Assembly (NCBI GenBank): GCA_029834535.1
Contig: JAQMWT010000587.1
Coordinates: 105,240 to 169,239, forward strand
Length of the DNA stretch: 64,000 nt
Source: Chrysophaeum taylorii
Lineage: Eukaryota; Sar; Pelagophyceae; Pelagomonadales; Pelagomonadaceae
Direction: 5' to 3'
Shown: positions 1 through 64,000 of the stretch, piece after piece
How the letters are laid out: every line of letters starts with the position of its first letter
How positions within the stretch are numbered: position 1 is the stretch's first letter
The notes under the pieces: generated by a model
Databases searched by the model: none
The model's input: the letters and a program-made list of their open reading frames with translations, nothing else
What the model was told of the DNA's origin: nothing
Translations under genes and position numbers: made by a program

Positions 1-700
1 GTGCGCTGCCCGGCGGCGCACCGGGGTGCGCGGGCGCGCGGCCGGGTCGTCGGCGCGCGCGCGCGCGGCATTGTTGTCGACTGGACGTCAACCCGCGGTC
101 GCGACGGCGGCGAAGACGCCGACACGCATCGTATCGGTGCGCTGCCCGGCGGCGCACCGGGGTGCGCGGGCGCGCGGCCGGGTCGTCGGCGCGCGCGCGC
201 GCGGCACGCTCGTCGCGGTCGTCGCCGCGTTTTTCGTGGTCTTCGATCCGTAGCGGGGGAGAGTCCGAGGCCGCGGTCGCGACGCGGTGGCCGCTGGCAG
301 CGGCGACGAAGACGCCGGCACGCATCGTATCGAAGCGCCGGGCCCGGCGGCGCGGAGCGCCGCCCGTCGAGCGAGCCGCCGAGTTTTTTTTCGGGTTTGT
401 CGACTGGACGTCAACCCGCGGGCGAGTCCGATACCGCGGTCGCGACGTCGATGGCCGCTCGCAGCGGCGACGAAGCCGGCGGCACGCATCGTATCGAAGG
501 TGAAACGATGTTCGATCCACCGAGTCGACGGTCGAGTCTCGTTCGCTCTCGCGCGTTCTCGAGGACGGCCCGTCGGAAGATCGAGTCGTGGCCGTGGAAG
601 CGGGCTTTGACCAAAGACGCGAGCGCGGCAAGCCGTTGTCGATTTCGGTGGCCGGTCGCAGCGGCGACGAAGACGCCGGGCAGCATCGCGCGCGTACCGA
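1..700. repeat. GC-rich degenerate tandem repeat array
   Basis: A block starting GTGCGCTGCCCGGCGGCGCA at 1 recurs at 137, so the first period is 136 bp. The phrase CGAAGACGCCG followed by CACGCATCGTATCG ends successive units near 136, 332 and 497, and a weaker form lies near 665-690. Unit length therefore drifts from about 136 to 196 bp. Several frames stay open on both strands because GC-rich repeats lack stops, but no known domain is encoded. I regard it as non-coding satellite-like DNA running off the left edge. Confidence 0.6.
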
Positions 701-778
701 AGAGTTCGCGCGGAATAAAGGCGAAATCGCGTCGCATTTTTGCGCGCGCCAGAACCCCGAAAGAACCCCGAACGTAAA

Positions 779-801
779 ACGCCGGCATGCGATGCCGGCG
801 T
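779..801. other. Perfect hairpin-forming inverted repeat
   Basis: ACGCCGGCAT, three bases, then ATGCCGGCGT form a perfect 10-bp stem. It lies just beyond the GC-rich array. There is no U-tract, and in a nuclear eukaryotic context a terminator role is not implied. Confidence 0.5.
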
Positions 802-915
802 CGAGGCTCGCGTAGCGTCCCTGGCTCGAGCGCGTCGTCCCGTTTGCCGGGCGAAGGCTCCATCGCCGTCGCACGCGACAACCTTACTTCAAAAAAATTT
901 TTTTACGACTACAAC

Positions 916-1095
916 CTTACCCTGATCGCTGACTGCGGGCGATGGAGGACGGTGCCTCACGAATCCTGAGTCTTGCGAGGGCCATCCGCCCTCCCGGCGT
1001 AGGTTGGCACCTATTCGCCTCCCGGGCGTGCCGGTTGGCAGCCGGAACGTTCGCTGTGGGACGGTGCATGGCCGGGGTGCGAAGACGGAAGGTTA
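916..1095 (+). mobile_element. SINE family copy, 5' part only
   Basis: This matches the first half of the elements at 52236-52604 and 54797-55160: it starts CTTACCCTGATCGC, contains GATGGAGGACGGTGCCTCA, and stops after AGACGGAAGGTTA. The 3' half with its TTAG tail is missing, so this copy has lost its 3' end. Confidence 0.65.
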
Positions 1096-1262
1096 GGGTT
1101 TTCTTCCTCGAAATACTCGCGATCTACGACTACGCCAGCATACAGCCAGCATAGAAATCGACCATCCGACAGGGTTTTCTTTTCATCGAATACTACGGGT
1201 TTCCTTCTTCGAAATACTCACGACTAAGGGTTTTCTCCTTCGAAATACTAACAGGATCCGAA
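1094..1262. repeat. Short direct repeats around TTCGAAATACT
   Basis: The phrase GGTTTTCTTC(C)TCGAAATACT occurs four times with small changes (near 1097, 1171, 1198 and 1231). Farther right, CATACATT(A/C)(C/T)CAAAAGAACAGAAAGTA occurs near 1388 and 1483. No coding potential is evident. The stretch up to 1563 holds nothing else I can name. Confidence 0.45.
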
Positions 1263-1890
1263 CTCGAGACGTACGTACAGCAACTACCCCAGATTCTCGC
1301 TCAAACTTCTACGGTCTCTCCGATACTACAAGGCTCGCCGTAGATAGCAAGAACAAAACATTTTATAAACATTAATGCTTTTGGCGCATACATTACCAAA
1401 AGAACAGAAAGTAGGTCGCGGGTGAAGCGTTTTGAAATGAATCGGCTTTACAAAACGCAGATTTTGTGTGCCCGTTTCGAGCATACATTCTCAAAAGAAC
1501 AGAAAGTAGAGTTCCGTTAATTGATCCTCACACACAGACACACGTTTCCCAATTAATTATTGTGGACAAGTGCAGGCCAGTAAGTTCACCTAGTCCCAAT
1601 CTCTAACCCCAGTAAGTTCACCTGGTCCCAGTAAGTTTCATATAAGTTCACCTGGTCAGTAAGTTCACCTAGCTCTAACCAACTCCTTCGAGCTCGTCGC
1701 TCTCGCCTCCGCCAATCTAAGCTGCTTCGATCTGCATGCGCCGCCAACCTTTGAGTGAGTTTACTCTAAAAACCCTTTGCTCTAAAACCCCAGTATGTTC
1801 ACCTGGTCCCAGTTTCACCTGGTCACTCAGCTCACCTAGTCCCAATCTCCAACCCCAGTAAGTTCACCTGGTCCCAGTAAGTTCACCTAC

Positions 1891-2479
1891 AGTGCGCGTG
1901 TAGACGCCGTGAGGGGGCTTATCGGTATTGCGCAGTACGTGTGGGGTAGGGTGGAGTCGTCGACCCAGATGAGTATATCCTCGGGGATGCCGATCGACAG
2001 AGAGCCACGTAGAGCTGGACGTGGCAGAAGACGGGTTTCGCCAAGAGGACGCCGACCTCGCGGGGCGTCTGGCCCTGGCTCTTGTTGATCGTTTGGCGTC
2101 GGCGGGCCTTAAGGGATCCAGGTTGGAGGAGCCTCGGTGACAACGACACGATCGATCATGTATCTGGTACCGTTGCAGTGGCCGTGCGACGGGTCGAGGT
2201 TGCGAAGACTTTAAGCTCGCGATCAAAGTCAGCATGCCGTTGGTTGTCAGGGAGTTGAAAACTCTACTGTAAAGAGCGAGGCGTCGTCTTCCGACCCAGC
2301 CTAGTCAGCCGAAAAGAACTCCGACGCCTCGTCTCCGGGAAAAAGGCCGCGGTCATGCGCGCGTTGTCAGCATCGACAACATCGTTTCGACGGGGCGTGA
2401 GAATGGCGCGCTGAAAGAGCCGCCGCGGGTCGTGGAAATAGTCTGCGAGGTCGCCGTAGACGGCTTGGAGGATCACTGT
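1891..2479 (-). pseudogene. PIF1-like helicase C-terminal fragment, unit 1
   Basis: Read on the minus strand in two frames, it carries the sequence around RAILTPRRNDVVDADNARM and then the helicase motif V/VI block (NKSQGQT, then LAKPVFCHVQLYVALCR). These are hallmarks of PIF1-type helicases, including those of Helitrons. Frameshifts separate the blocks, the N-terminal Walker A and B motifs are absent, and the end runs into the AGTAAGTTCACC minisatellite. It cannot encode an active helicase. Confidence 0.7.
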
Positions 2480-2930
2480 CTGGCTCTCGCGCCTACCTGA
2501 TCCTTACTCTCGCGCCTACCTGATCCTTACCCTAAATCGAGGGACAAACAGACAAACAAACAAACAGACAAACAGACAAACATCTGTCGATTAGTAGTTA
2601 GGACAAGTGCAGGCCAGTAAGTTCACCTAGTCCCAATCTCTAACCCCAGTAAGTTCACCTGGTCCCAGTAAGTTTCATATAAGTTCACCTGGTCAGTAAG
2701 TTCACCTAGCTCACACCAACTCCTTTGAGCTCGTCGCTCTCGCCTCCGCCAATCTAAGCTGCTTCGATCCGCACGCGCCGCCTACCTTTGAGTGAGTTTA
2801 CTCTAAAAACCCTTTTCTCTAAAACCCCAGTATGTTCACCTGGTCCCAGTAAGTTCACCTGGTCACTATATTCACCTATCCCAATCTCAAACCCCAGTTA
2901 GTTCACCTGGTCCCAGTAAGTTCACCTACA

Positions 2931-3519
2931 GTGCGCGTGTAGACGCCGGGAGGGGGCTTATCGGTATTGCGCAGCACGTGTGGGGTAGGGTGGAGTCGTC
3001 GACTCAGAAGAGCATATCCTCGGGGTTGCCGATCGACAGAGAGCCACGTAGAGCTGGACGTGGCAGAAGACGGGCTTGGGCAAGAGGACGCCGACCTCGC
3101 GGGGCGTCTGGCCCTGGCTCTTGGTGATCGTTTGGCGTCGGCGGGCCTTAAGGGATACAGGTTGGAGGAGCCTCGGTGACAACGACACGATCGATCATGT
3201 ATCTGGTACCGTTGCAGTGGCCGTGCGACGGGTCGAGGTTGCGAAGACTTTAAGCTCGCGATCAAAGTCAGCATGCCGTTGGTTGTCAGGGAGTTCAAAA
3301 CTCGACTGTAAAGAGCGAGGCGTCGTCTTCCGACCCAACCTAGTCGGCCGAAAAGAACTCCGACGCCTCGTCTCCGGGAAAAAGGCCGCGGTCATGCGCG
3401 CGTTGTCAGCATCGACAACATCGTTTCGACGGGGCGTGAGAATGGCGCGCTGAAAGAGCCGCCGCGGGTCGTGGAAATAGTCTGCGAGGTCGCCGTAGAC
3501 GGCTTGGAGGATCACTGTC
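2931..3519 (-). pseudogene. PIF1-like helicase C-terminal fragment, unit 2
   Basis: Nearly identical to unit 1. The motif V/VI block reads TKSQGQTPREVGVLLPKPVF then HVQLYVALCR. The upstream block reads in a different frame from the downstream block, so the same frameshift is present. No walker motifs are present in the unit. Confidence 0.7.
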
Positions 3520-3990
3520 TGGCTCTCGCGCCTACCTGATCCTTACTCTCGCGCCTACCTGATCCTTACCCTAAATCGAGGGACAAACAGACAGACAAAC
3601 AAACAGACAGACAGACAAACATCTGTCGATTAGTAGTTAGGACAAGTGCAGGCCAGTAAGTTCACCTAGTCCCAATCTCTAACCCCAGTAAGTTCACCTG
3701 GTCCCAGTAAGTTCACCTAGTCCCAATCTCTAACCCCAGTAAGTTCGGTGTAACTTACACTGTAAGCCCACTCGTGCTCACACCCACTCACCCCACTCTC
3801 CTTCGAGCTCGTCGCTCTCACCTCCGCCAATCTAAGCTGCTTTGATCCGTACACGCCGCTAGCCTTTGCGTTCACTCTAAAAACCCCAGTAAGTTCACTT
3901 GGTCTCAGTAAGTTCACCTGGTCACTAAGTTCACCTAGTCCCAATCTCAAACCCCAGTAAGTTCACCTGGTCCCAGTAAGTTCACCTATA

Positions 3991-4577
3991 GTGCGCGTGT
4001 AGACGCCGGGAGGGGGCTTATCGGTATTGCGCAGCACGTGGTAGGGTGGAGTCGTCGACTCAGAAGAGGATATCCTCGGGGTTGCCGATCGACAGAGAGC
4101 CACGTAGAGCTGGACGTGGCAGAAGACGGGCTTCGCCAAGAGGACGCCGACCTCGCGGGGCGTCTGGCCCTGGCTCTTGGTGATCGTTTGGCGTCGGCGG
4201 GCCTTACGGGATACAGGTTGGAGGAGCCTCGGTGACAACGACACGATCGATCATGTATCTGGTACCGTTGCAGTGGCCGTGCGACGGGTCGAGGTTGCGA
4301 AGACTTTAAGCTCGCGATCAAAGTCAGCATGCCGTTGGTTGTCAGGGAGTTGAAAACTCTACTGTAAAGAGCGAGGCGTCGTCTTCCGACCCAGCCTAGT
4401 CAGCCGAAAAGAACTCCGACGCCTCGTCTCCGGGGAAAAAAGGCCGCGGTCATGCGCGCGTTGTCAGCATCGACAACATCGTTTCGACGGGGCGTGAGAA
4501 TGGCGCGCTGAAAGAGCCGCCGCGGGTCGTGGAAATAGTCTGCGAGGTCGCCGTAGACGGCTTGGAGGATCACTGTC
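3991..4577 (-). pseudogene. PIF1-like helicase C-terminal fragment, unit 3
   Basis: Third copy of the same fragment, with a few point differences from units 1 and 2 and a short deletion near 4040 (the CACGTGGTAGGG junction lacks TGTGGGG). It has the same frameshifted organisation and the same truncation into the minisatellite. Confidence 0.7.
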
Positions 4578-4697
4578 GGGCTCTCGCGCCTACCTGATCC
4601 TGACTCTCGCGCCTACCTGATCCTTACCCTAAATCGAGGGACAAACAGACAAACAGACAAACAGACAGACAGACAAACATCTGTCGATTAGTAGTTA

Positions 4698-5128
4698 GGA
4701 TAGGATAGGATAAGGGTGGCTGTGTTGGTAGAATGGTTCCGGTACATCGGACTGTGTTTCCGGTACTATGTACCGGAACATGACATTACTTACCCCTAAC
4801 CTGCTCAATCATCATTCCATCAACACGGTACAGGTGTGTTCGTTCAGCATTTAACGAGTGCTGAGTGTTCTTGAGAGCTACGGGCATCGGATCGTTTTTC
4901 CGTCCTTCACGAACGTGTTGTACGTGACTGCTTACGTGTCGGTTCGCAATTTTGTTTACGTGTCGCGACGATCTCATTGTCGCTTTCTGACGTTGAATCA
5001 ACGTTGAAGTGTCATTGATTCAGCTTCATCATCGTGGTCACCGCTTTTCGAGCCTGGCCCTCATCCACGTTGTGTATCTACGTGACACAGATCACACGTC
5101 TTCGAAATACACTCTGTGTATAACTTTT
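4698..5128. other. Gene-free stretch left of gag relic
   Basis: It begins with GGATA repeats directly after the third helicase unit. It then has inverted TTCCGGTAC / GTACCGGAA arms around 4738-4779. It may contain the 5' flank or LTR remnant of the gag relic that follows, but no matching second LTR is present in the window. Confidence 0.3.
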
Positions 5129-6440
5129 ATGTCGGATTGGACGCGGCAACTCGCGCTACGCGTGGACTCACCATGATGGGCATCCTGTTTGTGAAATGCC
5201 CCCGTTAACTCCAGGCAAGCAAGGCCACTGCCGTGATGGTTGCGTGATGGTTGGCCTGTCTGGAAGCATCGTATGGTCGCGTTTGTGGAACAAAACGACG
5301 TCGATCATCTGACTCTCAAAACTCGAGTATGATGATGATGACCCTGTTCATCGTCGTCTGTATCGTCCGGACAATACGGAACTCTCGGAAGCCCAAGAGC
5401 AATACGCGCATGCTCAACGCGAGTGGTTTTCGGCAGTTGCATATTTACTGCATGCTTCTTGCCCACATTGCAAACGTGCTATGGCTCGTTGCCAAGTTTG
5501 TAAAATTGCTGAGTCATGGGAACATCTGGAAGGCTCGTCTTAAGGCTTTGGGGCTCAACGTGTGCTTGCTATCAAAAACGCGTTGTATCAGCTTCATGCC
5601 CCTAATGGTTTTGAGGAGCTCGATAAATTCCTCACCGAAGATGATCATTATGTTCTTCTTCTACGTGATTATGCTACGCAATCCGATGTGCCTTTCAGTG
5701 ATCAAGATATTCGGGAATATATCCTCAGCAAACTCACTCATGCGTGTTTCGCATATGTAGTCCAAGCTGCTGATGCTTCTTATTCGGATTTACGTTCGCT
5801 CCGGAATTACTTAGATACCCAAGTGAGCAACTATTTGCTTCACCATCCGAACCCGACCACCAACAATACGACGCTGTATCCATTCTCTACTGCCTCACCA
5901 CCGGTCGCCAACTATACTGCTCGCGGCCGTTCCTACTATCGTGGACGTGGCCGCGGCCGTGACCATGATTCTCCCGGCCGAGGTCGCTGGCGAGGCAGAG
6001 AACGTCCGTTTTCGCGTGGACGTAGACGTAGCGGTGGTCGTGGACGTGGTGGACGTGATGACCGTTCGCGCCACAATGATCGTCACCACGATCAACAGCA
6101 GTTACTGATTCGGTTCAACCCGCGTGACACCCGATTCGATTCCGTCGAATGTGACGACTGTCACAACTTGGGGCACTTCGCCGCACACTGCCCATTCCGT
6201 TCCCAACGCCAACACTCTCGTCGTGACCATCAAAATCATCATGTGTATGGACCATCGCCGTATGGTAGTACGCCACCATATGCGCCCTTCGTTGCTGTTA
6301 CCGCTGCTCAACCTGTCCAGCAGCAACCGAGTCCTTCGTTCATGACTGCGTTTTTTTTTCGAGGAGGTAAGTCGAAGCTTGGACGTTTATTGTTCAACAC
6401 AAAAAATGATGACAAGCCCGAGCCCAACAGGATCAGGTGA
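5129..6440 (+). pseudogene. Decayed copia-type gag with CCHC zinc knuckle
   Basis: Reading from the ATG at 5129 needs several frame changes (near 5190, 5325 and 5545) before a long open stretch from about 5562 to 6440. The open part has the helical Gag region, an RGRGRGR-rich segment, and a zinc knuckle CDDCHNLGHFAAHC (C-x2-C-x4-H-x4-C), typical of Ty1/copia Gag. No protease, integrase or reverse transcriptase follows; sequence switches to a host gene at 6483. It differs from the copia element at 44.9 kb, whose Gag shows no zinc knuckle. It is a 5' remnant of a separate retroelement. Confidence 0.65.
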
Positions 6441-6482
6441 CGCCTGTTCCTCAAAGGATAGGGGTCGAAGACGCTGGCTGAC

Positions 6483-7310
6483 CTATCCGCTGCTGCCGCC
6501 AAAACGGTAGGCGGAGACTTTGGTACCGAGGATGGCGCCGTCGAAGATGCGGTGGGCGTGGTCGTGTTCTGCGGCGCCGGCCGCGACGAGAAGCGGGACG
6601 AAGTGGTCTTCCGCACCTCGGGGGTGCGCCCAGTCGGCTTCCGGAAGCGAGCGCCATTCGGCGAGGCGTTTGGCGCGGTTTTGGACGTCGAAAACGGCGT
6701 CGGCGAGCGCGGCGTCCCACGCGGCTCCCGTCGGCCTTTTCATTCCCGACGTATTACGAAAGTTCGCGAATTGACCGCCAAAGTCGAAGCCGTCAAAGTT
6801 GTGGAAACTCATGCCCGAGCAAAGGACGAGCACGCCGTCGTCGCGGAGCGGCGCGAGAGCTCGGCCGAGCCCGAGATGGATCGATGGATCCAAGGACGCG
6901 TGGATCGAGACGGCGACCACGGGCACGTCGGCCTCGGGATACGCGAGCATGAGCGGAACGAAGACGCCGTGGTCAATCCCGCGCGTTTCGTCGAGCTCGC
7001 ACCCGAGGCCGGCCTCGACGAGGAGGTCGCGGATGCGAAGAGCGAGCCCGGGATTCCCGCGCGCCGCGTATTCGTACTCGTACGTCTCCTTTGGGAATCC
7101 CCCGTAGTCGAACAGCAGAGGTGGCGCGGGGTGCGCAGAGACGCGGATCGGGTCTGCCTCCCAATGCGCTGTCACGCACACGATGGCTTCGGGTCGCAGG
7201 GTCTCCCCCGCTATCGATTCGAGGTGACGCCGCGTGACTGGGTCCGCGCCCATCACCGGCATCGGCCCGCCTCCGTGGGCCACATATAAAGTCGCCATGC
7301 GTTCTTTCAT
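6483..7310 (-). CDS. LigB-family extradiol dioxygenase (DODA-type)
   Basis: About 275 residues, the usual length for class III extradiol ring-cleavage dioxygenases of the DODA/YgiD type, which use Fe(II) or Zn(II) to open catechol rings such as that of DOPA. Metal-binding signatures are visible: VAHGGGPMPVMG at the N-terminus, CVTAHWEADPI, the mid-domain RGIDHGVFVPL, and EDHFVPLL near the C-terminus. The ATG at 7310 or the one 12 bp downstream (7298) fits the family start; the frame is open further upstream but that part is Ser-rich and unlike the family. It is divergent from the YHYH gene, with about 127 bp between starts. The natural substrate cannot be told from sequence. Confidence 0.85.
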   Translation of the reverse strand: MKERMATLYVAHGGGPMPVMGADPVTRRHLESIAGETLRPEAIVCVTAHWEADPIRVSAHPAPPLLFDYGGFPKETYEYEYAARGNPGLALRIRDLLVEAGLGCELDETRGIDHGVFVPLMLAYPEADVPVVAVSIHASLDPSIHLGLGRALAPLRDDGVLVLCSGMSFHNFDGFDFGGQFANFRNTSGMKRPTGAAWDAALADAVFDVQNRAKRLAEWRSLPEADWAHPRGAEDHFVPLLVAAGAAEHDHAHRIFDGAILGTKVSAYRFGGSSG

Positions 7311-7437
7311 AGTCGTTCTGGTTAGAAGAAGTTTCTGATGAGAACGAACTTCGGAAGAAGAAGAAGAATGCGCCTTGGTCCACACACGCAGTAGTACTTA
7401 CTTACTTAACCCTCCGCAAAAATAATTAATACCCTCG

Positions 7438-8553
7438 ATGGCTGCGCCCCCAAGCTACGAGGAGTCGTGTCACCACCCGACCTTCGGCACTCCGCCGCCA
7501 ACTTACTGCGGCCCGCCATCGTACGACGAGTCGCATCATCACCCGCCAGCTCATCATCATCGTCACATGAGAGGAGGGGGTCGAGGGCCTCCGCGGAACC
7601 ATCCCGGTCGCGTGTTACTCGAGGAGGCGTGGCGCGCCTCGCAGCCGCTCCAAGATGGAGGGACGTTTGGTCGCGAGCTCGACGGTCCGCCGCTCGCGTG
7701 CGGTCTGAGGGCAAAGACGCGAGCGCGGCTGGGCGACGGCGTCGTTCTCGTCAAGTCGAACGGCGTGCCAGACTACGACGTTCCCGCGACCTGGAAGGGC
7801 TATTCGCGGTCGGGGCGGTGGGACGGAAACCCCAACTCGATCGGCGAGCAGGACTATCTGTTCGCGTTCCCCCTCGTGCCCGGGCCGCCCGGGCCTCCCG
7901 TCCCGACGCCGCTCGGACCCGTCGGCGTCGCCCAGAACGGCGTGCCCTTCTACGACCCCCGAGCGGCAGAGGGCGCCGATGCCGTACAGATCGAGGCCTT
8001 CGACGCGTGCTGCGGCCACCCCGACGGCAGCTCGAGGTATCATTATCATCAGTTCCCCAAGTGCTGCGCCGGCGCCTCGTCCCTCGGTCAGCTCGCCGCG
8101 ACCCAACCGGGATCTGTCGCGGCCGCGCTCCGGCAACAGCTCCGCGACGAGAGACCGTCCCCTCCCCTCGGGGCTGCCTTCGACGGCCACCCGATCCACG
8201 GACCCGTCGGCGTCGGGCGAGGCGGGCCCGTGCGGCTCCTTCGGCCCTCGTTCCGGGGTACGACCTACGTCGAGGGCTCGGGGGACCTCGACGAGTGCAA
8301 CGGCGCCCTCGGCCCCGACGGTGTCTACCGGTACCACGCTACGGTCTACCTCGACGGCGATGACGTCGTCCCCGTCTACCCCTACATCCTCCCCGCCTAC
8401 CGGTCCCGCCCCGACCCGCGCAACTTCCCCCCCCACGCGCTCCGCCAAATGGGAATCACCTACGACGGCACGAAGGAGAACCTCCACCGGCGTTTTCGTA
8501 ACCTGCCCGTCGCGACGCCAGTCCCCGACGACCTACCCCCACCCTACGAATGA
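7438..8553 (+). CDS. YHYH-domain protein
   Basis: A 371-residue single-exon protein. The N-terminal ~60 residues are rich in Pro, Tyr and His, with PPSYEES / PPSYDES and PPPYE-like motifs, and the C-terminus ends PPPYE; such PPxY-type motifs can bind WW domains. The centre is a YHYH domain: GVAQNGVPFYDP, CCGHPDGSSRYHYHQFPKCC, AFDGHPIHGP, and DECNGALGPDGVYRYHAT followed by YPYIL. The conserved His and Cys suggest metal or redox chemistry, but the family's biochemical role is unknown. No signal peptide or membrane segment is seen. Confidence 0.8.
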   Translation: MAAPPSYEESCHHPTFGTPPPTYCGPPSYDESHHHPPAHHHRHMRGGGRGPPRNHPGRVLLEEAWRASQPLQDGGTFGRELDGPPLACGLRAKTRARLGDGVVLVKSNGVPDYDVPATWKGYSRSGRWDGNPNSIGEQDYLFAFPLVPGPPGPPVPTPLGPVGVAQNGVPFYDPRAAEGADAVQIEAFDACCGHPDGSSRYHYHQFPKCCAGASSLGQLAATQPGSVAAALRQQLRDERPSPPLGAAFDGHPIHGPVGVGRGGPVRLLRPSFRGTTYVEGSGDLDECNGALGPDGVYRYHATVYLDGDDVVPVYPYILPAYRSRPDPRNFPPHALRQMGITYDGTKENLHRRFRNLPVATPVPDDLPPPYE

Positions 8554-8582
8554 ATAAATAGGCGACTTGTTTATTAGTGCAA

Positions 8583-8625
8583 CCCAAAGAAGAACAAGAA
8601 GAAGAAGAAGAAGAAGAAGAAGAAG
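8583..8625. repeat. (GAA)n microsatellite
   Basis: A run of AAGAAGAAG lies between the stop codons of two converging genes (8553 and 8635). Confidence 0.85.
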
Positions 8626-8634
8626 GTCGGGTGG

Positions 8635-9723
8635 TCACAACTGGTCGGCGCCGGGGAAGGCGCGGATCCAGCAGTTGATGGCGACCTTGTCGCGGCCGGG
8701 GGACCGCGGAAGCGCGGCAGCGGAATGTCTCGTGCGGAGGTCGGGGTCGCCCTGGGGGGTAACGTTGCACCAGGCGAGCGCATCGCCCTGGGTTGGGCGA
8801 AAGGAAAGGTCGAGGTCCGGAAAAGTGGTCTCGCCACCCTCTGCGACGGTGGTTAGGTAAACGAGGACGGTGCCGAGCCTCTGGCCTCCGAGCGCGAGCT
8901 GGTCAGGGTCTTCGAGAAGATCCCAGTGCGCCTCATAGAAGTGCCTGTCGTCGCGGTACCGGACCAGCTGGAGCGACTCGCAGTGCGAGCGGTCGAGGCC
9001 AAAGACGGCCGCCGCGCGAGCGGATACCTCGTCGACGACGCGACGCCCGGACGCGAGCGACGCCGTCTCCGACGTCCGCGCGCTGGCCTCGCCGTGGACC
9101 AGCGAGGGTCGCCACTCCTCGACGAGCCCCAGGATCTCCTCGATCTCCTCCGTCGACACGAATCGCTCGAGTCGTTCGACCCCCGGGACTTTGAGCTTGG
9201 CTTTCCAAGCCGTCTCCCGGGGCGCGTCTTCCCCGAACGGGGGATCGACCACCGCGCCACGAGACCGCGCCACGGCAAAGCACCGGCTCAAAAGCGCGAA
9301 CTGGTCCGCGTCGAAACGCTCGCGGGCTCCGCGCGCGGCCCTTCCGATCGCGTCGAAAAGCGTCTCGGCGACGACGTCGACGCTCGCGAACGCCCGGGCC
9401 GTAGACACGAGCGCCTCGGGACCGCGGGCCAGCGCCGCCACCTCCCCGATGCGCGGCGCTAAGCTCGCGGCGACCTCCGTGAACTCCTGGGGGCTGCCGC
9501 CGTGCGACGCGAGAGCCCACGATGCCATGCACAGCGCCAGCGGCTCGTCGCATCCCAGGAGCGCCCGGGCCCCCTCGGACACTTCGAGAGACGTGCGATC
9601 CCCCGCGAGAAGCCACATCCCTAGCTCGCGCTCATCCACGGGCATCGAGCCCCCCCGCACCGACCCCAACGGCACGCGCATCGACGACGCCAACGACAGC
9701 ATACCCAGCATCATCATACTCAT
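8635..9723 (-). CDS. Prolyl-4-hydroxylase-like 2OG-Fe(II) oxygenase
   Basis: About 362 residues. The N-terminus from the ATG at 9723 is hydrophobic (MSMMMLGMLSLASS), consistent with a signal peptide into the secretory pathway; an upstream start at 9774 would bury it. The C-terminal ~200 residues form a prolyl-4-hydroxylase alpha-type domain: LQLVRYRDDRHFYEAHWDLL gives the H-x-D iron ligands, GTVLVYLTTVAEGGETTFPD is the jelly-roll signature, RTRHSAAALP gives the distal His, and GRDKVAINCWIR gives the Lys that binds 2-oxoglutarate. The reaction is probably prolyl hydroxylation of secreted or wall proteins. The middle ~170 residues are Ala-rich and unrecognised. Confidence 0.85.
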   Translation of the reverse strand: MSMMMLGMLSLASSMRVPLGSVRGGSMPVDERELGMWLLAGDRTSLEVSEGARALLGCDEPLALCMASWALASHGGSPQEFTEVAASLAPRIGEVAALARGPEALVSTARAFASVDVVAETLFDAIGRAARGARERFDADQFALLSRCFAVARSRGAVVDPPFGEDAPRETAWKAKLKVPGVERLERFVSTEEIEEILGLVEEWRPSLVHGEASARTSETASLASGRRVVDEVSARAAAVFGLDRSHCESLQLVRYRDDRHFYEAHWDLLEDPDQLALGGQRLGTVLVYLTTVAEGGETTFPDLDLSFRPTQGDALAWCNVTPQGDPDLRTRHSAAALPRSPGRDKVAINCWIRAFPGADQL

Positions 9724-10237
9724 CCAAACCCTCGCTTTTTTTCCGGAACACAAACTCGAGTGCGCCGGCAGCACCTTGTGTGTGTGTGTGTGTGTCTGTC
9801 GTCGTCCATGGCGACCTCAACTTTCTCCGTGGGTTGGCACCCTCGTGTCCTCGCAGGAGATCGTCGTCGATTCCGACTCCGCCGACGGCGGACCTGCGGG
9901 GCGCGTAATATTATTATTATTATTACCAGGGCGATCGGAGATAATCCCCGTAACCGCAAGCACCTCCGGCGCCAGTCTCGAGTATGGAGGTCGATTGTGG
10001 CAGACCACACGCTACGCGGAGGCGACGCCGCACCAGATAGAGTGGCTACTCCTTGTCGAAACGAACTCGCCAGCCAGCCAGCCAGCCAGCCAGCCACCGA
10101 GGTTTTTTTTATTATTGCGGAACGGCCACCCAGTACGTACACAATCAACAATGACCCCGGGACTTGCTTGCCGATCATGAATCCGCGGGCGGCGTCCGCC
10201 ACCACAAGAGAGACTGCTACTATCCCACCATCAGGCT
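9724..10237. other. Intergenic, microsatellite-rich
   Basis: It holds a (TG)n tract at about 9777-9797, ATTATTATT near 9907-9925 and CCAG repeats near 10071-10095. No gene is supported. It separates the 5' end of the hydroxylase gene from the 3' end of the oxidoreductase gene. Confidence 0.6.
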
Positions 10238-11438
10238 CTAGATAAGCTGTTTCTCGAGCATGGGCTTGAGGGCCTCGGCGAGTTTGAGGGTGTCAACACC
10301 GATCTGGATGGTTGCGATCCCCTCTGGCTGGGCGCCGGCGAGAATGGCCGCGCAACAGCGCTCCTTGAGGGTGATGTAGTCGTCGTGTTGCGTGTGGAAG
10401 TAGGGCATGTAGGTGGGGTTCTTGGCGGTGCGTTCCTCGACGACGGCGAGGAGATCCTTGTCCGGCATGATGGCGCGCTCGTGGATGACGCCGCCCGCCT
10501 CGACCGCGGCGTACATCATCGCACCGTCGGCCATCGCCCCCCCGGGCATGAGGCCGCCACAACGGTCCGCCTTGACGGTGAGCTTCTGGCCAGCGGCGGT
10601 GGTGATAGTAAAGGCGATCTTGGAGAAGTCGGAGAACTTTTTGCCGCTACTTGGGCCGACGCGCGTCTCAAAGGAAGAGTAGGCCTTGTCAGCGACGACA
10701 GACTTGATGCTATCGGCGCTCGCGCCGAAGAAGGAGACGAGCAACGCGAGTTCGTGGATAGCCATGTTCTTGAGCATGCCCTCGGCGTTGCGCTCGAAGC
10801 ACTCGTCGAGCTCTTCCAGAGTGTACCTACGTATCCAACAAGCGTCAAACGATCACAAACACCGCAGCGTACGCGTTGTGGTGGACGAGCGTGAACTCGC
10901 CGTCGGGGACCTTGCCGAGAGCTTGCCTGCCTTTGGTGACGTACGCGGTTACGTTCTTGTTGTAGCCCATGTAGATCTCGACCCCAGCGGCCTTGGCCTT
11001 GGCGGCCATGTCCTCGAGTTCCCCAACGGTGGGAGCCCCGGGTTTTTCCAAAAAGACGTGGGAAATGCCGTTTTCGATGCTGTCGGTCACATATTTGGGC
11101 ATGTCCGCCGTGCGCGTGCAGATCATCGCCATCTTCTTCCCGTCGGGCTTGGGCATCGTCGCGAACGACTCGTGGAACCGCACGCCCGTCGGCTCGACGG
11201 CCTTTTTGAACTCGGCGAACTCGGACCCGCCGGGCCCCGAGGCACCTCCCCCGAGGAACCAGGGCTCGACCACATCCGTCAGTTTTGCCGAGGGGACCTC
11301 CCCGTCGATGATTTGCTTGGCATGGTACCAGCCCATCCCGCGTCCCGGGACGCCGCACCCGACCAACGCGACCTCCGTTGTCGCGAACCCCCGAGCGACC
11401 ACACGCCGCATCGTCATCATCTTGGTGCTCATCAACAT
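10238..11438 (-). CDS. Gfo/Idh/MocA-family oxidoreductase, two exons
   Basis: Exon 1 is 11438-10873 and exon 2 is 10826-10238, joined over a 46-nt GT-AG intron (10827-10872). Splicing restores HHNAYTLEELDECFERN and gives 384 residues. The N-terminal Rossmann fold binds NAD(P): VALVGCGVPGRGMGWYHA, with the family's EKP signature in FLEKPGAPTVGELEDMA. The C-terminal half is the usual dimerisation/substrate domain. Met-rich and Arg-containing residues before the Rossmann start (MLMSTKMMTMRRVVARGFAT) resemble a mitochondrial presequence; this is inference. The substrate is probably a sugar or polyol, but it is not determined. The intron contains a stop, so an unspliced read would end early. Confidence 0.85.
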
Positions 11439-11911
11439 GCTCCGATCTTCTTCTTCCCCCCCCTCACGTGCTGAGCTGACTGACACACTCTGACGCGCGC
11501 GAGGTTGAATTATGGTGAATTTTGTGGTCCCGAGCCGGACAACGATGAGGGTTACTATTACATACATGAGGGTTGCCATTACAACAAGGGTTATTTATTA
11601 TTGCCCACATGAGGGTTGAGGTTGGGGTCATGGGGTGATAAACCTACTGGAGTCAACTTTTAAAAAATGGAAAGCTTTGTGTGTCAGTTTGTTTGTGCCT
11701 TTAAAAAGGGGCCCTTTAAAGGTAGACTGGTAAGAGGGGGAGGGGGGTGTGGTGCGTGAAGGATGTGTGTGGTTTTGTGGGGTAAGAGGGATGTGCCTGA
11801 CGGGCGTAGATAGGCATGCGGGACCTAGTCGGGGTCATCGCCGAGTCGTGGGGCCGTTTGTTTGTGTCCCCCGAATCAAGATTAGGCTCAGGTATGCGCG
11901 CGAGCCAGGCC
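11439..11911. other. Intergenic, no gene seen
   Basis: Lower-GC sequence with GAGGGTT(A/G/T) phrases repeated near 11545-11615 and mononucleotide-rich stretches (GGGGGAGGGGGG near 11736). Nothing codes convincingly. Confidence 0.5.
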
Positions 11912-12521
11912 TGAGATCCAAGCCGTCTACGGCGACCTCGCAGACTATTTCCACGACCCGCGGCGGCTCTTTCAGCGCGCCATTCTCACGCCCGGCCGAA
12001 ACGATGTTGTCGATGCTATCAACGCGCGCATGACCGCGGCCTTTTTTTCCCGGCGACGAGGCGTCGGAGTTCTTTTCGGACGACGAGGTGGGTCGGAAGA
12101 CGACGCTTTGCTCTTTCCAGTCGAGTTTCCCAACTCCCTGACAATCAACGGCGTGCCGCCTTTGAGCACGAGCTTAAAGTCTTCGCAATCTCGACCCGTC
12201 GCACGGCCACTGCAACGGCACCCGATACATCATCGATCGTGTCGTGTCGCCGAGGCTCCTCCAGCCAGTTTTCCTTAAGGCCCGCCTACGCCAAAACGAT
12301 CAACAAGAGCTAGGGCCAGACGCCCCGCAATTTCGGCGTCCTCTTGCCCAAGCCTGTTTTCAGCCACGGCCAGCTCTACGTGGCTCTCTGTCGAGTCGGC
12401 AAGCCCGAGGACATCGTCTTCTGGGTGGACGACTCCACCCTACCCCACGTTGCGCAATATCGACAACCCCCTCCCCGGCGTCTACACGCGCAATGCCGTC
12501 TACTGCGAGGTCCTCGGGTAG
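11912..12521 (+). pseudogene. PIF1-like helicase C-terminal relic
   Basis: A more diverged relative of the 1.9-4.6 kb fragments, on the opposite strand and preserving more of the C-terminus. Recognisable blocks are QAVYGDLADYFHDP, FPNSLTINGVPP, an interrupted NKS-stop-GQT block, PKPVFSHGQLYVALCRVGKP, and the terminal VYTRNAVYCEVLG before a stop. PIF1/Helitron helicases end in much the same way. At least one in-frame stop and one frameshift disable it. It shows where the tandem units are truncated: they stop at GVYTR and switch to minisatellite. Confidence 0.75.
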
Positions 12522-12700
12522 CGGTAGCCGCCCTCTCTCCCGCAGCAGTGGCGTCGAGCGCAGAGCACAGCAGGCCGCAGCACCGACTCATTCGTATAGA
12601 ACAGACCGACGTTTTACGTTTGCGATGGGAAAGGGGTTTAAGATCTGGGACCGAGTGAATATGGGGTTTGTGATTGCGACCAGTGGCCTGCACTTGTAAC

Positions 12701-13571
12701 ATGCCTAACGACGATCTGATAAGTGCGACCATCGCGGGCGACTCGAGGCTTGTGCGGCGGCTTGTGTCGCGTGGTTCTGACGTCGACCACGACACCAAAG
12801 ATGGTGACTCGGCGCTTCAAATCGCACGGTGCAACTACGTCGCTGTTGCCCGCCACTCGCTGGAACTCGGCGCCGACGTCAACCAGGCCAACAATATCGG
12901 CGTCTCGCCGCTCGTGATCGCGAGCGCGAACGACTACGTCGACGTGGCAAATCTGCTGCTCGAGAATGGCGCTGACGTCAATCAAACAGACGCCAACTAT
13001 TATGTCTCGCCGCTTATGGTCGCAAGTACAACTGGCAACTCTGCTGCTCGCTCGAGAGTGATGCTGACGTCAATCAAACAGACGCCAAATTTTTGTCTCA
13101 CTGCTTATGGTCGCAAGTACAAGTATGGTCGCAAGTAAAAATGGCAACTCTGCTGCTCGCTCGAGAATGATGCTGACGTCAATCAAACAGACGCCAACTA
13201 TGTCTCGCCGCTTATGGTCCCGAGCAACTCTGCTGCTCGAGAATGATGCTGACGTCAACCAGGCCGCCAAAACTGGTGCCTCGCCTTTGTCCATCGCGAG
13301 CCACAACGGCCACGTTACCCGCCTCTTGATTTCACGCGGTACTAACGTCGATCAGGCCGCCCCCAATCGTGGCGTTTATGGTGTCACGCCGATCGCCGCT
13401 GCGAGGCGCCGGGGTCACTACGACGTTGTTCGCTTATTGATTGCCCGCGGCGTTGACGCTCGCACCAGTGTCCTCGACGCCCTCCTCGAATCATCGTTCA
13501 GTACGTCGTGGGTCGAAAAGAGCGGCGACGCACAAGTGTCCGCCGTGCAATCGACGCCGAGGGTTGTATGA
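12701..13571 (+). pseudogene. Ankyrin-repeat gene, frameshifted
   Basis: Starts MPNDDLISATIAGDSRLVRR and continues with ankyrin repeats (LLLENGADVNQTDANYYVSP and similar). Near 13030 the frame breaks. The phrase GATGCTGACGTCAATCAA is present three times (about 12970, 13061, 13167), a local duplication of ~90-106 bp in which small indels shift the frame. The last repeats resume in another frame (SIASHNGHVTRLLISRGTNV) and end at 13571. Ankyrin repeats bind proteins; no other domain is seen. A spliced gene is possible, but no GT-AG pair mends the frame cleanly. Confidence 0.6.
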
Positions 13572-14056
13572 ATATTGTAAAGTAACGAGATGAAACTCGC
13601 GTTCTTCCCCGCCGTCTGGCCGTCGGAATCGTGACCTCGTCGAACGAGTGATTGAAACCTGCTCGACCGAGCGAGCGAGGAAGGGCCGCGAATCGACGAT
13701 CAACCTTCTTGCTCGCCTCTTGGCATTGATTATCCAAACTCGCTCACAGACGGTTATATCACACGCCTCCTGTTCACAACGTAGTTAGTTGCCGCCCGGG
13801 GCACTCTTTCTAAATGCGAAGGAAGTCTCTCCCTGCTGTCACGTTGCGCTTGTTTTTAAAAACGTGCTTCTTCTTCTTCTTCTTCGCCGTCTTCTTTTAC
13901 GAGTCTCACTTTAGGTCGTCGTCCAGTCTGCTGCTGACGATCCGATCATCGCGTGGCCTTGTCTTCTAGGTTCTTATTATTACTTGCCCCTCCTAACGAG
14001 GGTTGAGGTTAACCTCAACCCGAGGTGGTTGATTGAACATAACACCGACATCCGCG
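13572..14056. other. Intergenic upstream of Ca2+-ATPase
   Basis: Contains a CTTCTTCTTCTTCTT tract near 13868 and no supported gene. It should hold the promoter of the following gene, but no specific element is recognisable. Confidence 0.4.
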
Positions 14057-17000
14057 ATGATGACAAAGAAGATGATGATGTTGTTCTGGGTGGTCGGTGT
14101 GGAGGGCAAGGCAATGCCCGGCGCGAAGTTTCAGGAGTTCGGACGGCGGGTCCGGGCGTTGGTGGGGCGGCAGGGCGGGTACATATCTTCCGGGGGGTCG
14201 GTGTCGACCCAAGAGCCCGTGCCGCGGGAGGAGCCCGCGCGTCGGCCCCACCGCGTCGCCCCCCCCCAGTGGGCAAGCCCTCCCCCGGAGACGAGCGTGA
14301 CGAGCATGCTCCTCGCAGCGCGGGTCGCCCACTCGTGGACCGCCGCCGAGGCGTTGCTGAAGCTGGACGCGAGCGTCGAGGAGGGTTTGAGCGCGGACGA
14401 GGCGAGGTCGCGGCGGTCCGAGTGGGGGCGGAACGAGCTCGTCGAGACCCCCCGGAAGTCGAAGTGGATGATGCTGTGGGAGCAGTTCGACGACCGGCTG
14501 GTCCAGATTCTGGTGGTGGTCGCGGTCGGGTCGGCGGTGCTGGGCGTGCTGGAACGCGACGACCCGACGGCATGGGTGGACCCCGTCGTGATCTGCGCCA
14601 TCCTGATCTCGAACGCGGCCGTCGGAGTGTGGCAGGAAGCGAGCGCCGACGATTCGCTGGAGGCCCTGAAAAAGCTCCAGCCCGATGTGTGTTGTTGCAA
14701 GCGCGGAGGCGAGTGGGACGGCGAGCTGAGCGCGGGCGAGCTCGTGCCGGGCGACGTCGTCTACCTGCGCGTCGGCGACAAGGTGCCCGCCGACGTCCGG
14801 CTGCTCCAGCTCAAGGCGTCGTCGTTTTCGACCGACGAGGCCGCGCTGACGGGGGAGTCCCTGACCGTCCAGAAGTCGATCGAGCCCGTCGAGGGCGGCG
14901 CCGACGTTCCTCTCTCGAGACGAGGCTCGATGGCGTTCGCGGGCACGGTCGTCACGGCGGGCCACGCCGTGGGGGTCGTGGTCGCCACGGGCATGGCCAC
15001 CGAGATCGGGCGGATCCAGGCGGGCGTCGCCGCGGCGCGCGCCGAGCGCCAGAAAACACCCCTCACCCTCAAGCTCGACGAGTTCGCGAGCCAGCTGACG
15101 GCCGTGATCGCGACGGTGTGCGCGGCCACGTTCCTCGCGAGCATCCCGAGGTTCGACTCGGCCGTGTTTGGGGGCAACGCCATCCGGGGGGCCTTATTTT
15201 ATGCCAAGTCGGCCATCGCTCTCGGCGTCGCCGCGATCCCCGAGGGTCTTCCGGCCGTCATCACGCTCTGCCTCTCGCTCGGGACGCGTCGAATGGCCGC
15301 GCGCCGCGTCGTCGTCAGGCGCCTCCCGAGCGTCGAGACCCTCGGCTGCACGACCGTCATCTGCAGCGACAAGACGGGCACCCTCACCACCAACCAGATG
15401 ACGGTGATGGCGCTCCTGACGCCCGGCGCCACCCCGGTGGCGCGCGCGACGGCCCTCGAGGAGAGCCTCTCGTATCCACTCCCGACGATCGCGGCCGCGC
15501 CCGTCGAGCGGCGCGTCACCGGCTCGGGCTACGACCCGACCGACGGGGGGGTCGTCAACGACGACGGTACCCTCCTCGAGCGCGACGCCGCCTGCCGCGA
15601 CGTGGCGGCGGTCTGCGCGCTCTGCAACGACGCGCGCATCACGTTCGACGACCAGGCGCGCGCCTTCTCTCGCGTCGGCGAGCCGACCGAGGCCGCGTTG
15701 AAGGTCTTGTGCGAGAAGCTCGGCGTCCCCGAGGCCCTCGCGCGCCACCGCCCCTCCACGACGCCCGCGCCCGTCTCGTGGCGGCGCGCCTCGGACGCCT
15801 GGGCGACGGCCTACGAGCGCGTCGCGACCCTCGAATTCGATCGCGCGCGCAAGTCCATGTCGGTGGTCGCGAGGCCGCGCGGCGCGACCCCCGGCCGCGC
15901 GAGACTCCTGGTCAAGGGCGCCCCGGATTCCGTCTTGAGACGCTGCGTCTCCGTGCGCGACCCCCACACCGGCGCCACCCGACCCCTCTCGGCCGCCGAA
16001 CGACGCCTCTGGGAGGCCCGCTGCCGAGACATGGCCTCGAGGCCGCTCCGCTGCCTCGCGCTCGCGACCCGAGACGACCTCCCCGACGACCTCCGCGCCT
16101 TCGCCGCCTCTACCCCCCCGCCGGGCGGCGGAACTCCCGCGATCCCCGACTGCTTGAAGGACGCTGCCGCCCACGAGCTCGTCGAGACCCAGCTCTCGCT
16201 CGTCGGCGTCGTCGGCATCCGCGACCCGCCGCGGCCCGAGGCCGGTCGCGCGATCAAGCGCTGCCGCGACGCCGGCATCAGAGTCTTCATGATCACCGGC
16301 GACTCGCGCGAGACCGCCCTCGCGATCGCCTCCGAGCTCGGCATCCTCGACGACCCCTCCCGCGCCTTCGAGGGAGCGGCCTTCTTCAAGGACGACGACG
16401 CCGACGACCGCCGCGCCGCGCTCCTCGCCCCGCACCTCGGCAACGCCGTCTTCTGCCGCACCGCACCGGCCGACAAGCAGCGCATCATAAAACTCCTCGC
16501 ATCCTACCACGGAGACGTCACGGCCATGACGGGCGACGGCGTCAACGACGCCCCCGCCCTCCAGCAAGCCGCGATCGGCGTCGCGATGGGCATCACGGGC
16601 ACGGAAGTCGCCAAGGAGGCCTCCGACATGGTCCTCATGGACGACGACTTCGCCTCGATCGTCTCCGCCGTCGAGGAGGGACGCACCATCTACAAAAACA
16701 TGCAGGCCTTCGTCTGCTTCTTGCTCAGCTGCAACTTTGGCGAAGTTTTTACTATCTTTGGCGCGACCGTCCTCGGCATTCCCGACGTTCTCACGCCCCT
16801 CCAGCTTCTCTGGGTCAACCTCGTCACCGACGGCCCGCCGGCGACGGCCCTCGGCTTCAACCCCCCCGACCCCGCCGCCATGTCCAGACCCCCGCGCAAC
16901 GCGACCGCGCCCGTCCTCACGCCCTGGCTCGCCACGCGCTACGCGATCACCGGCGCCTACGTCGGCTTCGCTACGATACGCGTCTTTCTCGACCACTACG

Positions 17001-17551
17001 CCCGAGCCGGCGTCGACTTCAAGGCCATGGCCAACTGGGCAACCTGCGACCCCAAGTCCCCCGACTGGGCTGACTTCGTTTCCACCATGACGCATACCCC
17101 CGCCGACCTCTGGGCCGCGTTCGCCAGCCGCGTCGGACGCTCCTCGCCCGGCGGCGTCGACGCCTGCGCGCTCGCCTTCTCTTCCGGAGGCACGCTCAAA
17201 CCCGAAGCACAAACCCTCGCGCTCACCACCCTCGTCGCGATCGAGATGCTCAAGGCCCTCGGCGCCGTCTCCTTGGACCACTCCCTCCTCCGCGTCCCCT
17301 TCTGGCGAAACCAATACTTGCTCGCCGGCGTCGCCCTCCCGGTCTCCCTCCACTTGGCCCTCCTCTACACACCACCCCTCCGCTCGCTCTTCGGCCTCGT
17401 TCCCCTCACCGTCGAAGACTGGCACACCGTCCTCGCCGCCGCCGCCCCCATCATCCTCGTCGAAGAAATTCTCAAGGCGGTCGGTCGCTACTTCGACGAG
17501 AGAGCCCTCCGAAAACAACGACATTCCAACGACGACGACGACCATCGCTGA
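14057..17551 (+). CDS. SERCA-type P-type Ca2+ ATPase
   Basis: About 1,164 residues in one exon. It is a P2A-type pump that moves Ca2+ into the ER or another store. Visible motifs in order are: the N-terminal AHSWTAAEALLKL; the actuator loop with ALTGESL; the M4 site AAIPEGLPAVIT; the phosphorylation site CSDKTGTLTTNQMTV; the nucleotide-domain LLVKGAPDSVL; MITGDSRETA; the hinge MTGDGVNDAPAL; and the M5-M6 region ending LLWVNLVTDGPPATALGFNP. The C-terminal membrane segments are present and the tail is charged. The ~75 residues before the first conserved block, with a hydrophobic Met-rich start, exceed the usual SERCA N-terminus; a later ATG may be the true start. Confidence 0.93.
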   Translation: MMTKKMMMLFWVVGVEGKAMPGAKFQEFGRRVRALVGRQGGYISSGGSVSTQEPVPREEPARRPHRVAPPQWASPPPETSVTSMLLAARVAHSWTAAEALLKLDASVEEGLSADEARSRRSEWGRNELVETPRKSKWMMLWEQFDDRLVQILVVVAVGSAVLGVLERDDPTAWVDPVVICAILISNAAVGVWQEASADDSLEALKKLQPDVCCCKRGGEWDGELSAGELVPGDVVYLRVGDKVPADVRLLQLKASSFSTDEAALTGESLTVQKSIEPVEGGADVPLSRRGSMAFAGTVVTAGHAVGVVVATGMATEIGRIQAGVAAARAERQKTPLTLKLDEFASQLTAVIATVCAATFLASIPRFDSAVFGGNAIRGALFYAKSAIALGVAAIPEGLPAVITLCLSLGTRRMAARRVVVRRLPSVETLGCTTVICSDKTGTLTTNQMTVMALLTPGATPVARATALEESLSYPLPTIAAAPVERRVTGSGYDPTDGGVVNDDGTLLERDAACRDVAAVCALCNDARITFDDQARAFSRVGEPTEAALKVLCEKLGVPEALARHRPSTTPAPVSWRRASDAWATAYERVATLEFDRARKSMSVVARPRGATPGRARLLVKGAPDSVLRRCVSVRDPHTGATRPLSAAERRLWEARCRDMASRPLRCLALATRDDLPDDLRAFAASTPPPGGGTPAIPDCLKDAAAHELVETQLSLVGVVGIRDPPRPEAGRAIKRCRDAGIRVFMITGDSRETALAIASELGILDDPSRAFEGAAFFKDDDADDRRAALLAPHLGNAVFCRTAPADKQRIIKLLASYHGDVTAMTGDGVNDAPALQQAAIGVAMGITGTEVAKEASDMVLMDDDFASIVSAVEEGRTIYKNMQAFVCFLLSCNFGEVFTIFGATVLGIPDVLTPLQLLWVNLVTDGPPATALGFNPPDPAAMSRPPRNATAPVLTPWLATRYAITGAYVGFATIRVFLDHYARAGVDFKAMANWATCDPKSPDWADFVSTMTHTPADLWAAFASRVGRSSPGGVDACALAFSSGGTLKPEAQTLALTTLVAIEMLKALGAVSLDHSLLRVPFWRNQYLLAGVALPVSLHLALLYTPPLRSLFGLVPLTVEDWHTVLAAAAPIILVEEILKAVGRYFDERALRKQRHSNDDDDHR

Positions 17552-20300
17552 GGATCCAAGCCGCTCGCGACCTGATATATTTGTATCGCGCGCCGACCTC
17601 CTCCTCTGTGATGGTCGCTCGCTGCCTTCTTCTTCTTCTTCTTCTTCTTCTTCTTCTTGGAAGCCGCATCATCCCTGCGGCACCTCTCTTTTATTGACCG
17701 GGTTGACTAGTTGATCGCTGCGCCAGCGTGAACTCCACCCTTCTTCTTCTTCTGAATCTTCTTCTGAAGACCACGACGACGACGACATGCCGGCCCGCCG
17801 CTACCATGAAACTACTGCTTATTAAAGCGCGAACTGGAGCGACGAAGAAGCGACTTCGCCTGCATCTCGGCCCGGGGTCCCGGGTGGATGTAACGTGGAA
17901 TGCCTTTTTTAGAAGAACAACTCGTTGCAGAAGGCTGTCGGTGCTTGCGGATGATGGCCTGAGGAGGAGTCCTTCCGTCCTTCCGTCCGCATCACGCACA
18001 TACAGACTGGCGCCTCGAAATTTGGCGATCTTTACTTTACGCGGGGATTGCAGCACTGCGCAGAGGGTCATGCGGCCCCACATACATGCGCCGCCGCCAC
18101 CGGATGCGACCAACGACGCTGCACGGGCCGGGCCTTTTTTTTTTCCGGCTGGCACTCGCACGCTATGACTTCGTTGTTGCTTATCCCACTGCGGTTTTTC
18201 TTATTATCATCCCATTGCAAAAACATAATCTCTGGTCGTGTGCGAACCGGAGCAGGGCGCTCAGGGGTTTGGGGGGTGTGTGGATTAATGGATGGTGTTC
18301 CGAGATTTTTTTCCTCGAGACAAAAACGCTGCCACGTTCGTTGTAACGGTCCGAAGAACAACGTGTCAAGTGGCGCAGATCTCGATGTCGGAGCAGCGTG
18401 GGGAATTGCATGCCAACGCCGGGATCAGCATACCAATCATCGATGATGGCCGACGTGGTGGTGCAAGACTTAGTCGCGCGCTAAGGTTTCCTGGCTGATT
18501 CCAGAGGAGCCCAGTGGCGCGAGGAGTCACCAGTGTAGCGGTAAAAAGGTGTCGGCTTCTCCGAATCTGCATGATGCCCCATCCAATTTCTGCGACTTAA
18601 TTAAGGGGTAAACGCCACAACCGGTAGTATCCGTCATTCAAGAACGATGTGGGAGGAGATACTCCTCCGCCCTCGACCGTTGGATTCGAGGAGCAAGATC
18701 GCATCCGAAAGGACGCCATCATTACGTACGAGGTCTATAGACGCTGAGAACGAGCAGCAGCAGCAGAATCTAAAGAAGAGGCGCGGGGTGCGTTTCGCAA
18801 GAATAAAACTTGAACTCAGCGTGCGATTTTAAGAGGATCGTTGACGGCGCTGCGAGCTCAAACTGCACAGTTGTGGTGGTCTAGAATCTAGTCGTGGCTA
18901 GAGATAGAGTGGCGACTGTAGTTTGTCTGGTTCATAAATGTACTCAGACAAGCATCGTCATTTTTCTCATCTCGATGCGCGGCACCGCTGTAACACGATA
19001 ATCGGACGCAGGGCGAAGTCCAATAAACGAAAAAGGCTATTGCTCTGACTCATCATGATGATGCTCATCCTCTACGATGCACCTTTTCTTATTACTATGG
19101 CAAATGTATTGCTCGAGCAAATGGGTCCCGCGGCGAGTTGTTGGATGAGATTACATTGCGGAACGATACCAGCGAACTTTAATTTCAGGGATTCTTTTTT
19201 TCGGGGTTCCCGCGCCTTTCTTCCAAGAGAGAGCGCTCTGAAAATGAATGATTTTGTGTGTCTTGTCTGTGCGCGCGGTTCTTCTCGCTGTCGGTGATTG
19301 CGGCTTAGTGACTTGCCTGCGACACAAGGATGTCCCGCCGCTAAGGCTCTTGTCATTGCCACTGCAGTAATCGAGGCGCAAGTAGCCCGCTTTCCAGTTA
19401 TTATCTTGATTAATTCGGCTGTTCCCATCTTTTCGACGTCCCCGCGGAGGACATTTGTTTTACCGGGCGGCCAAGCCGGTGAAATGCGGGGTTCGGGAGG
19501 CGAAGCCCACCGAGGAAAATTTTAAGCACTTGAAGATCTTGATTGATTTGCGGTTTCGGGGGCCACTTTTCAACAACCCGATTCCAGCCCTCGGCCTCGT
19601 GAGACTAAGCTTTTCTTTCGAACCGCCCCTTTTTTTGTTTCTCGAGGTGTGGTCCTCGATGATGACTGGGATATGCAAACAAACAAACAAACAAACAAAC
19701 AAACAAACAAACAAACAAACAAACAAACAAACAAACAAACAAACAAACAAACAAACAAACAAACAAACAAACAAACAAACAAACAAACAAACAAACAAAC
19801 AAACAAACAAACAAACAAACAAACAAACAAACAAACAAACAAACAAACAAACAAACAAACAAACAAACAAACAAACAAACAAACAAACAAACAAACAAAC
19901 AAACAAACAAACAAACAAACAAACAAACAAACAAACACAAACATTCCTCGCGCTCAGGACTTTTTCTTCGGATGGCGCTTCTACTACAAGTTTCGGGATA
20001 AACCTGCGCTAAAATGCGCACCTCGCGTCCCTGGTCTTCGGAGACCCATCTCTCTTCTAGAGGAAGGGAGAGGGCGCACAAACCAAATTTGTACGTACGT
20101 AGTACAATCTCCCAGAGGACGCGGCCGAAGTCTATTGTGCTGCTTCTGGTGATGGTGCTGCTGCTGATAGACGGAGAGCGTGATGACACACAATCCTGAA
20201 ATAAGAAGGAGAGGCAGGCAGGAGCGAGAGGATGAAGAAGAAGACGGGACTTCATTACTTAAGAAGAAGAAGCGCAAAATTGACTTGACTTGGTCGGTCG
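17552..20300. other. 2.7-kb gene-poor interval
   Basis: A CTT microsatellite lies at 17626-17660 and a long CAAA tract at 19676-19936. Open frames here are short, mixed in direction and without domains. The one starting at the ATG at 17806 (about 120 residues, KLLLIKARTGATKKRLRL near its start) is the least unlikely, but codon use and length do not support a call. Base composition is less GC-rich than in the flanking genes. Confidence 0.5.
19676..19936. repeat. (CAAA)n tetranucleotide tract, ~65 copies
   Basis: About 261 bp of nearly perfect CAAA repeats, open in all frames. It should not be read as protein. A complementary-type TTTG tract occurs at 62503-62647 and ACAAACAG tails end the helicase units, so this motif is common locally. 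Confidence 0.95.
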
Positions 20301-22109
20301 TCAGTGGGTTTGGCTCGCGGCGTGACCAACGAATGGGATGTGGGCGTCGAGGGGGAAATGGTCCTGGAGGTCGTTGAAGGCGGCGAGAAGTGCCGTGGTG
20401 GTGGTCAAGGCGGCGGAGACATCGGCGGGGGTCAGGTCGTTGGGGGCGCGGAGGAGATCGGCGAAGAGGTCGACGACGAGGAGTCTGACCTCGGCCGAGT
20501 TCCAGGTGTAGGAGGGGGCGTGGGTGCCGGCGAGATGTCTCGGGGAGCGGTGCTTGGGATTGTCCAAGCAGAACCTGTCCATGGCCTCCAATACGGGGAC
20601 GGCCCCAGCGTCGCGGACTTGACGCGAGTAGCCTCGACGCGCGAGGACGCGGAGGAGGTTGATGCACTCGCCGCCGGGGCAACTGTCGCCGGCGGCCCAG
20701 TAGGTATTTCGTGCGTCGACGACGTTTTTTTTGTGGTGGTGGTGGGGCCAGTCGCGGACGCAGGGCGGGTCGGAGAGGGTTTTGATGAGGTCGGGGATTG
20801 CGTCGGCGAGGAGGGCCAAGGCGTTCGGATGGTCGACGAGGGCATCGTCGACGTCGGGGTCGACGCAGGACATTGGATTGACCTGGAAGATGTCGGCGAG
20901 GAGGCAAACGGAGACGTTCGCGACGGTGAGGAAGGCGTCGTCCTCGTTGAAGCGGCGCGCCCGGCCGGTGCGGACGTGGTGGACGAGGGCGGAGATCGCC
21001 CCCGGAGCGCGCTGGATGCGGGCCGCTCGGGTTCTGGTGAGGACGTCGCCGTCGTCGCGGGGCACGGCCGTCACCAGCAGGCTGAGGAGGAGGTCGAACG
21101 CGTCTTCGCTGCCGTCCCGCTGCTCCTCGTCGGCGTCGTCGTCCCAGGGGAGGAAGGCCGCGCACATTTCGATGGTGCGTGCCGAGCCCAGGACGCTCAA
21201 GCTCGCCGCGCCGAGTTCGGCGGCGTACGAGTGGCCGGCGAGCGACGAGAGCGCCGAAAGCGCGAGCCGCCGTTCGCGCGCCGGTCGCGCGCCGTCGGCG
21301 GCGACGTCGACCGCGCTCCGCACGAAGGTCGCGTCGATCGCCGCCGTGAATATTGCTGGAAAGGCGGCCCGCATCGCGCGCACGTCCTCTTCCTTCTGCG
21401 AGGCTGCGCGTCTGTCGTCGGCGTCGCCAAAGTCGGCAAAATCGCCGCAGAGCGCCGCCGCGCACCGCAGGGCCTCGCACCTCGTCTCGCTCTCGACGTG
21501 GGGCGACGAGAACACGAGTCGACACTCCCGCGGCGCCCCGAGCTCGAAGAGCGTGCGCGCGGCGTCGAGCCTCGCGAGCTCGCCGGAGACCGTCGTTTCG
21601 TCGTCGTCGTCGTCGGGCGACTCGCCGGAATCGCCCGCGAGCGACCGCAGCGCGACCAGCGTCGCGCGCGCCTCGTCGGTGTGGTCCTCCGCGAGGGCCC
21701 GCACGAGGACGTCGACGGCCCCGGCCTCGCACAGCTGCCACCGGTTCTCCGACCGTCCCGCCGCGACCGCCGCCGCCACCGTCGCCGCGCCCCGCCGACT
21801 CGAGAGCGCCCAAGAAGACGCGCTGGGTCCGCCGCGTTGGATGGCCTTGACGAGAAACACGGCCCCGCGCGGCGACAGCTTGAGGCCCGCCGGCCTCCGG
21901 GCCATGTGCCCGGGCCACGCCAGCCGCCGGCAGGCGACGCACGTCGCCGATACGGCCGCGAGGTCGCGAGCGTCCAGCCCGCACCACGCGGCGGGCATGC
22001 TGTCGAACAACCACTGGACGCGCGTGCTCGACCCGAAGAACTGCTGGCTCCGCGGCGGTTCCTGCTGCTGCTGCTTCTTCTTCAAAGGGGGCGCCTGACC
22101 CACCTCCAT
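20301..22109 (-). CDS. ARM-like helical-repeat protein, possible F-box
   Basis: About 602 residues starting at the ATG at 22109 (MEVGQAPPLKKK). Near residues 35-75, LDARDLAAVSATCVACRRLA resembles an F-box. The remainder is a series of Ala/Leu-rich helical pairs (for example ALVHHVRTGRARRF and INLLRVLARRGYSRQ), as in armadillo/HEAT folds, with acidic loops (SPDDDDDETT). F-box plus ARM proteins recruit substrates to SCF ubiquitin ligases; that role is inference here. Without a search the family is unassigned. It converges toward the gene-poor interval and is followed upstream by the coactosin gene in the same direction. Confidence 0.65.
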   Translation of the reverse strand: MEVGQAPPLKKKQQQQEPPRSQQFFGSSTRVQWLFDSMPAAWCGLDARDLAAVSATCVACRRLAWPGHMARRPAGLKLSPRGAVFLVKAIQRGGPSASSWALSSRRGAATVAAAVAAGRSENRWQLCEAGAVDVLVRALAEDHTDEARATLVALRSLAGDSGESPDDDDDETTVSGELARLDAARTLFELGAPRECRLVFSSPHVESETRCEALRCAAALCGDFADFGDADDRRAASQKEEDVRAMRAAFPAIFTAAIDATFVRSAVDVAADGARPARERRLALSALSSLAGHSYAAELGAASLSVLGSARTIEMCAAFLPWDDDADEEQRDGSEDAFDLLLSLLVTAVPRDDGDVLTRTRAARIQRAPGAISALVHHVRTGRARRFNEDDAFLTVANVSVCLLADIFQVNPMSCVDPDVDDALVDHPNALALLADAIPDLIKTLSDPPCVRDWPHHHHKKNVVDARNTYWAAGDSCPGGECINLLRVLARRGYSRQVRDAGAVPVLEAMDRFCLDNPKHRSPRHLAGTHAPSYTWNSAEVRLLVVDLFADLLRAPNDLTPADVSAALTTTTALLAAFNDLQDHFPLDAHIPFVGHAASQTH

Positions 22110-22253
22110 AATAATACGGTTTATTGGTGTGTCTAACGGAATTAATAACCTTCTATGTTTCACTTATATAGTTGTTCGTAATAAAGCGGGGCTCGGCCCC
22201 TCGCTTTCTTGCGTGCACGATGTCAATGAACGTCGCCTGCTTCTTCCTCCCCA

Positions 22254-22973
22254 CTAGCCGCTCGCCATCGTCTCGGCCTTGCAGTTGGAGCCGATGCCGA
22301 GGCCGTAGAAGTCGTCGGGGACGAAGACGTCCTTCTCGAACTCGTAGCCGTTAGGCTTGTGAGCCCCCGTGGCCGCCTGGAGACGCTTGACGAGCTCCCT
22401 CTCGACGAGGTCGGTGTCGAGGTCCTCGACCGTGACGTCGAGGTGGGCCGAGTGGATGGCCTCCTTGACCGCGCCCTTGTGGGTCGGCATCCGCGCCTTC
22501 TTCATCGCCGAGGCGCCGCTCGGCGAGTGTTGCACGAAGACGAACTTGGGCCGCTTGCAGACGATATTGCCGCGGTCGTCGACACCGAGGCACCTAAAGC
22601 CGCCCCAGGCGACGGCGTCGGCGGGAAGCTCGGCCTTGAAGGCGGCGAGGCCGCCCGTGCCGACGCTTTTCATCTCGAGCGACTTGCCGTTTGCCGCGTA
22701 GGTCGCCACCACGAAGGTCTCCTCCTTGTCGTCGGCGAGGACCTTGTTCCAGGCGTCGAAGATCTCGGGGGGCACCGCGAGGATCTTCTTGCCATTGTTG
22801 TTGCCGCCCCCCGAGAAGTGCTTGACCTTGGGGCCCGCGCCGGGCGCGTTCAAGCCGAATCCCCCGCCCGCGCCGGCACCGTAGGCCGCCGTGTTCTCCA
22901 CAATCCCGAGCTTGAGGGACTTCTGCTCCGCAGCGGCACGGCTTCCAGCGGCCTTGGCCATCATCTCCGACAT
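22254..22973 (-). CDS. Coactosin-like ADF-H domain protein
   Basis: About 239 residues from the ATG at 22973 (MSEMMAKAAGSRAA). The first ~65 residues are Gly/Ala-rich (AYGAGAGGGFGLNAPGAG). The rest is an ADF-homology domain closest in look to coactosin: FDAWNKVLADDKEETFVVAT, then RPKFVFVQHSPSGASAMKKA, RMPTHKGAVKEAI and VTVEDLDTDLVERELVKRLQ. Proteins of this family bind F-actin and are cytoplasmic. The start lies 94 bp from the divergent JmjC gene. Confidence 0.8.
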   Translation of the reverse strand: MSEMMAKAAGSRAAAEQKSLKLGIVENTAAYGAGAGGGFGLNAPGAGPKVKHFSGGGNNNGKKILAVPPEIFDAWNKVLADDKEETFVVATYAANGKSLEMKSVGTGGLAAFKAELPADAVAWGGFRCLGVDDRGNIVCKRPKFVFVQHSPSGASAMKKARMPTHKGAVKEAIHSAHLDVTVEDLDTDLVERELVKRLQAATGAHKPNGYEFEKDVFVPDDFYGLGIGSNCKAETMASG

Positions 22974-23067
22974 GATGATGCTTTCGCGCAACGCGGGAAA
23001 TCAGAGGCAGAAATTTGTATGGCTCGCAAAGATATGTAGTATTAGGGTAAGTAGTATAATAAGTGAC
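22974..23067. promoter_or_regulatory. Shared divergent promoter interval
   Basis: Only 94 bp separate the start codons of the coactosin-like gene (minus) and the JmjC-type gene (plus). Both promoters and 5' leaders must overlap here or extend into coding sequence. No TATA box is evident; GTAGTATTAGGGTAAGTAGT contains a small direct repeat. Confidence 0.45.
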
Positions 23068-24276
23068 ATGGCCAGCCACCTCCGGCGCCAACGACGACGC
23101 CCCCGCGGCTACGCGGGTTACCGGTGCCGCCGAGGCGTCGAGCGGATCGTGGAGGTCGCCGCGCCGCTCGCACACAGCCCGCGGAATTTCTTCGCGCGGT
23201 TCGTGGCGCGCCGGCGACCCTGCGTCTTGCGGTCGTTCGCGTACTTCGCAGACCTCGGGATAGTCTCGTCGCACGTCGGCGACCCCGCGGGCTTTTGCGG
23301 GGCCCTCCGGCGAATCGCGGGCGACGCGATGGTCCGCGTGGAGGTCCGCTGCCTCCAAGGCCCGCGACCCTTCGGACTCGGAAGGGAGCGTCGCGTGCGC
23401 TTGAAGCGATTCCTCGATCGCGCGACGCGACGAGCACGACGCGCCGAGCCCTGCGAATGGTATTTGACGACGCAGGATCTCGACGAAGACGAGGAGGGCC
23501 GCCCGAGTCTCGCGGCGATGCCGAGCGCGGCGCTCCTGACACACGGCGGGTGCCCGCTCCGGCCCCCGGTACTCCCGACTCTAATTCCTGCCAACTTCAA
23601 CCTCTGGATCGGCGCGGCCGCCGATCTGGACTCGTCGGGCCTCCACCACGACTTTCACGACAACTTGCTCGTGCTCGTGTGCGGCGCGAAGCGCCTCCGG
23701 CTCTGGGACCCGTCTCGGACCCGCGACCTTCGTCCCGCTGGCGGCGCCCCGCGACGCGTCTTCCCCAACGGACGCATCGTCTACGCCTCGCGACCCCGCG
23801 TCAGGCAGGATGGCCGCGACAGGGATGCCGACGAAGCCAGCCGCATTGCCCGATGCCTCGACGAGGCGGACGATGACGACGACATCGACCGACTCCTCGA
23901 CCGAGCCCTCGATATCGAGACGACGACGACGACGACGAAGACGAAGACTTCCGCCCGGGAAAGGATGGGCCCCCCGGACAATTTCGCGCGGCTTCCGACG
24001 ACGACGGCGGCGCGCACACTCCCGCGCCTCCGGGCGGTCGACCTCCGACCCGGGGACGCGATATTTATCCCCGCGGGCTGGTGGCACGACGTCCAGAGCC
24101 GAGGCGGTCTCCACGCGGCATTTAACTACTGGTTTCACCCCCCCGACACCCCCTCTTTTTCTCGCCCCTACGCCTCCAACTTCTGGCACGCCGACTTCCA
24201 GACTCGCCTCAAGGACGACCCCCTCGTCCGTGCCGCCTCAGGCTTATTATTTTCTAGTAAAAGTAGGGTCGGATAA
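23068..24276 (+). CDS. JmjC/cupin-8-type 2OG oxygenase
   Basis: About 402 residues from the ATG at 23068. The core double-stranded beta-helix shows the iron ligands: DSSGLHHDFHDNLLVLVCGA supplies the H-x-D and LRPGDAIFIPAGWWHDV the distal His; GLHAAFNYWFHPP closes the domain. PCVLRSFAYFADLG near residue 50 is the usual N-terminal lead-in of JmjC-type hydroxylases. A 60-residue acidic, Thr-rich insertion (EADDDDDID, TTTTTTKTKT) sits between the ligands, likely a surface loop. Relatives hydroxylate proteins or demethylate histones; the target is unknown. The start is 94 bp from the divergent coactosin gene. Confidence 0.8.
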   Translation: MASHLRRQRRRPRGYAGYRCRRGVERIVEVAAPLAHSPRNFFARFVARRRPCVLRSFAYFADLGIVSSHVGDPAGFCGALRRIAGDAMVRVEVRCLQGPRPFGLGRERRVRLKRFLDRATRRARRAEPCEWYLTTQDLDEDEEGRPSLAAMPSAALLTHGGCPLRPPVLPTLIPANFNLWIGAAADLDSSGLHHDFHDNLLVLVCGAKRLRLWDPSRTRDLRPAGGAPRRVFPNGRIVYASRPRVRQDGRDRDADEASRIARCLDEADDDDDIDRLLDRALDIETTTTTTKTKTSARERMGPPDNFARLPTTTAARTLPRLRAVDLRPGDAIFIPAGWWHDVQSRGGLHAAFNYWFHPPDTPSFSRPYASNFWHADFQTRLKDDPLVRAASGLLFSSKSRVG

Positions 24277-24639
24277 TAATGTCCTGCGAAGGGAAGTCGG
24301 TAGCTCTCGAATTGCTGCAGGGGAGTGGGGTGTTTTAGCCTTTCGGGGGAGGCCGCCCGGGTGGCTCTACTCTGCACGATGGCATCGGCTGAAAATACAA
24401 CATCCGGCGGAATGTCTGTGGGCCCAACAAGGGTCGTGCGGCCGTTCAGGCGGCGCATTTGCGCGCTGGGGCCACTTCTATTGCCCTAGTCTTCCCGCTG
24501 GGCGTCCACGCGGAACGCCGTCGTTGAGGCCCGCGAATGCAGCTATGCTACCTCGTCGTCGACGTCTATTGCATCCTCCTACCCCTCCTCCTCGTCGTCG
24601 CCGTATTCGTTGTCCTCGGACACGAAGCGCCAGGAAGCT
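24277..24639. other. Intergenic, no gene seen
   Basis: GC-moderate sequence following the JmjC stop. Short open frames only. It separates that gene from the decayed minus-strand region. Confidence 0.45.
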
Positions 24640-27115
24640 GGCATGGAGCCGTTGAAGAAGGTAGGGAGGTTCGCACTTAGCCACCCGCTGAAAAACCGTC
24701 GTCGTAGGAAACGAAGTTTCAACCCAGCCCGAGTTTCTTACGACCGTCCTTGGAGTTTTCTTCGGATACCACCTGGGTATCCAGAGCAACCGGGATGATC
24801 CGACAACTCCCAGAGAAAACCGCGGCGCGCGACCCAACCAACGCCACGTCGATCGTCGGTAGCTTCGAGCAGCTACTCGTTGTCCGCATCCCCTTCCTCG
24901 GCTGGCGAGACGCGCGGCACTCCTCAACCTTGGCCTTGACCTCGTCAACGCTCAAGTGCCGCCTCGCGTCGAGTGTGAGACGCTGGGTCGTCGTGGTTTC
25001 GAACACTGGCAGCTGACGTCGACGCTCGCCCGGGACCACAACAACAACCAACTCGCAGGAGTTGGTCTTGATATGTTAAAAGACGTACTTGAGGTGCGCG
25101 GTGAGGAATTCGACGTTGGCCTTGGGACCGTCCTGGCGATCTCGCCCATGCCCATGCCGACGATGCACCTCTCGATGTTCACCACGAGGACGTTCGACCG
25201 CGTCGCGTCGCTCTGGAGCTGCTTAAGTGCCGCGTCGAGTCGCCCTTTGACCGTCGAGAGCAGGGTCCTCCCGAAGAGGGCAAGCTCGTCGACGACACTT
25301 TCGACTTTCATGGCCTCCAGGGCCTTGGCGTAGTCGTACATCTGGCGCTCGGCATTCTTGACAGCCGCGGCGGCACAACGGCGATGGTGTTCGTTCCATC
25401 GCCGCCTCCCGGCGCGCGGCAGCCTGCGCCTCGTGGTTCTGTCGACCACGACGAGCCACCTCCATCAACGCTCCTTGAAAATCGTCGCTGAGCGTGGCGA
25501 GGCGTCATCCATCAAATCGATCACGCGTGCTAGACGACTTCGTCGTCGTTCGACCAGCGACCTCGTCGGCGACGCATCGCTGGCGCTTGGTCACAAAAAA
25601 TCTTCACGGCGCGGAAGAAGACGTGGTCTGGTTGGTACGAGACGACCCCGGCGCAGCATTCGACGCTCATGTCGAAGGAGGCGGCGTGGTAATACTTCAA
25701 GGTGCCAAACTCGCCCTTGACCTCGCTCGAGTTCCGCCGCGCGCAATCGAAGGCCATCTGGAGCTCCGACGTCTGGTTGACCGCCGCCGCGAGGTCGCCG
25801 TCGCCAACGTAGCGCATAAACTGCCCCTCTCGAGCGTGCGGCGCATGCCGCGGCCCCAGGCCCGGGGCGCGTCGAGCATGGTCTTGGTCTCTGGATGATT
25901 GGCAGGAGAGTAGAGCCGCGCCCGAACGGCCGCGACACCGTGGATTGTGAACTGGCCGTCGACGAACAGCTTCGCCGACCCCGCCCGCATCTCGAGGAAG
26001 TCGGCGTGTGTGGCGATCTCGGTGTCGGAGGCTTCGTATTCGACGGTCGCGAAGACGTGCGGACTATCTGGCAGACTCTGAAGAAGGCTTGCGCTCGCTC
26101 GGGAACCGTCGCAGCAACGGCTCCGTAGCGCTCCTGGTGAACTCGACGAACGAGCGGAGCGCTCGACGGAGCGCTCGATCGAGGTCGCCAAACCGATCGG
26201 CGATCGCCTTGGCCTCGCCTGCCGCTCTCTGGTCGGAGATATCGTACGCGCAGAGCATCCAATTCTCCATCTAACGCGGCGTTTGAAGCGAACCTGGGTG
26301 GTGGCTATCTCTTTGCCGTCGAACGGCGACGCGTCCGTCACCGCGTCGACGAAGTCACCGTAGACCAGCGCGAGGGTGACGGCAGCCTCGTGAAGGACAC
26401 CCATCTTCGAACGCAGGTCGCGAATGAAGCGTTCGGACTTGAGCTCCATGTCGCTCGCCTGCTCCGGGCTGACGACGGCCTCGACGACTGAGGCCAGGAA
26501 CTCGGGGATTTCCGGCGCAATCCGCGAGGCGAGCAGTTTCATACGCGGCACCCTGAGCTTCGATTCCCACGGCATGCCCTTGTCGGATCTCTTGCCGGAC
26601 GGCTTCCACGGGATCAACACTTCGGCGTTCTACTTCTCGAGCGCTTCGACCCGCGCCCAGAGCCGCTCTCGATCTCCTCCTTGGCCTGGACGCGCAGCCA
26701 CGAGCTCGATCTCCGTTTGCTTCGCCTTCTGGTTGACGGCGGCGTATTTGTCCTTGAGTTGTCGCATGGCTCGAGGGTCCGATTTATCTTCAGTCGGTTC
26801 CTCGTCCGCGCCTCGGCCGCCACCACAGCTAATGCTTCCGCCTCCTTTGACTGGGCGCGTTGAGCTCGCCGATGGACTGCTGCACCTTCGCGGCGGCATC
26901 GTCGCGGCCGCGCTACTTCTCACCCGCGGCAACTAGGCGCTCGTTCCGGACCCAGAATCGCCCCTCCCGACGTGCGGCATCCAGAACCTCGTCCTCGTAC
27001 TCCTGCTCAGCCTCGAAACGACCCGCCTCGGCCTTAGCCAAATCCGTCTCGGCATCGAGAGCCTCGGCGTGGGCTTGATTCCGCTCGCGCTCGGCTGCGG
27101 CAGCACGCCCTTCTT
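24640..27115 (-). pseudogene. Decayed coiled-coil protein gene, multiple frameshifts
   Basis: Protein-like stretches in changing minus-strand frames can be read in order from 27115 downward. First come coiled-coil heptads (ALDAETDLAKAEAGRFEAEQ; AMRQLKDKYAAVNQKAKQTE). A globular part follows (WESKLRVPRMKLLASRIAPE; FIRDLRSKMGVLHEAAVTLA; DASPFDGKEIATTQVRF). Then come NWMLCAYDISDQRAAGEAKA, FATVEYEASDTEIATHADFL, MAFDCARRNSSEVKGEFGTL and LDARRHLSVDEVKAKVEECR. In-frame stops (near 26932 and 26630) and frame changes every 100-300 bp rule out a working gene, and the breaks do not match the tiny introns seen elsewhere. A coiled coil followed by this kind of domain recalls multicopy transposon-like families in algal genomes, but that is only a guess. 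Confidence 0.45.
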
Positions 27116-27909
27116 ACGACGCGTTGGCTGTCTAGAGACTGTTGACGATGACTGTTGACGATGTTGTCCTTCTTAGCTCTAACTGCTTTCGAAGCCAGGG
27201 CTAGGACGGGCTGGGCACATCGGTTGGACGAGGTTGAAGCGGGAGTCGCGCGCTTCTGTGCGCCGCCTCTTGGCGCGCCGAGGGACCACTATTCTCCTTC
27301 TCTGCTTTCACGCGAACACCGGCAAGGCCAACATTGACCACCGCTTATCGACAACGTAAGGTGAGCGTCACCGTATCCGTCCCGATTTCGCAATGCATTT
27401 TGTGAACCACCCCCAACCCCTCTCGTTCACTCTTTGACCGCTCGAATAGTCGCGAACGACGTACGCCTTGTCGGCAGGCCGAATCCGCATCTTGACGTAC
27501 TTGGTCAGAGCGTCCGAGATGTGTGCGAGAATAGCTCACACCTACGCGTATCGCGGGCGCAAAGTCTCGCCAACAAGAGGGTGAGCAAACAATAAAGTCG
27601 TTGTGCTGCCAGCAGGTCCCGTGATGTTCATTATGCGTCCTTAGGTCGAGCGGCTCTCCCAAACGTCGCTCAAGCTTGGCAAAAAACGCACTCTCCGTCA
27701 AGCAGAACGAACTATGCGTCTCTGGCGGCTTTCAAGCGCTTCCCTGGCGGATCCGTAGCGTCGGGAGCGTCGGTAGGCTGATCCCCGACGTCCATAGAAA
27801 TTCCCATCACGGCTCTTTCGAAGCACGTGTCCTAACAGTGGTGGTGGTAAGGTTTTTTTTTTTCGTGCCACGTTGTGGTTGTACATCGTCAGAGACAGAT
27901 CATATCACA
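27116..27909. other. Relic-bearing interval before PGR5
   Basis: A minus-strand stretch at about 27345-27700 has protein-like phrases in two frames (HISDALTKYVKMRIRPADKA; GEPLDLRTHNEHHGTCWQHN) and is probably another fragment of the decayed region. The last ~100 bp, with a poly-T run near 27851, should contain the PGR5 promoter. Confidence 0.35.
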
Positions 27910-28288
27910 ATGACGCGCCTCGTCCTCCTCGCTCTCGCCGGCGCAGCCCTCGCGTTCCAGCCTCAGCCCGCGATGACGCCTCTAAGACGAACGCATCGTC
28001 CCTCGCGGCTCCCCGTTTCGATGGGCAAGACGGCCAAGTTTGGGATCTTCTCCCCCGCCGTCTACGCCGGCCGCGTCGTTTTGGGGGACAAGCGCCTCGA
28101 GAAGCTTCGTGGCAAGGGCATCTCGCTCCACTCCCAGGCGATCACCGAATTCTGCCTCTTCGTCGGCGCGACGGTACGTCATTTTCTCGCCACTCAAAAA
28201 AACTCGCGCGCCCTCGCAGCCTAAGACGCGCGGCTTGCTCATCAAGAAGGCAAAGACCAACGGCGACACCCTCGGATTCCTCGTCTAA
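27910..28288 (+). CDS. PGR5: PGR5, plastid cyclic electron-flow protein
   Basis: Exon 1 is 27910-28173 and exon 2 is 28220-28288, with a 46-nt GT-AG intron between. The product has 110 residues. The first ~17 are a signal peptide ending ALA-F (LALAGAALAFQPQP), followed by an Arg/Pro-rich transit-like segment; this bipartite presequence is standard for plastids of secondary red origin. The mature part has the PGR5 signature: KRLEKLRGKGISLHSQAITE, then FCLFVGAT and, after the splice, LLIKKAKTNGDTLGFLV. PGR5 regulates cyclic electron flow around photosystem I and the proton gradient. The intact splice joins GAT to PKTRG. Confidence 0.92.
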
Positions 28289-28349
28289 GCGGGGCCTCGG
28301 TCGTTACGACTTTCGATTCGACGAATTAAATAGATAATAAGGGGCACTT

Positions 28350-29966
28350 CTATTTCTTCTTCTCCGCCGAGGCGGCGGCGGCGAAAGTCGCGACCATCGA
28401 TGCAAAAGTCTCGTCTTGGCGACTGTGTCGTCCTTTAGGTGTCTCGATCGAGGAGCGCTCCGCGAGAAGGCGCGGCTTCTTTACTTTGGGCGCCGCGGCG
28501 TCGAAGTCGTCGTCGTCGTCGCCGTCGTCGTCATACTTTTTGTGCTGTCGTCGCAAGACGAGACTCGCCCAGTGGTCCGGATCGACCGACTTGACAAACT
28601 TCCGCGCGAAGAGGCACGACCCGAAGCGGTCCAGGAGGTCGGCCGTGAGATTTTCGAACTGCTCGGGGTGCGAGGCACCGGGCGGCCACGAGGAAAAGGT
28701 CGCAGCTCGTCGGGCCACGGAATCGCCGCAAACATCGATCTTGGTCGCGAGGACCGTGGCAAAATATAGCTCTTCGGGTGCGAAGGCGTTCTCGAACGAC
28801 CGCCACAAAGGTCTCCCTCGTCGCTCCGCCTCGGCTTCCGCTCCCAGCACGAGCTCGGCGTGGCGTCGCGCGAGCGAGATCCAGCCGGGGACAGCCTTGA
28901 CGACGCGCGCGCCGTCCTCTACCTTGTCCCATTGTCGCTCGCGCACCCATCTGTTGGGCGGTCGTTTCTGGACTTCGCCCAAAAACGACTGCGTCCCGCA
29001 AAGTGCGCTCGAGCACGCCTGGACCGACCGCACCGGCAAGCAGCTCTCGGTGCCGAAGACGATCGCGGACGCGCGTCCTTTCAACGCCGCTTTGGTCAGG
29101 GCGAGCATCGCCCGCACGAGCCGTATGTCGTTCCACTCGGGCGCAAAGGTAAGAGGCAAGGCGTGTTTCGAGGCCCACGGCGACAGCTTCTCGGGGTGCT
29201 TGGCGTGGATCCAGAGCTCGGCACCACCCGCGTCGAGCCAGCGACGCCAGACCCCTTCGTGGCGGAGCTCGTCGACGACGCACAGACAAACTGCCAACAA
29301 TTTTTTTGGGTAGGACGCGAGCATCGAGGCGAAGGATCCCGCTGGCTTCGGCGTGCCTTCGAACCGGTACCCAAACCGCCGGAGGTCCTCGGCGTACGTG
29401 GCAGAGACCTTGTCCGCGAGAGCCTGAGTGTAATACTTGGCGTAGTGCGTTTGCCGCCTTCCGTCGTTCTCGCGCGGAAGACGCCGCGGAAGGCCGTGGC
29501 GTTCGGCGAACTCGGGCCATTCCGTTTTGAGGGTTTCGAGTTTCAGCACCTCGACGTCAGCGCCGACGTACTCGACTTGCGGCGTGAAGTGACCGAGATA
29601 CTTCGCGGCAAAGTCCTCCGAGTCTTCGCGCGAAGATGACGCGCACGCCGCCTCCACGAAGTCGGGAAACGAGAGCTCCCCCAGTGGCAAGCCCCCGCTC
29701 TTCCGCCACTCGTAGTCGCTGCAGAGACGGTCGAACGGGTTCCGGACGATGGTAAATTTTGAGTACCTCCATTTGTTCGGCCACTTGCGCTCAATCAATG
29801 ACTTGAGCGCCGCGTACGGCAGGTGCTGCAACGCGTGGCCACTCGCATAATCCCGCCGGTACAGACTCGCCTCGCCCTCGCGGATCCCCAAGGCCACCGT
29901 CACGCTCGACCCCCCGGCCTTGGCGACATGGAGGAAGATGAGGCGGTGCTCGTCTGATATGGGCAT
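28350..29966 (-). CDS. Sulfotransferase fused to branching glycosyltransferase-like domain
   Basis: 538 residues, single exon. The N-terminal ~215 residues are a type-2 sulfotransferase: LIFLHVAKAGGSSVTVALG is the PAPS 5'-phosphosulfate loop, and KFTIVRNPFDRLCSDYEWRK the 3'-phosphate motif. From about residue 220, LLAVCLCVVDELRHEGVWRR, SAIVFGTESCLPVRSV and FENAFAPEELYFATVLATK resemble the core-2/I-branching glycosyltransferase (GT14-like) fold. The tail is acidic then basic (DDDGDDDDDFD, KVKKPR). No signal anchor is visible at the N-terminus, odd for a Golgi enzyme; an upstream exon could supply it. The likely job is building and sulfating a polysaccharide. The sulfotransferase assignment is firmer than the C-terminal one. 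Confidence 0.75.
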   Translation of the reverse strand: MPISDEHRLIFLHVAKAGGSSVTVALGIREGEASLYRRDYASGHALQHLPYAALKSLIERKWPNKWRYSKFTIVRNPFDRLCSDYEWRKSGGLPLGELSFPDFVEAACASSSREDSEDFAAKYLGHFTPQVEYVGADVEVLKLETLKTEWPEFAERHGLPRRLPRENDGRRQTHYAKYYTQALADKVSATYAEDLRRFGYRFEGTPKPAGSFASMLASYPKKLLAVCLCVVDELRHEGVWRRWLDAGGAELWIHAKHPEKLSPWASKHALPLTFAPEWNDIRLVRAMLALTKAALKGRASAIVFGTESCLPVRSVQACSSALCGTQSFLGEVQKRPPNRWVRERQWDKVEDGARVVKAVPGWISLARRHAELVLGAEAEAERRGRPLWRSFENAFAPEELYFATVLATKIDVCGDSVARRAATFSSWPPGASHPEQFENLTADLLDRFGSCLFARKFVKSVDPDHWASLVLRRQHKKYDDDGDDDDDFDAAAPKVKKPRLLAERSSIETPKGRHSRQDETFASMVATFAAAASAEKKK

Positions 29967-30115
29967 TTATATTCTATGATACCACTTGTTCAGATCTAAG
30001 GTGCTTTAATCATAATAAGTCGCACGCTCTTTGAGTTTACTCCTAAACCCTCGCTCCGCCCTTTAATTAACCTTTGAGTTTACTTCTTCCTTATATACCC
30101 TTACTCTTCTTCGTA

Positions 30116-30504
30116 GCTGCGATCGCTAACCGTTGGTTGCGATGGAGGACGGCGCCTAACACGCTTGCTCCCTGCGGCGGCCCCGGCCGTCCCGGAGTGA
30201 GACGGTGCCTGCTCGCCTCCCGGGCTGGCCGGTTAGCACCCGGAAAGTCCGCGCTGGGCTGGGGTTCGCTCGGTTGGGCAGAACGCGACGGACAGGTCGA
30301 TTGTTCGTGGACCAACACGTTTGCGGCCTGCGACGCTCTTGCACGACTTCGCACAAGACCGCGCGCAGTGGCGGTCCGTCATCAACGAGTCCTCGTCCCT
30401 CGCCTCTGCCCCAACTGCGTGATTGTCCTCTGTGATTCCGGATCGGCTCCTGCCTGTCCGTCCTGGCTCCCATGCTCGGGAGAGGTCTGGAGTTAGTTAG
30501 TTAG
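30116..30504 (+). mobile_element. SINE family copy with 15-bp target duplication
   Basis: Flanked by TTACTCTTCTTCGTA at 30101-30115 and 30505-30519. It starts GCTGCGATCGCTAACCG, contains GGTTGCGATGGAGGACGG, and ends CTCGGGAGAGGTCTGGAGTTAG-type sequence with a TTAG tail. It is a diverged member: the middle differs from other copies, but both ends match. Variable target duplications and a repeat tail indicate copying by a LINE-type reverse transcriptase. TGGTTGCGATGG and GGTTAGCACC are weakly like Pol III A and B boxes. Confidence 0.8.
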
Positions 30505-30567
30505 TTACTCTTCTTCGTAAAATCTCTGGGGGGGGTTTAAGGTCGACTGCTATATGGGAGGATCAAA

Positions 30568-31221
30568 TCACATCTGCTTGAGGATGTGGATGCGCTTCGA
30601 GAGCCACTGCTTCTTGTCAGGCTTCATCGCCGAGCTCTTCATGCCTGAACAACACCCGACGTCGTGGCGCGCGGCGCAAACAAAACATCCACACCTTCGA
30701 GGCGAGCGAGCTCGGTCTTGGCGGCATCGACGCCCTTGCTTTTCATGCGCTCGATGTACGCGACCTCCTGGTCGTCGCACCCGTCGGGGGCCGCGACGTC
30801 GCACTTGGGAAGCAGATTGTCTTCGACGTGCTTCTTGAATTGGTCGATCGACCGACCGCCGTTGTAGCTCTTGGCTTCCCCGTCCACCCAATATTTGATT
30901 GTTGGGTACCCCGACACGCCCTGCTCGCTGCAAACGTCCTTTTCCTCGGTGCAGTCGACGTCCCCAATCAAAACGTTCGGGTGGTCGAGGTACTCGGCGC
31001 CGAGCGAGTCCCACGCCGGTTTGGCGGCCTTGCAGTGCCTAGACACCAACTTATTTATGCGCCGGAGACACGAACTCTCGCGCTTCTCACCCACACCACG
31101 GCGCGAAAAACTTGACGAACGCGTTTTTCCCGCTTTCGAGGACCTCCGACTTGAAGTTCTCGGAGGTCAGCACCACGGGCGCCGCGAAGGCCCCGGACAA
31201 CACAAAAGCCAAGCGAAACAT
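30568..31221 (-). CDS. Secreted thioredoxin/PDI-like protein, three exons
   Basis: Exons 31221-31091, 31038-30695 and 30644-30568, with 52-nt and 50-nt GT-AG introns; the product has 183 residues. The start MFRLAFVLSGAFAAPVVLTS is a signal peptide. Splicing at intron 1 recreates the active site FFAPWCGHCKAAKPAWD; CGHC is typical of ER protein disulfide isomerases. VSGYPTIKYW carries the cis-Pro. After the thioredoxin fold (to about residue 125) comes a short helical region ending QWLSKRIHILKQM, like the C-terminal helices of small PDI relatives. There is no KDEL-type retention signal, so it may be secreted or retained by partners. Confidence 0.88.
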
Positions 31222-31607
31222 CCCTCGTCGAACACGTGTGCAGGGTTTAGGCTCCAGTCGACACCTTCGCGCGTTGCTGCTTCGGCCGTTTCCGTCCGTA
31301 TTCAATTCAACACAACAAACACAAACCCGAGGGTTCACCGATACTAGATATCTAAAGGAGGACCACCTACGTGCGTGGAGGACAACCTACGTGCGTGGAC
31401 GAGGGGAACTCCTACGACGTCGACGCAGAACTATGATGAGGACGTATATTTTTAGGCGAGATTAGTTCGTTAGTTCCCTGCTTGAAAGTGCGGTGCCTTC
31501 CGTAATTAAGGGGAGACCACGTAACCGACACCACGACCTTTGACCATGCATTCTACTCCTTACTAGCAACAAAAACCCGACGCACGCACAGCCTCTTTAG
31601 ATTAAGG
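31222..31607. other. Intergenic between PDI-like and giant genes
   Basis: Holds an imperfect direct repeat, ACCTACGTGCGTGGA, at about 31367 and 31388. No gene is seen. It should contain the 5' leader of the PDI-like gene and the 3' end of the giant gene. Confidence 0.45.
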
Positions 31608-34600
31608 TTATTGACTGTGCGAGCTTTCTCGCCCCTCGAGCACCACTATTCTCGCGACAAGCGAGCTAACTAGTCTCTCCAAAACACCAACGCGACTATG
31701 CAAGCTGCGGAAAGCCTCCACGAGCAACGGACCGACCGCGTCGACTTGCAGGGATCGCCAGCCACTCGAGTCTTCGTACACGATCTCAGGAAATACCCGC
31801 GCGACTTCTTGGGCAATAAATCCGAAATGGGTTGCGTTGTCGGACGACGTTTCGTTCGACCATTGATAACTCACGCCGCGAATGTCGAGTAATCGTCGTG
31901 ATCTTGACTCGAGCGACGTAATATTACGTTTCAAACGAACGTCGGACGATGTCACAAAACTCGTCGCAGTCACCTGCGAAGTGCTCGTCACTCCGGCAAC
32001 GGTGAGGGTGCCGGCGCTCGCCGTTATCGATCCTGTGCTTGTGATATGCGCCGCTTCTGCAGCATTCGCCACAGTCAAAGCTGCGGTGCTTTGAATACCG
32101 GCCGCATACAACGTGCTCGTACCCGTCATCGCGGCTGTGCTCGTGATTCCAGCAACAGCGAGCGTGCTCGTTCCAGTCACAGCGGCGGTACTTGTGATGC
32201 CAGCAACCGTCAAAGTTCCAGCGCTTGCTGTGATCGAGCCTCCACTTGTAAGGTGCGCTGCTTCTGCAGCATTCGCCACAGTCAATGCTGCCGTACTTTG
32301 GACGCCAGCCACGTAGAGTGTGCTCGTGCCAGTCATCGCCGCCGTGCTAGTTATTCCTGCTACCGTGAGTGTGCTCGTACCCGTGACGGCTGCGGTACTC
32401 GAGATGCCGGCAACTGTCAGGGTCCCGGCACTCGCAGTGATCGAGCCTCCGCTCGTGAGATGCGCCGCTTCCGCAGCATTGGAGACAGTCAACGCCGCTG
32501 TACTTTGAATGCCGGCAGCGTAGATAGTGCTTGTGCCAGTCACCGCGGCGGTGCTCGTAATGCCAGCGACTGCGAGCGTACTTGTACCAGTGACGGCAGC
32601 AGTGCTCGAAATGCCGGCAACTGTGAGAGTCCCGGCGCTCGCAGTGATCGATCCTCCGCTCGAGATATGCGCAGCTTCTGCTGCATTGGCGACAGTTAAT
32701 GCAGCCGTGCTTTGAATTCCAGCTGCATATAAGGTGCCCGAGCCGGTCACGGCAGCGGTGCTCGTAATTCCAGCCACTGCAAGAGTGCTCGTACCCGTGA
32801 CGGCTGCGGTACTTGAGATGCCTGCTACGGTTAGCGTCCCGGCGCTCGCCGTGATAGAGCCTCCGCTCGTAAGGTGCGCCGCTTCCGCGGCATTGGCGAC
32901 AGTCAATGCTGCTGTACTTTGAATGCCGGCTGCGTAGAGCGTGCTTGTGCCAGTCACCGCCGCGGTGCTCGTGATGCCAGCAATAGCGAGAGTGCTTGTA
33001 CCAGTGACAGCGGCAGTACTCGTGATGCCTGCTACGGTTAGAGTCCCGGCGCTCGCTGTGATCGAGCCTCCGCTCGTGAGATGAGCGGCTTCGGCAGCGT
33101 TGGCGACAGTCAATGCTGCTGTACTCTGAATTCCGGCCGCGTACAATGTGCTTGTGCCAGTCACCGCGGCAGTGCTCGTAATGCCGGCGATGGCGAGCGT
33201 GCTTGTACCAGTGACGGCGGCAGTACTCGTGATGCCTGCCACGGTTAGAGTCCCGGCGCTCGCGGTGATAGAGCCTCCGCTCGTGAGATGAGCGGCTTCC
33301 GCGGCGTTCGCGACAGTCAATGCCGCTGTGCTTTGAATGCCGGCTGCGTAGAGAGTGCTTGTGCCTGTCACTGCCGCGGTGCTCGTTATGCCAGCGACGG
33401 CGAGCGTGCTTGTACCAGTGACAGCGGCAGTACTCGTGATGCCTGCTACGGTTAGAGTCCCGGCGCTCGCGGTGATAGAACCTCCGCTCGTGAGATGAGC
33501 GGCTTCGGCAGCGTTGGCAACAGTCAATGCTGCTGTACTCTGAATTCCGGCCGCATACAACGTGCTTGTGCCAGTCACCGCGGCAGCGCTCGTAATGCCA
33601 GCAACAGCGAGCGTACTTGTACCAGTGACGGCGGCAGTACTCGATATGCCAGCAACCGTGAGAGTACCAGCGCTCGCCGTGATCGAGCCTCCGCTCGTGA
33701 GATGAGCGGCTTCCGCAGCGTTGGCGATAGTCAATGCAGCCGTACTCTGAATTCCGGCAGCAAACAATGTGCTTGTGCCAGTCACTGCCGCGGTGCTCGT
33801 TATGCCAGCGATGGCGAGCGTGCTTGTACCAGTGACAGCGGCAGTACTCATGATGCCTGCTACGGTTAGAGTCCCGGCGCTCGCGGTGATAGAACCTCCG
33901 CTTGTGAGATGAGCGGCTTCGGCAGCGTTGGCAACAGTCAATGCTGCTGTACTCTGAATTCCGGCCGCATACAACGTGCTTGTGCCAGTCACCGCGGCAG
34001 TACTCGTGATTCCAGCAATAGCAAGCGTGCTTGTACCTGTCACGGCAGCGGTACTCGATATGCCAGCAACCGTGAGAGTACCAGCGCTCGCCGTGATCGA
34101 GCCTCCGCTCGTGAGATGAGCGGCTTCCGCAGCGTTGGCGATAGTCAATGCAGCCGTACTCTGAATTCCGGCAGCAAACAATGTGCTTGTGCCAGTCACT
34201 GCCGCGGTGCTCGTTATGCCAGCGATGGCGAGCGTGCTTGTACCAGTGACAGCGGCAGTACTCGTGATGCCTGCTACGGTTAGAGTCCCGGCGCTCGCTG
34301 TGATCGAGCCTCCGCTCGTGAGATGAGCGGCTTCGGCAGCGTTGGCAACAGTCAATGCTGCTGTACTCTGAATTCCGGCCGCATACAACGTGCTTGTGCC
34401 AGTCACCGCGGCAGTACTCGTGATTCCAGCAATAGCAAGCGTGCTTGTACCTGTCACGGCAGCGGTACTCGATATGCCAGCAACCGTGAGAGTACCAGCG
34501 CTCGCCGTGATCGAGCCTCCGCTCGTGAGATGAGCGGCTTCCGCAGCGTTGGCGATAGTCAATGCAGCCGTACTCTGAATTCCGGCAGCAAACAATGTGC

Positions 34601-37600
34601 TTGTGCCAGTCACTGCCGCGGTGCTCGTTATGCCAGCGATGGCGAGCGTGCTTGTACCAGTGACAGCGGCAGTACTCGTGATGCCTGCTACGGTTAGAGT
34701 CCCGGCGCTCGCTGTGATCGAGCCTCCGCTCGTGAGATGAGCGGCTTCGGCAGCGTTGGCAACAGTCAATGCTGCTGTACTCTGAATTCCGGCCGCATAC
34801 AACGTGCTTGTGCCAGTCACCGCGGCAGTACTCGTGATTCCAGCAATAGCAAGCGTGCTTGTACCTGTCACGGCAGCGGTACTCGATATGCCAGCAACCG
34901 TGAGAGTACCAGCGCTCGCCGTGATCGAGCCTCCGCTCGTGAGATGAGCGGCTTCCGCAGCGTTGGCGATAGTCAATGCAGCCGTACTCTGAATTCCGGC
35001 AGCAAACAATGTGCTTGTGCCAGTCACTGCCGCGGTGCTCGTTATGCCAGCGATGGCGAGCGTGCTTGTACCAGTGACAGCGGCAGTACTCATGATGCCT
35101 GCTACGGTTAGAGTCCCGGCGCTCGCGGTGATAGAACCTCCACTCGTGAGATGAGCGGCTTCGGCAGCGTTGGCAACAGTCAATGCTGCTGTACTCTGAA
35201 TTCCGGCCGCATACAACGTGCTTGTGCCAGTCACCGCGGCAGTACTCGTGATTCCAGCAATAGCAAGCGTGCTTGTACCTGTCACGGCAGCGGTACTCGA
35301 TATGCCAGCAACCGTGAGAGTACCAGCGCTCGCCGTGATCGAGCCTCCGCTCGTGAGATGAGCGGCTTCCGCAGCGTTGGCGATAGTCAATGCAGCCGTA
35401 CTCTGAATTCCGGCAGCAAACAATGTGCTTGTGCCAGTAACGGCAGCAGTACTCGTGATGCCGGCGACTGCGAGCGTGCTTGTACCCGTGACGGCGGCAG
35501 TACTCGTGATGCCTGCTACGGTTAGAGTCCCGGCGCTCGCTGTGATCGAGCCTCCGCTTGTGAGATGAGCGGCTTCAATAGCGTTGGCGACAGTCAATGC
35601 CGCTGTACTTTGAATCCCTGCTGCGTACAGAGTGCCCGTGCCTGTCACGGCAGCAGTACTTGTGATTCCAGCAATCGCAAGCGTGCTCGTGCCTGTCACG
35701 GCGGCCGAACTTGCGATGCCTGCGACTGTGAGCGTACCCGCGCTCGCCGTAATCGAGCCTCCACTCGTGAGATGAGCAGCTTCCGCAGCGTTGGTGACAG
35801 TCAATGCTGCAGTGCTTTGAATGCCGGCGGCATACAATGTGCTTGTGCCAGTAACGGCCGCTGTGCTCGTAATGCCGGCGACTGCGAGCGTGCTTGTACC
35901 AGTGACGGCAGCGGTACTCGCGATGCCAGCGATTGTGAGAGTTCCAGCACTTGCTGTGATTGAGCCTCCGCTCGTGAGATGAGCCGCTTCTGCAGCGTTG
36001 GCGACAGTCAATGCCGCGGTACTTTGAATCCCGGCTGCATACAGAGTGCTCGCGCCTGTAACGGCGGCTGTACTCGTGATACCGGCAACAGTGAGAGTCC
36101 CTGCACTTGCTGTGATCGACCCCCCGCTGGTGAGATGCGCCGCTTCCAGAGCGCTGGCGACAGTTAATGCCGCAGTACTTTGAATACCAGCGGCATAGAG
36201 TGTGCTCGTGCCAGTCACTGCAGCAGTGCTTGTGATACCTGCAATAGCAAGAGTGCTTGTGCCTGTCACGGCGGCGGTACTCGTTATGCCCGCGACAGTG
36301 AGAGTACCAGCGCTCGCCGTGATCGATCCACCACTTGTGAGATGAGCAGCTTCCGCAGCATTGGTGACAGTTAATGCCGCTGTGCTTTGAATGCCGGCGG
36401 CATAGAGTGTGCTCGTGCCGGTTATTGCAGCCGTACTTGTGATACCGGCGACTGCGAGGGTGCTTGTTCCAGTCACTGCGGCTGTACTTGTGATGCCAGC
36501 TACGGTTAAAGTTCCGGCGCTTGCCGTGATCGAGCCTCCACTTGTGAGATGCGCCGCTTCCGCAGCATTCGCGACAGTCAATGCGGCTGTGCTTTGAATG
36601 CCAGCCGCGTAGACTGTACTGGTGCCAGTCACCGCAGCTGTGCTCGTAATGCCAGCGACAGCGAGAGTGCTCGTTCCTGTCACAGCAGCAGTGCTCGCAA
36701 TGCCAGCGACTGTCAATGTCCCGGCGCTTGCTGTGATTGAGCCACCACTAGTGATATGCGCTGCTTCTGCAGAATCGGCGATTGTTAAAGCAGCCGTACT
36801 CTGAATCCCAGCCGTATACAACGTGCTCGTACCAGTAATGGCCGCGGTGCTCGTTATTCCAGCAACTGCAAGGGTACTAGTGCCAGTGACTGCCGCAGTG
36901 CTTGTGATGCCTGCTATTGTTAGGGTTCCCGCACTTGCTGTGATCGATCCGCCGCTTGTTAGATGCGCTGCTTCTGCGGCATTGGCAACAGTCAACGCTG
37001 CAGTACTTTGAATACCTACGGCAAACAACGTGCTCGTGCCAGTAACAGCAGCTGTGCTCGTGATGCCAGCAATTGCGAGTGTGCTTGTTCCTGTAACGGC
37101 AGCACTGCTCGTTATACCAGCAACAGTGAGAGTTCCAGCGCTCGCCGTGACCGAACCTCCACTGGTGAGGTGCGCGGCTTCTGCAGCGGCAGCGACAGTC
37201 AACGCAGCTGTGCTTTGAATACCCGCGGCGTAGAGCGTACTCGTCCCAGTTATTGCAGCGGTGCTCGTGATACCTGCGACAGCGAGTGTACTTGTTCCAG
37301 TCACCGCGGCAGTGCTTGCAATACCCGCGACCGTAAGAGTTCCGGCGCTTGCCGTGATGGATCCTCCGCTTGTGAGATGTGCCGCTTCCGCAGCGTTGGC
37401 GACAGTCAATGCCGCTGTGCTTTGAATCCCGCCGGCATAGAGGGTGCTCGTACCAGTGATTGCAGCGGTGCTCGTTATTCCAGCTACTGAGAGAGTGCTC
37501 GTTCCAGTCACAGCGGCGGTACTTGTGATACCGGCAACGGTGAGGGTCCCTGCGCTCGCCGTGATAGATCCTCCACTTGTAATGTGCGCAGCCTCCGCGG

Positions 37601-40600
37601 CATTCGCGACAGTCAACGCCGCGGTGCTTTGAATACCAGCGGCGTAGAGTGTGCTGGTCCCCGTCACTGCAGCAGTACTCGTGATACCAGCAACCGTAAG
37701 TGTCCCAGCGCTCGCCGTGATCGAGCCCGTGCTTGTGATGTGCGCAGCTTCCGCTGCATTCGCGACAGTCAACGCGGCGGTGCTTTGAATACCAGCGGCA
37801 TAGAGTGTGCTGGTCCCTGTCATTGCGGCAGTACTCGTGATTCCAGCGACTGTGAGAGTCCCGGCGCTTGCCGTGATCGACCCCGTGCTGGTGACATGCG
37901 CAGCCTCCGCGGCATTGGCGACAGTCAACGCCGCGGTGCTTTGAATACCAGCGGCGTAGAGAGTGCTGGTCCCCGTCACTGCAGCAGTACTCGTGATACC
38001 AGCAACCGTAAGTGTCCCAGCGCTCGCCGTGATCGAGCCCGTGCTTGTGATGTGCGCAGCTTCCGCTGCATTCGCGACAGTCAACGCGGCGGTGCTTTGA
38101 ATACCAGCGGCATAGAGTGTGCTGGTCCCTGTCATTGCGGCAGTACTCGTGATTCCAGCGACTGTGAGAGTCCCGGCGCTTGCCGTGATCGACCCCGTGC
38201 TGGTGACATGCGCAGCCTCCGCGGCATTGGCGACAGTCAACGCCGCGGTGCTTTGAATACCAGCAGCGTAGAGTGTGCTGGTCCCCGTCACTGCAGCAGT
38301 ACTCGTGATACCAGCAACCGTAAGTGTCCCAGCGCTCGCCGTGATCGAGCCCGTGCTTGTGATGTGCGCAGCTTCCGCTGCATTCGCGACAGTCAACGCG
38401 GCGGTGCTTTGAATACCAGCGGCATAGAGTGTGCTGGTCCCTGTCATTGCGGCAGTACTCGTGATTCCAGCGACTGTGAGAGTCCCGGCGCTCGCCGTGA
38501 TCGACCCCGTGCTGGTGACATGCGCAGCCTCCGCGGCATTGGCGACAGTCAACGCCGCGGTGCTTTGAATACCAGCGGCGTAGAGTGTGCTGGTCCCCGT
38601 CACTGCAGCAGTACTCGTGATACCAGCAACCGTAAGTGTCCCAGCGCTCGCCGTGATCGAGCCCGTGCTTGTGATGTGCGCAGCTTCCGCTGCATTCGCG
38701 ACAGTCAACGCGGCGGTGCTTTGAATACCAGCGGCATAGAGTGTGCTGGTCCCTGTCATTGCGGCAGTACTCGTGATTCCAGCGACTGTGAGAGTCCCGG
38801 CGCTTGCCGTGATCGACCCCGTGCTGGTGACATGCGCAGCCTCCGCGGCATTGGCGACAGTCAACGCCGCGGTGCTTTGAATACCAGCGGCATAGAGAGT
38901 GCTGGTCCCCGTCACTGCAGCAGTACTCGTGATACCAGCAACCGTAAGTGTCCCAGCGCTCGCCGTGATCGAGCCCGTGCTTGTGATGTGCGCAGCTTCC
39001 GCTGCATTCGCGACAGTCAACGCGGCGGTGCTTTGAATACCAGCGGCATAGAGTGTGCTGGTCCCTGTCATTGCGGCAGTACTCGTGATTCCAGCGACGG
39101 TGAGAGTCCCGGCGCTTGCCGTGATCGACCCCGTGCTGGTGACATGCGCAGCCTCCGCGGCATTGGCGACTGTCAACGCCGCGGTGCTTTGAATACCAGC
39201 GACGTAGAGTGTGCTGGTCCCAGTCACTGCAGCAGAACTCGTGATACCAGCAACCGTAAGTGTCCCAGCGCTCGCCGTGATCGAGCCCGTGCTGGTGACG
39301 TGTGCAGCCTCCGCGGCATTGGCGACAGTTAACGCCCCTGTGCTTTGAATACCAGCAGCGTAGAGAGTGCCTGTCCCCGTCACGGCAGCGGTGCTCGTAA
39401 TTCCTGCGACAGTGAGAGTTCCAGCGCTCGCCGTGATCGACCCCGTGCTCGTGATATGCGCAGCCTCCGCTGCATTGGCTACTGTCAACGCTGCGGTGCT
39501 TTGAATACCGGCCGCATACAACGTGCTCGTTCCAGTAACTGCGGCGGTGCTCGTAATTCCAGCGACAGTCAACGTGCCTGCAGCAGCAGTGATAGATCCA
39601 GTGCTCGTAATGTGTGCAGCCTCTACGGCATTGGCTACCGTCAACGCTGCGGTGCTTTGAATGCCAGCGGCATAGAGAGTGCTTGTCCCCGTCACGGCAG
39701 CGGTGCTCGTAATTCCTGCTACAGTGAGAGTTCCAGCGCTCGCCGTGATCGACCCCGTGCTCGTGATGTGCGCAGCCTCCGCTGCATTGGCGACTGTCAA
39801 CGCTGCGGTGCTTTGAATACCGGCCGCATACAACGTGCTTGTTCCAGTTACCGCCGCGGTGCTTGTAATTCCAGCGACAGTTAACGTGCCCGCAGAAGCA
39901 GTGATAGATCCAGTGCTTGTGATGTGCGCAGCCTCCGCGGCATCAGCTACGGTCAACGCCGCAGTGCTTTGAATGCCAGCGGCGTAGAGAGTGCTTGTCC
40001 CCGTCACCGCGGTAGTGCTGGTGATTCCCGCGACGGTAAGAGTTCCAGCGCTCGCCGTGATCGACCCCGTGCTCGTGATGTGCGCAGCCTCTGCTGCATT
40101 GGCGACAGTCAATGCCGCGGTGCTTTGAATACCGGCAGCATACAACGTGCTCGTTCCAGTCACCGCAGCGGTGCTCGTTACTCCAGCGACAGTCAACGTG
40201 CCTGCAGACGCAGTTATAGATCCGGTACTCGTCATATGCGCAGCCTCCGCGGCATCGGCTACGGTCAACGCCGCAGTGCTTTGAATGCCAGCGGCATAGA
40301 GAGTGCTTGTCCCCGTCACGGCGGCGGTACTTGTAATTCCTGCGACAGTTAGAGTTCCAGCGCTCGCCGTGATCGACCCCGTGCTAGTGATGTGCGCAGC
40401 CTCCGCAGCGTTGGCGACTGTCAACGCTGCGGTGCTTTGAATACCGGCCACATACAACGTGCTCGTTCCAGTCACCGCAGCGGTACTAGTAATTCCAGCG
40501 ACGGTCAACGTGCCCGCAGTAGCAGTGATAGATCCAGTGCTCGTAATGTGCGCAGCCTCTGCTTCATTGGCTACCGTCAACGCTGCAGTGCTTTGAATGC

Positions 40601-43600
40601 CAGCGGCGTAGAGAGTGCCTGTCCCCGTCACGGCGGCGGTGCTCGTGATTCCCGCAACGGTGAGAGTTCCAGCGCTCGCCGTGATCGAGCCCGTGCTAGT
40701 GATGTGCGCAGCCTCTGCTGCATTGGCGACTGTCAATGCCGCGGTGCTTTGAATACCGGCAGCATACAACGTGCTAGTTCCAGTCACCGCAGCGGTGCTT
40801 GTAATTCCAGCGATAGTCAACGTGCCCGCAGAAGCAGTGATAGATCCAGTGCTCGTAATGTGTGCAGCCTCTGCTTCATTGGCTACCGTCAACGCTGCAG
40901 TGCTTTGAATGCCAGCGGCGTAGAGAGTGCCTGTCCCCGTCACGGCGGCGGTGCTCGTGATTCCCGCGACGGTGAGAGTCCCAGCGCTCGCTGTGATCGA
41001 CCCCGTGCTCGTGATGTGCGCAGCCTCTGCTGCATTTGCGACTGTCAATGCCGCGGTGCTTTGAATACCGGCCACATACAACGTGCTCGTTCCAGTCACC
41101 GAAGCGGTGCTCGTAATCCCAGCGACGGTCAACGTGCCCGCAGCAGCAGTGATAGATCCAGTGCTCGTAATGTGTGCAGCCTCTGCTTCTTTGGCTACCG
41201 TCAATGCTGCAGTGCTTTGAATGCCAGCGGCGTAGAGAGTGCCTGTCCCCGTCACGGCGGCGGTGCTCGTGATTCCCGCAACGGTGAGAGTTCCAGCGCT
41301 CGCCGTGATCGAGCCCGTGCTAGTGATGTGCGCAGCCTCTGCTGCATTGGCGACTGTCAATGCCGCGGTGCTTTGAATACCGGCAGCATACAACGTGCTA
41401 GTTCCAGTCACCGCAGCGGTGCTTGTAATTCCAGCGATAGTCAACGTGCCCGCAGAAGCAGTGATAGATCCAGTGCTTGTAATGTGCGCTGCTTCAACAG
41501 CACCCGCTACCGTCAATGCCGCGGTGCTTTGAATACCGGATGCGTAGAGTGTGCTGGTCCCCGTCACTGCGGCAGTGCTCGTGATTCCAGCGACCGTGAG
41601 AGTACCCGCACTCGCGGTGATCGACCCAGTGCTCGTGATATGCGCAGCCTCCGCGGCATTGGCTACCGTCAACGCAGCGGTACTTTGAATTCCGGCCGCG
41701 TAGAGCGTACTCGTCCCCGTGACGGCCGCAGTGCTTGTGATGCCAGCAACAGTGAGAGTCCCAGCGCTCGCAGTTATTGAACCAGTACTTGTGATGTGCG
41801 CTGCTTCCGCAGCGCCGGCGACCGTCAACCCAGCAGTGCTCTGAATACCACTCGCATAGAGCGTGCTGGTTCCAGTGATAGCAGCCGTGCTAGTGATTCC
41901 CGCGACTGTGAGAGTGCCAGACGCGGCCGTTATCGAACCAGTACTCGTGATGTGTGCTGCCTCGAGGGTCGAGGCACCTGTAATTGCTGCCGTACTCGTT
42001 ACGCCGGCGACCGTAAGCGTCCCCGTGGATGCGGTGATGGAGCCCGATGATATGGTTATGGACGCCGAGGTGGTGACTCCGGCGACGGTGAGTGTGCCCG
42101 CAGATGCTGTGATGGAGCCCGCTGATACGGTGATGGAGGCGGAGCTTTCAACTCCCGCAACCGTGAGGGTCCCCGCAGAGGCCGTGATAGAGCCGGCCGA
42201 CACGGTAATCGACGCAGAACTTTCAACGCCGGCAACGGTAAGCGTGCCCGCAGAGGCCGTGATGGAGCCGGCTGCTACGGTTATATCACCGTTGCTCATG
42301 GTGATGTCGCCCGTTGTAATCGTTAATCCCGTCGATGAGATCGTCGCGCCACCGGCGTTTACGAGAAGGCCACCGGCGTCAATAACGAGACCATTCGATC
42401 TGACGACGGCACCGCCGACAACCTCCAAGCCTCCTTTGTTCACAAATGTTCGCGGCGTCCCCGTCACCGAGAAGACCGTGTCCCTTACGCCGTCCTCGTA
42501 GTTGGCAATCTCGAGCAATTTGTATGCGGAACTCGCGTTACGATCTGCTTCCACGTACAGCACGGTGCTTTGGAAGTTATCGAAGGTTGCTCGTACGGTC
42601 ATGACGTTGGAGAGCGAGACGTTTGACGAGAAAATGAATGTGCCGTTGGTCGCCTCAATATCTCCTTCAAACTTGGAGTTGCCCGTCACGGCCAGGTTTC
42701 CCAGGTTCAGGTAGGCGTTGCCGGAGACAAGGATCAAATTGCCCGAATCAATTTGAATGTTTCCTGAGGTGAGTCGGAGGCCGTTGTTGAGCGTCATTAA
42801 GCCCGACGATAGCGTAAAGTCGCCGTACGTGAACGTCGTGTCTCCGTTTCCCTCGATGCGGAATATCTCGACATCTTGACCCCCAGCGCTCGCCTTGATG
42901 AAATTGAAGTCCGAGCTGCGCTCTCGCTCGGCCTTCATGCGCAGCATGCTATTGTCGAAACTGGCTTCGGTTGCGTGGAGCAGGAGAATGTCGACGTCGT
43001 CGTCACTCACGGCAGCGACCGAGTTGCTGCACGCAACACCCTCAAAGTTAGTGTAGCACGAACACTGGCCGGTGGAAAAGTCGCACGTCCCACGGCCCGA
43101 ACAGTACAAATAGTCTTTGACGTTGTCTGCAATCTCATCCGCAATCGAACATGTCGGTCTGCCATTCGGGTGCGCGACGGCTTGGCTGACGTCGCAGGTG
43201 AACGAGCTGAGCGGGGGATTGCCGTCGTGGTGGAAGATATTATTTTGGATCGGATAGTGTGGCCAAGCGAGGAATTGCACGACCCACGTGCCGCCCTTGT
43301 CCGCCGTCGAGGCGAGGCGCGAGCACTGTACGCTTGCCACGTTGTCGAGACTCTCCCAAGCGCTTGCGCACGCGTCTCCTGTCCACTCCGAGGCATTGGC
43401 GTTGAAGGAGAAGCTCAAACCGTCAAACGTGATGGAAAACGTGCCGTTGAGCTGCGACTGGGCGTCTGTGACGTTAGTAGTGATGTTGATCGTGCGGTAG
43501 TAGCCCGCGCCGTCGAGGGGGTCAAAGCCGCGCGGGCACATGCCTGCGCATTCAAACTCAGATGGAAGGCTGCCGGCGCGGGACGAGGACTCACGAATAT

Positions 43601-44221
43601 CGCACTCGGGGCCCGTCACGCCCCAGTCGCAGAAACAAGACATGATGACCTCGCTCTCCCAGTTGGCGTATTCGACGCCCATTCCGTCGCCGCCGTAGGG
43701 ATCGCCCGGTGCGGTGTCGGGTCCGTACTCGTGCCCGAGGTTGTAGAGAGTGATACATTTGCCGTTATCGTTGCAGCTCGCCGTGCAGTCAACTAAGACG
43801 AGAATGTCACACGCAAGTAGCAAAGGCTACTCACGGCGCTGGCACGCTTCTCCGGTGAAGCCCGAGGGACAGACGCACGTGCCCTGCGCACAAACAACGC
43901 TCGTCGACGAGCTGCCCGGCACGACCGACTCACGTCGTCTCGGTTGCACGCGCCCACTCCCGCGCACTCAAGTTGGGCATGTGCGCGGTTCTTCGCATAG
44001 GGTTTGTCGACCCAGGCCGTCGCGTTCGGACACAAGCCTGCGCGGCGTGACATCGTCGAGGCGCGAGACGCACGCCCGGAGCAGTCTGGGTACGATGTCC
44101 ACAGGTCGTCGCACTCGCAGACGTTTTCGTTGCCGCAGTCTCCGTGTCCGCTGCAGTGGTTCGGACACGCGGCGCGCGCAACGACGAGCAATGCTGCGAA
44201 GCGCACGAGACGGCCGCCCAT
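31608..44221 (-). CDS. Giant secreted repeat protein with S74 chaperone end
   Basis: Exons 44221-44074, 44037-43934, 43883-43835 and 43792-31608, with introns of 36, 50 and 42 nt (all GT-AG), give about 4,161 residues. The N-terminus is a signal peptide (MGGRLVRFAALLVVARA) followed by EGF/tenascin-like Cys-rich modules (CPNHCSGHGDCGNENVCEC; CVCPSGFTGEACQR rebuilt by splicing; SCNDNGKC). About 400 residues of mixed beta sequence follow, then some 55 tandem repeats of AGTLTVAGITSTAAVTGTS type. The last ~115 residues match peptidase S74: TSSDVRLKRNI with the Ser and Lys of self-cleavage, THFGFIAQEVARVFPEIVYE, VDAVGPLLVEAFRSL and a closing coiled-coil-like helix. In phage tail spikes and MYRF this domain trimerises a fibre and then cuts itself off. 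A secreted trimeric beta-solenoid fibre is my inference. Confidence 0.85.
31990..37580 (-). repeat. Coding tandem repeats, 207-bp (69-residue) register
   Basis: Roughly 27 units lie in the C-terminal half of the giant gene. Each unit is one 18-residue block (LTSGGSITASAGTLTVAG) plus three 17-residue blocks of the form I-(T/Q)-S-T-A-A-x-T-x-x-x-T-L-x-x-A-G or -E-A-A-H. Between about 33.5 and 35.6 kb the units alternate in a 414-bp pair that is nearly identical five times, so this part was recently homogenised. One shorter unit interrupts near 36.05 kb. Short strand-turn modules of constant length suggest a beta-solenoid. Confidence 0.85.
37580..41960 (-). repeat. Coding tandem repeats, 156-bp (52-residue) register
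   Basis: Roughly 28 units in the N-terminal half of the array. Here each unit is ITSTGSITASAGTLTVAG plus two 17-residue blocks, one block fewer than in the 207-bp register. From about 37.6 to 39.2 kb a 312-bp pair repeats almost without change, including the alternation of CCCGTCACTGCAGCAG and CCTGTCATTGCGGCAG. Units toward 41.9 kb are more diverged. Confidence 0.85.
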
Positions 44222-44271
44222 CGCGGGGCGTTAGATTCCCTAACGGCTCTCTTTAGGGTCTAGTGTTGCTT

Positions 44272-44465
44272 TCAGACGGAAGGTTATCGACGAGTTGGTT
44301 GTCAGTCACATCGCGGTCTCCTCGTCGCATGGCGACAAGCTTGATGGTCACTCTCCGCCGACCGACCTTTCGGCGCTCCTCGTCTACAGGCCCGTGATTC
44401 CGGACTGGCTCCTGTCGGTCCGGCCTGGCTCCCATGCTCGGGAGAGGTCTGAAGTTAGTTAGTTA
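44272..44465 (+). mobile_element. 5'-truncated SINE copy
   Basis: Matches only the 3' half of the family, from CAGACGGAAGGTTATCGACG to the GTTAG tail. GTTGCTT at 44265-44271 and 44466-44472 is the likely target duplication. 5' truncation is typical of incomplete target-primed reverse transcription. It sits 50 bp before the start codon of the giant gene, inside its promoter or leader region. Confidence 0.75.
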
Positions 44466-44592
44466 GTTGCTTACAGCGCCTAGGGTTTTTTATTGTTCGA
44501 CTGCTAAAAGGGGGGTCTTGCGAACTTGTTGAGGACGCAGGTGCGTGGTCGTCCTTGGGTTGTAATAAGCGCGCGCAGTTCTCTGCAGTTGA

Positions 44593-44880
44593 CGAAAATC
44601 GAGATACCGTTGCATCATCAGGCCCCGCGCCGTCGCGATTAACGCACTCATTTACGATGTCGACCAGACTGAGCTTCCGTCCGACCTTCAAGAGAGGTTT
44701 ATACGGATGAAATACGACCTCCGCCCGGACAAAATCAACGTCACGATCGATCTCGTGGCCTTTGATGAAAGCGTCGAAGAACACGAAGCGCGAAATGGTC
44801 GTCGAAATGGCCAGCAAAGGTCAAATCTCCTCTTCTACCACGAAGACGAGAACACGACTCTACAGGATCTAGCCCAAGTG
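44593..44880 (+). pseudogene. Small unknown ORF cut by the copia insertion
   Basis: From 44593 one plus frame is open to the insertion site (AINALIYDVDQTELPSDLQE; KYDLRPDKINVTIDLVAFDE; NLLFYHEDENTTLQDLAQ). Without the retrotransposon the frame would run on after 56584 for six codons to a stop. No family is recognised, and the minus strand is also open here, so it may be chance or a relic of a longer gene. Confidence 0.3.
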
Positions 44881-45194
44881 TGCAGAGAAATCTGCTGCCT
44901 CTTACCCTTACCCGTCCGTTGAGAACGTGATCTCTTCCTTACCCCTTCTTCTTCCTTTCTACACAATCTAATACTCCTCTGATTTGTGCCTACGCTCATC
45001 ATCATGGTCTAGCGCGTCCCGAGGTATGTAGCACTATACACTTAACCTTTCTCGTGTAGTTCTAGATGCCGCCTGTCTTGTTCTGAGGATATAGGGAACA
45101 TAACCTTTCATTCCCCGAATTAAAATGCCAGACGTTCACGATGAGACGTGATGGTTTCCCAGGTGACTTACCACTGCTTGCTAAATGCTCTGTA
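44881..45194 (+). repeat. Left LTR of copia element
   Basis: Starts TGCAGAGAAATCTGC and ends CTCTGTA; the right copy ends CTCCGCA, so the canonical terminal CA has mutated to TA here. It aligns with 56266-56579 without gaps. It should contain promoter and R region, though no TATA box is certain. Confidence 0.92.
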
Positions 45195-45208
45195 GGTTAT
45201 GGGCCCAG
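45195..45208 (+). promoter_or_regulatory. Primer-binding site, initiator tRNA-Met anticodon arm
   Basis: GGTTATGGGCCCAG lies directly after the left LTR. Its complement CTGGGCCCATAACC is the anticodon stem-loop of eukaryotic initiator tRNA-Met (CAT anticodon). Priming from an internal tRNA cut, rather than the 3' CCA end, is known for Drosophila copia. Confidence 0.8.
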
Positions 45209-45712
45209 GCGGGTCCCTGAGAAACCATGTGTCAACATGCACGTAACCTATGGGTATTGGACTGTTACCGCGCCAGCCCAGCCTCGCCATGTGACACGCT
45301 CGTCAATATATAGCCATTACCATTGGGCTGTATATAATATCTTTTTGCACACGTGATCGTGTAACCTTGTGTGCACCTGTTCATAGCATTGTATTGTCAT
45401 GTCAATGTTGATGTGTGTGTAATTGGCTAACCTGTACTCTTGCACACATGTTATGGAATATTTTGGGTACGTCCACTCGTACATTCCATGGCAATGCACT
45501 TAACAAGCTCCTTGAGAACACCAAAACTAACCAGCTGCCTGAGTGACTACGCTTAGCGACACTACTCTGGACTCACAGCTTGCACAGTCGTCATATAGAC
45601 ACATTTTCCATCGAAACGATGAGTGTACATAGACCCCGATAGACAGACCCCCTTAGAAAGTCTAGACAGTGTCAACTGCGTGACTGAACCCACAGGTTCC
45701 CCGTCGACTGCT

Positions 45713-47480
45713 ATGGCAGAACACGCAGCACGAGCCGCACCCAAGGCGATCACAGGTGCGGATATATTGAAGCTCGAAGCTCCTGTAGTTGAGTTTCTTA
45801 ACGATGGAAATCGATTTCAGCTTCAGACTCGCAAGGTATCCTTGCAAATCAAGCATATCAAGCAATTACTACGGTCCAGTCATGCCGATGCTTTCCTCGA
45901 GTACGACTCGTATGAAGCATATACTCGGTCATGCAAGGACTACGAAATCCTCCGGAATCAAATTCTCGATCGCGTTTTCCTGGAATGGAAGACCGATAGG
46001 GCTGCTGATCTCCGTTTAGCTGTTGATGAATTACCCCCTGAGTATCAGGAATGGCATTTCACCAACGAAGCTTTCCCCCACCTACCTGATGCAGAAGTAG
46101 CTCAGCTAACTACTGTCTGTTACGACTATGAAGTCAAGGCACTACGTCCTGAAATCAATGCTCGTTTCTTAGAAGAGGAACGAATCTTAAATCGCGCGCA
46201 CCCGAAGGCACTAGCTTTCGACACTCGTGTTTTTGCCCCGGTTACCATGTTTTCGTTAACTGCAGCTGACTGGCACACTTATCAGAACACGTATGCTACA
46301 CATTCTTGCATACTTACTTCAATCTTGAAAGTGTTGGAAAACCGGCACTTGCGGCCTGGCCCGCCATCAATGAGGTATACAACAAAAGTTATTTACCCAA
46401 CAAGGCTCGAGCTATTATGCTCATCGCCTTTAGTCACTACGAGTCTGTTACGACTACTGATGTGTCTTATTTGAAACAGCAATTTAACTCTGTTGTTTAT
46501 AATCCTAACTGGCATGTCCATGTATTTATCGAAGCTGTCCTAGCATTTAGGCAAATCTCTTACCAACTTAACCAGGAAGAGACTGACCTTCAATTCGACT
46601 TTGGCACTCTCTGCAGGAAAATCTATGAAGAGATACATCGGCATTATGCCGATAATACCAGCAACAACCGCTACGATCGTGGTTGGGTAGATTGGTGTTA
46701 TATGTACGAAACCCGATCTTCATCTCGACCTGTACCAGAAGCTGAACGATTGTGTCACCCTACCAACCCTAGCTACATTTTAGAATACGCATTAGACCTT
46801 TGCAATGTCGTATCAAATGGGTCGAACAAAAGACGCTTAGAACGTCCTGTTTCTTGGCAACCCTATGTCGAAGGTTTATCATCTCAACCAAAGCCAAAGT
46901 TACTACTTACACGTACTTTGGACTCATCGGACAAAAGTCTGACTCAAACTGCTAACACACTCGTCTTCATCACTTCGCCCCAACCTCGTACATCATCCAC
47001 GTTTAATGCTAGACGCTTGCGTAACTCTAATGATGCTCGCCAGCCTTTCTCTCGCAGCGATTTATCGTATTATCGTCCTGGTGATTCTTACGTCACCAAG
47101 AAAACTGCCGGACAGTCCCATGACCGTCCAATTTACCCCCGCACTTTTGACAGGTCCTCTCGGTCTAACATGAAATTATTAGATCGAACAAACCACACCT
47201 TAAACACCCTGCGAGAACAGTGTAGCGAACTCACGAAGCATGTGACAGATAATGATACCACGGCTCAGCTACAACATAATATCAACAAGTTATTTGAGAC
47301 TCTGTTACAATCAGCTGATATTCTGTCAACGACATCTACTGAGGACAACAGTAGTTTACTTCGTCTAAACGAACAGCTCATGTTTGCAGAAGACATCATT
47401 TATGATGTAGACGTTCATCTATCCTCGATCGAAAAGTCGTTAAACTACCTACTACAAACACACAGGGTAACCCTTCCAAT
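45713..47480 (+). pseudogene. Gag region of copia element
   Basis: Begins at the ATG at 45713 (MAEHAARAAPKAITGADILK). The N-terminal third resembles the helical Gag of copia-type elements (FTNEAFPHLPDAEVAQL; WHTYQNTY). The frame changes near 46300 and continues (GKPALAAWPAINEVYNKSYL onward) through a region rich in Ser, Arg and Thr. Near the end is SIEKSLNYLL at 47425-47449. No C-x2-C-x4-H-x4-C knuckle is seen, so nucleic-acid binding may rest on basic segments or on the 3' ORF. Confidence 0.6.
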
Positions 47481-47534
47481 ACTGCGTCTAACCTCTTTAC
47501 CGCTTCCGCCATCTCGGCTTTACCACCAGCATTA

Positions 47535-48434
47535 TTGTCCTCGCTATCTTCACAGGTCCAATCTGCCCTCAACCTACCATCAGAAGCCGAAACCAAAAGG
47601 GATGCCGATCATACTTCTCTATCGTCATTTGACGAAAAGCACGGCATGGCTGATGAGGCTGACGAACCATCACCACCTGTTCAACCGATCATTATTCCAA
47701 CGAATCTGCTATTGCTGATGAATTTCTTTACAGCCAGCCTCTCCACTACTTGCCCACATTCGGAAAACGCCTTCCTCACCAACTACATGAAGGTAAACAG
47801 TGTCCCTCCACATTGCTCTTTTCTATATTTTGACTCTTGTGCTACCATCTCATTGATGTCCACCTACGATTTCGCAATACCCAATCATATAATTCCATTG
47901 GACTCCAAATACGCGCCGATTGTTATTCAGACGGCAACAGGACAACAACGGGCATCACACATGATGTTAACACGCAACATCGTTATTCCCCTACCAGATC
48001 ATCCACAAGTTGGCTATGTTAAGATCGACTTCGCTTTATGTCTTCAGCCAGTGCATGACCGACATCTCGCTATCCTGAGCATGCTCGAGTGGAACCAGAC
48101 GAACCTTACCACTGTGTTCAATGATCGAGCTGAGCCAAAGCTCAGCGCTGTCACGAGCCGCATAGACAAAGATGTACGTATACCCATACACTATGTAGCA
48201 GCTAATTTACCCGCTCTCCCTTGTCTCACTTACAACATCGCGCGCGACAAGCGGCTGGAACTTCGCTCCCTTGCATTTCCCCTCAAACGATACCATGGAA
48301 ACAGGGATCTACGGGCATACTACAATTACCTACTCCAACGAGTTTTACCAGATCGGCCGTGGACTCGCCCTTTGGTTCTCAATCTTCGGAAACAGAACAA
48401 ATTTGTTCAGCAAAATACGCAGCCAGTAACTTGA
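47535..48434 (+). CDS. Copia aspartic-protease region
   Basis: Open for 300 residues. FLYFDSCATISLMSTYDF around 47824-47880 fits the flap-and-active-site start of a retrotransposon aspartic protease, with DSCA in place of the more usual DSGA/DTGA. HLAILSMLEWNQTNL farther on resembles the hydrophobic second half (ILG-type) of the fold. The frame continues into the next domain after a single TGA at 48432-48434, so protease and methyltransferase-like parts were probably one polyprotein. The Gly-to-Cys change at the active site is unusual, and activity is uncertain. Confidence 0.6.
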   Translation: MSSLSSQVQSALNLPSEAETKRDADHTSLSSFDEKHGMADEADEPSPPVQPIIIPTNLLLLMNFFTASLSTTCPHSENAFLTNYMKVNSVPPHCSFLYFDSCATISLMSTYDFAIPNHIIPLDSKYAPIVIQTATGQQRASHMMLTRNIVIPLPDHPQVGYVKIDFALCLQPVHDRHLAILSMLEWNQTNLTTVFNDRAEPKLSAVTSRIDKDVRIPIHYVAANLPALPCLTYNIARDKRLELRSLAFPLKRYHGNRDLRAYYNYLLQRVLPDRPWTRPLVLNLRKQNKFVQQNTQPVT

Positions 48435-49490
48435 CTACTCCCAGTGTTTCTCTCACAAGAGTTCAATCTCCGCAAACCTTCTGTCATGTTACTTTGTTCT
48501 GGTTTGTCAACTCCGGCGTTCCTGTCTCAAGCCACTAATGACTTAGGCTTAAATATCAATGTAAAAGTTGTTGTTGAGTCTGATGATACGCTTGTTCGTA
48601 TGTTACGCTACCGTTTTCCTACTGTATTATTATTTGAATCTCTCCCCGCCTTTATTAACCACCTTCACCTAATCTCACCAGAGGAAAGGCGCACATTCTA
48701 TTGTGATATAATTGAGATCACTCCTCCCTGCACAAACAGGAATTTACTAAAACAGCAAAAGTCAGAAGACTTACACAGCCTGCTGGACGATTCTCTTTTC
48801 GACAGCATGCTGTCTGTCATCAAGCTACTCCAGCCCTTGGTACTACTGGCTGAGATGACGCCTCCGCATAAGTACTGTCATCAAGACCACATCACAGTGG
48901 CCAACCTTATCTATACTACCCTTGATTACTGTGTCGATGTTGTTGATAGGTTCCCGACCTACCTATGTGGCGACTACCAATCTAGAGAAAGGTGGATATG
49001 CATCGCACGCAGATATTCTACTGGACCAATTAAACTATCATCGTGGCCCATCCTCCATCCACGCCCCTTCCTAAAGATCGTGGATGATCTACAAGCTATT
49101 CCCAAGCGCCTTTGGCTACCTAACCACATATCCAAAGACTGGATCCGGGTGTTCCCCGATCCTCCATATATACCCGTTCCTAAAACGTTTGCACCTTACT
49201 CTCGCACAGGTTCTGTTCAGCTTACTATGGCTGACCTTGAATCCCTCAATATGTTACTGCTTCGCCTTCACTCACAACAGGCTCACGAGCAACGTACTCA
49301 CTCTGTTCAATCCGAGTGTACTTACCATCAGTTGTGCTTTAAACGCTCCTCTATGGAGCCATTACCCAATGCAACACATCCTATACACGTCAAGATTTTT
49401 ACAATCCTCTATAACGTGTTTGCAAGCTTACATACTAACTCACCCACTCCTGTGTCCTATTACATAACCGTTTTCGAAACTAACCAACCG
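48435..49490 (+). CDS. Cytosine-C5 DNA methyltransferase-like domain in copia Pol
   Basis: Follows the protease in the same frame. Counting from the GTG at 48444, conserved blocks of C5-cytosine methyltransferases appear in order and spacing: motif I-like SVMLLCSGLSTPAFLS (13-28); an acidic ribose-binding position in VVVESDD; motif IV DIIEITPPCTNRN with the PPC catalytic Cys at 94-96 (48723-48731); motif VI-like LLAEMTPP keeping Glu in place of ENV; and motif VIII YQSRERWICIA (from 48978). The look is nearest DNMT3-type enzymes. Motif X is not evident, and target recognition may lie in residues 190-350. Methyltransferases carried by retrotransposons have been reported in dinoflagellates and charophytes; this would be a further case. 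A distant non-enzymatic relative remains possible. Confidence 0.62.
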
Positions 49491-49704
49491 TCACACAGGT
49501 TATTACTTACAACCTCATCAACATCACACAACTCCTACTTCTTAACTGGTGGCCACCATTCCGACGGCAACCTCACCATAGAGAACGCCACCACAAAAAC
49601 TCCACTCCCATCAACGCCTTTGGGAGCACGTATACGTTCACTGCTTCCGACATCCCCCGCGACCGGGACAGGTCCATATATCTGGAGCCGTTTATGGGTT
49701 ACTT

Positions 49705-51831
49705 GTGGATAGTCCAAGCCCTTCCCCAAGTTGGCTCCGCTACCACCTATGGCACCGCCATACAAAACCTCGTGTCCAGATGCGCTCTCGTGATGCCTGG
49801 CTGCCTTACCTACAAGGCCACCGACAACTCTTTCGATTACAAGGATTCTCTTTTGCTCTGGAAGATCATCACCTATCTCATAGTCGCTATATAGGGTACC
49901 TTCGTGGAAGTGACCGCAAACTCGGCTCTAAAATCCACTCAATGCTTGCTCCATTGCCAACCGTCCGAGGGTATGCCAATATTATTTTACTCGACCCTCG
50001 CAACGGGAAATTACGCTACCCCACTCGACCGGAGTTGATTCGTGCTAACAACCACACCAAACAACAGGAATCTTTCCTCTTGTCTCTACGCCATGACCTT
50101 TGCTGTGACATGCTCAGCAATGCTCTGCCTGCCGGTACGTACAGCACTCTGTACAAGCACCTTTCGCTCATCGTCGCCGATATTAAATCCCTTATGTTGG
50201 ACCCTACCTTCCAACATACTGCTGCCGTGACGAAGAAATCCTATGTATCCAATTTCATGACCGTTGACCAAGCCTCCACCACGTGCAGCACAGATACCTT
50301 GTCTTTGGCACAATCTTTTATGATGTCTATTTCCAGCAACTGCTTGACCGAAATGTCGTTAAACTATATATCGTCGTCCTACGAAGATACTCTCGCTACT
50401 CGTGATAATGAGGATGCACCTCCAAGTGACCCTGCTGTGCACCAGGATGACGACGCACCGCCCCCCTGCCTTAGACACCGAACTCAAGTTCGATGTTCGG
50501 CGCAAACGGCACATTCCTGCTCATCCATTCCTCGTAAGTCCCTCGCACACGGATCCACCGAATATCTCAATGCCAAAGAACGTGCTAATCGCTTTCACCG
50601 GGTGCATCACTGCCCCGACAACGTCGCTGCCAAGGCCCCCAACGTACTTGCTCGCCCTGGATTCTCTGCTTCTGACATACCATATCGCGACTTATGCACC
50701 GACTGCATCGCACACAACAAGCGCCACCCGCACAAGCATTTCAATGCGACCAAGCCTTCTTTTGAGCAAACCCACAAAGCCGGTGAAGTCTGGGCGTGCG
50801 ACGGCGGCTATGTGACCATCCCATCCGAATGGGGAGGCTTCACACATATCATCGTCTTCAAGGAACTCATTTCGAAATTTCTCTTGGTGTACTTTACACG
50901 CACCACCAACGCCACGGAGTTCACTCAAGCTCTGGATTTTGTGTATGACTTCTGTCGTACACAACTCAATGTGCACATGCGCACCCTCTACTCCGATGCA
51001 TTCAAGCCTTACTTTAGCCAGCACATTACCTCCCCGTACCGCGTCGATAAGGGCATTCAACTCATTGCCTTCCCGCCGTACATGCACCACTTTAACTTTG
51101 AAGTTGAGTCTGCCATCGGTTTCATCGCCTCCGCCTCCTCAACTCGCCTTCGTTCTCTCCTTAATGCTCACTATCGTGGCGCCAAGATCGTGGAACCCGC
51201 TATCATGTTCCCATGGGCGGTGATACACACCGTTCAAAGCTATAACCTTCTCCCGAACGCCACGCTCGAGCGCATTCATCATGCTATTCTGAGTCCGCAA
51301 CAGCTACTCTACAACCAACTCAGCACTCCCCAACACGATATGCTCAAGATTTTTGGCGCTGAATGTTACCTCCTATTGGAGCCCCATGAACACCACAAGT
51401 GGGAACCGTGCCGCCGCAAATATCTGTATCTCTGTTGCGCCAACGCACAAAACCCGCTCGTCTCCCCACGCGTCGACCATCTCGCTGACGTCGTCCTCAA
51501 CCCTGAAAACGGACAAATTCGTGTTTCGTCCAAGCTGCAATTCCTCTACATGTTGCAGCATCCTACTCCTGATCCTGAACTTGCTCCTCCGCCTCACGCT
51601 CCTCCCGCGCCTTTCTCGCTCACACCCCACGCCGCTATCCAAGACCATGTCATTCAGAGGGGGACAAGGACTCCTCATCCTCAGAGGGGGCACTCCCCAC
51701 CTCCTTCAGCTCCTCCTTCTTCGTCCCCTACTCCGGCCTCTTCTCCCTCTTCTGACGCTACCGCCGACGAATCTGGCTCTATGTCACCGCCGCCCTTGCT
51801 TCCTTCTTACAAAGACCTTTGCACAAGATGA
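49705..51831 (+). CDS. Copia integrase
   Basis: The HHCC zinc finger reads FHRVHHCPDN, then DLCTDCIAH. The DDE catalytic core follows: VWACDGGYVTIPSEWGG (first Asp), RTLYSDAFKPYF (second Asp), and FNFEVESAIGFI (Glu). A C-terminal part and a Pro/Ser-rich linker end at a stop at 51831. The first ~60 residues in this frame are probably not coding, because the neighbouring frame (up to about 49890) reads more like protein (YLEPFMGYLWIVQALPQVGS). EMSLNYISS at 50350-50373 sits just before the zinc finger. All catalytic residues appear present. Confidence 0.82.
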   Translation: MDSPSPSPSWLRYHLWHRHTKPRVQMRSRDAWLPYLQGHRQLFRLQGFSFALEDHHLSHSRYIGYLRGSDRKLGSKIHSMLAPLPTVRGYANIILLDPRNGKLRYPTRPELIRANNHTKQQESFLLSLRHDLCCDMLSNALPAGTYSTLYKHLSLIVADIKSLMLDPTFQHTAAVTKKSYVSNFMTVDQASTTCSTDTLSLAQSFMMSISSNCLTEMSLNYISSSYEDTLATRDNEDAPPSDPAVHQDDDAPPPCLRHRTQVRCSAQTAHSCSSIPRKSLAHGSTEYLNAKERANRFHRVHHCPDNVAAKAPNVLARPGFSASDIPYRDLCTDCIAHNKRHPHKHFNATKPSFEQTHKAGEVWACDGGYVTIPSEWGGFTHIIVFKELISKFLLVYFTRTTNATEFTQALDFVYDFCRTQLNVHMRTLYSDAFKPYFSQHITSPYRVDKGIQLIAFPPYMHHFNFEVESAIGFIASASSTRLRSLLNAHYRGAKIVEPAIMFPWAVIHTVQSYNLLPNATLERIHHAILSPQQLLYNQLSTPQHDMLKIFGAECYLLLEPHEHHKWEPCRRKYLYLCCANAQNPLVSPRVDHLADVVLNPENGQIRVSSKLQFLYMLQHPTPDPELAPPPHAPPAPFSLTPHAAIQDHVIQRGTRTPHPQRGHSPPPSAPPSSSPTPASSPSSDATADESGSMSPPPLLPSYKDLCTR

Positions 51832-52235
51832 CCTCATTCTTGTCCCAGGTTCCAAACAGCCTAACACTCGCAAGGTCACTTCTATGCAAACTATCCGAGC
51901 CCGATTACAAGCGTCTACTATTGGTGCTTACAAAGCCGCTGGTGGCAAGCTCGCCGATTTCCGCTGGGATCTTCGCCACCACTTTCTTACGTTCAAGTCT
52001 CCCGCCCTCTCCGCCCTTCATCTCCGTGGTGGTATCCTCTGGTCTGCTATCTGCTCAGAGGGGGAACATGCGTTGTTAGCTCGTCTTCTTCTCCCGTTGC
52101 GTACTGACTTGCTTGCCCGCTACCCGCACGTCGATGGTTACTTCGCCCACGCCAAGTGCGCATCCAGCATCCCAGCTGCAGCCTTTTTAACTGCTGATGG
52201 CTCACCTACGTGCCGTATTCCTCAGCCCCTTTACC
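51832..52235 (+). pseudogene. Integrase-RT linker, frameshifted
   Basis: Coding-like sequence continues in the +1 frame (DDLILVPGSKQPNTRKVTSM; LRTDLLARYPHVDGYFAHAK) until the nested SINE. The frameshift at about 51825 is therefore recent or programmed. It was part of the Pol polyprotein between integrase and reverse transcriptase. No domain is recognised. Confidence 0.5.
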
Positions 52236-52604
52236 CTTACCCTGATCGCCGACGGCATGGTTGCGATGGAGGACGGTGCCTCATGAATCCTGAGCCTTGC
52301 GAGGGCATCCGCCCTCCCGGCGTAGGTTGGCACCTATTCGCCTCTCGGGCGGGCCGGTTGGCAGCCGGAACGTTCGCAGTGGGACGGGGTAAGGCCGGGG
52401 GGCGCAGACGGAAGGTTATCGACGAGTTGATTGTCAGTCACATCGCGGTCTCCTCGTCGCATGGCGACAAGCTTGATGATCACTCTCCGCCGACCCACCT
52501 TTCGGCGCTCCTCGTCTACAGGCCCGTGATTCCGGACTGGCTCCTGTCGGTCCGGCCTGGCTCCCATGCTCGGGAGAGGTCTGAAGTTAGTTAGTTAGTT
52601 AGTT
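52236..52604 (+). mobile_element. SINE inserted in copia pol, sense orientation
   Basis: Full-length copy starting CTTACCCTGATCGCCG and ending in a TTAG tail. It interrupts the open frame between integrase and reverse transcriptase; the downstream frame resumes at SAFTEHAAAFG. The target duplication is short or eroded (TTTA on both sides). Confidence 0.8.
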
Positions 52605-54773
52605 TTATCTGCGTTCACTGAGCACGCTGCTGCCTTCGGCACTTCATCCTTACAATATGCACTTACGTTCCTGGCGCCGACCAGCTTTATTAATCACAAC
52701 TCATCTGAGTCTGGCGCTACTTCTGCATCTCTGGCTGACTTGGAGGAATACCTTCTGGTCTCTACAGAGTTTATCACCCAGGTCTTACGTACCGACCCTA
52801 CTATCCACATCCAACTGGAATCTGCCCCTACTACTCCTACCGACGCTGTTTCCGCTCATCCCGAAGTTGCGCACACTGCCTCGACCGCAACGTCGCTAAA
52901 CTATAATTCACCAGCCACTGTTGGTCCTGACGAATATAAGGTCCAAGAAGCAGACGTTTCCATTGACGAATATAAACTTAAGTGCCTCCACGGTTTGTCG
53001 CCTGGAAACAGGCACGCCTACCTCAAGGCCATCGCCAAGGAACTCCACGACATTATCCGCTTTGACTGCTTCAAACTTTCCTTACCCGACGGTGTCTCTC
53101 GTCCTATTGACAGCAAGATGGTGCTGAAGATTAAAACAGACTCTGCAGGCAAATACGTTAAGCACAAGGCTCGCCTCGTACTATGTGGCTTCCTAGCATC
53201 TCTTGGCGCCGATTTCTTTGGTACCTTCAGCCCCATGGCCACTATGACCGCAATCCGGGTACTACTAGCTATTGCAGCATACAAGCAATTGCCTGTTTAC
53301 CGTGCAGACGTCCCGAACGCCTTCGTTCAGTCTGACATCGATGCCAATGTCTATGTTCAGTTACCAGACGGCATCAAGCTTATCGACCCCGATGACGCTA
53401 AGTACAAGGGCCGACGTCTACCGAAACTGCTGAAGTCACTTTATGGACTTAGGCAATCACCATCCCTTTGGAACAAAGAGATAGACGGCTTCTTCCGTAG
53501 CCTTGGTTACAAACGCCTGCATTCGGACTCTTGCCTATATGCTCGAGTATCCGCACATGCTAAGTTCGTCGTATGCAGTCTGTCTGTAGACGACATTGTT
53601 ATTGTGTCCAATGACGACCCTCTTCGTACTGAATTACAGGATGCCCTCCACAAACGGTATGCTGTAGAGCAGTTTGAACCTGTCCATACCCTCCTAGGCA
53701 TGCGTGTGTGTCGCACATCTGACGGCTCCATTTCTCTGGATGTGCAAGCCAAGCTGGATGAACTCTTCGCTGATCACCCAGTCTTGCAGCAACTGACCCC
53801 GCTTAAATATCCTATGTCATCGTCCTTCAAGTATAAAGATGGCACTCCCAGCACTGAAACAGAGTTGTACATCAATTCGCACTTTGCCACCCTCCTTGGC
53901 AAGCTGGTGTTCATGCAAGTTGCCTGCAGACCTGACTTCTCGCAAGCCTTGGGCAGATGTTCGCGTGGTATGCATGCACCCACGTATGTTCACGTCCAAA
54001 TGCTAGAGCATTTGCTTCGCTACCTCAAGAAGCCGGAAAACCGCTCACTTCGCCTCTGGTTTCACCCTAAAGGTAATGCCATTGAAGCTCACCTTCGCAC
54101 TGTCTCCGCTAATCGAATTGATCTATCCACTGTGGTCGACTACCAACCACAGGATGTATCTACTGGACAGTTTGACCCCTTAGTTGCCATGGTTGACGCT
54201 GACAATGCCCCTTCCTTAGCACAGGAAGATAGGAAATCTACCACCGGGTTTGTCTTCTATCTTTTCAACTGCCTTATTGGTTGGAAAAGCAAACTTCAAC
54301 CGATTGTCTCCTGCTCAACTCACGAAGCTGAGTTGATTGCCCTCAGTATTTGTGCTGATGAAGCTGTTTGGCTACGCAAACTGCTGTTGGAACTCTCCTT
54401 TGTCGTCAACCCCACCTTCTACGTCAACAATGCTAATGGTGAGAACACCGCTGACCCTCTTGACTTCGATGACAATGACAACCCAATTGCTGAAGATATG
54501 CGCTTCATCAGAAGCCTACCTCTTTTGTCTGACAATGCTGCCGCTGTTCACACCTCTAATAACCCAGATGGGTCCTCTAGATCCAAGGCACTGTCGACTA
54601 GATGGTTTAAGATTCGTGAGTACATATCCCTTCAGAAAATACGAGTTCATCATGTTCCTGGCAAGCTAAACGTGGCGGATGGTTTTACAAAGCCACTTGC
54701 TGCTGAGTTTTCCACCTTTCGCTCTCTACTCGGTATGCATCACGCCTCTGACGACAATTCTTTACAGGATTGA
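52605..54773 (+). CDS. Copia reverse transcriptase and RNase H
   Basis: After a lead-in with TATSLNYNSPA (52887-52919), the RT domain shows HDIIRFDCFKLSLPDG, then DVPNAFVQSDIDANVYVQLP, LLKSLYGLRQSPSLWNKEI and the catalytic box LSVDDIVIVSND. The box is SVDD rather than the usual YVDD, an odd substitution at the Tyr. RNase H follows: AMVDADNAPSLAQEDRKSTT, LIGWKSKLQPIVSCSTHEAE and KIREYISLQKIRVHHVPGKL. The segment is open and full-length, ending at a stop at 54773. Domain order IN-RT-RH is standard copia. Confidence 0.9.
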   Translation, partial: LSAFTEHAAAFGTSSLQYALTFLAPTSFINHNSSESGATSASLADLEEYLLVSTEFITQVLRTDPTIHIQLESAPTTPTDAVSAHPEVAHTASTATSLNYNSPATVGPDEYKVQEADVSIDEYKLKCLHGLSPGNRHAYLKAIAKELHDIIRFDCFKLSLPDGVSRPIDSKMVLKIKTDSAGKYVKHKARLVLCGFLASLGADFFGTFSPMATMTAIRVLLAIAAYKQLPVYRADVPNAFVQSDIDANVYVQLPDGIKLIDPDDAKYKGRRLPKLLKSLYGLRQSPSLWNKEIDGFFRSLGYKRLHSDSCLYARVSAHAKFVVCSLSVDDIVIVSNDDPLRTELQDALHKRYAVEQFEPVHTLLGMRVCRTSDGSISLDVQAKLDELFADHPVLQQLTPLKYPMSSSFKYKDGTPSTETELYINSHFATLLGKLVFMQVACRPDFSQALGRCSRGMHAPTYVHVQMLEHLLRYLKKPENRSLRLWFHPKGNAIEAHLRTVSANRIDLSTVVDYQPQDVSTGQFDPLVAMVDADNAPSLAQEDRKSTTGFVFYLFNCLIGWKSKLQPIVSCSTHEAELIALSICADEAVWLRKLLLELSFVVNPTFYVNNANGENTADPLDFDDNDNPIAEDMRFIRSLPLLSDNAAAVHTSNNPDGSSRSKALSTRWFKIREYISLQKIRVHHVPGKLNVADGFTKPLAAEFSTFRSLLGMHHASDDNSLQD

Positions 54774-54796
54774 AGATGCCTAACCCTAGTGACCGC

Positions 54797-55160
54797 TAAC
54801 TAACTAACTAACTTCAGACCTCTCCCGAGCATGGGAGCCAGGCCGGACCGACAGGTGCCAGTCCGGAATCACGGGCCTGTAGACGAGGAGCGCCGAAAGG
54901 TCGGTCGGCGGAGAGTGACCATCAAGCTTGTCGCCATGCGACGAGGAGACCGCGATGTGACGGACAACCAACTCGTCGATAACCTTCCGTCTTCGCCCCC
55001 CGGCCATACCCCGTCCCACTGCGAACGTTCCGGCTGCCAACCGGCCCGCCCGGGAGGCGAATAGGTGCCAACCTACGCCGGGAGGGCGGATGCCCTCGCA
55101 AGGCTCAGGATTCATGAGGCACCGTCCTCCATCGCAACCGTAGTCGGCGATCAGGGTAAG
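54797..55160 (-). mobile_element. SINE nested in copia, antisense, 9-bp duplication
   Basis: AGTGACCGC occurs at 54788-54796 and 55161-55169, directly flanking a 364-bp full-length copy whose TAAC repeats are the complement of the TTAG tail. Its other end reads GGCGATCAGGGTAAG. This is the cleanest copy for defining the family's ends. Confidence 0.9.
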
Positions 55161-55250
55161 AGTGACCGCAACGTCGTTAAACTAGCAAACTAGCCCTGGC
55201 CCTACCTTCTTTTGCCACATTTTTTTGTACGTGTCGTGTGAGTGTCACTC

Positions 55251-56108
55251 ATGTCTTTTTCTTGGCACTCTCGTGGCCGTGGCCGTGGCCGTGGCATCTC
55301 TCCAGTCGTTCGAAGGACAATTCCACGCCTACTTGCACAGCATGTGTTGACCGAAACGTCATTTAACTACTCACTTCCCTCATCAGAATCTACTCTGGAA
55401 ATGTCTTCGCCATCGACACACCCTGCTCCTTCTGCCTCGCCTGATGATGTCGATGCATTGCGTCAACAAGTCGAACAACACCAGGAAACTCTTCGCCTAT
55501 ATATTCGCAAGGTCAACACCCTTAGCGCTGAGAATCTATCTCTGCACACAGATCTACAGGCAGCCATTGCTTCAATTACCTCCCTGGAAAAACGGCTCTT
55601 TCCTCCTACAGCCAATGCACACGTGTTGCTTGTAACACTGTTCAAGATCACAGAGCTACTGTCTCGCTTAACGCTAACAGCTCATGACCAATATGCCGCC
55701 AACCATTCCTCCACGGACGATCACCTCCATCGTCTGCGTGATAATTTGCTCTCGTGTATTCAAAGCATTCCCTTCGCATGTGAATCGGAAGACCCTTCTA
55801 TCCTCTCGGATCCGTTCGCTGAGTCCAACTTTTTGGAAAACCAACTGGACACCCTACAACTTGACTCACTAGTGCCATCCCTACTGAATGCTTTACTTGC
55901 ACTCACGTTTCGTATGGTACCACACCATTCTACTATTGGCGTTCACCGCCTGACAGCAGAAGCTGACGAAGACGATACCGATACTCTCGAACCAGTAACG
56001 TCCACCACCTCAGATAGCTTTAACACACTGTCTGTCGTACCTGTGTTTCGTAATGCTCTGTTCAAAAGCATCAAGTCGACTCTCAGCTCCACCAAGTCCA
56101 AGCCCTAA
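55251..56108 (+). CDS. Extra 3' ORF of copia element, RG-rich coiled coil
   Basis: About 285 residues between RNase H and the right LTR, where copia elements normally have nothing. It starts MSFSWHSRGRGRGRGISPVV; the RG repeats could bind nucleic acid. Next is LTETSFNYSLPSSES at 55344-55388, then a coiled coil (DVDALRQQVEQHQETLRLYI; SAENLSLHTDLQAAIASITS). No transmembrane segment or signal peptide is seen, so it is not envelope-like. A chaperone or second Gag-like structural role is a guess. Confidence 0.65.
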   Translation: MSFSWHSRGRGRGRGISPVVRRTIPRLLAQHVLTETSFNYSLPSSESTLEMSSPSTHPAPSASPDDVDALRQQVEQHQETLRLYIRKVNTLSAENLSLHTDLQAAIASITSLEKRLFPPTANAHVLLVTLFKITELLSRLTLTAHDQYAANHSSTDDHLHRLRDNLLSCIQSIPFACESEDPSILSDPFAESNFLENQLDTLQLDSLVPSLLNALLALTFRMVPHHSTIGVHRLTAEADEDDTDTLEPVTSTTSDSFNTLSVVPVFRNALFKSIKSTLSSTKSKP

Positions 56109-56258
56109 GACACCCTGTTACACTCTTGATGCCTCTTATGTGACCTCTGCGACCAAGACTGTACTCTCCTTCCTTTCCCTTTTTTTTTTTTTTTTTTGCT
56201 TCATCATCATCTTTCTCAAGAGATGCTCTACAGTCGCACCTTGCGCTTAAGACATCTC

Positions 56259-56265
56259 GAGGGGG
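56259..56265 (+). promoter_or_regulatory. Polypurine tract of copia element
   Basis: GAGGGGG directly abuts the right LTR and would prime plus-strand DNA synthesis. Confidence 0.75.
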
Positions 56266-56579
56266 TGCAGAGAAATCTGCTGCCTCTTACCCTTATCTGT
56301 CCGTTGAGAACGTGATCTCTTCCTTACCCCTTCTTCTTCCTTTCTACACAATCCAATAGTCCTCTGATTTGTGCCTACGCTCATCATCATGGTCTAGCGC
56401 GTCCCGAGGTATGTAGCACTATACACTTAACCTTTCTCGTGTAGTTCTAGATGCCGCCTGTCGTGTTCCGAGGATATAGGGAACATAACTTTTCATTCCC
56501 CGAATTAACCTGCCAGACGTTCACGATGAGACGGGATGGTTTCCCAGGCGACTTACCACTGCTTGCCAAATGCTCCGCA
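56266..56579 (+). repeat. Right LTR of copia element
   Basis: TGCAGAGAAATCTGC to CTCCGCA. Followed by the AAGTG target duplication and then flanking DNA (TCCCGAGCAG). Confidence 0.92.
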
Positions 56580-56584
56580 AAGTG

Positions 56585-57102
56585 TCCCGAGCAGTAGAAT
56601 AGATGACGTCGAAAGAAAGGAAGGAAGGAAGGAAGGAAGGAAGGAAGGAGATGCCCTGATCGTGTGTGGTGGCCAGGCCCATCACCGACGGAGTTGCTGC
56701 TGTTTATATAGATGCGATATTTTCTGCCGGCCTAGATAGAATAGAATAGGCGCGCCAGCCTCCTACAAGTACATCAGCTCAAGCACGCGGCTATACGACA
56801 GGTCCGCTGCTTACTCAAGTATAAATGAGTGTAAAGGATGATGGACGCGCGAAACGTTCAACCAGGACGATGGCGGCATGAGAAGTATCATACCGCGGCA
56901 AACAAGTGGCATGGCGGCGCAGGCTTGGCGCCACCACACAACAAACGGAAGAAGGGAGGGTCGTACGGAGGTAGGTCTATCGTCGAGAATGGGGGGACTG
57001 GGGCTTGGAGGTGTGTCGTCGCTCAGGTCCCGGTAATACATACGTACGTTCGTAACACAGTGATGGTAACCGTGAGCTCGAAGAAGTAAGAAAAGCCTCG
57101 CA
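56585..57102. other. Intergenic with (GGAA)n microsatellite
   Basis: GGAA repeats at about 56611-56649. No supported gene; a minus frame at 56811-57182 is open but overlaps the 3' end of the next gene and has no domain. Confidence 0.5.
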
Positions 57103-59049
57103 TTATTTGCGGCCGGTTCTGCCAAAGAAGGCGCGACGCTTGGCTGCGGCGGCTTGCTGGTCTTCGGGTTTCTTGGCGGCATCGTGGACGTTCTTGTAGG
57201 AGGGCGACTTGGGAGTGGAGGCGCCGCTGTCCCTTGGGGTTGTGGGGACGTCTTTTGGTGGGGGAAAGAACTTCATGCACTCAGCGGCTTTGGCTTTGTC
57301 CGGGGGGTTGTCGGCGTAATCACTGAGGACTCTGAGGCTGTGGCCGATCTTGGGCTCGACGGCGAGGATCGCGGTACGGGCCCGGTCGTCCTCGCCGAAC
57401 TTGTTGAGGAGCTTGAGGGCATCGCGGTTGGTATTGTTGGTCCAGGGGCGCTTGACGAGGTCGCAGACGGCGAGGAAGACGGGAACGGACCTCATGTAAT
57501 TGTAAATTTTGTCGTCGTGGGAGAAGCAAGAGAGCGCGGCGATGAACGCCTCCTTCTCTGCAGCCTTTTTGCTTCTGTTGAGGTCGTCGACGATGCGGTC
57601 GATGAGCGAGAGCTCGGCGGCGACGAGAGCAAGGTTGTCGCGACGAAACTCGTTCTCGTCGATCGTGCAAAGCTTGGTGATGATGGAGGCCGCGAAGGCG
57701 ACGACTTGGCGGTCGTAGGCGGCCGGGAGCTTGAGGAGAGGCGGGATGACGTCGAATTCGGCGACGACGCGGAGCACCTCCTTCTTGGCAACGAAGGTCT
57801 CGAGGGCACGAAAGACGCGCCGGGCGACATCCCAATTGACGCCGGAGACTGCGCCCCGCGCGAAGGCGCGTTCGACGTGCTTCACCGCCGCGAGGAGGAG
57901 AAGGGTCGAGGCTCGGATGCGGTCGGGTGACCCGCTCTCGATGGTGTCTTCGACCTGATCCTTGAGAAGGACGCGCGCGACGATGTCGACCACGTCAGAG
58001 GGCTGGTCCTTTTCCTTGGCACAGAGCGTGATAAGCACCTTCTCCTTGTTCGCGACGAAGCCGTCGTCGACGTCGTAGGAGACGACGCGTCGCAAGAGGG
58101 CCTCGAAGCAACGGTCCTTGAGGTCGTCGGCGGCGCGGCGGACCTCGGCGCTGTCGAATTGGTAAAAGTAGCCTTCGAGATAGTCGAGGAGGCGCTCGAG
58201 GCCGCGCCGGAGAGCGTTGACGGCGGGCTCGTCGGTACGATCGTCGTTGAGGACGAGAATCGCCGAGAGAGACACGAGGAGGCTCCGGCAGTCGTGGACG
58301 GCTTCGGCGAGAACGCATCCCACGAGGTGCGGGAGAAGATGCTCAGAGGACGCCCTCACGGCCTCCACGTAGTCGTCGGGCGCGTGCCTCTCGACGTTTT
58401 CCAAAAGAACGGCGACCTTCGTCAACGCGGCGTCGCCGTCGTCGGTGTCGGGCCTGTCGAGGCACCGAAAGGCCAAAGTCAGGGAGTTGGGCACCGCGAG
58501 GAAGGCCCGCGCCGCCAGGGGATCGTCGCGCACCAGCAGCCCGATGGCCGCCGCTGCCTCGTCTCCCGCGTCGTCGCGTCCGAGCGCTGCGACCAATGGC
58601 CGGAGGACGCCGGCGCGCACCAGCACCTCGCCCGTCGTCGCGTCGCGCTTCAAAGCGCGGACGATCTCCGACGCACCATCCTTCGCCGCGGTCGGATCCG
58701 CGAGCAGCCGATTCAAGCTCGGGACCAGTTCGTCGATCGACGCCGCGACCGCCGAAGCCGCCTGCGACGCCGTCTCCGCTTCCGACGCACACCGCACATC
58801 CCCCGGCACGACGCGAAATTTCACCTTCCGCCGTGGAACGTCCGCGAAGCCGCTCTCTTCGAGGCCAACGTATTCACCAAAGTCCTCGTCCCAGTACCGC
58901 AACCGGGCGATTCGCCTCCCAACGCGCTCGGACACCTTCTCCTTAAGCTCCGCTGCGGTCCGAGCCCGGACGCGCCCCCTCGTCGGCTCGATGTGCTCCT
59001 CGGGGCACTCGCCCAAAAACCATATGAACTCGTCCCCTTCGCCCTCCAT
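57103..59049 (-). CDS. ARM/HEAT-like helical-repeat protein
   Basis: About 648 residues from the ATG at 59049 (MEGEGDEFIWFLGECPEEHI). The first ~85 residues look like a small beta-grasp domain (ELKEKVSERVGRRIARLRYW; DVPRRKVKFRVVP). The rest is a long series of helical pairs such as LVRAGVLRPLVAALGRDDAG and VFRALETFVAKKEVLRVVAE, as in armadillo folds. The tail is Lys/Ala-rich (KNVHDAAKKPEDQQAAAAKR) and disordered. No enzyme motif is seen. It resembles the 20.3-22.1 kb gene only in architecture. Probable scaffold; partner unknown. Confidence 0.7.
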   Translation of the reverse strand: MEGEGDEFIWFLGECPEEHIEPTRGRVRARTAAELKEKVSERVGRRIARLRYWDEDFGEYVGLEESGFADVPRRKVKFRVVPGDVRCASEAETASQAASAVAASIDELVPSLNRLLADPTAAKDGASEIVRALKRDATTGEVLVRAGVLRPLVAALGRDDAGDEAAAAIGLLVRDDPLAARAFLAVPNSLTLAFRCLDRPDTDDGDAALTKVAVLLENVERHAPDDYVEAVRASSEHLLPHLVGCVLAEAVHDCRSLLVSLSAILVLNDDRTDEPAVNALRRGLERLLDYLEGYFYQFDSAEVRRAADDLKDRCFEALLRRVVSYDVDDGFVANKEKVLITLCAKEKDQPSDVVDIVARVLLKDQVEDTIESGSPDRIRASTLLLLAAVKHVERAFARGAVSGVNWDVARRVFRALETFVAKKEVLRVVAEFDVIPPLLKLPAAYDRQVVAFAASIITKLCTIDENEFRRDNLALVAAELSLIDRIVDDLNRSKKAAEKEAFIAALSCFSHDDKIYNYMRSVPVFLAVCDLVKRPWTNNTNRDALKLLNKFGEDDRARTAILAVEPKIGHSLRVLSDYADNPPDKAKAAECMKFFPPPKDVPTTPRDSGASTPKSPSYKNVHDAAKKPEDQQAAAAKRRAFFGRTGRK

Positions 59050-60525
59050 CACTGAAAGAGTTCTTTTTTGACAGCTCGTGATTGGATACACCTCAAAAAG
59101 ACATCACAGCGATTTATGGCAAAACTATTCACGAATCGTATTTATTTTATTAAATGCGTGGCGAAACAGCACTTGTTGTGGCTCGGTCGTTTAGAGATCG
59201 GACCTTATCAAAAATCGTCGTTTGGAGAAAATCGCCTTTGAAGGATTAATGTCCGATTTCTAAGCGACCCACATGGTCGGGTCGCAGGACGAGTGGCCGT
59301 TAGCCATGGCTCGGGCACCGTTCCGCGTGGTAGACCTCAACAGCGTCTTCGACGGGCTGGATGAGGATGGACTGGCCCGTCTCGCGTCCTTCGCCTTTCA
59401 GCAAAGCTGCGGCGGCGCGCCGGTGCCATCGCGGCGAGTATGGTGGTGGCGGTGACGATGACGACGAGTTTGAACTGGAGGGCCCCGATGAGCGCGAAAA
59501 CTCGCTGTCCTTCGTTAGTAGGGAGGGAGGTAAACGACGCCGGTGGCGGTCTCGAGACGCTTCGCGGGTTGCACTGACAGAGGCGCGTGGGACAGCTTTT
59601 GCCGGGCGCGCGTCGGACCGAGAGCAGGACGCAGTGGCACTAGCTCGAGGACAGGGACGCAGCCTCAAGCGGAGCACCAGCAGCAGGAGCGAAGAACAGG
59701 TCTCGATTGTGTCCTCGTTGTTCGTTGACAGACAGTGACGCTGCCTACAACGACTGCGAGCACTGCCGTGCGCGCCTCCTCGAGGTGCTGTCGAATCAAT
59801 GCAAGCCGGCCCTCGAGGCTCTCTTCCTCTCCAAACCTCCGACCCACCTCCCGGGCGGCTACCTCGTCGACCCCGCCCACATCGCCACCTCGCTCCGCGT
59901 CTACCGCGCCTACCGCGCCCGCGTCGCCTACCAGGCCGAGTCCACCTCTCCGCCTTTTAATCCGAACTCCTCGCCGCCCCTCTTCATTGAGGAAAGGGCC
60001 TTTCTTTCGTTTCGTAGGAAAAGGAGAGGCCACCATAACCATCGTCATATTTTTTTTTGTTATGTTGCTCTTGGTGGTGGTCGTGTTGTTTAGTCAGAGC
60101 CAGCCCGCCGAAGCAATACTGCGACTTGTTCGTCCCCGAGCAGTTGTCCATGAACTGATGCACCACTCGCACGATGGGGTGCGGCAACATGCTGAATTTT
60201 TCCTTCTCCTGGCGCTCACGCTCCGAATCCGCATCGATTTGTTCCGGCTGAACCGCCGTCGCACTGCCTGCAACGGACCTGGCTTCCTCGCAACGTCAGC
60301 GGAGTTAGCGAACTTTTTTTGTTCCGGCTAAGCGACCCACCTGGACGATGGGACCTTCGACGGCTCGTAACTCAGCGCCATCGTCACGGATTGAGGTCGC
60401 GCTGGACGGATAGAAAGCTAACGCTGAGATCTAAACGACCGTATCAGTAACCCCGATCTACCCTGGTGGGCAAAATGTCCGGATTCTAAACGACGCTGCA
60501 ACACATTTACTTTTAGGGATCGGTC
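59050..60525. other. Interval with one possible exon
   Basis: A plus-strand stretch at about 59728-60000 has host-like codon use, with G or C at most third positions (DCEHCRARLLEVLSNQCKPA; PPTHLPGGYLVDPAHIATSL), but no start codon or clear splice partners. It may be an exon of a small gene beginning near 59308 (MARAPFRVVDLNSVFDGLDE), where the frame is short. The remainder is AT-richer and silent. Confidence 0.3.
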
Positions 60526-60780
60526 AAGTTTGGTCAACAAGTTTGGCCAATTTCTTTGCTCGATTTGATGTATGTTTAAGGAAAAATTCACAAGTTTGGT
60601 CACTTTCAATAGAAGTTTGATCAGTTAAGTTTGGTGCCTCCGAAGTTGCATTAAGTTTGATCAATCAACCCCTCAAGTTTGATTAATAAACTTGTAAGTT
60701 CGGTCAACAAGTTTGATCACTACTCCTCAAACTTCCACAGTATTGACCAAACTTTGGCTTCTTAAATCAAACTTAATGAG
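60526..60780. repeat. AAGTTTGRTCA motif cluster
   Basis: At least nine direct copies of AAGTTTG(A/G)TCA-like words (for example at 60526, 60539, 60592, 60613, 60653, 60675, 60709) and two inverted copies near 60744 and 60767. Three more lie at 61656, 61677 and 61706. Irregular spacing is unlike a microsatellite and more like subterminal repeats of a DNA transposon or a protein-binding array. Confidence 0.6.
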
Positions 60781-62502
60781 GCTTTTTCAGGGGGCGCGTG
60801 AGCGCTTTTCGTGCGAAAATGCTTAAAAACGAGAGCTAGGTGCTGCAGCTATGCAGAATCTACCGTGGTGTTACACACGCGGCATGGGCACCCCCCCTAT
60901 GACCGCCTTAGAAGGAGATCCTAAGACAGCGCGGCGATACGCAAGGAGAGCGGGCAGCGACACGCGGCCCCGAGAGCAGATTCCCACGGCTTGGCGTCCT
61001 TAAGCTGGGCCCATTCTCGTACCTTCCATCGTTCGTAGAAGCCACCCAAACCGTGACTCACCACGGTGGTGTTGCCGTGGTCGTACGTCATTCTTCAGCA
61101 ACAAGCGGACATCGGACACCAGACTTACATGGTCTGCGTGAGACGGATCACCCCATTCCGCATCCCAAAATCTGAGAGGGAGCGCATCTTTGATAATCGA
61201 CTCGGGGTCGAGGATGCGAAACTCGACGACCTCGAGAAACTGCGCGCAAGCAACGCCCCTGGAGCACCCAAAGATCGTAGTCCCACACTTGTGCGGGACC
61301 GTACAGGACCACGTTCAGGAGTTCCTCACCGTCGCGTACCCGATCCGGAGTTAGCTGTCCAGCTTGATCATGGGACGGCAACGCGAGCACGTGCCGTTAC
61401 GCCAGCATAAACAACTCGCACGACCGTAAGTGAACACACCTCCTTATCCTCCTCCTCCTCGTGCATCTCGACAACCCCGCCCTGCCGCAAGATCTCCCGC
61501 TGCTGCTGCACCGTCGAGCACTGCACGAGAAAGTCGGCAAATACAAATTGCGGCGCGAAGGGATGTCAAGACGACGACAGCCTCAACCCAAAAGATCGCT
61601 GACACCACCCCTGTAATTCTAACCCAGTCATCTCAGTACGAGTCTAAATTAATACAAGTTTGATGTGATTGTTCGAAATTTGATCACACCGAATTGAATG
61701 CCTCCAAGTTTGACCATACACGCGCATCAACATGCGAATACTCGCAGAACAACATCCACAAACAAGGCCTGCGTAAGACAGCGCTGATACCACGCTGTTT
61801 CGTCGCCCAAGATTATTCGGATGCGCCTTATTAGTTCGATGTTTATGACAGACTACAGCGAACTATCCCGGTTCGTCATCTCGTGCCTTTATTAGCGGAT
61901 GACATTGTTGCAGATGTCAATCAAACGCATATGTCGAGAAGAGCCGCCTGACTTGCCCTCCATAACGCCCTTGATGAAGACCGACACGGCCTCGCAGAAG
62001 TGCTTCGCGCGATAGCTGGGTCTTTGTCCGCACGAAGGTTCTTAGCACGTGTGCCTTTCAGCACACGTGGCGGTATTGTCTACTTGCACATCACAACGAG
62101 CAGCACGCACACAAAAGCTGCCTCTTGTATATAGCACTTGAACGACAGCGCTGTCGCGCTGTAGACCATGTTGTACACGCCGTCAACTTGCCGCCCGTGT
62201 CGAACATCATCTGCTGCAAGTCGGCCTCGAGAACACACATGCTGAACTTGGCATCTTGGTTAGGTCGAGTAAAGTGGAGCCTCGTATTTGCGCGCTCTGA
62301 GCTGCGACAGCGTACTCGGCGATCTCTCATAGTCGTTTACCTTCGTCAGGGCACGCTACTTCTTGTTTTCTTTCTCGGCGTCGTGGTCAACCGACGTCGG
62401 CGTGTTACCACCACGCTCCCGCTCGACCTGAGCGAAGCCCGCATCGATACCGTCCTCCTCGTCGTTCGTTTCGAAGTCGAAGGACGCTCGGGAGTCAACA
62501 GC
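60781..62502. other. Fragmentary coding relics, mainly minus strand
   Basis: Minus-strand phrases such as VEFRILDPESIIKDALPLRF (near 61200) and KHFCEAVSVFIKGVMEGKSG (near 61960) look protein-like but change frame and have no starts. They may belong to one decayed gene, possibly related to the 24.6-27.1 kb relic. No intact gene is seen. Confidence 0.3.
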
Positions 62503-62647
62503 TTTGTTTGTTTGTTTGTTTGTTTGTTTGTTTGTTTGTTTGTTTGTTTGTTTGTTTGTTTGTTTTTTTGTTTTTTTTTTTTTTTTTTTTTTTTGTTTTG
62601 TTTTGTTTGTTTGTTTGTTTGTTTGTTTGTTTGTTTGTTTTGTTTGT
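62503..62647. repeat. (TTTG)n tract with central poly-T
   Basis: TTTG repeats flank a T-rich core near 62563-62595. It abuts the start of the fourth helicase unit, as the ACAAACAG tails abut the others. Confidence 0.9.
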
Positions 62648-62668
62648 CTTTAAATGTCGACAAGTGGA

Positions 62669-63655
62669 AGGGCAGTAAGTTCACCTAGTCCCAATCTCCA
62701 ACCCCAGTAAGTACACCTGGTCCCAGTAAGTTCACATGGTCCCAATCTCTAACCCCAGCAAATTCGGCGTAAACCCAATCTCTAACCCCAGTAAGTTCGG
62801 CGCAAACCTACACCCACTCTCCTTTGAGCTCGTCGCTCTCACCCCCGCCAATCTAAGCTGCTTTGATCCGCACACGCCGCTAAGCTTTGAGTTTACTCTA
62901 AAAGCCCCAGTAAGTTCACCAGGTCCCAGTATGTTCACCTGGTCACTAAGCTCACCTAGTCCCACCCTAACCCCAGTAAGTTCACCTGGTCCAGTAAGTT
63001 CACCTACAGTGCGCGTGTAGACGCCGGGAGGGCTTATCGGTATTGCGCGCACGTGTGGGGTAGGGTGGAGTCGTCGACTCAGAAGAGCATATTCTCGGGG
63101 TTGCCGATCGACAGAGAGCCACGTAGAGCTGGACGTGACAGAAGACGGGCTTGGGCAAGAGGACGCCGACCTCGCGGGGCGTCTGGCCCTGGCTGGCTCT
63201 TGTTGATCGTTTGGCGTCGGCGGGCCTTAAGGGATCCAGGTTGGAGGAGCCTCGGTGACACGACACGATCGATCATGTATCTGGTACCGTTGCAGTGGCC
63301 GTGCGACGGGTCGAGGTTGCGAAGACTTTAAGCTCGCGATCAAAGTCAGCATGCCGTTGGTTGTCAGGGAGTCGAAAACTCGACTGTAAAGAGCGAGGCG
63401 TCGTCTTCTGACCCAACCTAGTCGGCTGAAAGAACTCCGACGCCTCGTCTCCACGAAAAAAAGGCCGCGGTCATGCGCGCGTTTTCAGCATCGACAACAT
63501 CGTTTCGACGGGGCGTGAGAATGGCGCGCTGAAAGAGTCGCCGCGGGTCGTGGAAACAGTCTGCAAGGTCGCCGTAGACGGCTTGGAGGATCAATGGCTG
63601 GCTCGCGGGCCTATCTGATCCTATATATATATACATATATATATCTTACCCTAAA
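62669..63655 (-). pseudogene. Fourth PIF1/Helitron-like unit
   Basis: Same minisatellite (AGTAAGTTCACC phrases from 62669) and the same minus-strand PIF1 C-terminal fragment (about 63009-63598: REVGVLLPKPVFCHVQLYVA; QRAILTPRRNDVVD). Frameshifts differ slightly from the 1.5-4.7 kb units, for example a GGCTGGCT duplication near 63191. It ends in ATATATAT rather than the ACAAACAG tail. Confidence 0.7.
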
Positions 63656-64000
63656 TCGGGGGACAGACCCATGAGCCCACGGCATCGACGCCATCATCCC
63701 CCAGCCGGGTACAGCACCACCGCCTGGCTTCTTGGGCCCTGTCGAACAGCGGCTACGTAGCTACGGCACCGTTGCCGGCCTCGTCTTTTTGGTGCCTTCG
63801 GTGAGGCCTGCGCGGCGTGCCACGCTCTCGCCCAAACATGCGCAGAGCGCATCGCTGCGCGAACCTGGGTGGCAAGCGGCTGCGCCAACTTCACAGAGGC
63901 AAAGGCGGCCCAAACTCGCCGCATCTACCGTGAGGTGGGGGATCGCCAACGCATTAGGCCGGGCTCGCTGTTGCCCGCGGACGGCAATACGTAATGACGC
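63656..64000. other. Right edge, no gene seen
   Basis: Moderate-GC sequence with short frames on the minus strand (about 60-75 residues) and no recognisable motif. A gene could begin beyond the edge. Confidence 0.35.

Follow-up and report, generated by a model that had tools for sequence, protein, structure and literature searches.

A domain homologous to C5-cytosine methyltransferases is found, in the window (the whole 64,000-nucleotide stretch of DNA analysed here), within a copia retrotransposon and between its protease and integrase. Related domains occur in three copia sequence groups of the host genome that I hereafter call A (the family of the window element), A' (a sister of A, first met in the flank of locus L028) and B. 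That the domain of the window family is a divergent C5-cytosine methyltransferase seems to me very probable. The whole chain, in which the copia Pol polyprotein contains a C5 methyltransferase between protease and integrase and this enzyme acts on DNA during retrotransposition, is a reading for which belief and doubt are evenly balanced.

One copia (RVT_2) LTR retrotransposon spans positions 44881-56579 of the window, which is part of contig C587 of a 70.8-Mb genome (Table 1). The preliminary description had located the domain between the protease and the integrase of a copia element. The copia assignment is borne out by the reverse transcriptase (RT), which is of the copia type (PF07727 (RVT_2), 140.7 bits, 7.9e-41) and lies downstream of the integrase, and by the LTRs and the target-site duplication. 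The identification of the two flanking enzymes rests in part on inspection: the integrase zinc ligands HRVHH and CTDC were picked out by eye, next to an rve (PF00665) match of 19.8 bits that is below the cut-off of 32.6, and FDSCATIS was assigned by eye because the protease frame has no Pfam match. Both LTRs start with TG; the 3' LTR terminates in CA and the 5' LTR in TA. The frames of the window copy are broken by frameshifts in gag and in the linker and by some 370 bp inserted into the RT linker, while the methyltransferase frame is intact, and this copy looks like one degraded, dead-looking member of an old copia lineage. Copy C42 has a single 1691-aa frame running from the methyltransferase domain through the RT, and copy C311 has an uninterrupted 892-aa gag-protease frame followed by a TGA and then by a frame of 1230 aa; their LTR pairs are 92.7% (C42) and 90.8% (C311) identical.

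The inserted sequence of about 370 bp recurs in inverted orientation downstream of the RT frame (54796-55160), and 196 bp of it are also found to the left of the element, at 44273-44468. Elsewhere in the window, the minus strand contains a 4072-aa open frame at 31608-43826, made up mostly of tandem repeats (units of 207, 414 and 156 bp), which looks like the gene of a giant repetitive surface protein; an EGF-like, cysteine-rich piece is found near it on the same strand (43793-44230), and 65 perfect CAAA units form a microsatellite at 19676-19937. An Rfam search of the window gave nothing at gathering scores.

Table 1. Coordinates in the window of the copia element, its coding regions and the motifs of the methyltransferase domain.
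Feature	Position	Strand	Basis or remark
Target-site duplication AAGTG, left copy	44876-44880	.	matches right copy
5' LTR, 314 bp	44881-45194	+	aligned with 3' LTR: 12 mismatches in 310 bases, 96.1% identical
gag and protease	45623-48431	+	three frames in window copy (45623-46471, 46270-47715, 47406-48431)
Protease-like FDSCATIS	47829-47852	+	by eye
In-frame TGA, then CTAC, between protease and methyltransferase frames	48432-48434	+	
C5-cytosine methyltransferase domain, about 350 aa	48435-49490	+	motifs, homologues, sister families, selection
Motif I block CSGLS	48495-48509	+	followed by Glu E48
Motif IV PPC	48723-48731	+	contains Cys99
AEMTPP with motif VI Glu (Glu140)	48849-48866	+	
Motif VIII QSRER	48978-48992	+	
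Linker, methyltransferase to integrase	49491-50595	+	function not assigned; frameshifted in window copy
Integrase	50596-51021	+	HRVHH 50596-50610, CTDC 50695-50706, rve core match 50773-51021
Insertion in RT linker, about 370 bp	about 52233-52602	.	absent from copy C42
Reverse transcriptase and RNase H region	52599-54770	+	RVT_2 match 53079-53747; RNase H by position
Purine run GAGGGGG ahead of 3' LTR	56259-56265	+	
3' LTR, 314 bp	56266-56579	+	paired with 5' LTR
Target-site duplication AAGTG, right copy	56580-56584	.	matches left copy

The motif I-like, PPC, motif VI Glu and QxRxR blocks that had been noticed beforehand are all present in the frame that is open from 48435 to 49712 (425 codons), and I take the motif numbering of C5 methyltransferases (I, IV, VI, VIII) to apply to them. 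C21, G23, E48, P98, C99, E140, Q182, R184 and R186 are invariant in two homologues from other sources that are 38-42% identical to the domain. A match to the methyltransferase profile PF00145 is obtained from relatives and not from the window itself: a Pfam search with the window domain translation alone did not match PF00145, while homologue P0003 scored 23.0 bits, over the cut-off of 22, P0002 20.2, P0006 17.7 and family B 32.1. In the proposed comparison with DNMT folds, the two best structural rows found with the predicted structure are both DNMT1 and rank above unrelated Rossmann folds, but the model is of low confidence. An NCBIfam search of P0001 and P0002 gave no match. PDB sequence searches returned no methyltransferase among 11 rows with alignment A2, two at E 1.7 and 1.8 with A5, two at E 0.072 with A1 and, with family B, 8yf3 at E 0.02 and HhaI at E 0.084. 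Scans by tblastn of viral contigs (with P0001, A2, A4 and A5) and of genome contigs (with A2), which detect only relatives sharing the chosen peptide patterns, confirmed no viral or prokaryotic near relative, and with the 855-aa methyltransferase-plus-linker frame as query none of 6022 candidates reached E <= 1.

The domain is repeated many times in the host genome. Matches number at least 119 for A (115 of 1222 candidates scored), at least 150 for A' (150 of 979) and at least 109 for B (102 of 686), some copies being split over two rows; scoring was confined to the best candidates, so that the true numbers may be higher. As to further copies with an intact frame, for which a search had been suggested beforehand, 24 of the best 30 of the 119 A rows have no stop inside the domain. 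Cys99, Glu140, Arg184, Arg186, Glu48 and Pro98 are conserved in all of these 30 copies and Gln182, Pro97, Cys21 and Gly23 in 29, and Glu185 is changed to a stop in one; the catalytic Cys and the motif VI Glu are also invariant in alignments A2 and A6, the latter comprising A plus B. Conservation of PPC and QxRxR across copies, one of the tests set by the preliminary description, is therefore nearly complete among the A copies sampled, but it is not strict beyond them: PPC is replaced by SPC in L008 and in A' copies and by SRC in L028, and QxRxR, which is kept in A and in nearly all A' rows read (the A' locus L068 has QPRGR), has lost its Gln in the family B domain.

Across the same 30 copies, dN is 0.0173 and dS 0.0838 in the A domain, giving a dN/dS of 0.206 (pooled pN/pS 0.217; codon bootstrap 0.155-0.302), with 0.159 for the protease part and 0.462 for the covered part of the linker. 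Picking copies by their similarity to the window protein favours a low dN; the linker, taken from the very same copies, nevertheless has a ratio twice as high. The A methyltransferase domain has thus been under purifying selection during the spread of the element. The corresponding ratio for the family B domain is 0.247 (12 copies).

The A' domain is about 50% identical to that of A. Family B is, by its domain content, also a copia family: in addition to PF00145, one 1952-aa frame at locus L054 contains matches to rve (17.2 bits, under the cut-off) and RVT_2 (133.2), and a protease-like DGGAS, found by eye, precedes the methyltransferase. The A and B domain profiles align over 287 columns with a probability of 95.5 and a score of 67.0, as compared with 22.2 for the reversed B profile and 20.5 for the best of 40 column shuffles, and the A and B Pol proteins can be aligned over their whole length with 21% identity (BLOSUM45, no composition correction). 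Because both the domain profiles and Pol align, the domain was probably already carried by the ancestor that A, A' and B share. When single sequences of A and B are compared, the signal is clear for the integrase (65.5, shuffles 19.5) and the RT (222.9, shuffles 15.7), barely above background for the methyltransferase (20.9 versus 16.6) and absent for the linker (16.9 versus 19.9). A check that started from the RT covered the first 30 of 150 RVT_2 genome rows (1670 candidates), which were matched by eye to the A and A' lists. A listed A or A' domain lies upstream on the same strand in 17 of them, and 3 have little or no contig room (C487 was fetched, and the contig ended); all 3 further sites fetched carry an A-type domain, or fragments of it, upstream, the remaining 7 lying outside the check. 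No domain-free copia element was met among the RVT_2 sites examined in this way.

In family A, the protease frame ends in a TGA precisely where the methyltransferase frame starts. The sequence TGACTAC is present in 28 of the 30 copies (L029 has TGACCAC, and L015 has no stop), and the frame ahead of the TGA is shifted in some copies (L011, L028). Work on fungi and mammals has described UGA CU(A) as a core motif of readthrough (PMC4207609). Conservation of the seven bases says little here, since the A copies are closely alike; the corresponding stop in A' is the better argument for readthrough. The one A' copy covered, that of L028, shows a TGA in frame about 25 residues ahead of motif I, with CGC as the next three bases. 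In the B element L054, no stop is encountered from before DGGAS through the RT.

A PF00145 search of the host genome returned 123 matches, a list from which the window element is absent and which by my own count comprises 2 host genes, 56 B-like, 63 C-type and 2 D-type rows. The 56 rows cover mid-profile positions as B does (ten loci read, L037-L046). The 63 match profile positions 1-77 only, and the four loci read (L047 on C235, L048 on C686, L049 on C29 and L052 on C677), which are mutually related at the DNA-translated level, define family C; L050 (C260) and L051 (C57), which match the profile end, define family D. Family C is gypsy-type to judge from its domains: a single frame of L048 holds PF00145 (23.5 bits) ahead of RVT_1 (47.9) and RNase H, and a later frame of L047 holds RNase H together with an H2C2 integrase domain. 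The D domain of L050 matches PF00145 with 34.0 bits and is followed by a frame without a Pfam match; the presumed gypsy nature of D rests on a by-eye likeness to C and on 37% domain identity. Catalysis by the C and D domains is uncertain because the ENV of motif VI is not recognisable in either. Profile comparison gave no link of A or B to the C/D domains (probabilities 0.5 and 0.1), though a link may exist, the profiles being thin; an uptake of a methyltransferase by the gypsy-type elements independently of copia would fit.

The two host genes are L035 (C634), a single 360-aa frame (PF00145 69.6), and L036 (C621), whose 2086-aa frame includes a cysteine-rich stretch (65.4); I take the former to be a Dnmt2 and the latter a DNMT5 by their looks. 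A frame for an antenna protein adjoins the Dnmt2-like gene, and its best PDB matches are PCPI, VCPI and FCP chains, presumably the chlorophyll a/c antennae found in algae whose plastids are of the red type. The supposition that the host belongs to an algal lineage different from those with known retroelement-borne DNMTs fits, because of this antenna-like neighbour and because the Symbiodinium copia elements are reported to be without DNMT (PMC5890265). A separate capture of the methyltransferase by copia of the host lineage is likely.

An attractive scheme for family A is that ribosomes would read through TGA-CTA, yielding a gag-protease-methyltransferase-integrase-RT fusion, and that the methyltransferase would be packaged together with the integrase and the RT. 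The packaged enzyme might then methylate the new double-stranded cDNA, or else the target site, either ahead of integration or in the course of it, and the methyl mark could make the new copy host-like or protect it against a host reaction to DNA that lacks methylation; the DNMT5-like enzyme of the host could keep up CG marks afterwards. The exact substrate and the benefit to the element are guesses. For the suggestion made beforehand, that such an element could methylate its own cDNA or alter host silencing, a surplus of CpG transitions between copies would have been supporting evidence, and none was seen. A broader version, in which the methyltransferase would be a standard selected part of the copia machine in A, A' and B, gypsy-type C and D would have converged on it independently, and A would be expressed through readthrough and methylate its cDNA before integration, is put forward tentatively, doubt outweighing confidence.

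A first alternative is that the domain is a C5-methyltransferase relative that, like Dnmt2, methylates RNA (the element RNA or the tRNA primer) and not DNA. C5 enzymes of the same fold act on tRNA as well as on DNA, RNA methylation is discussed for LINE versions (PMC5890265), and CpG transitions between A copies are not in excess: transitions at CG are not raised overall, with values of 0.0226 for C and 0.0662 for G as compared with 0.0450 and 0.0426 elsewhere, so that deamination of methyl-CpG has left no clear mark in the A copies. Too young an age of the copies, a sequence context other than CG or an absence of methylation may each account for this. For CpG, the observed/expected ratio of A elements lies at 0.91-0.98 (0.76 within the A domain), compared with 1.02 for B, 1.04 for D, 1.16-1.21 for C and 1.26-1.27 for the remainder of the window; for TpG it is 1.21-1.25 in A elements as against 0.89-1.02 in that remainder; the A-element ratios could reflect a weak old methylation trace or merely a different base use. 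Speaking against RNA as the substrate, the domain profile matches the host Dnmt2-like protein (probability 1.4) less well than the DNMT5-like one (11.4), both matches being weak, and DNA activity is reported for retroelement versions of the enzyme, two DIRS DNMTs methylating CG in yeast (PMC5890265). I consider action on RNA unlikely, if a serious competitor to action on DNA.

Just as unlikely, in my estimation, is that the domain has kept its fold and remained under selection but has lost catalysis, and serves as a structural, nucleic-acid-binding or SAM-binding part of Pol. Such a role would accommodate the reading EMT of motif VI in A, the loss of the QxRxR Gln in B and the unrecognisable ENV of C and D, but not easily the retention of Cys99 and Glu140 by every one of the 30 A copies and their invariance in the joint alignment of A and B. 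That the domain is no methyltransferase at all, its motifs having arisen by chance in an unrelated Rossmann or other domain, is improbable: a chance motif match was rejected on the PF00145 matches of P0003 and family B, which have the same block order, on the structural rows, and on an A-B profile score far in excess of its controls. Mere nesting or misassembly of a host methyltransferase gene and a copia, with the domain outside the element, is suggested by nothing more than the broken frames and nested insertions of the window copy and was dismissed as next to impossible in view of the 119 matches at separate places, the continuous frames of C42 (methyltransferase to RT) and of B, and the domain upstream of all 3 further copia RT sites fetched.

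DNA methylation usually silences retrotransposons, and retrotransposons that carry a methyltransferase turn methylation-based silencing around. The presence of methyltransferase domains in several element families of one genome suggests that DNA marking may help elements to spread, and a small genome of 70.8 Mb with many copies is a setting in which the role of the enzyme can be asked.

De Mendoza et al. 2018 (PMC5890265) reported retroelement-borne DNMTs under purifying selection, carried in Symbiodinium by LINE and DIRS elements and in Klebsormidium by a gypsy element. A literature search at the level of titles and abstract starts, outside subscription papers, preprints and repeat databases, found no copia with an enzyme between protease and integrase. 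One sentence of a 2025 paper (PMC12344493), citing the 2018 study, places DNMT3 in 'LTR Copia and DIRS'; it names a copia carrier, as in A, but the section gives no arrangement, host or sequence, and the mention may be a slip, since the K. nitens element of the cited paper is a gypsy. In Ectocarpus, an enzyme of the N4C or N6A type is reported in a Sola transposon (PMC12477816). Tca2 of Candida albicans (PMC2194720) resembles A in being an LTR retrotransposon with pol behind an in-frame UGA; its UGA lies between gag and pol, whereas the TGA of A separates the protease frame from the methyltransferase, an enzyme that the Tca2 abstract does not mention. SymbioDIRS-Dnmt3 and SymbioLINE-Dnmt of Symbiodinium (PMC5890265) are, like A, multi-copy retroelement-borne DNMTs, but their carriers are DIRS and LINE elements, which integrate by other routes. 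KnitGypsy-Dnmt3 of Klebsormidium nitens (PMC5890265) likewise combines an algal LTR Pol with a C5 methyltransferase under purifying selection; it is a gypsy element with an enzyme of the DNMT3 class in a streptophyte host, whereas A is a copia whose DNMT class is not assigned. The advance over these known cases lies in the copia superfamily, in the position between protease and integrase, in the several sequence groups and in the gypsy-type carriers found beside them.
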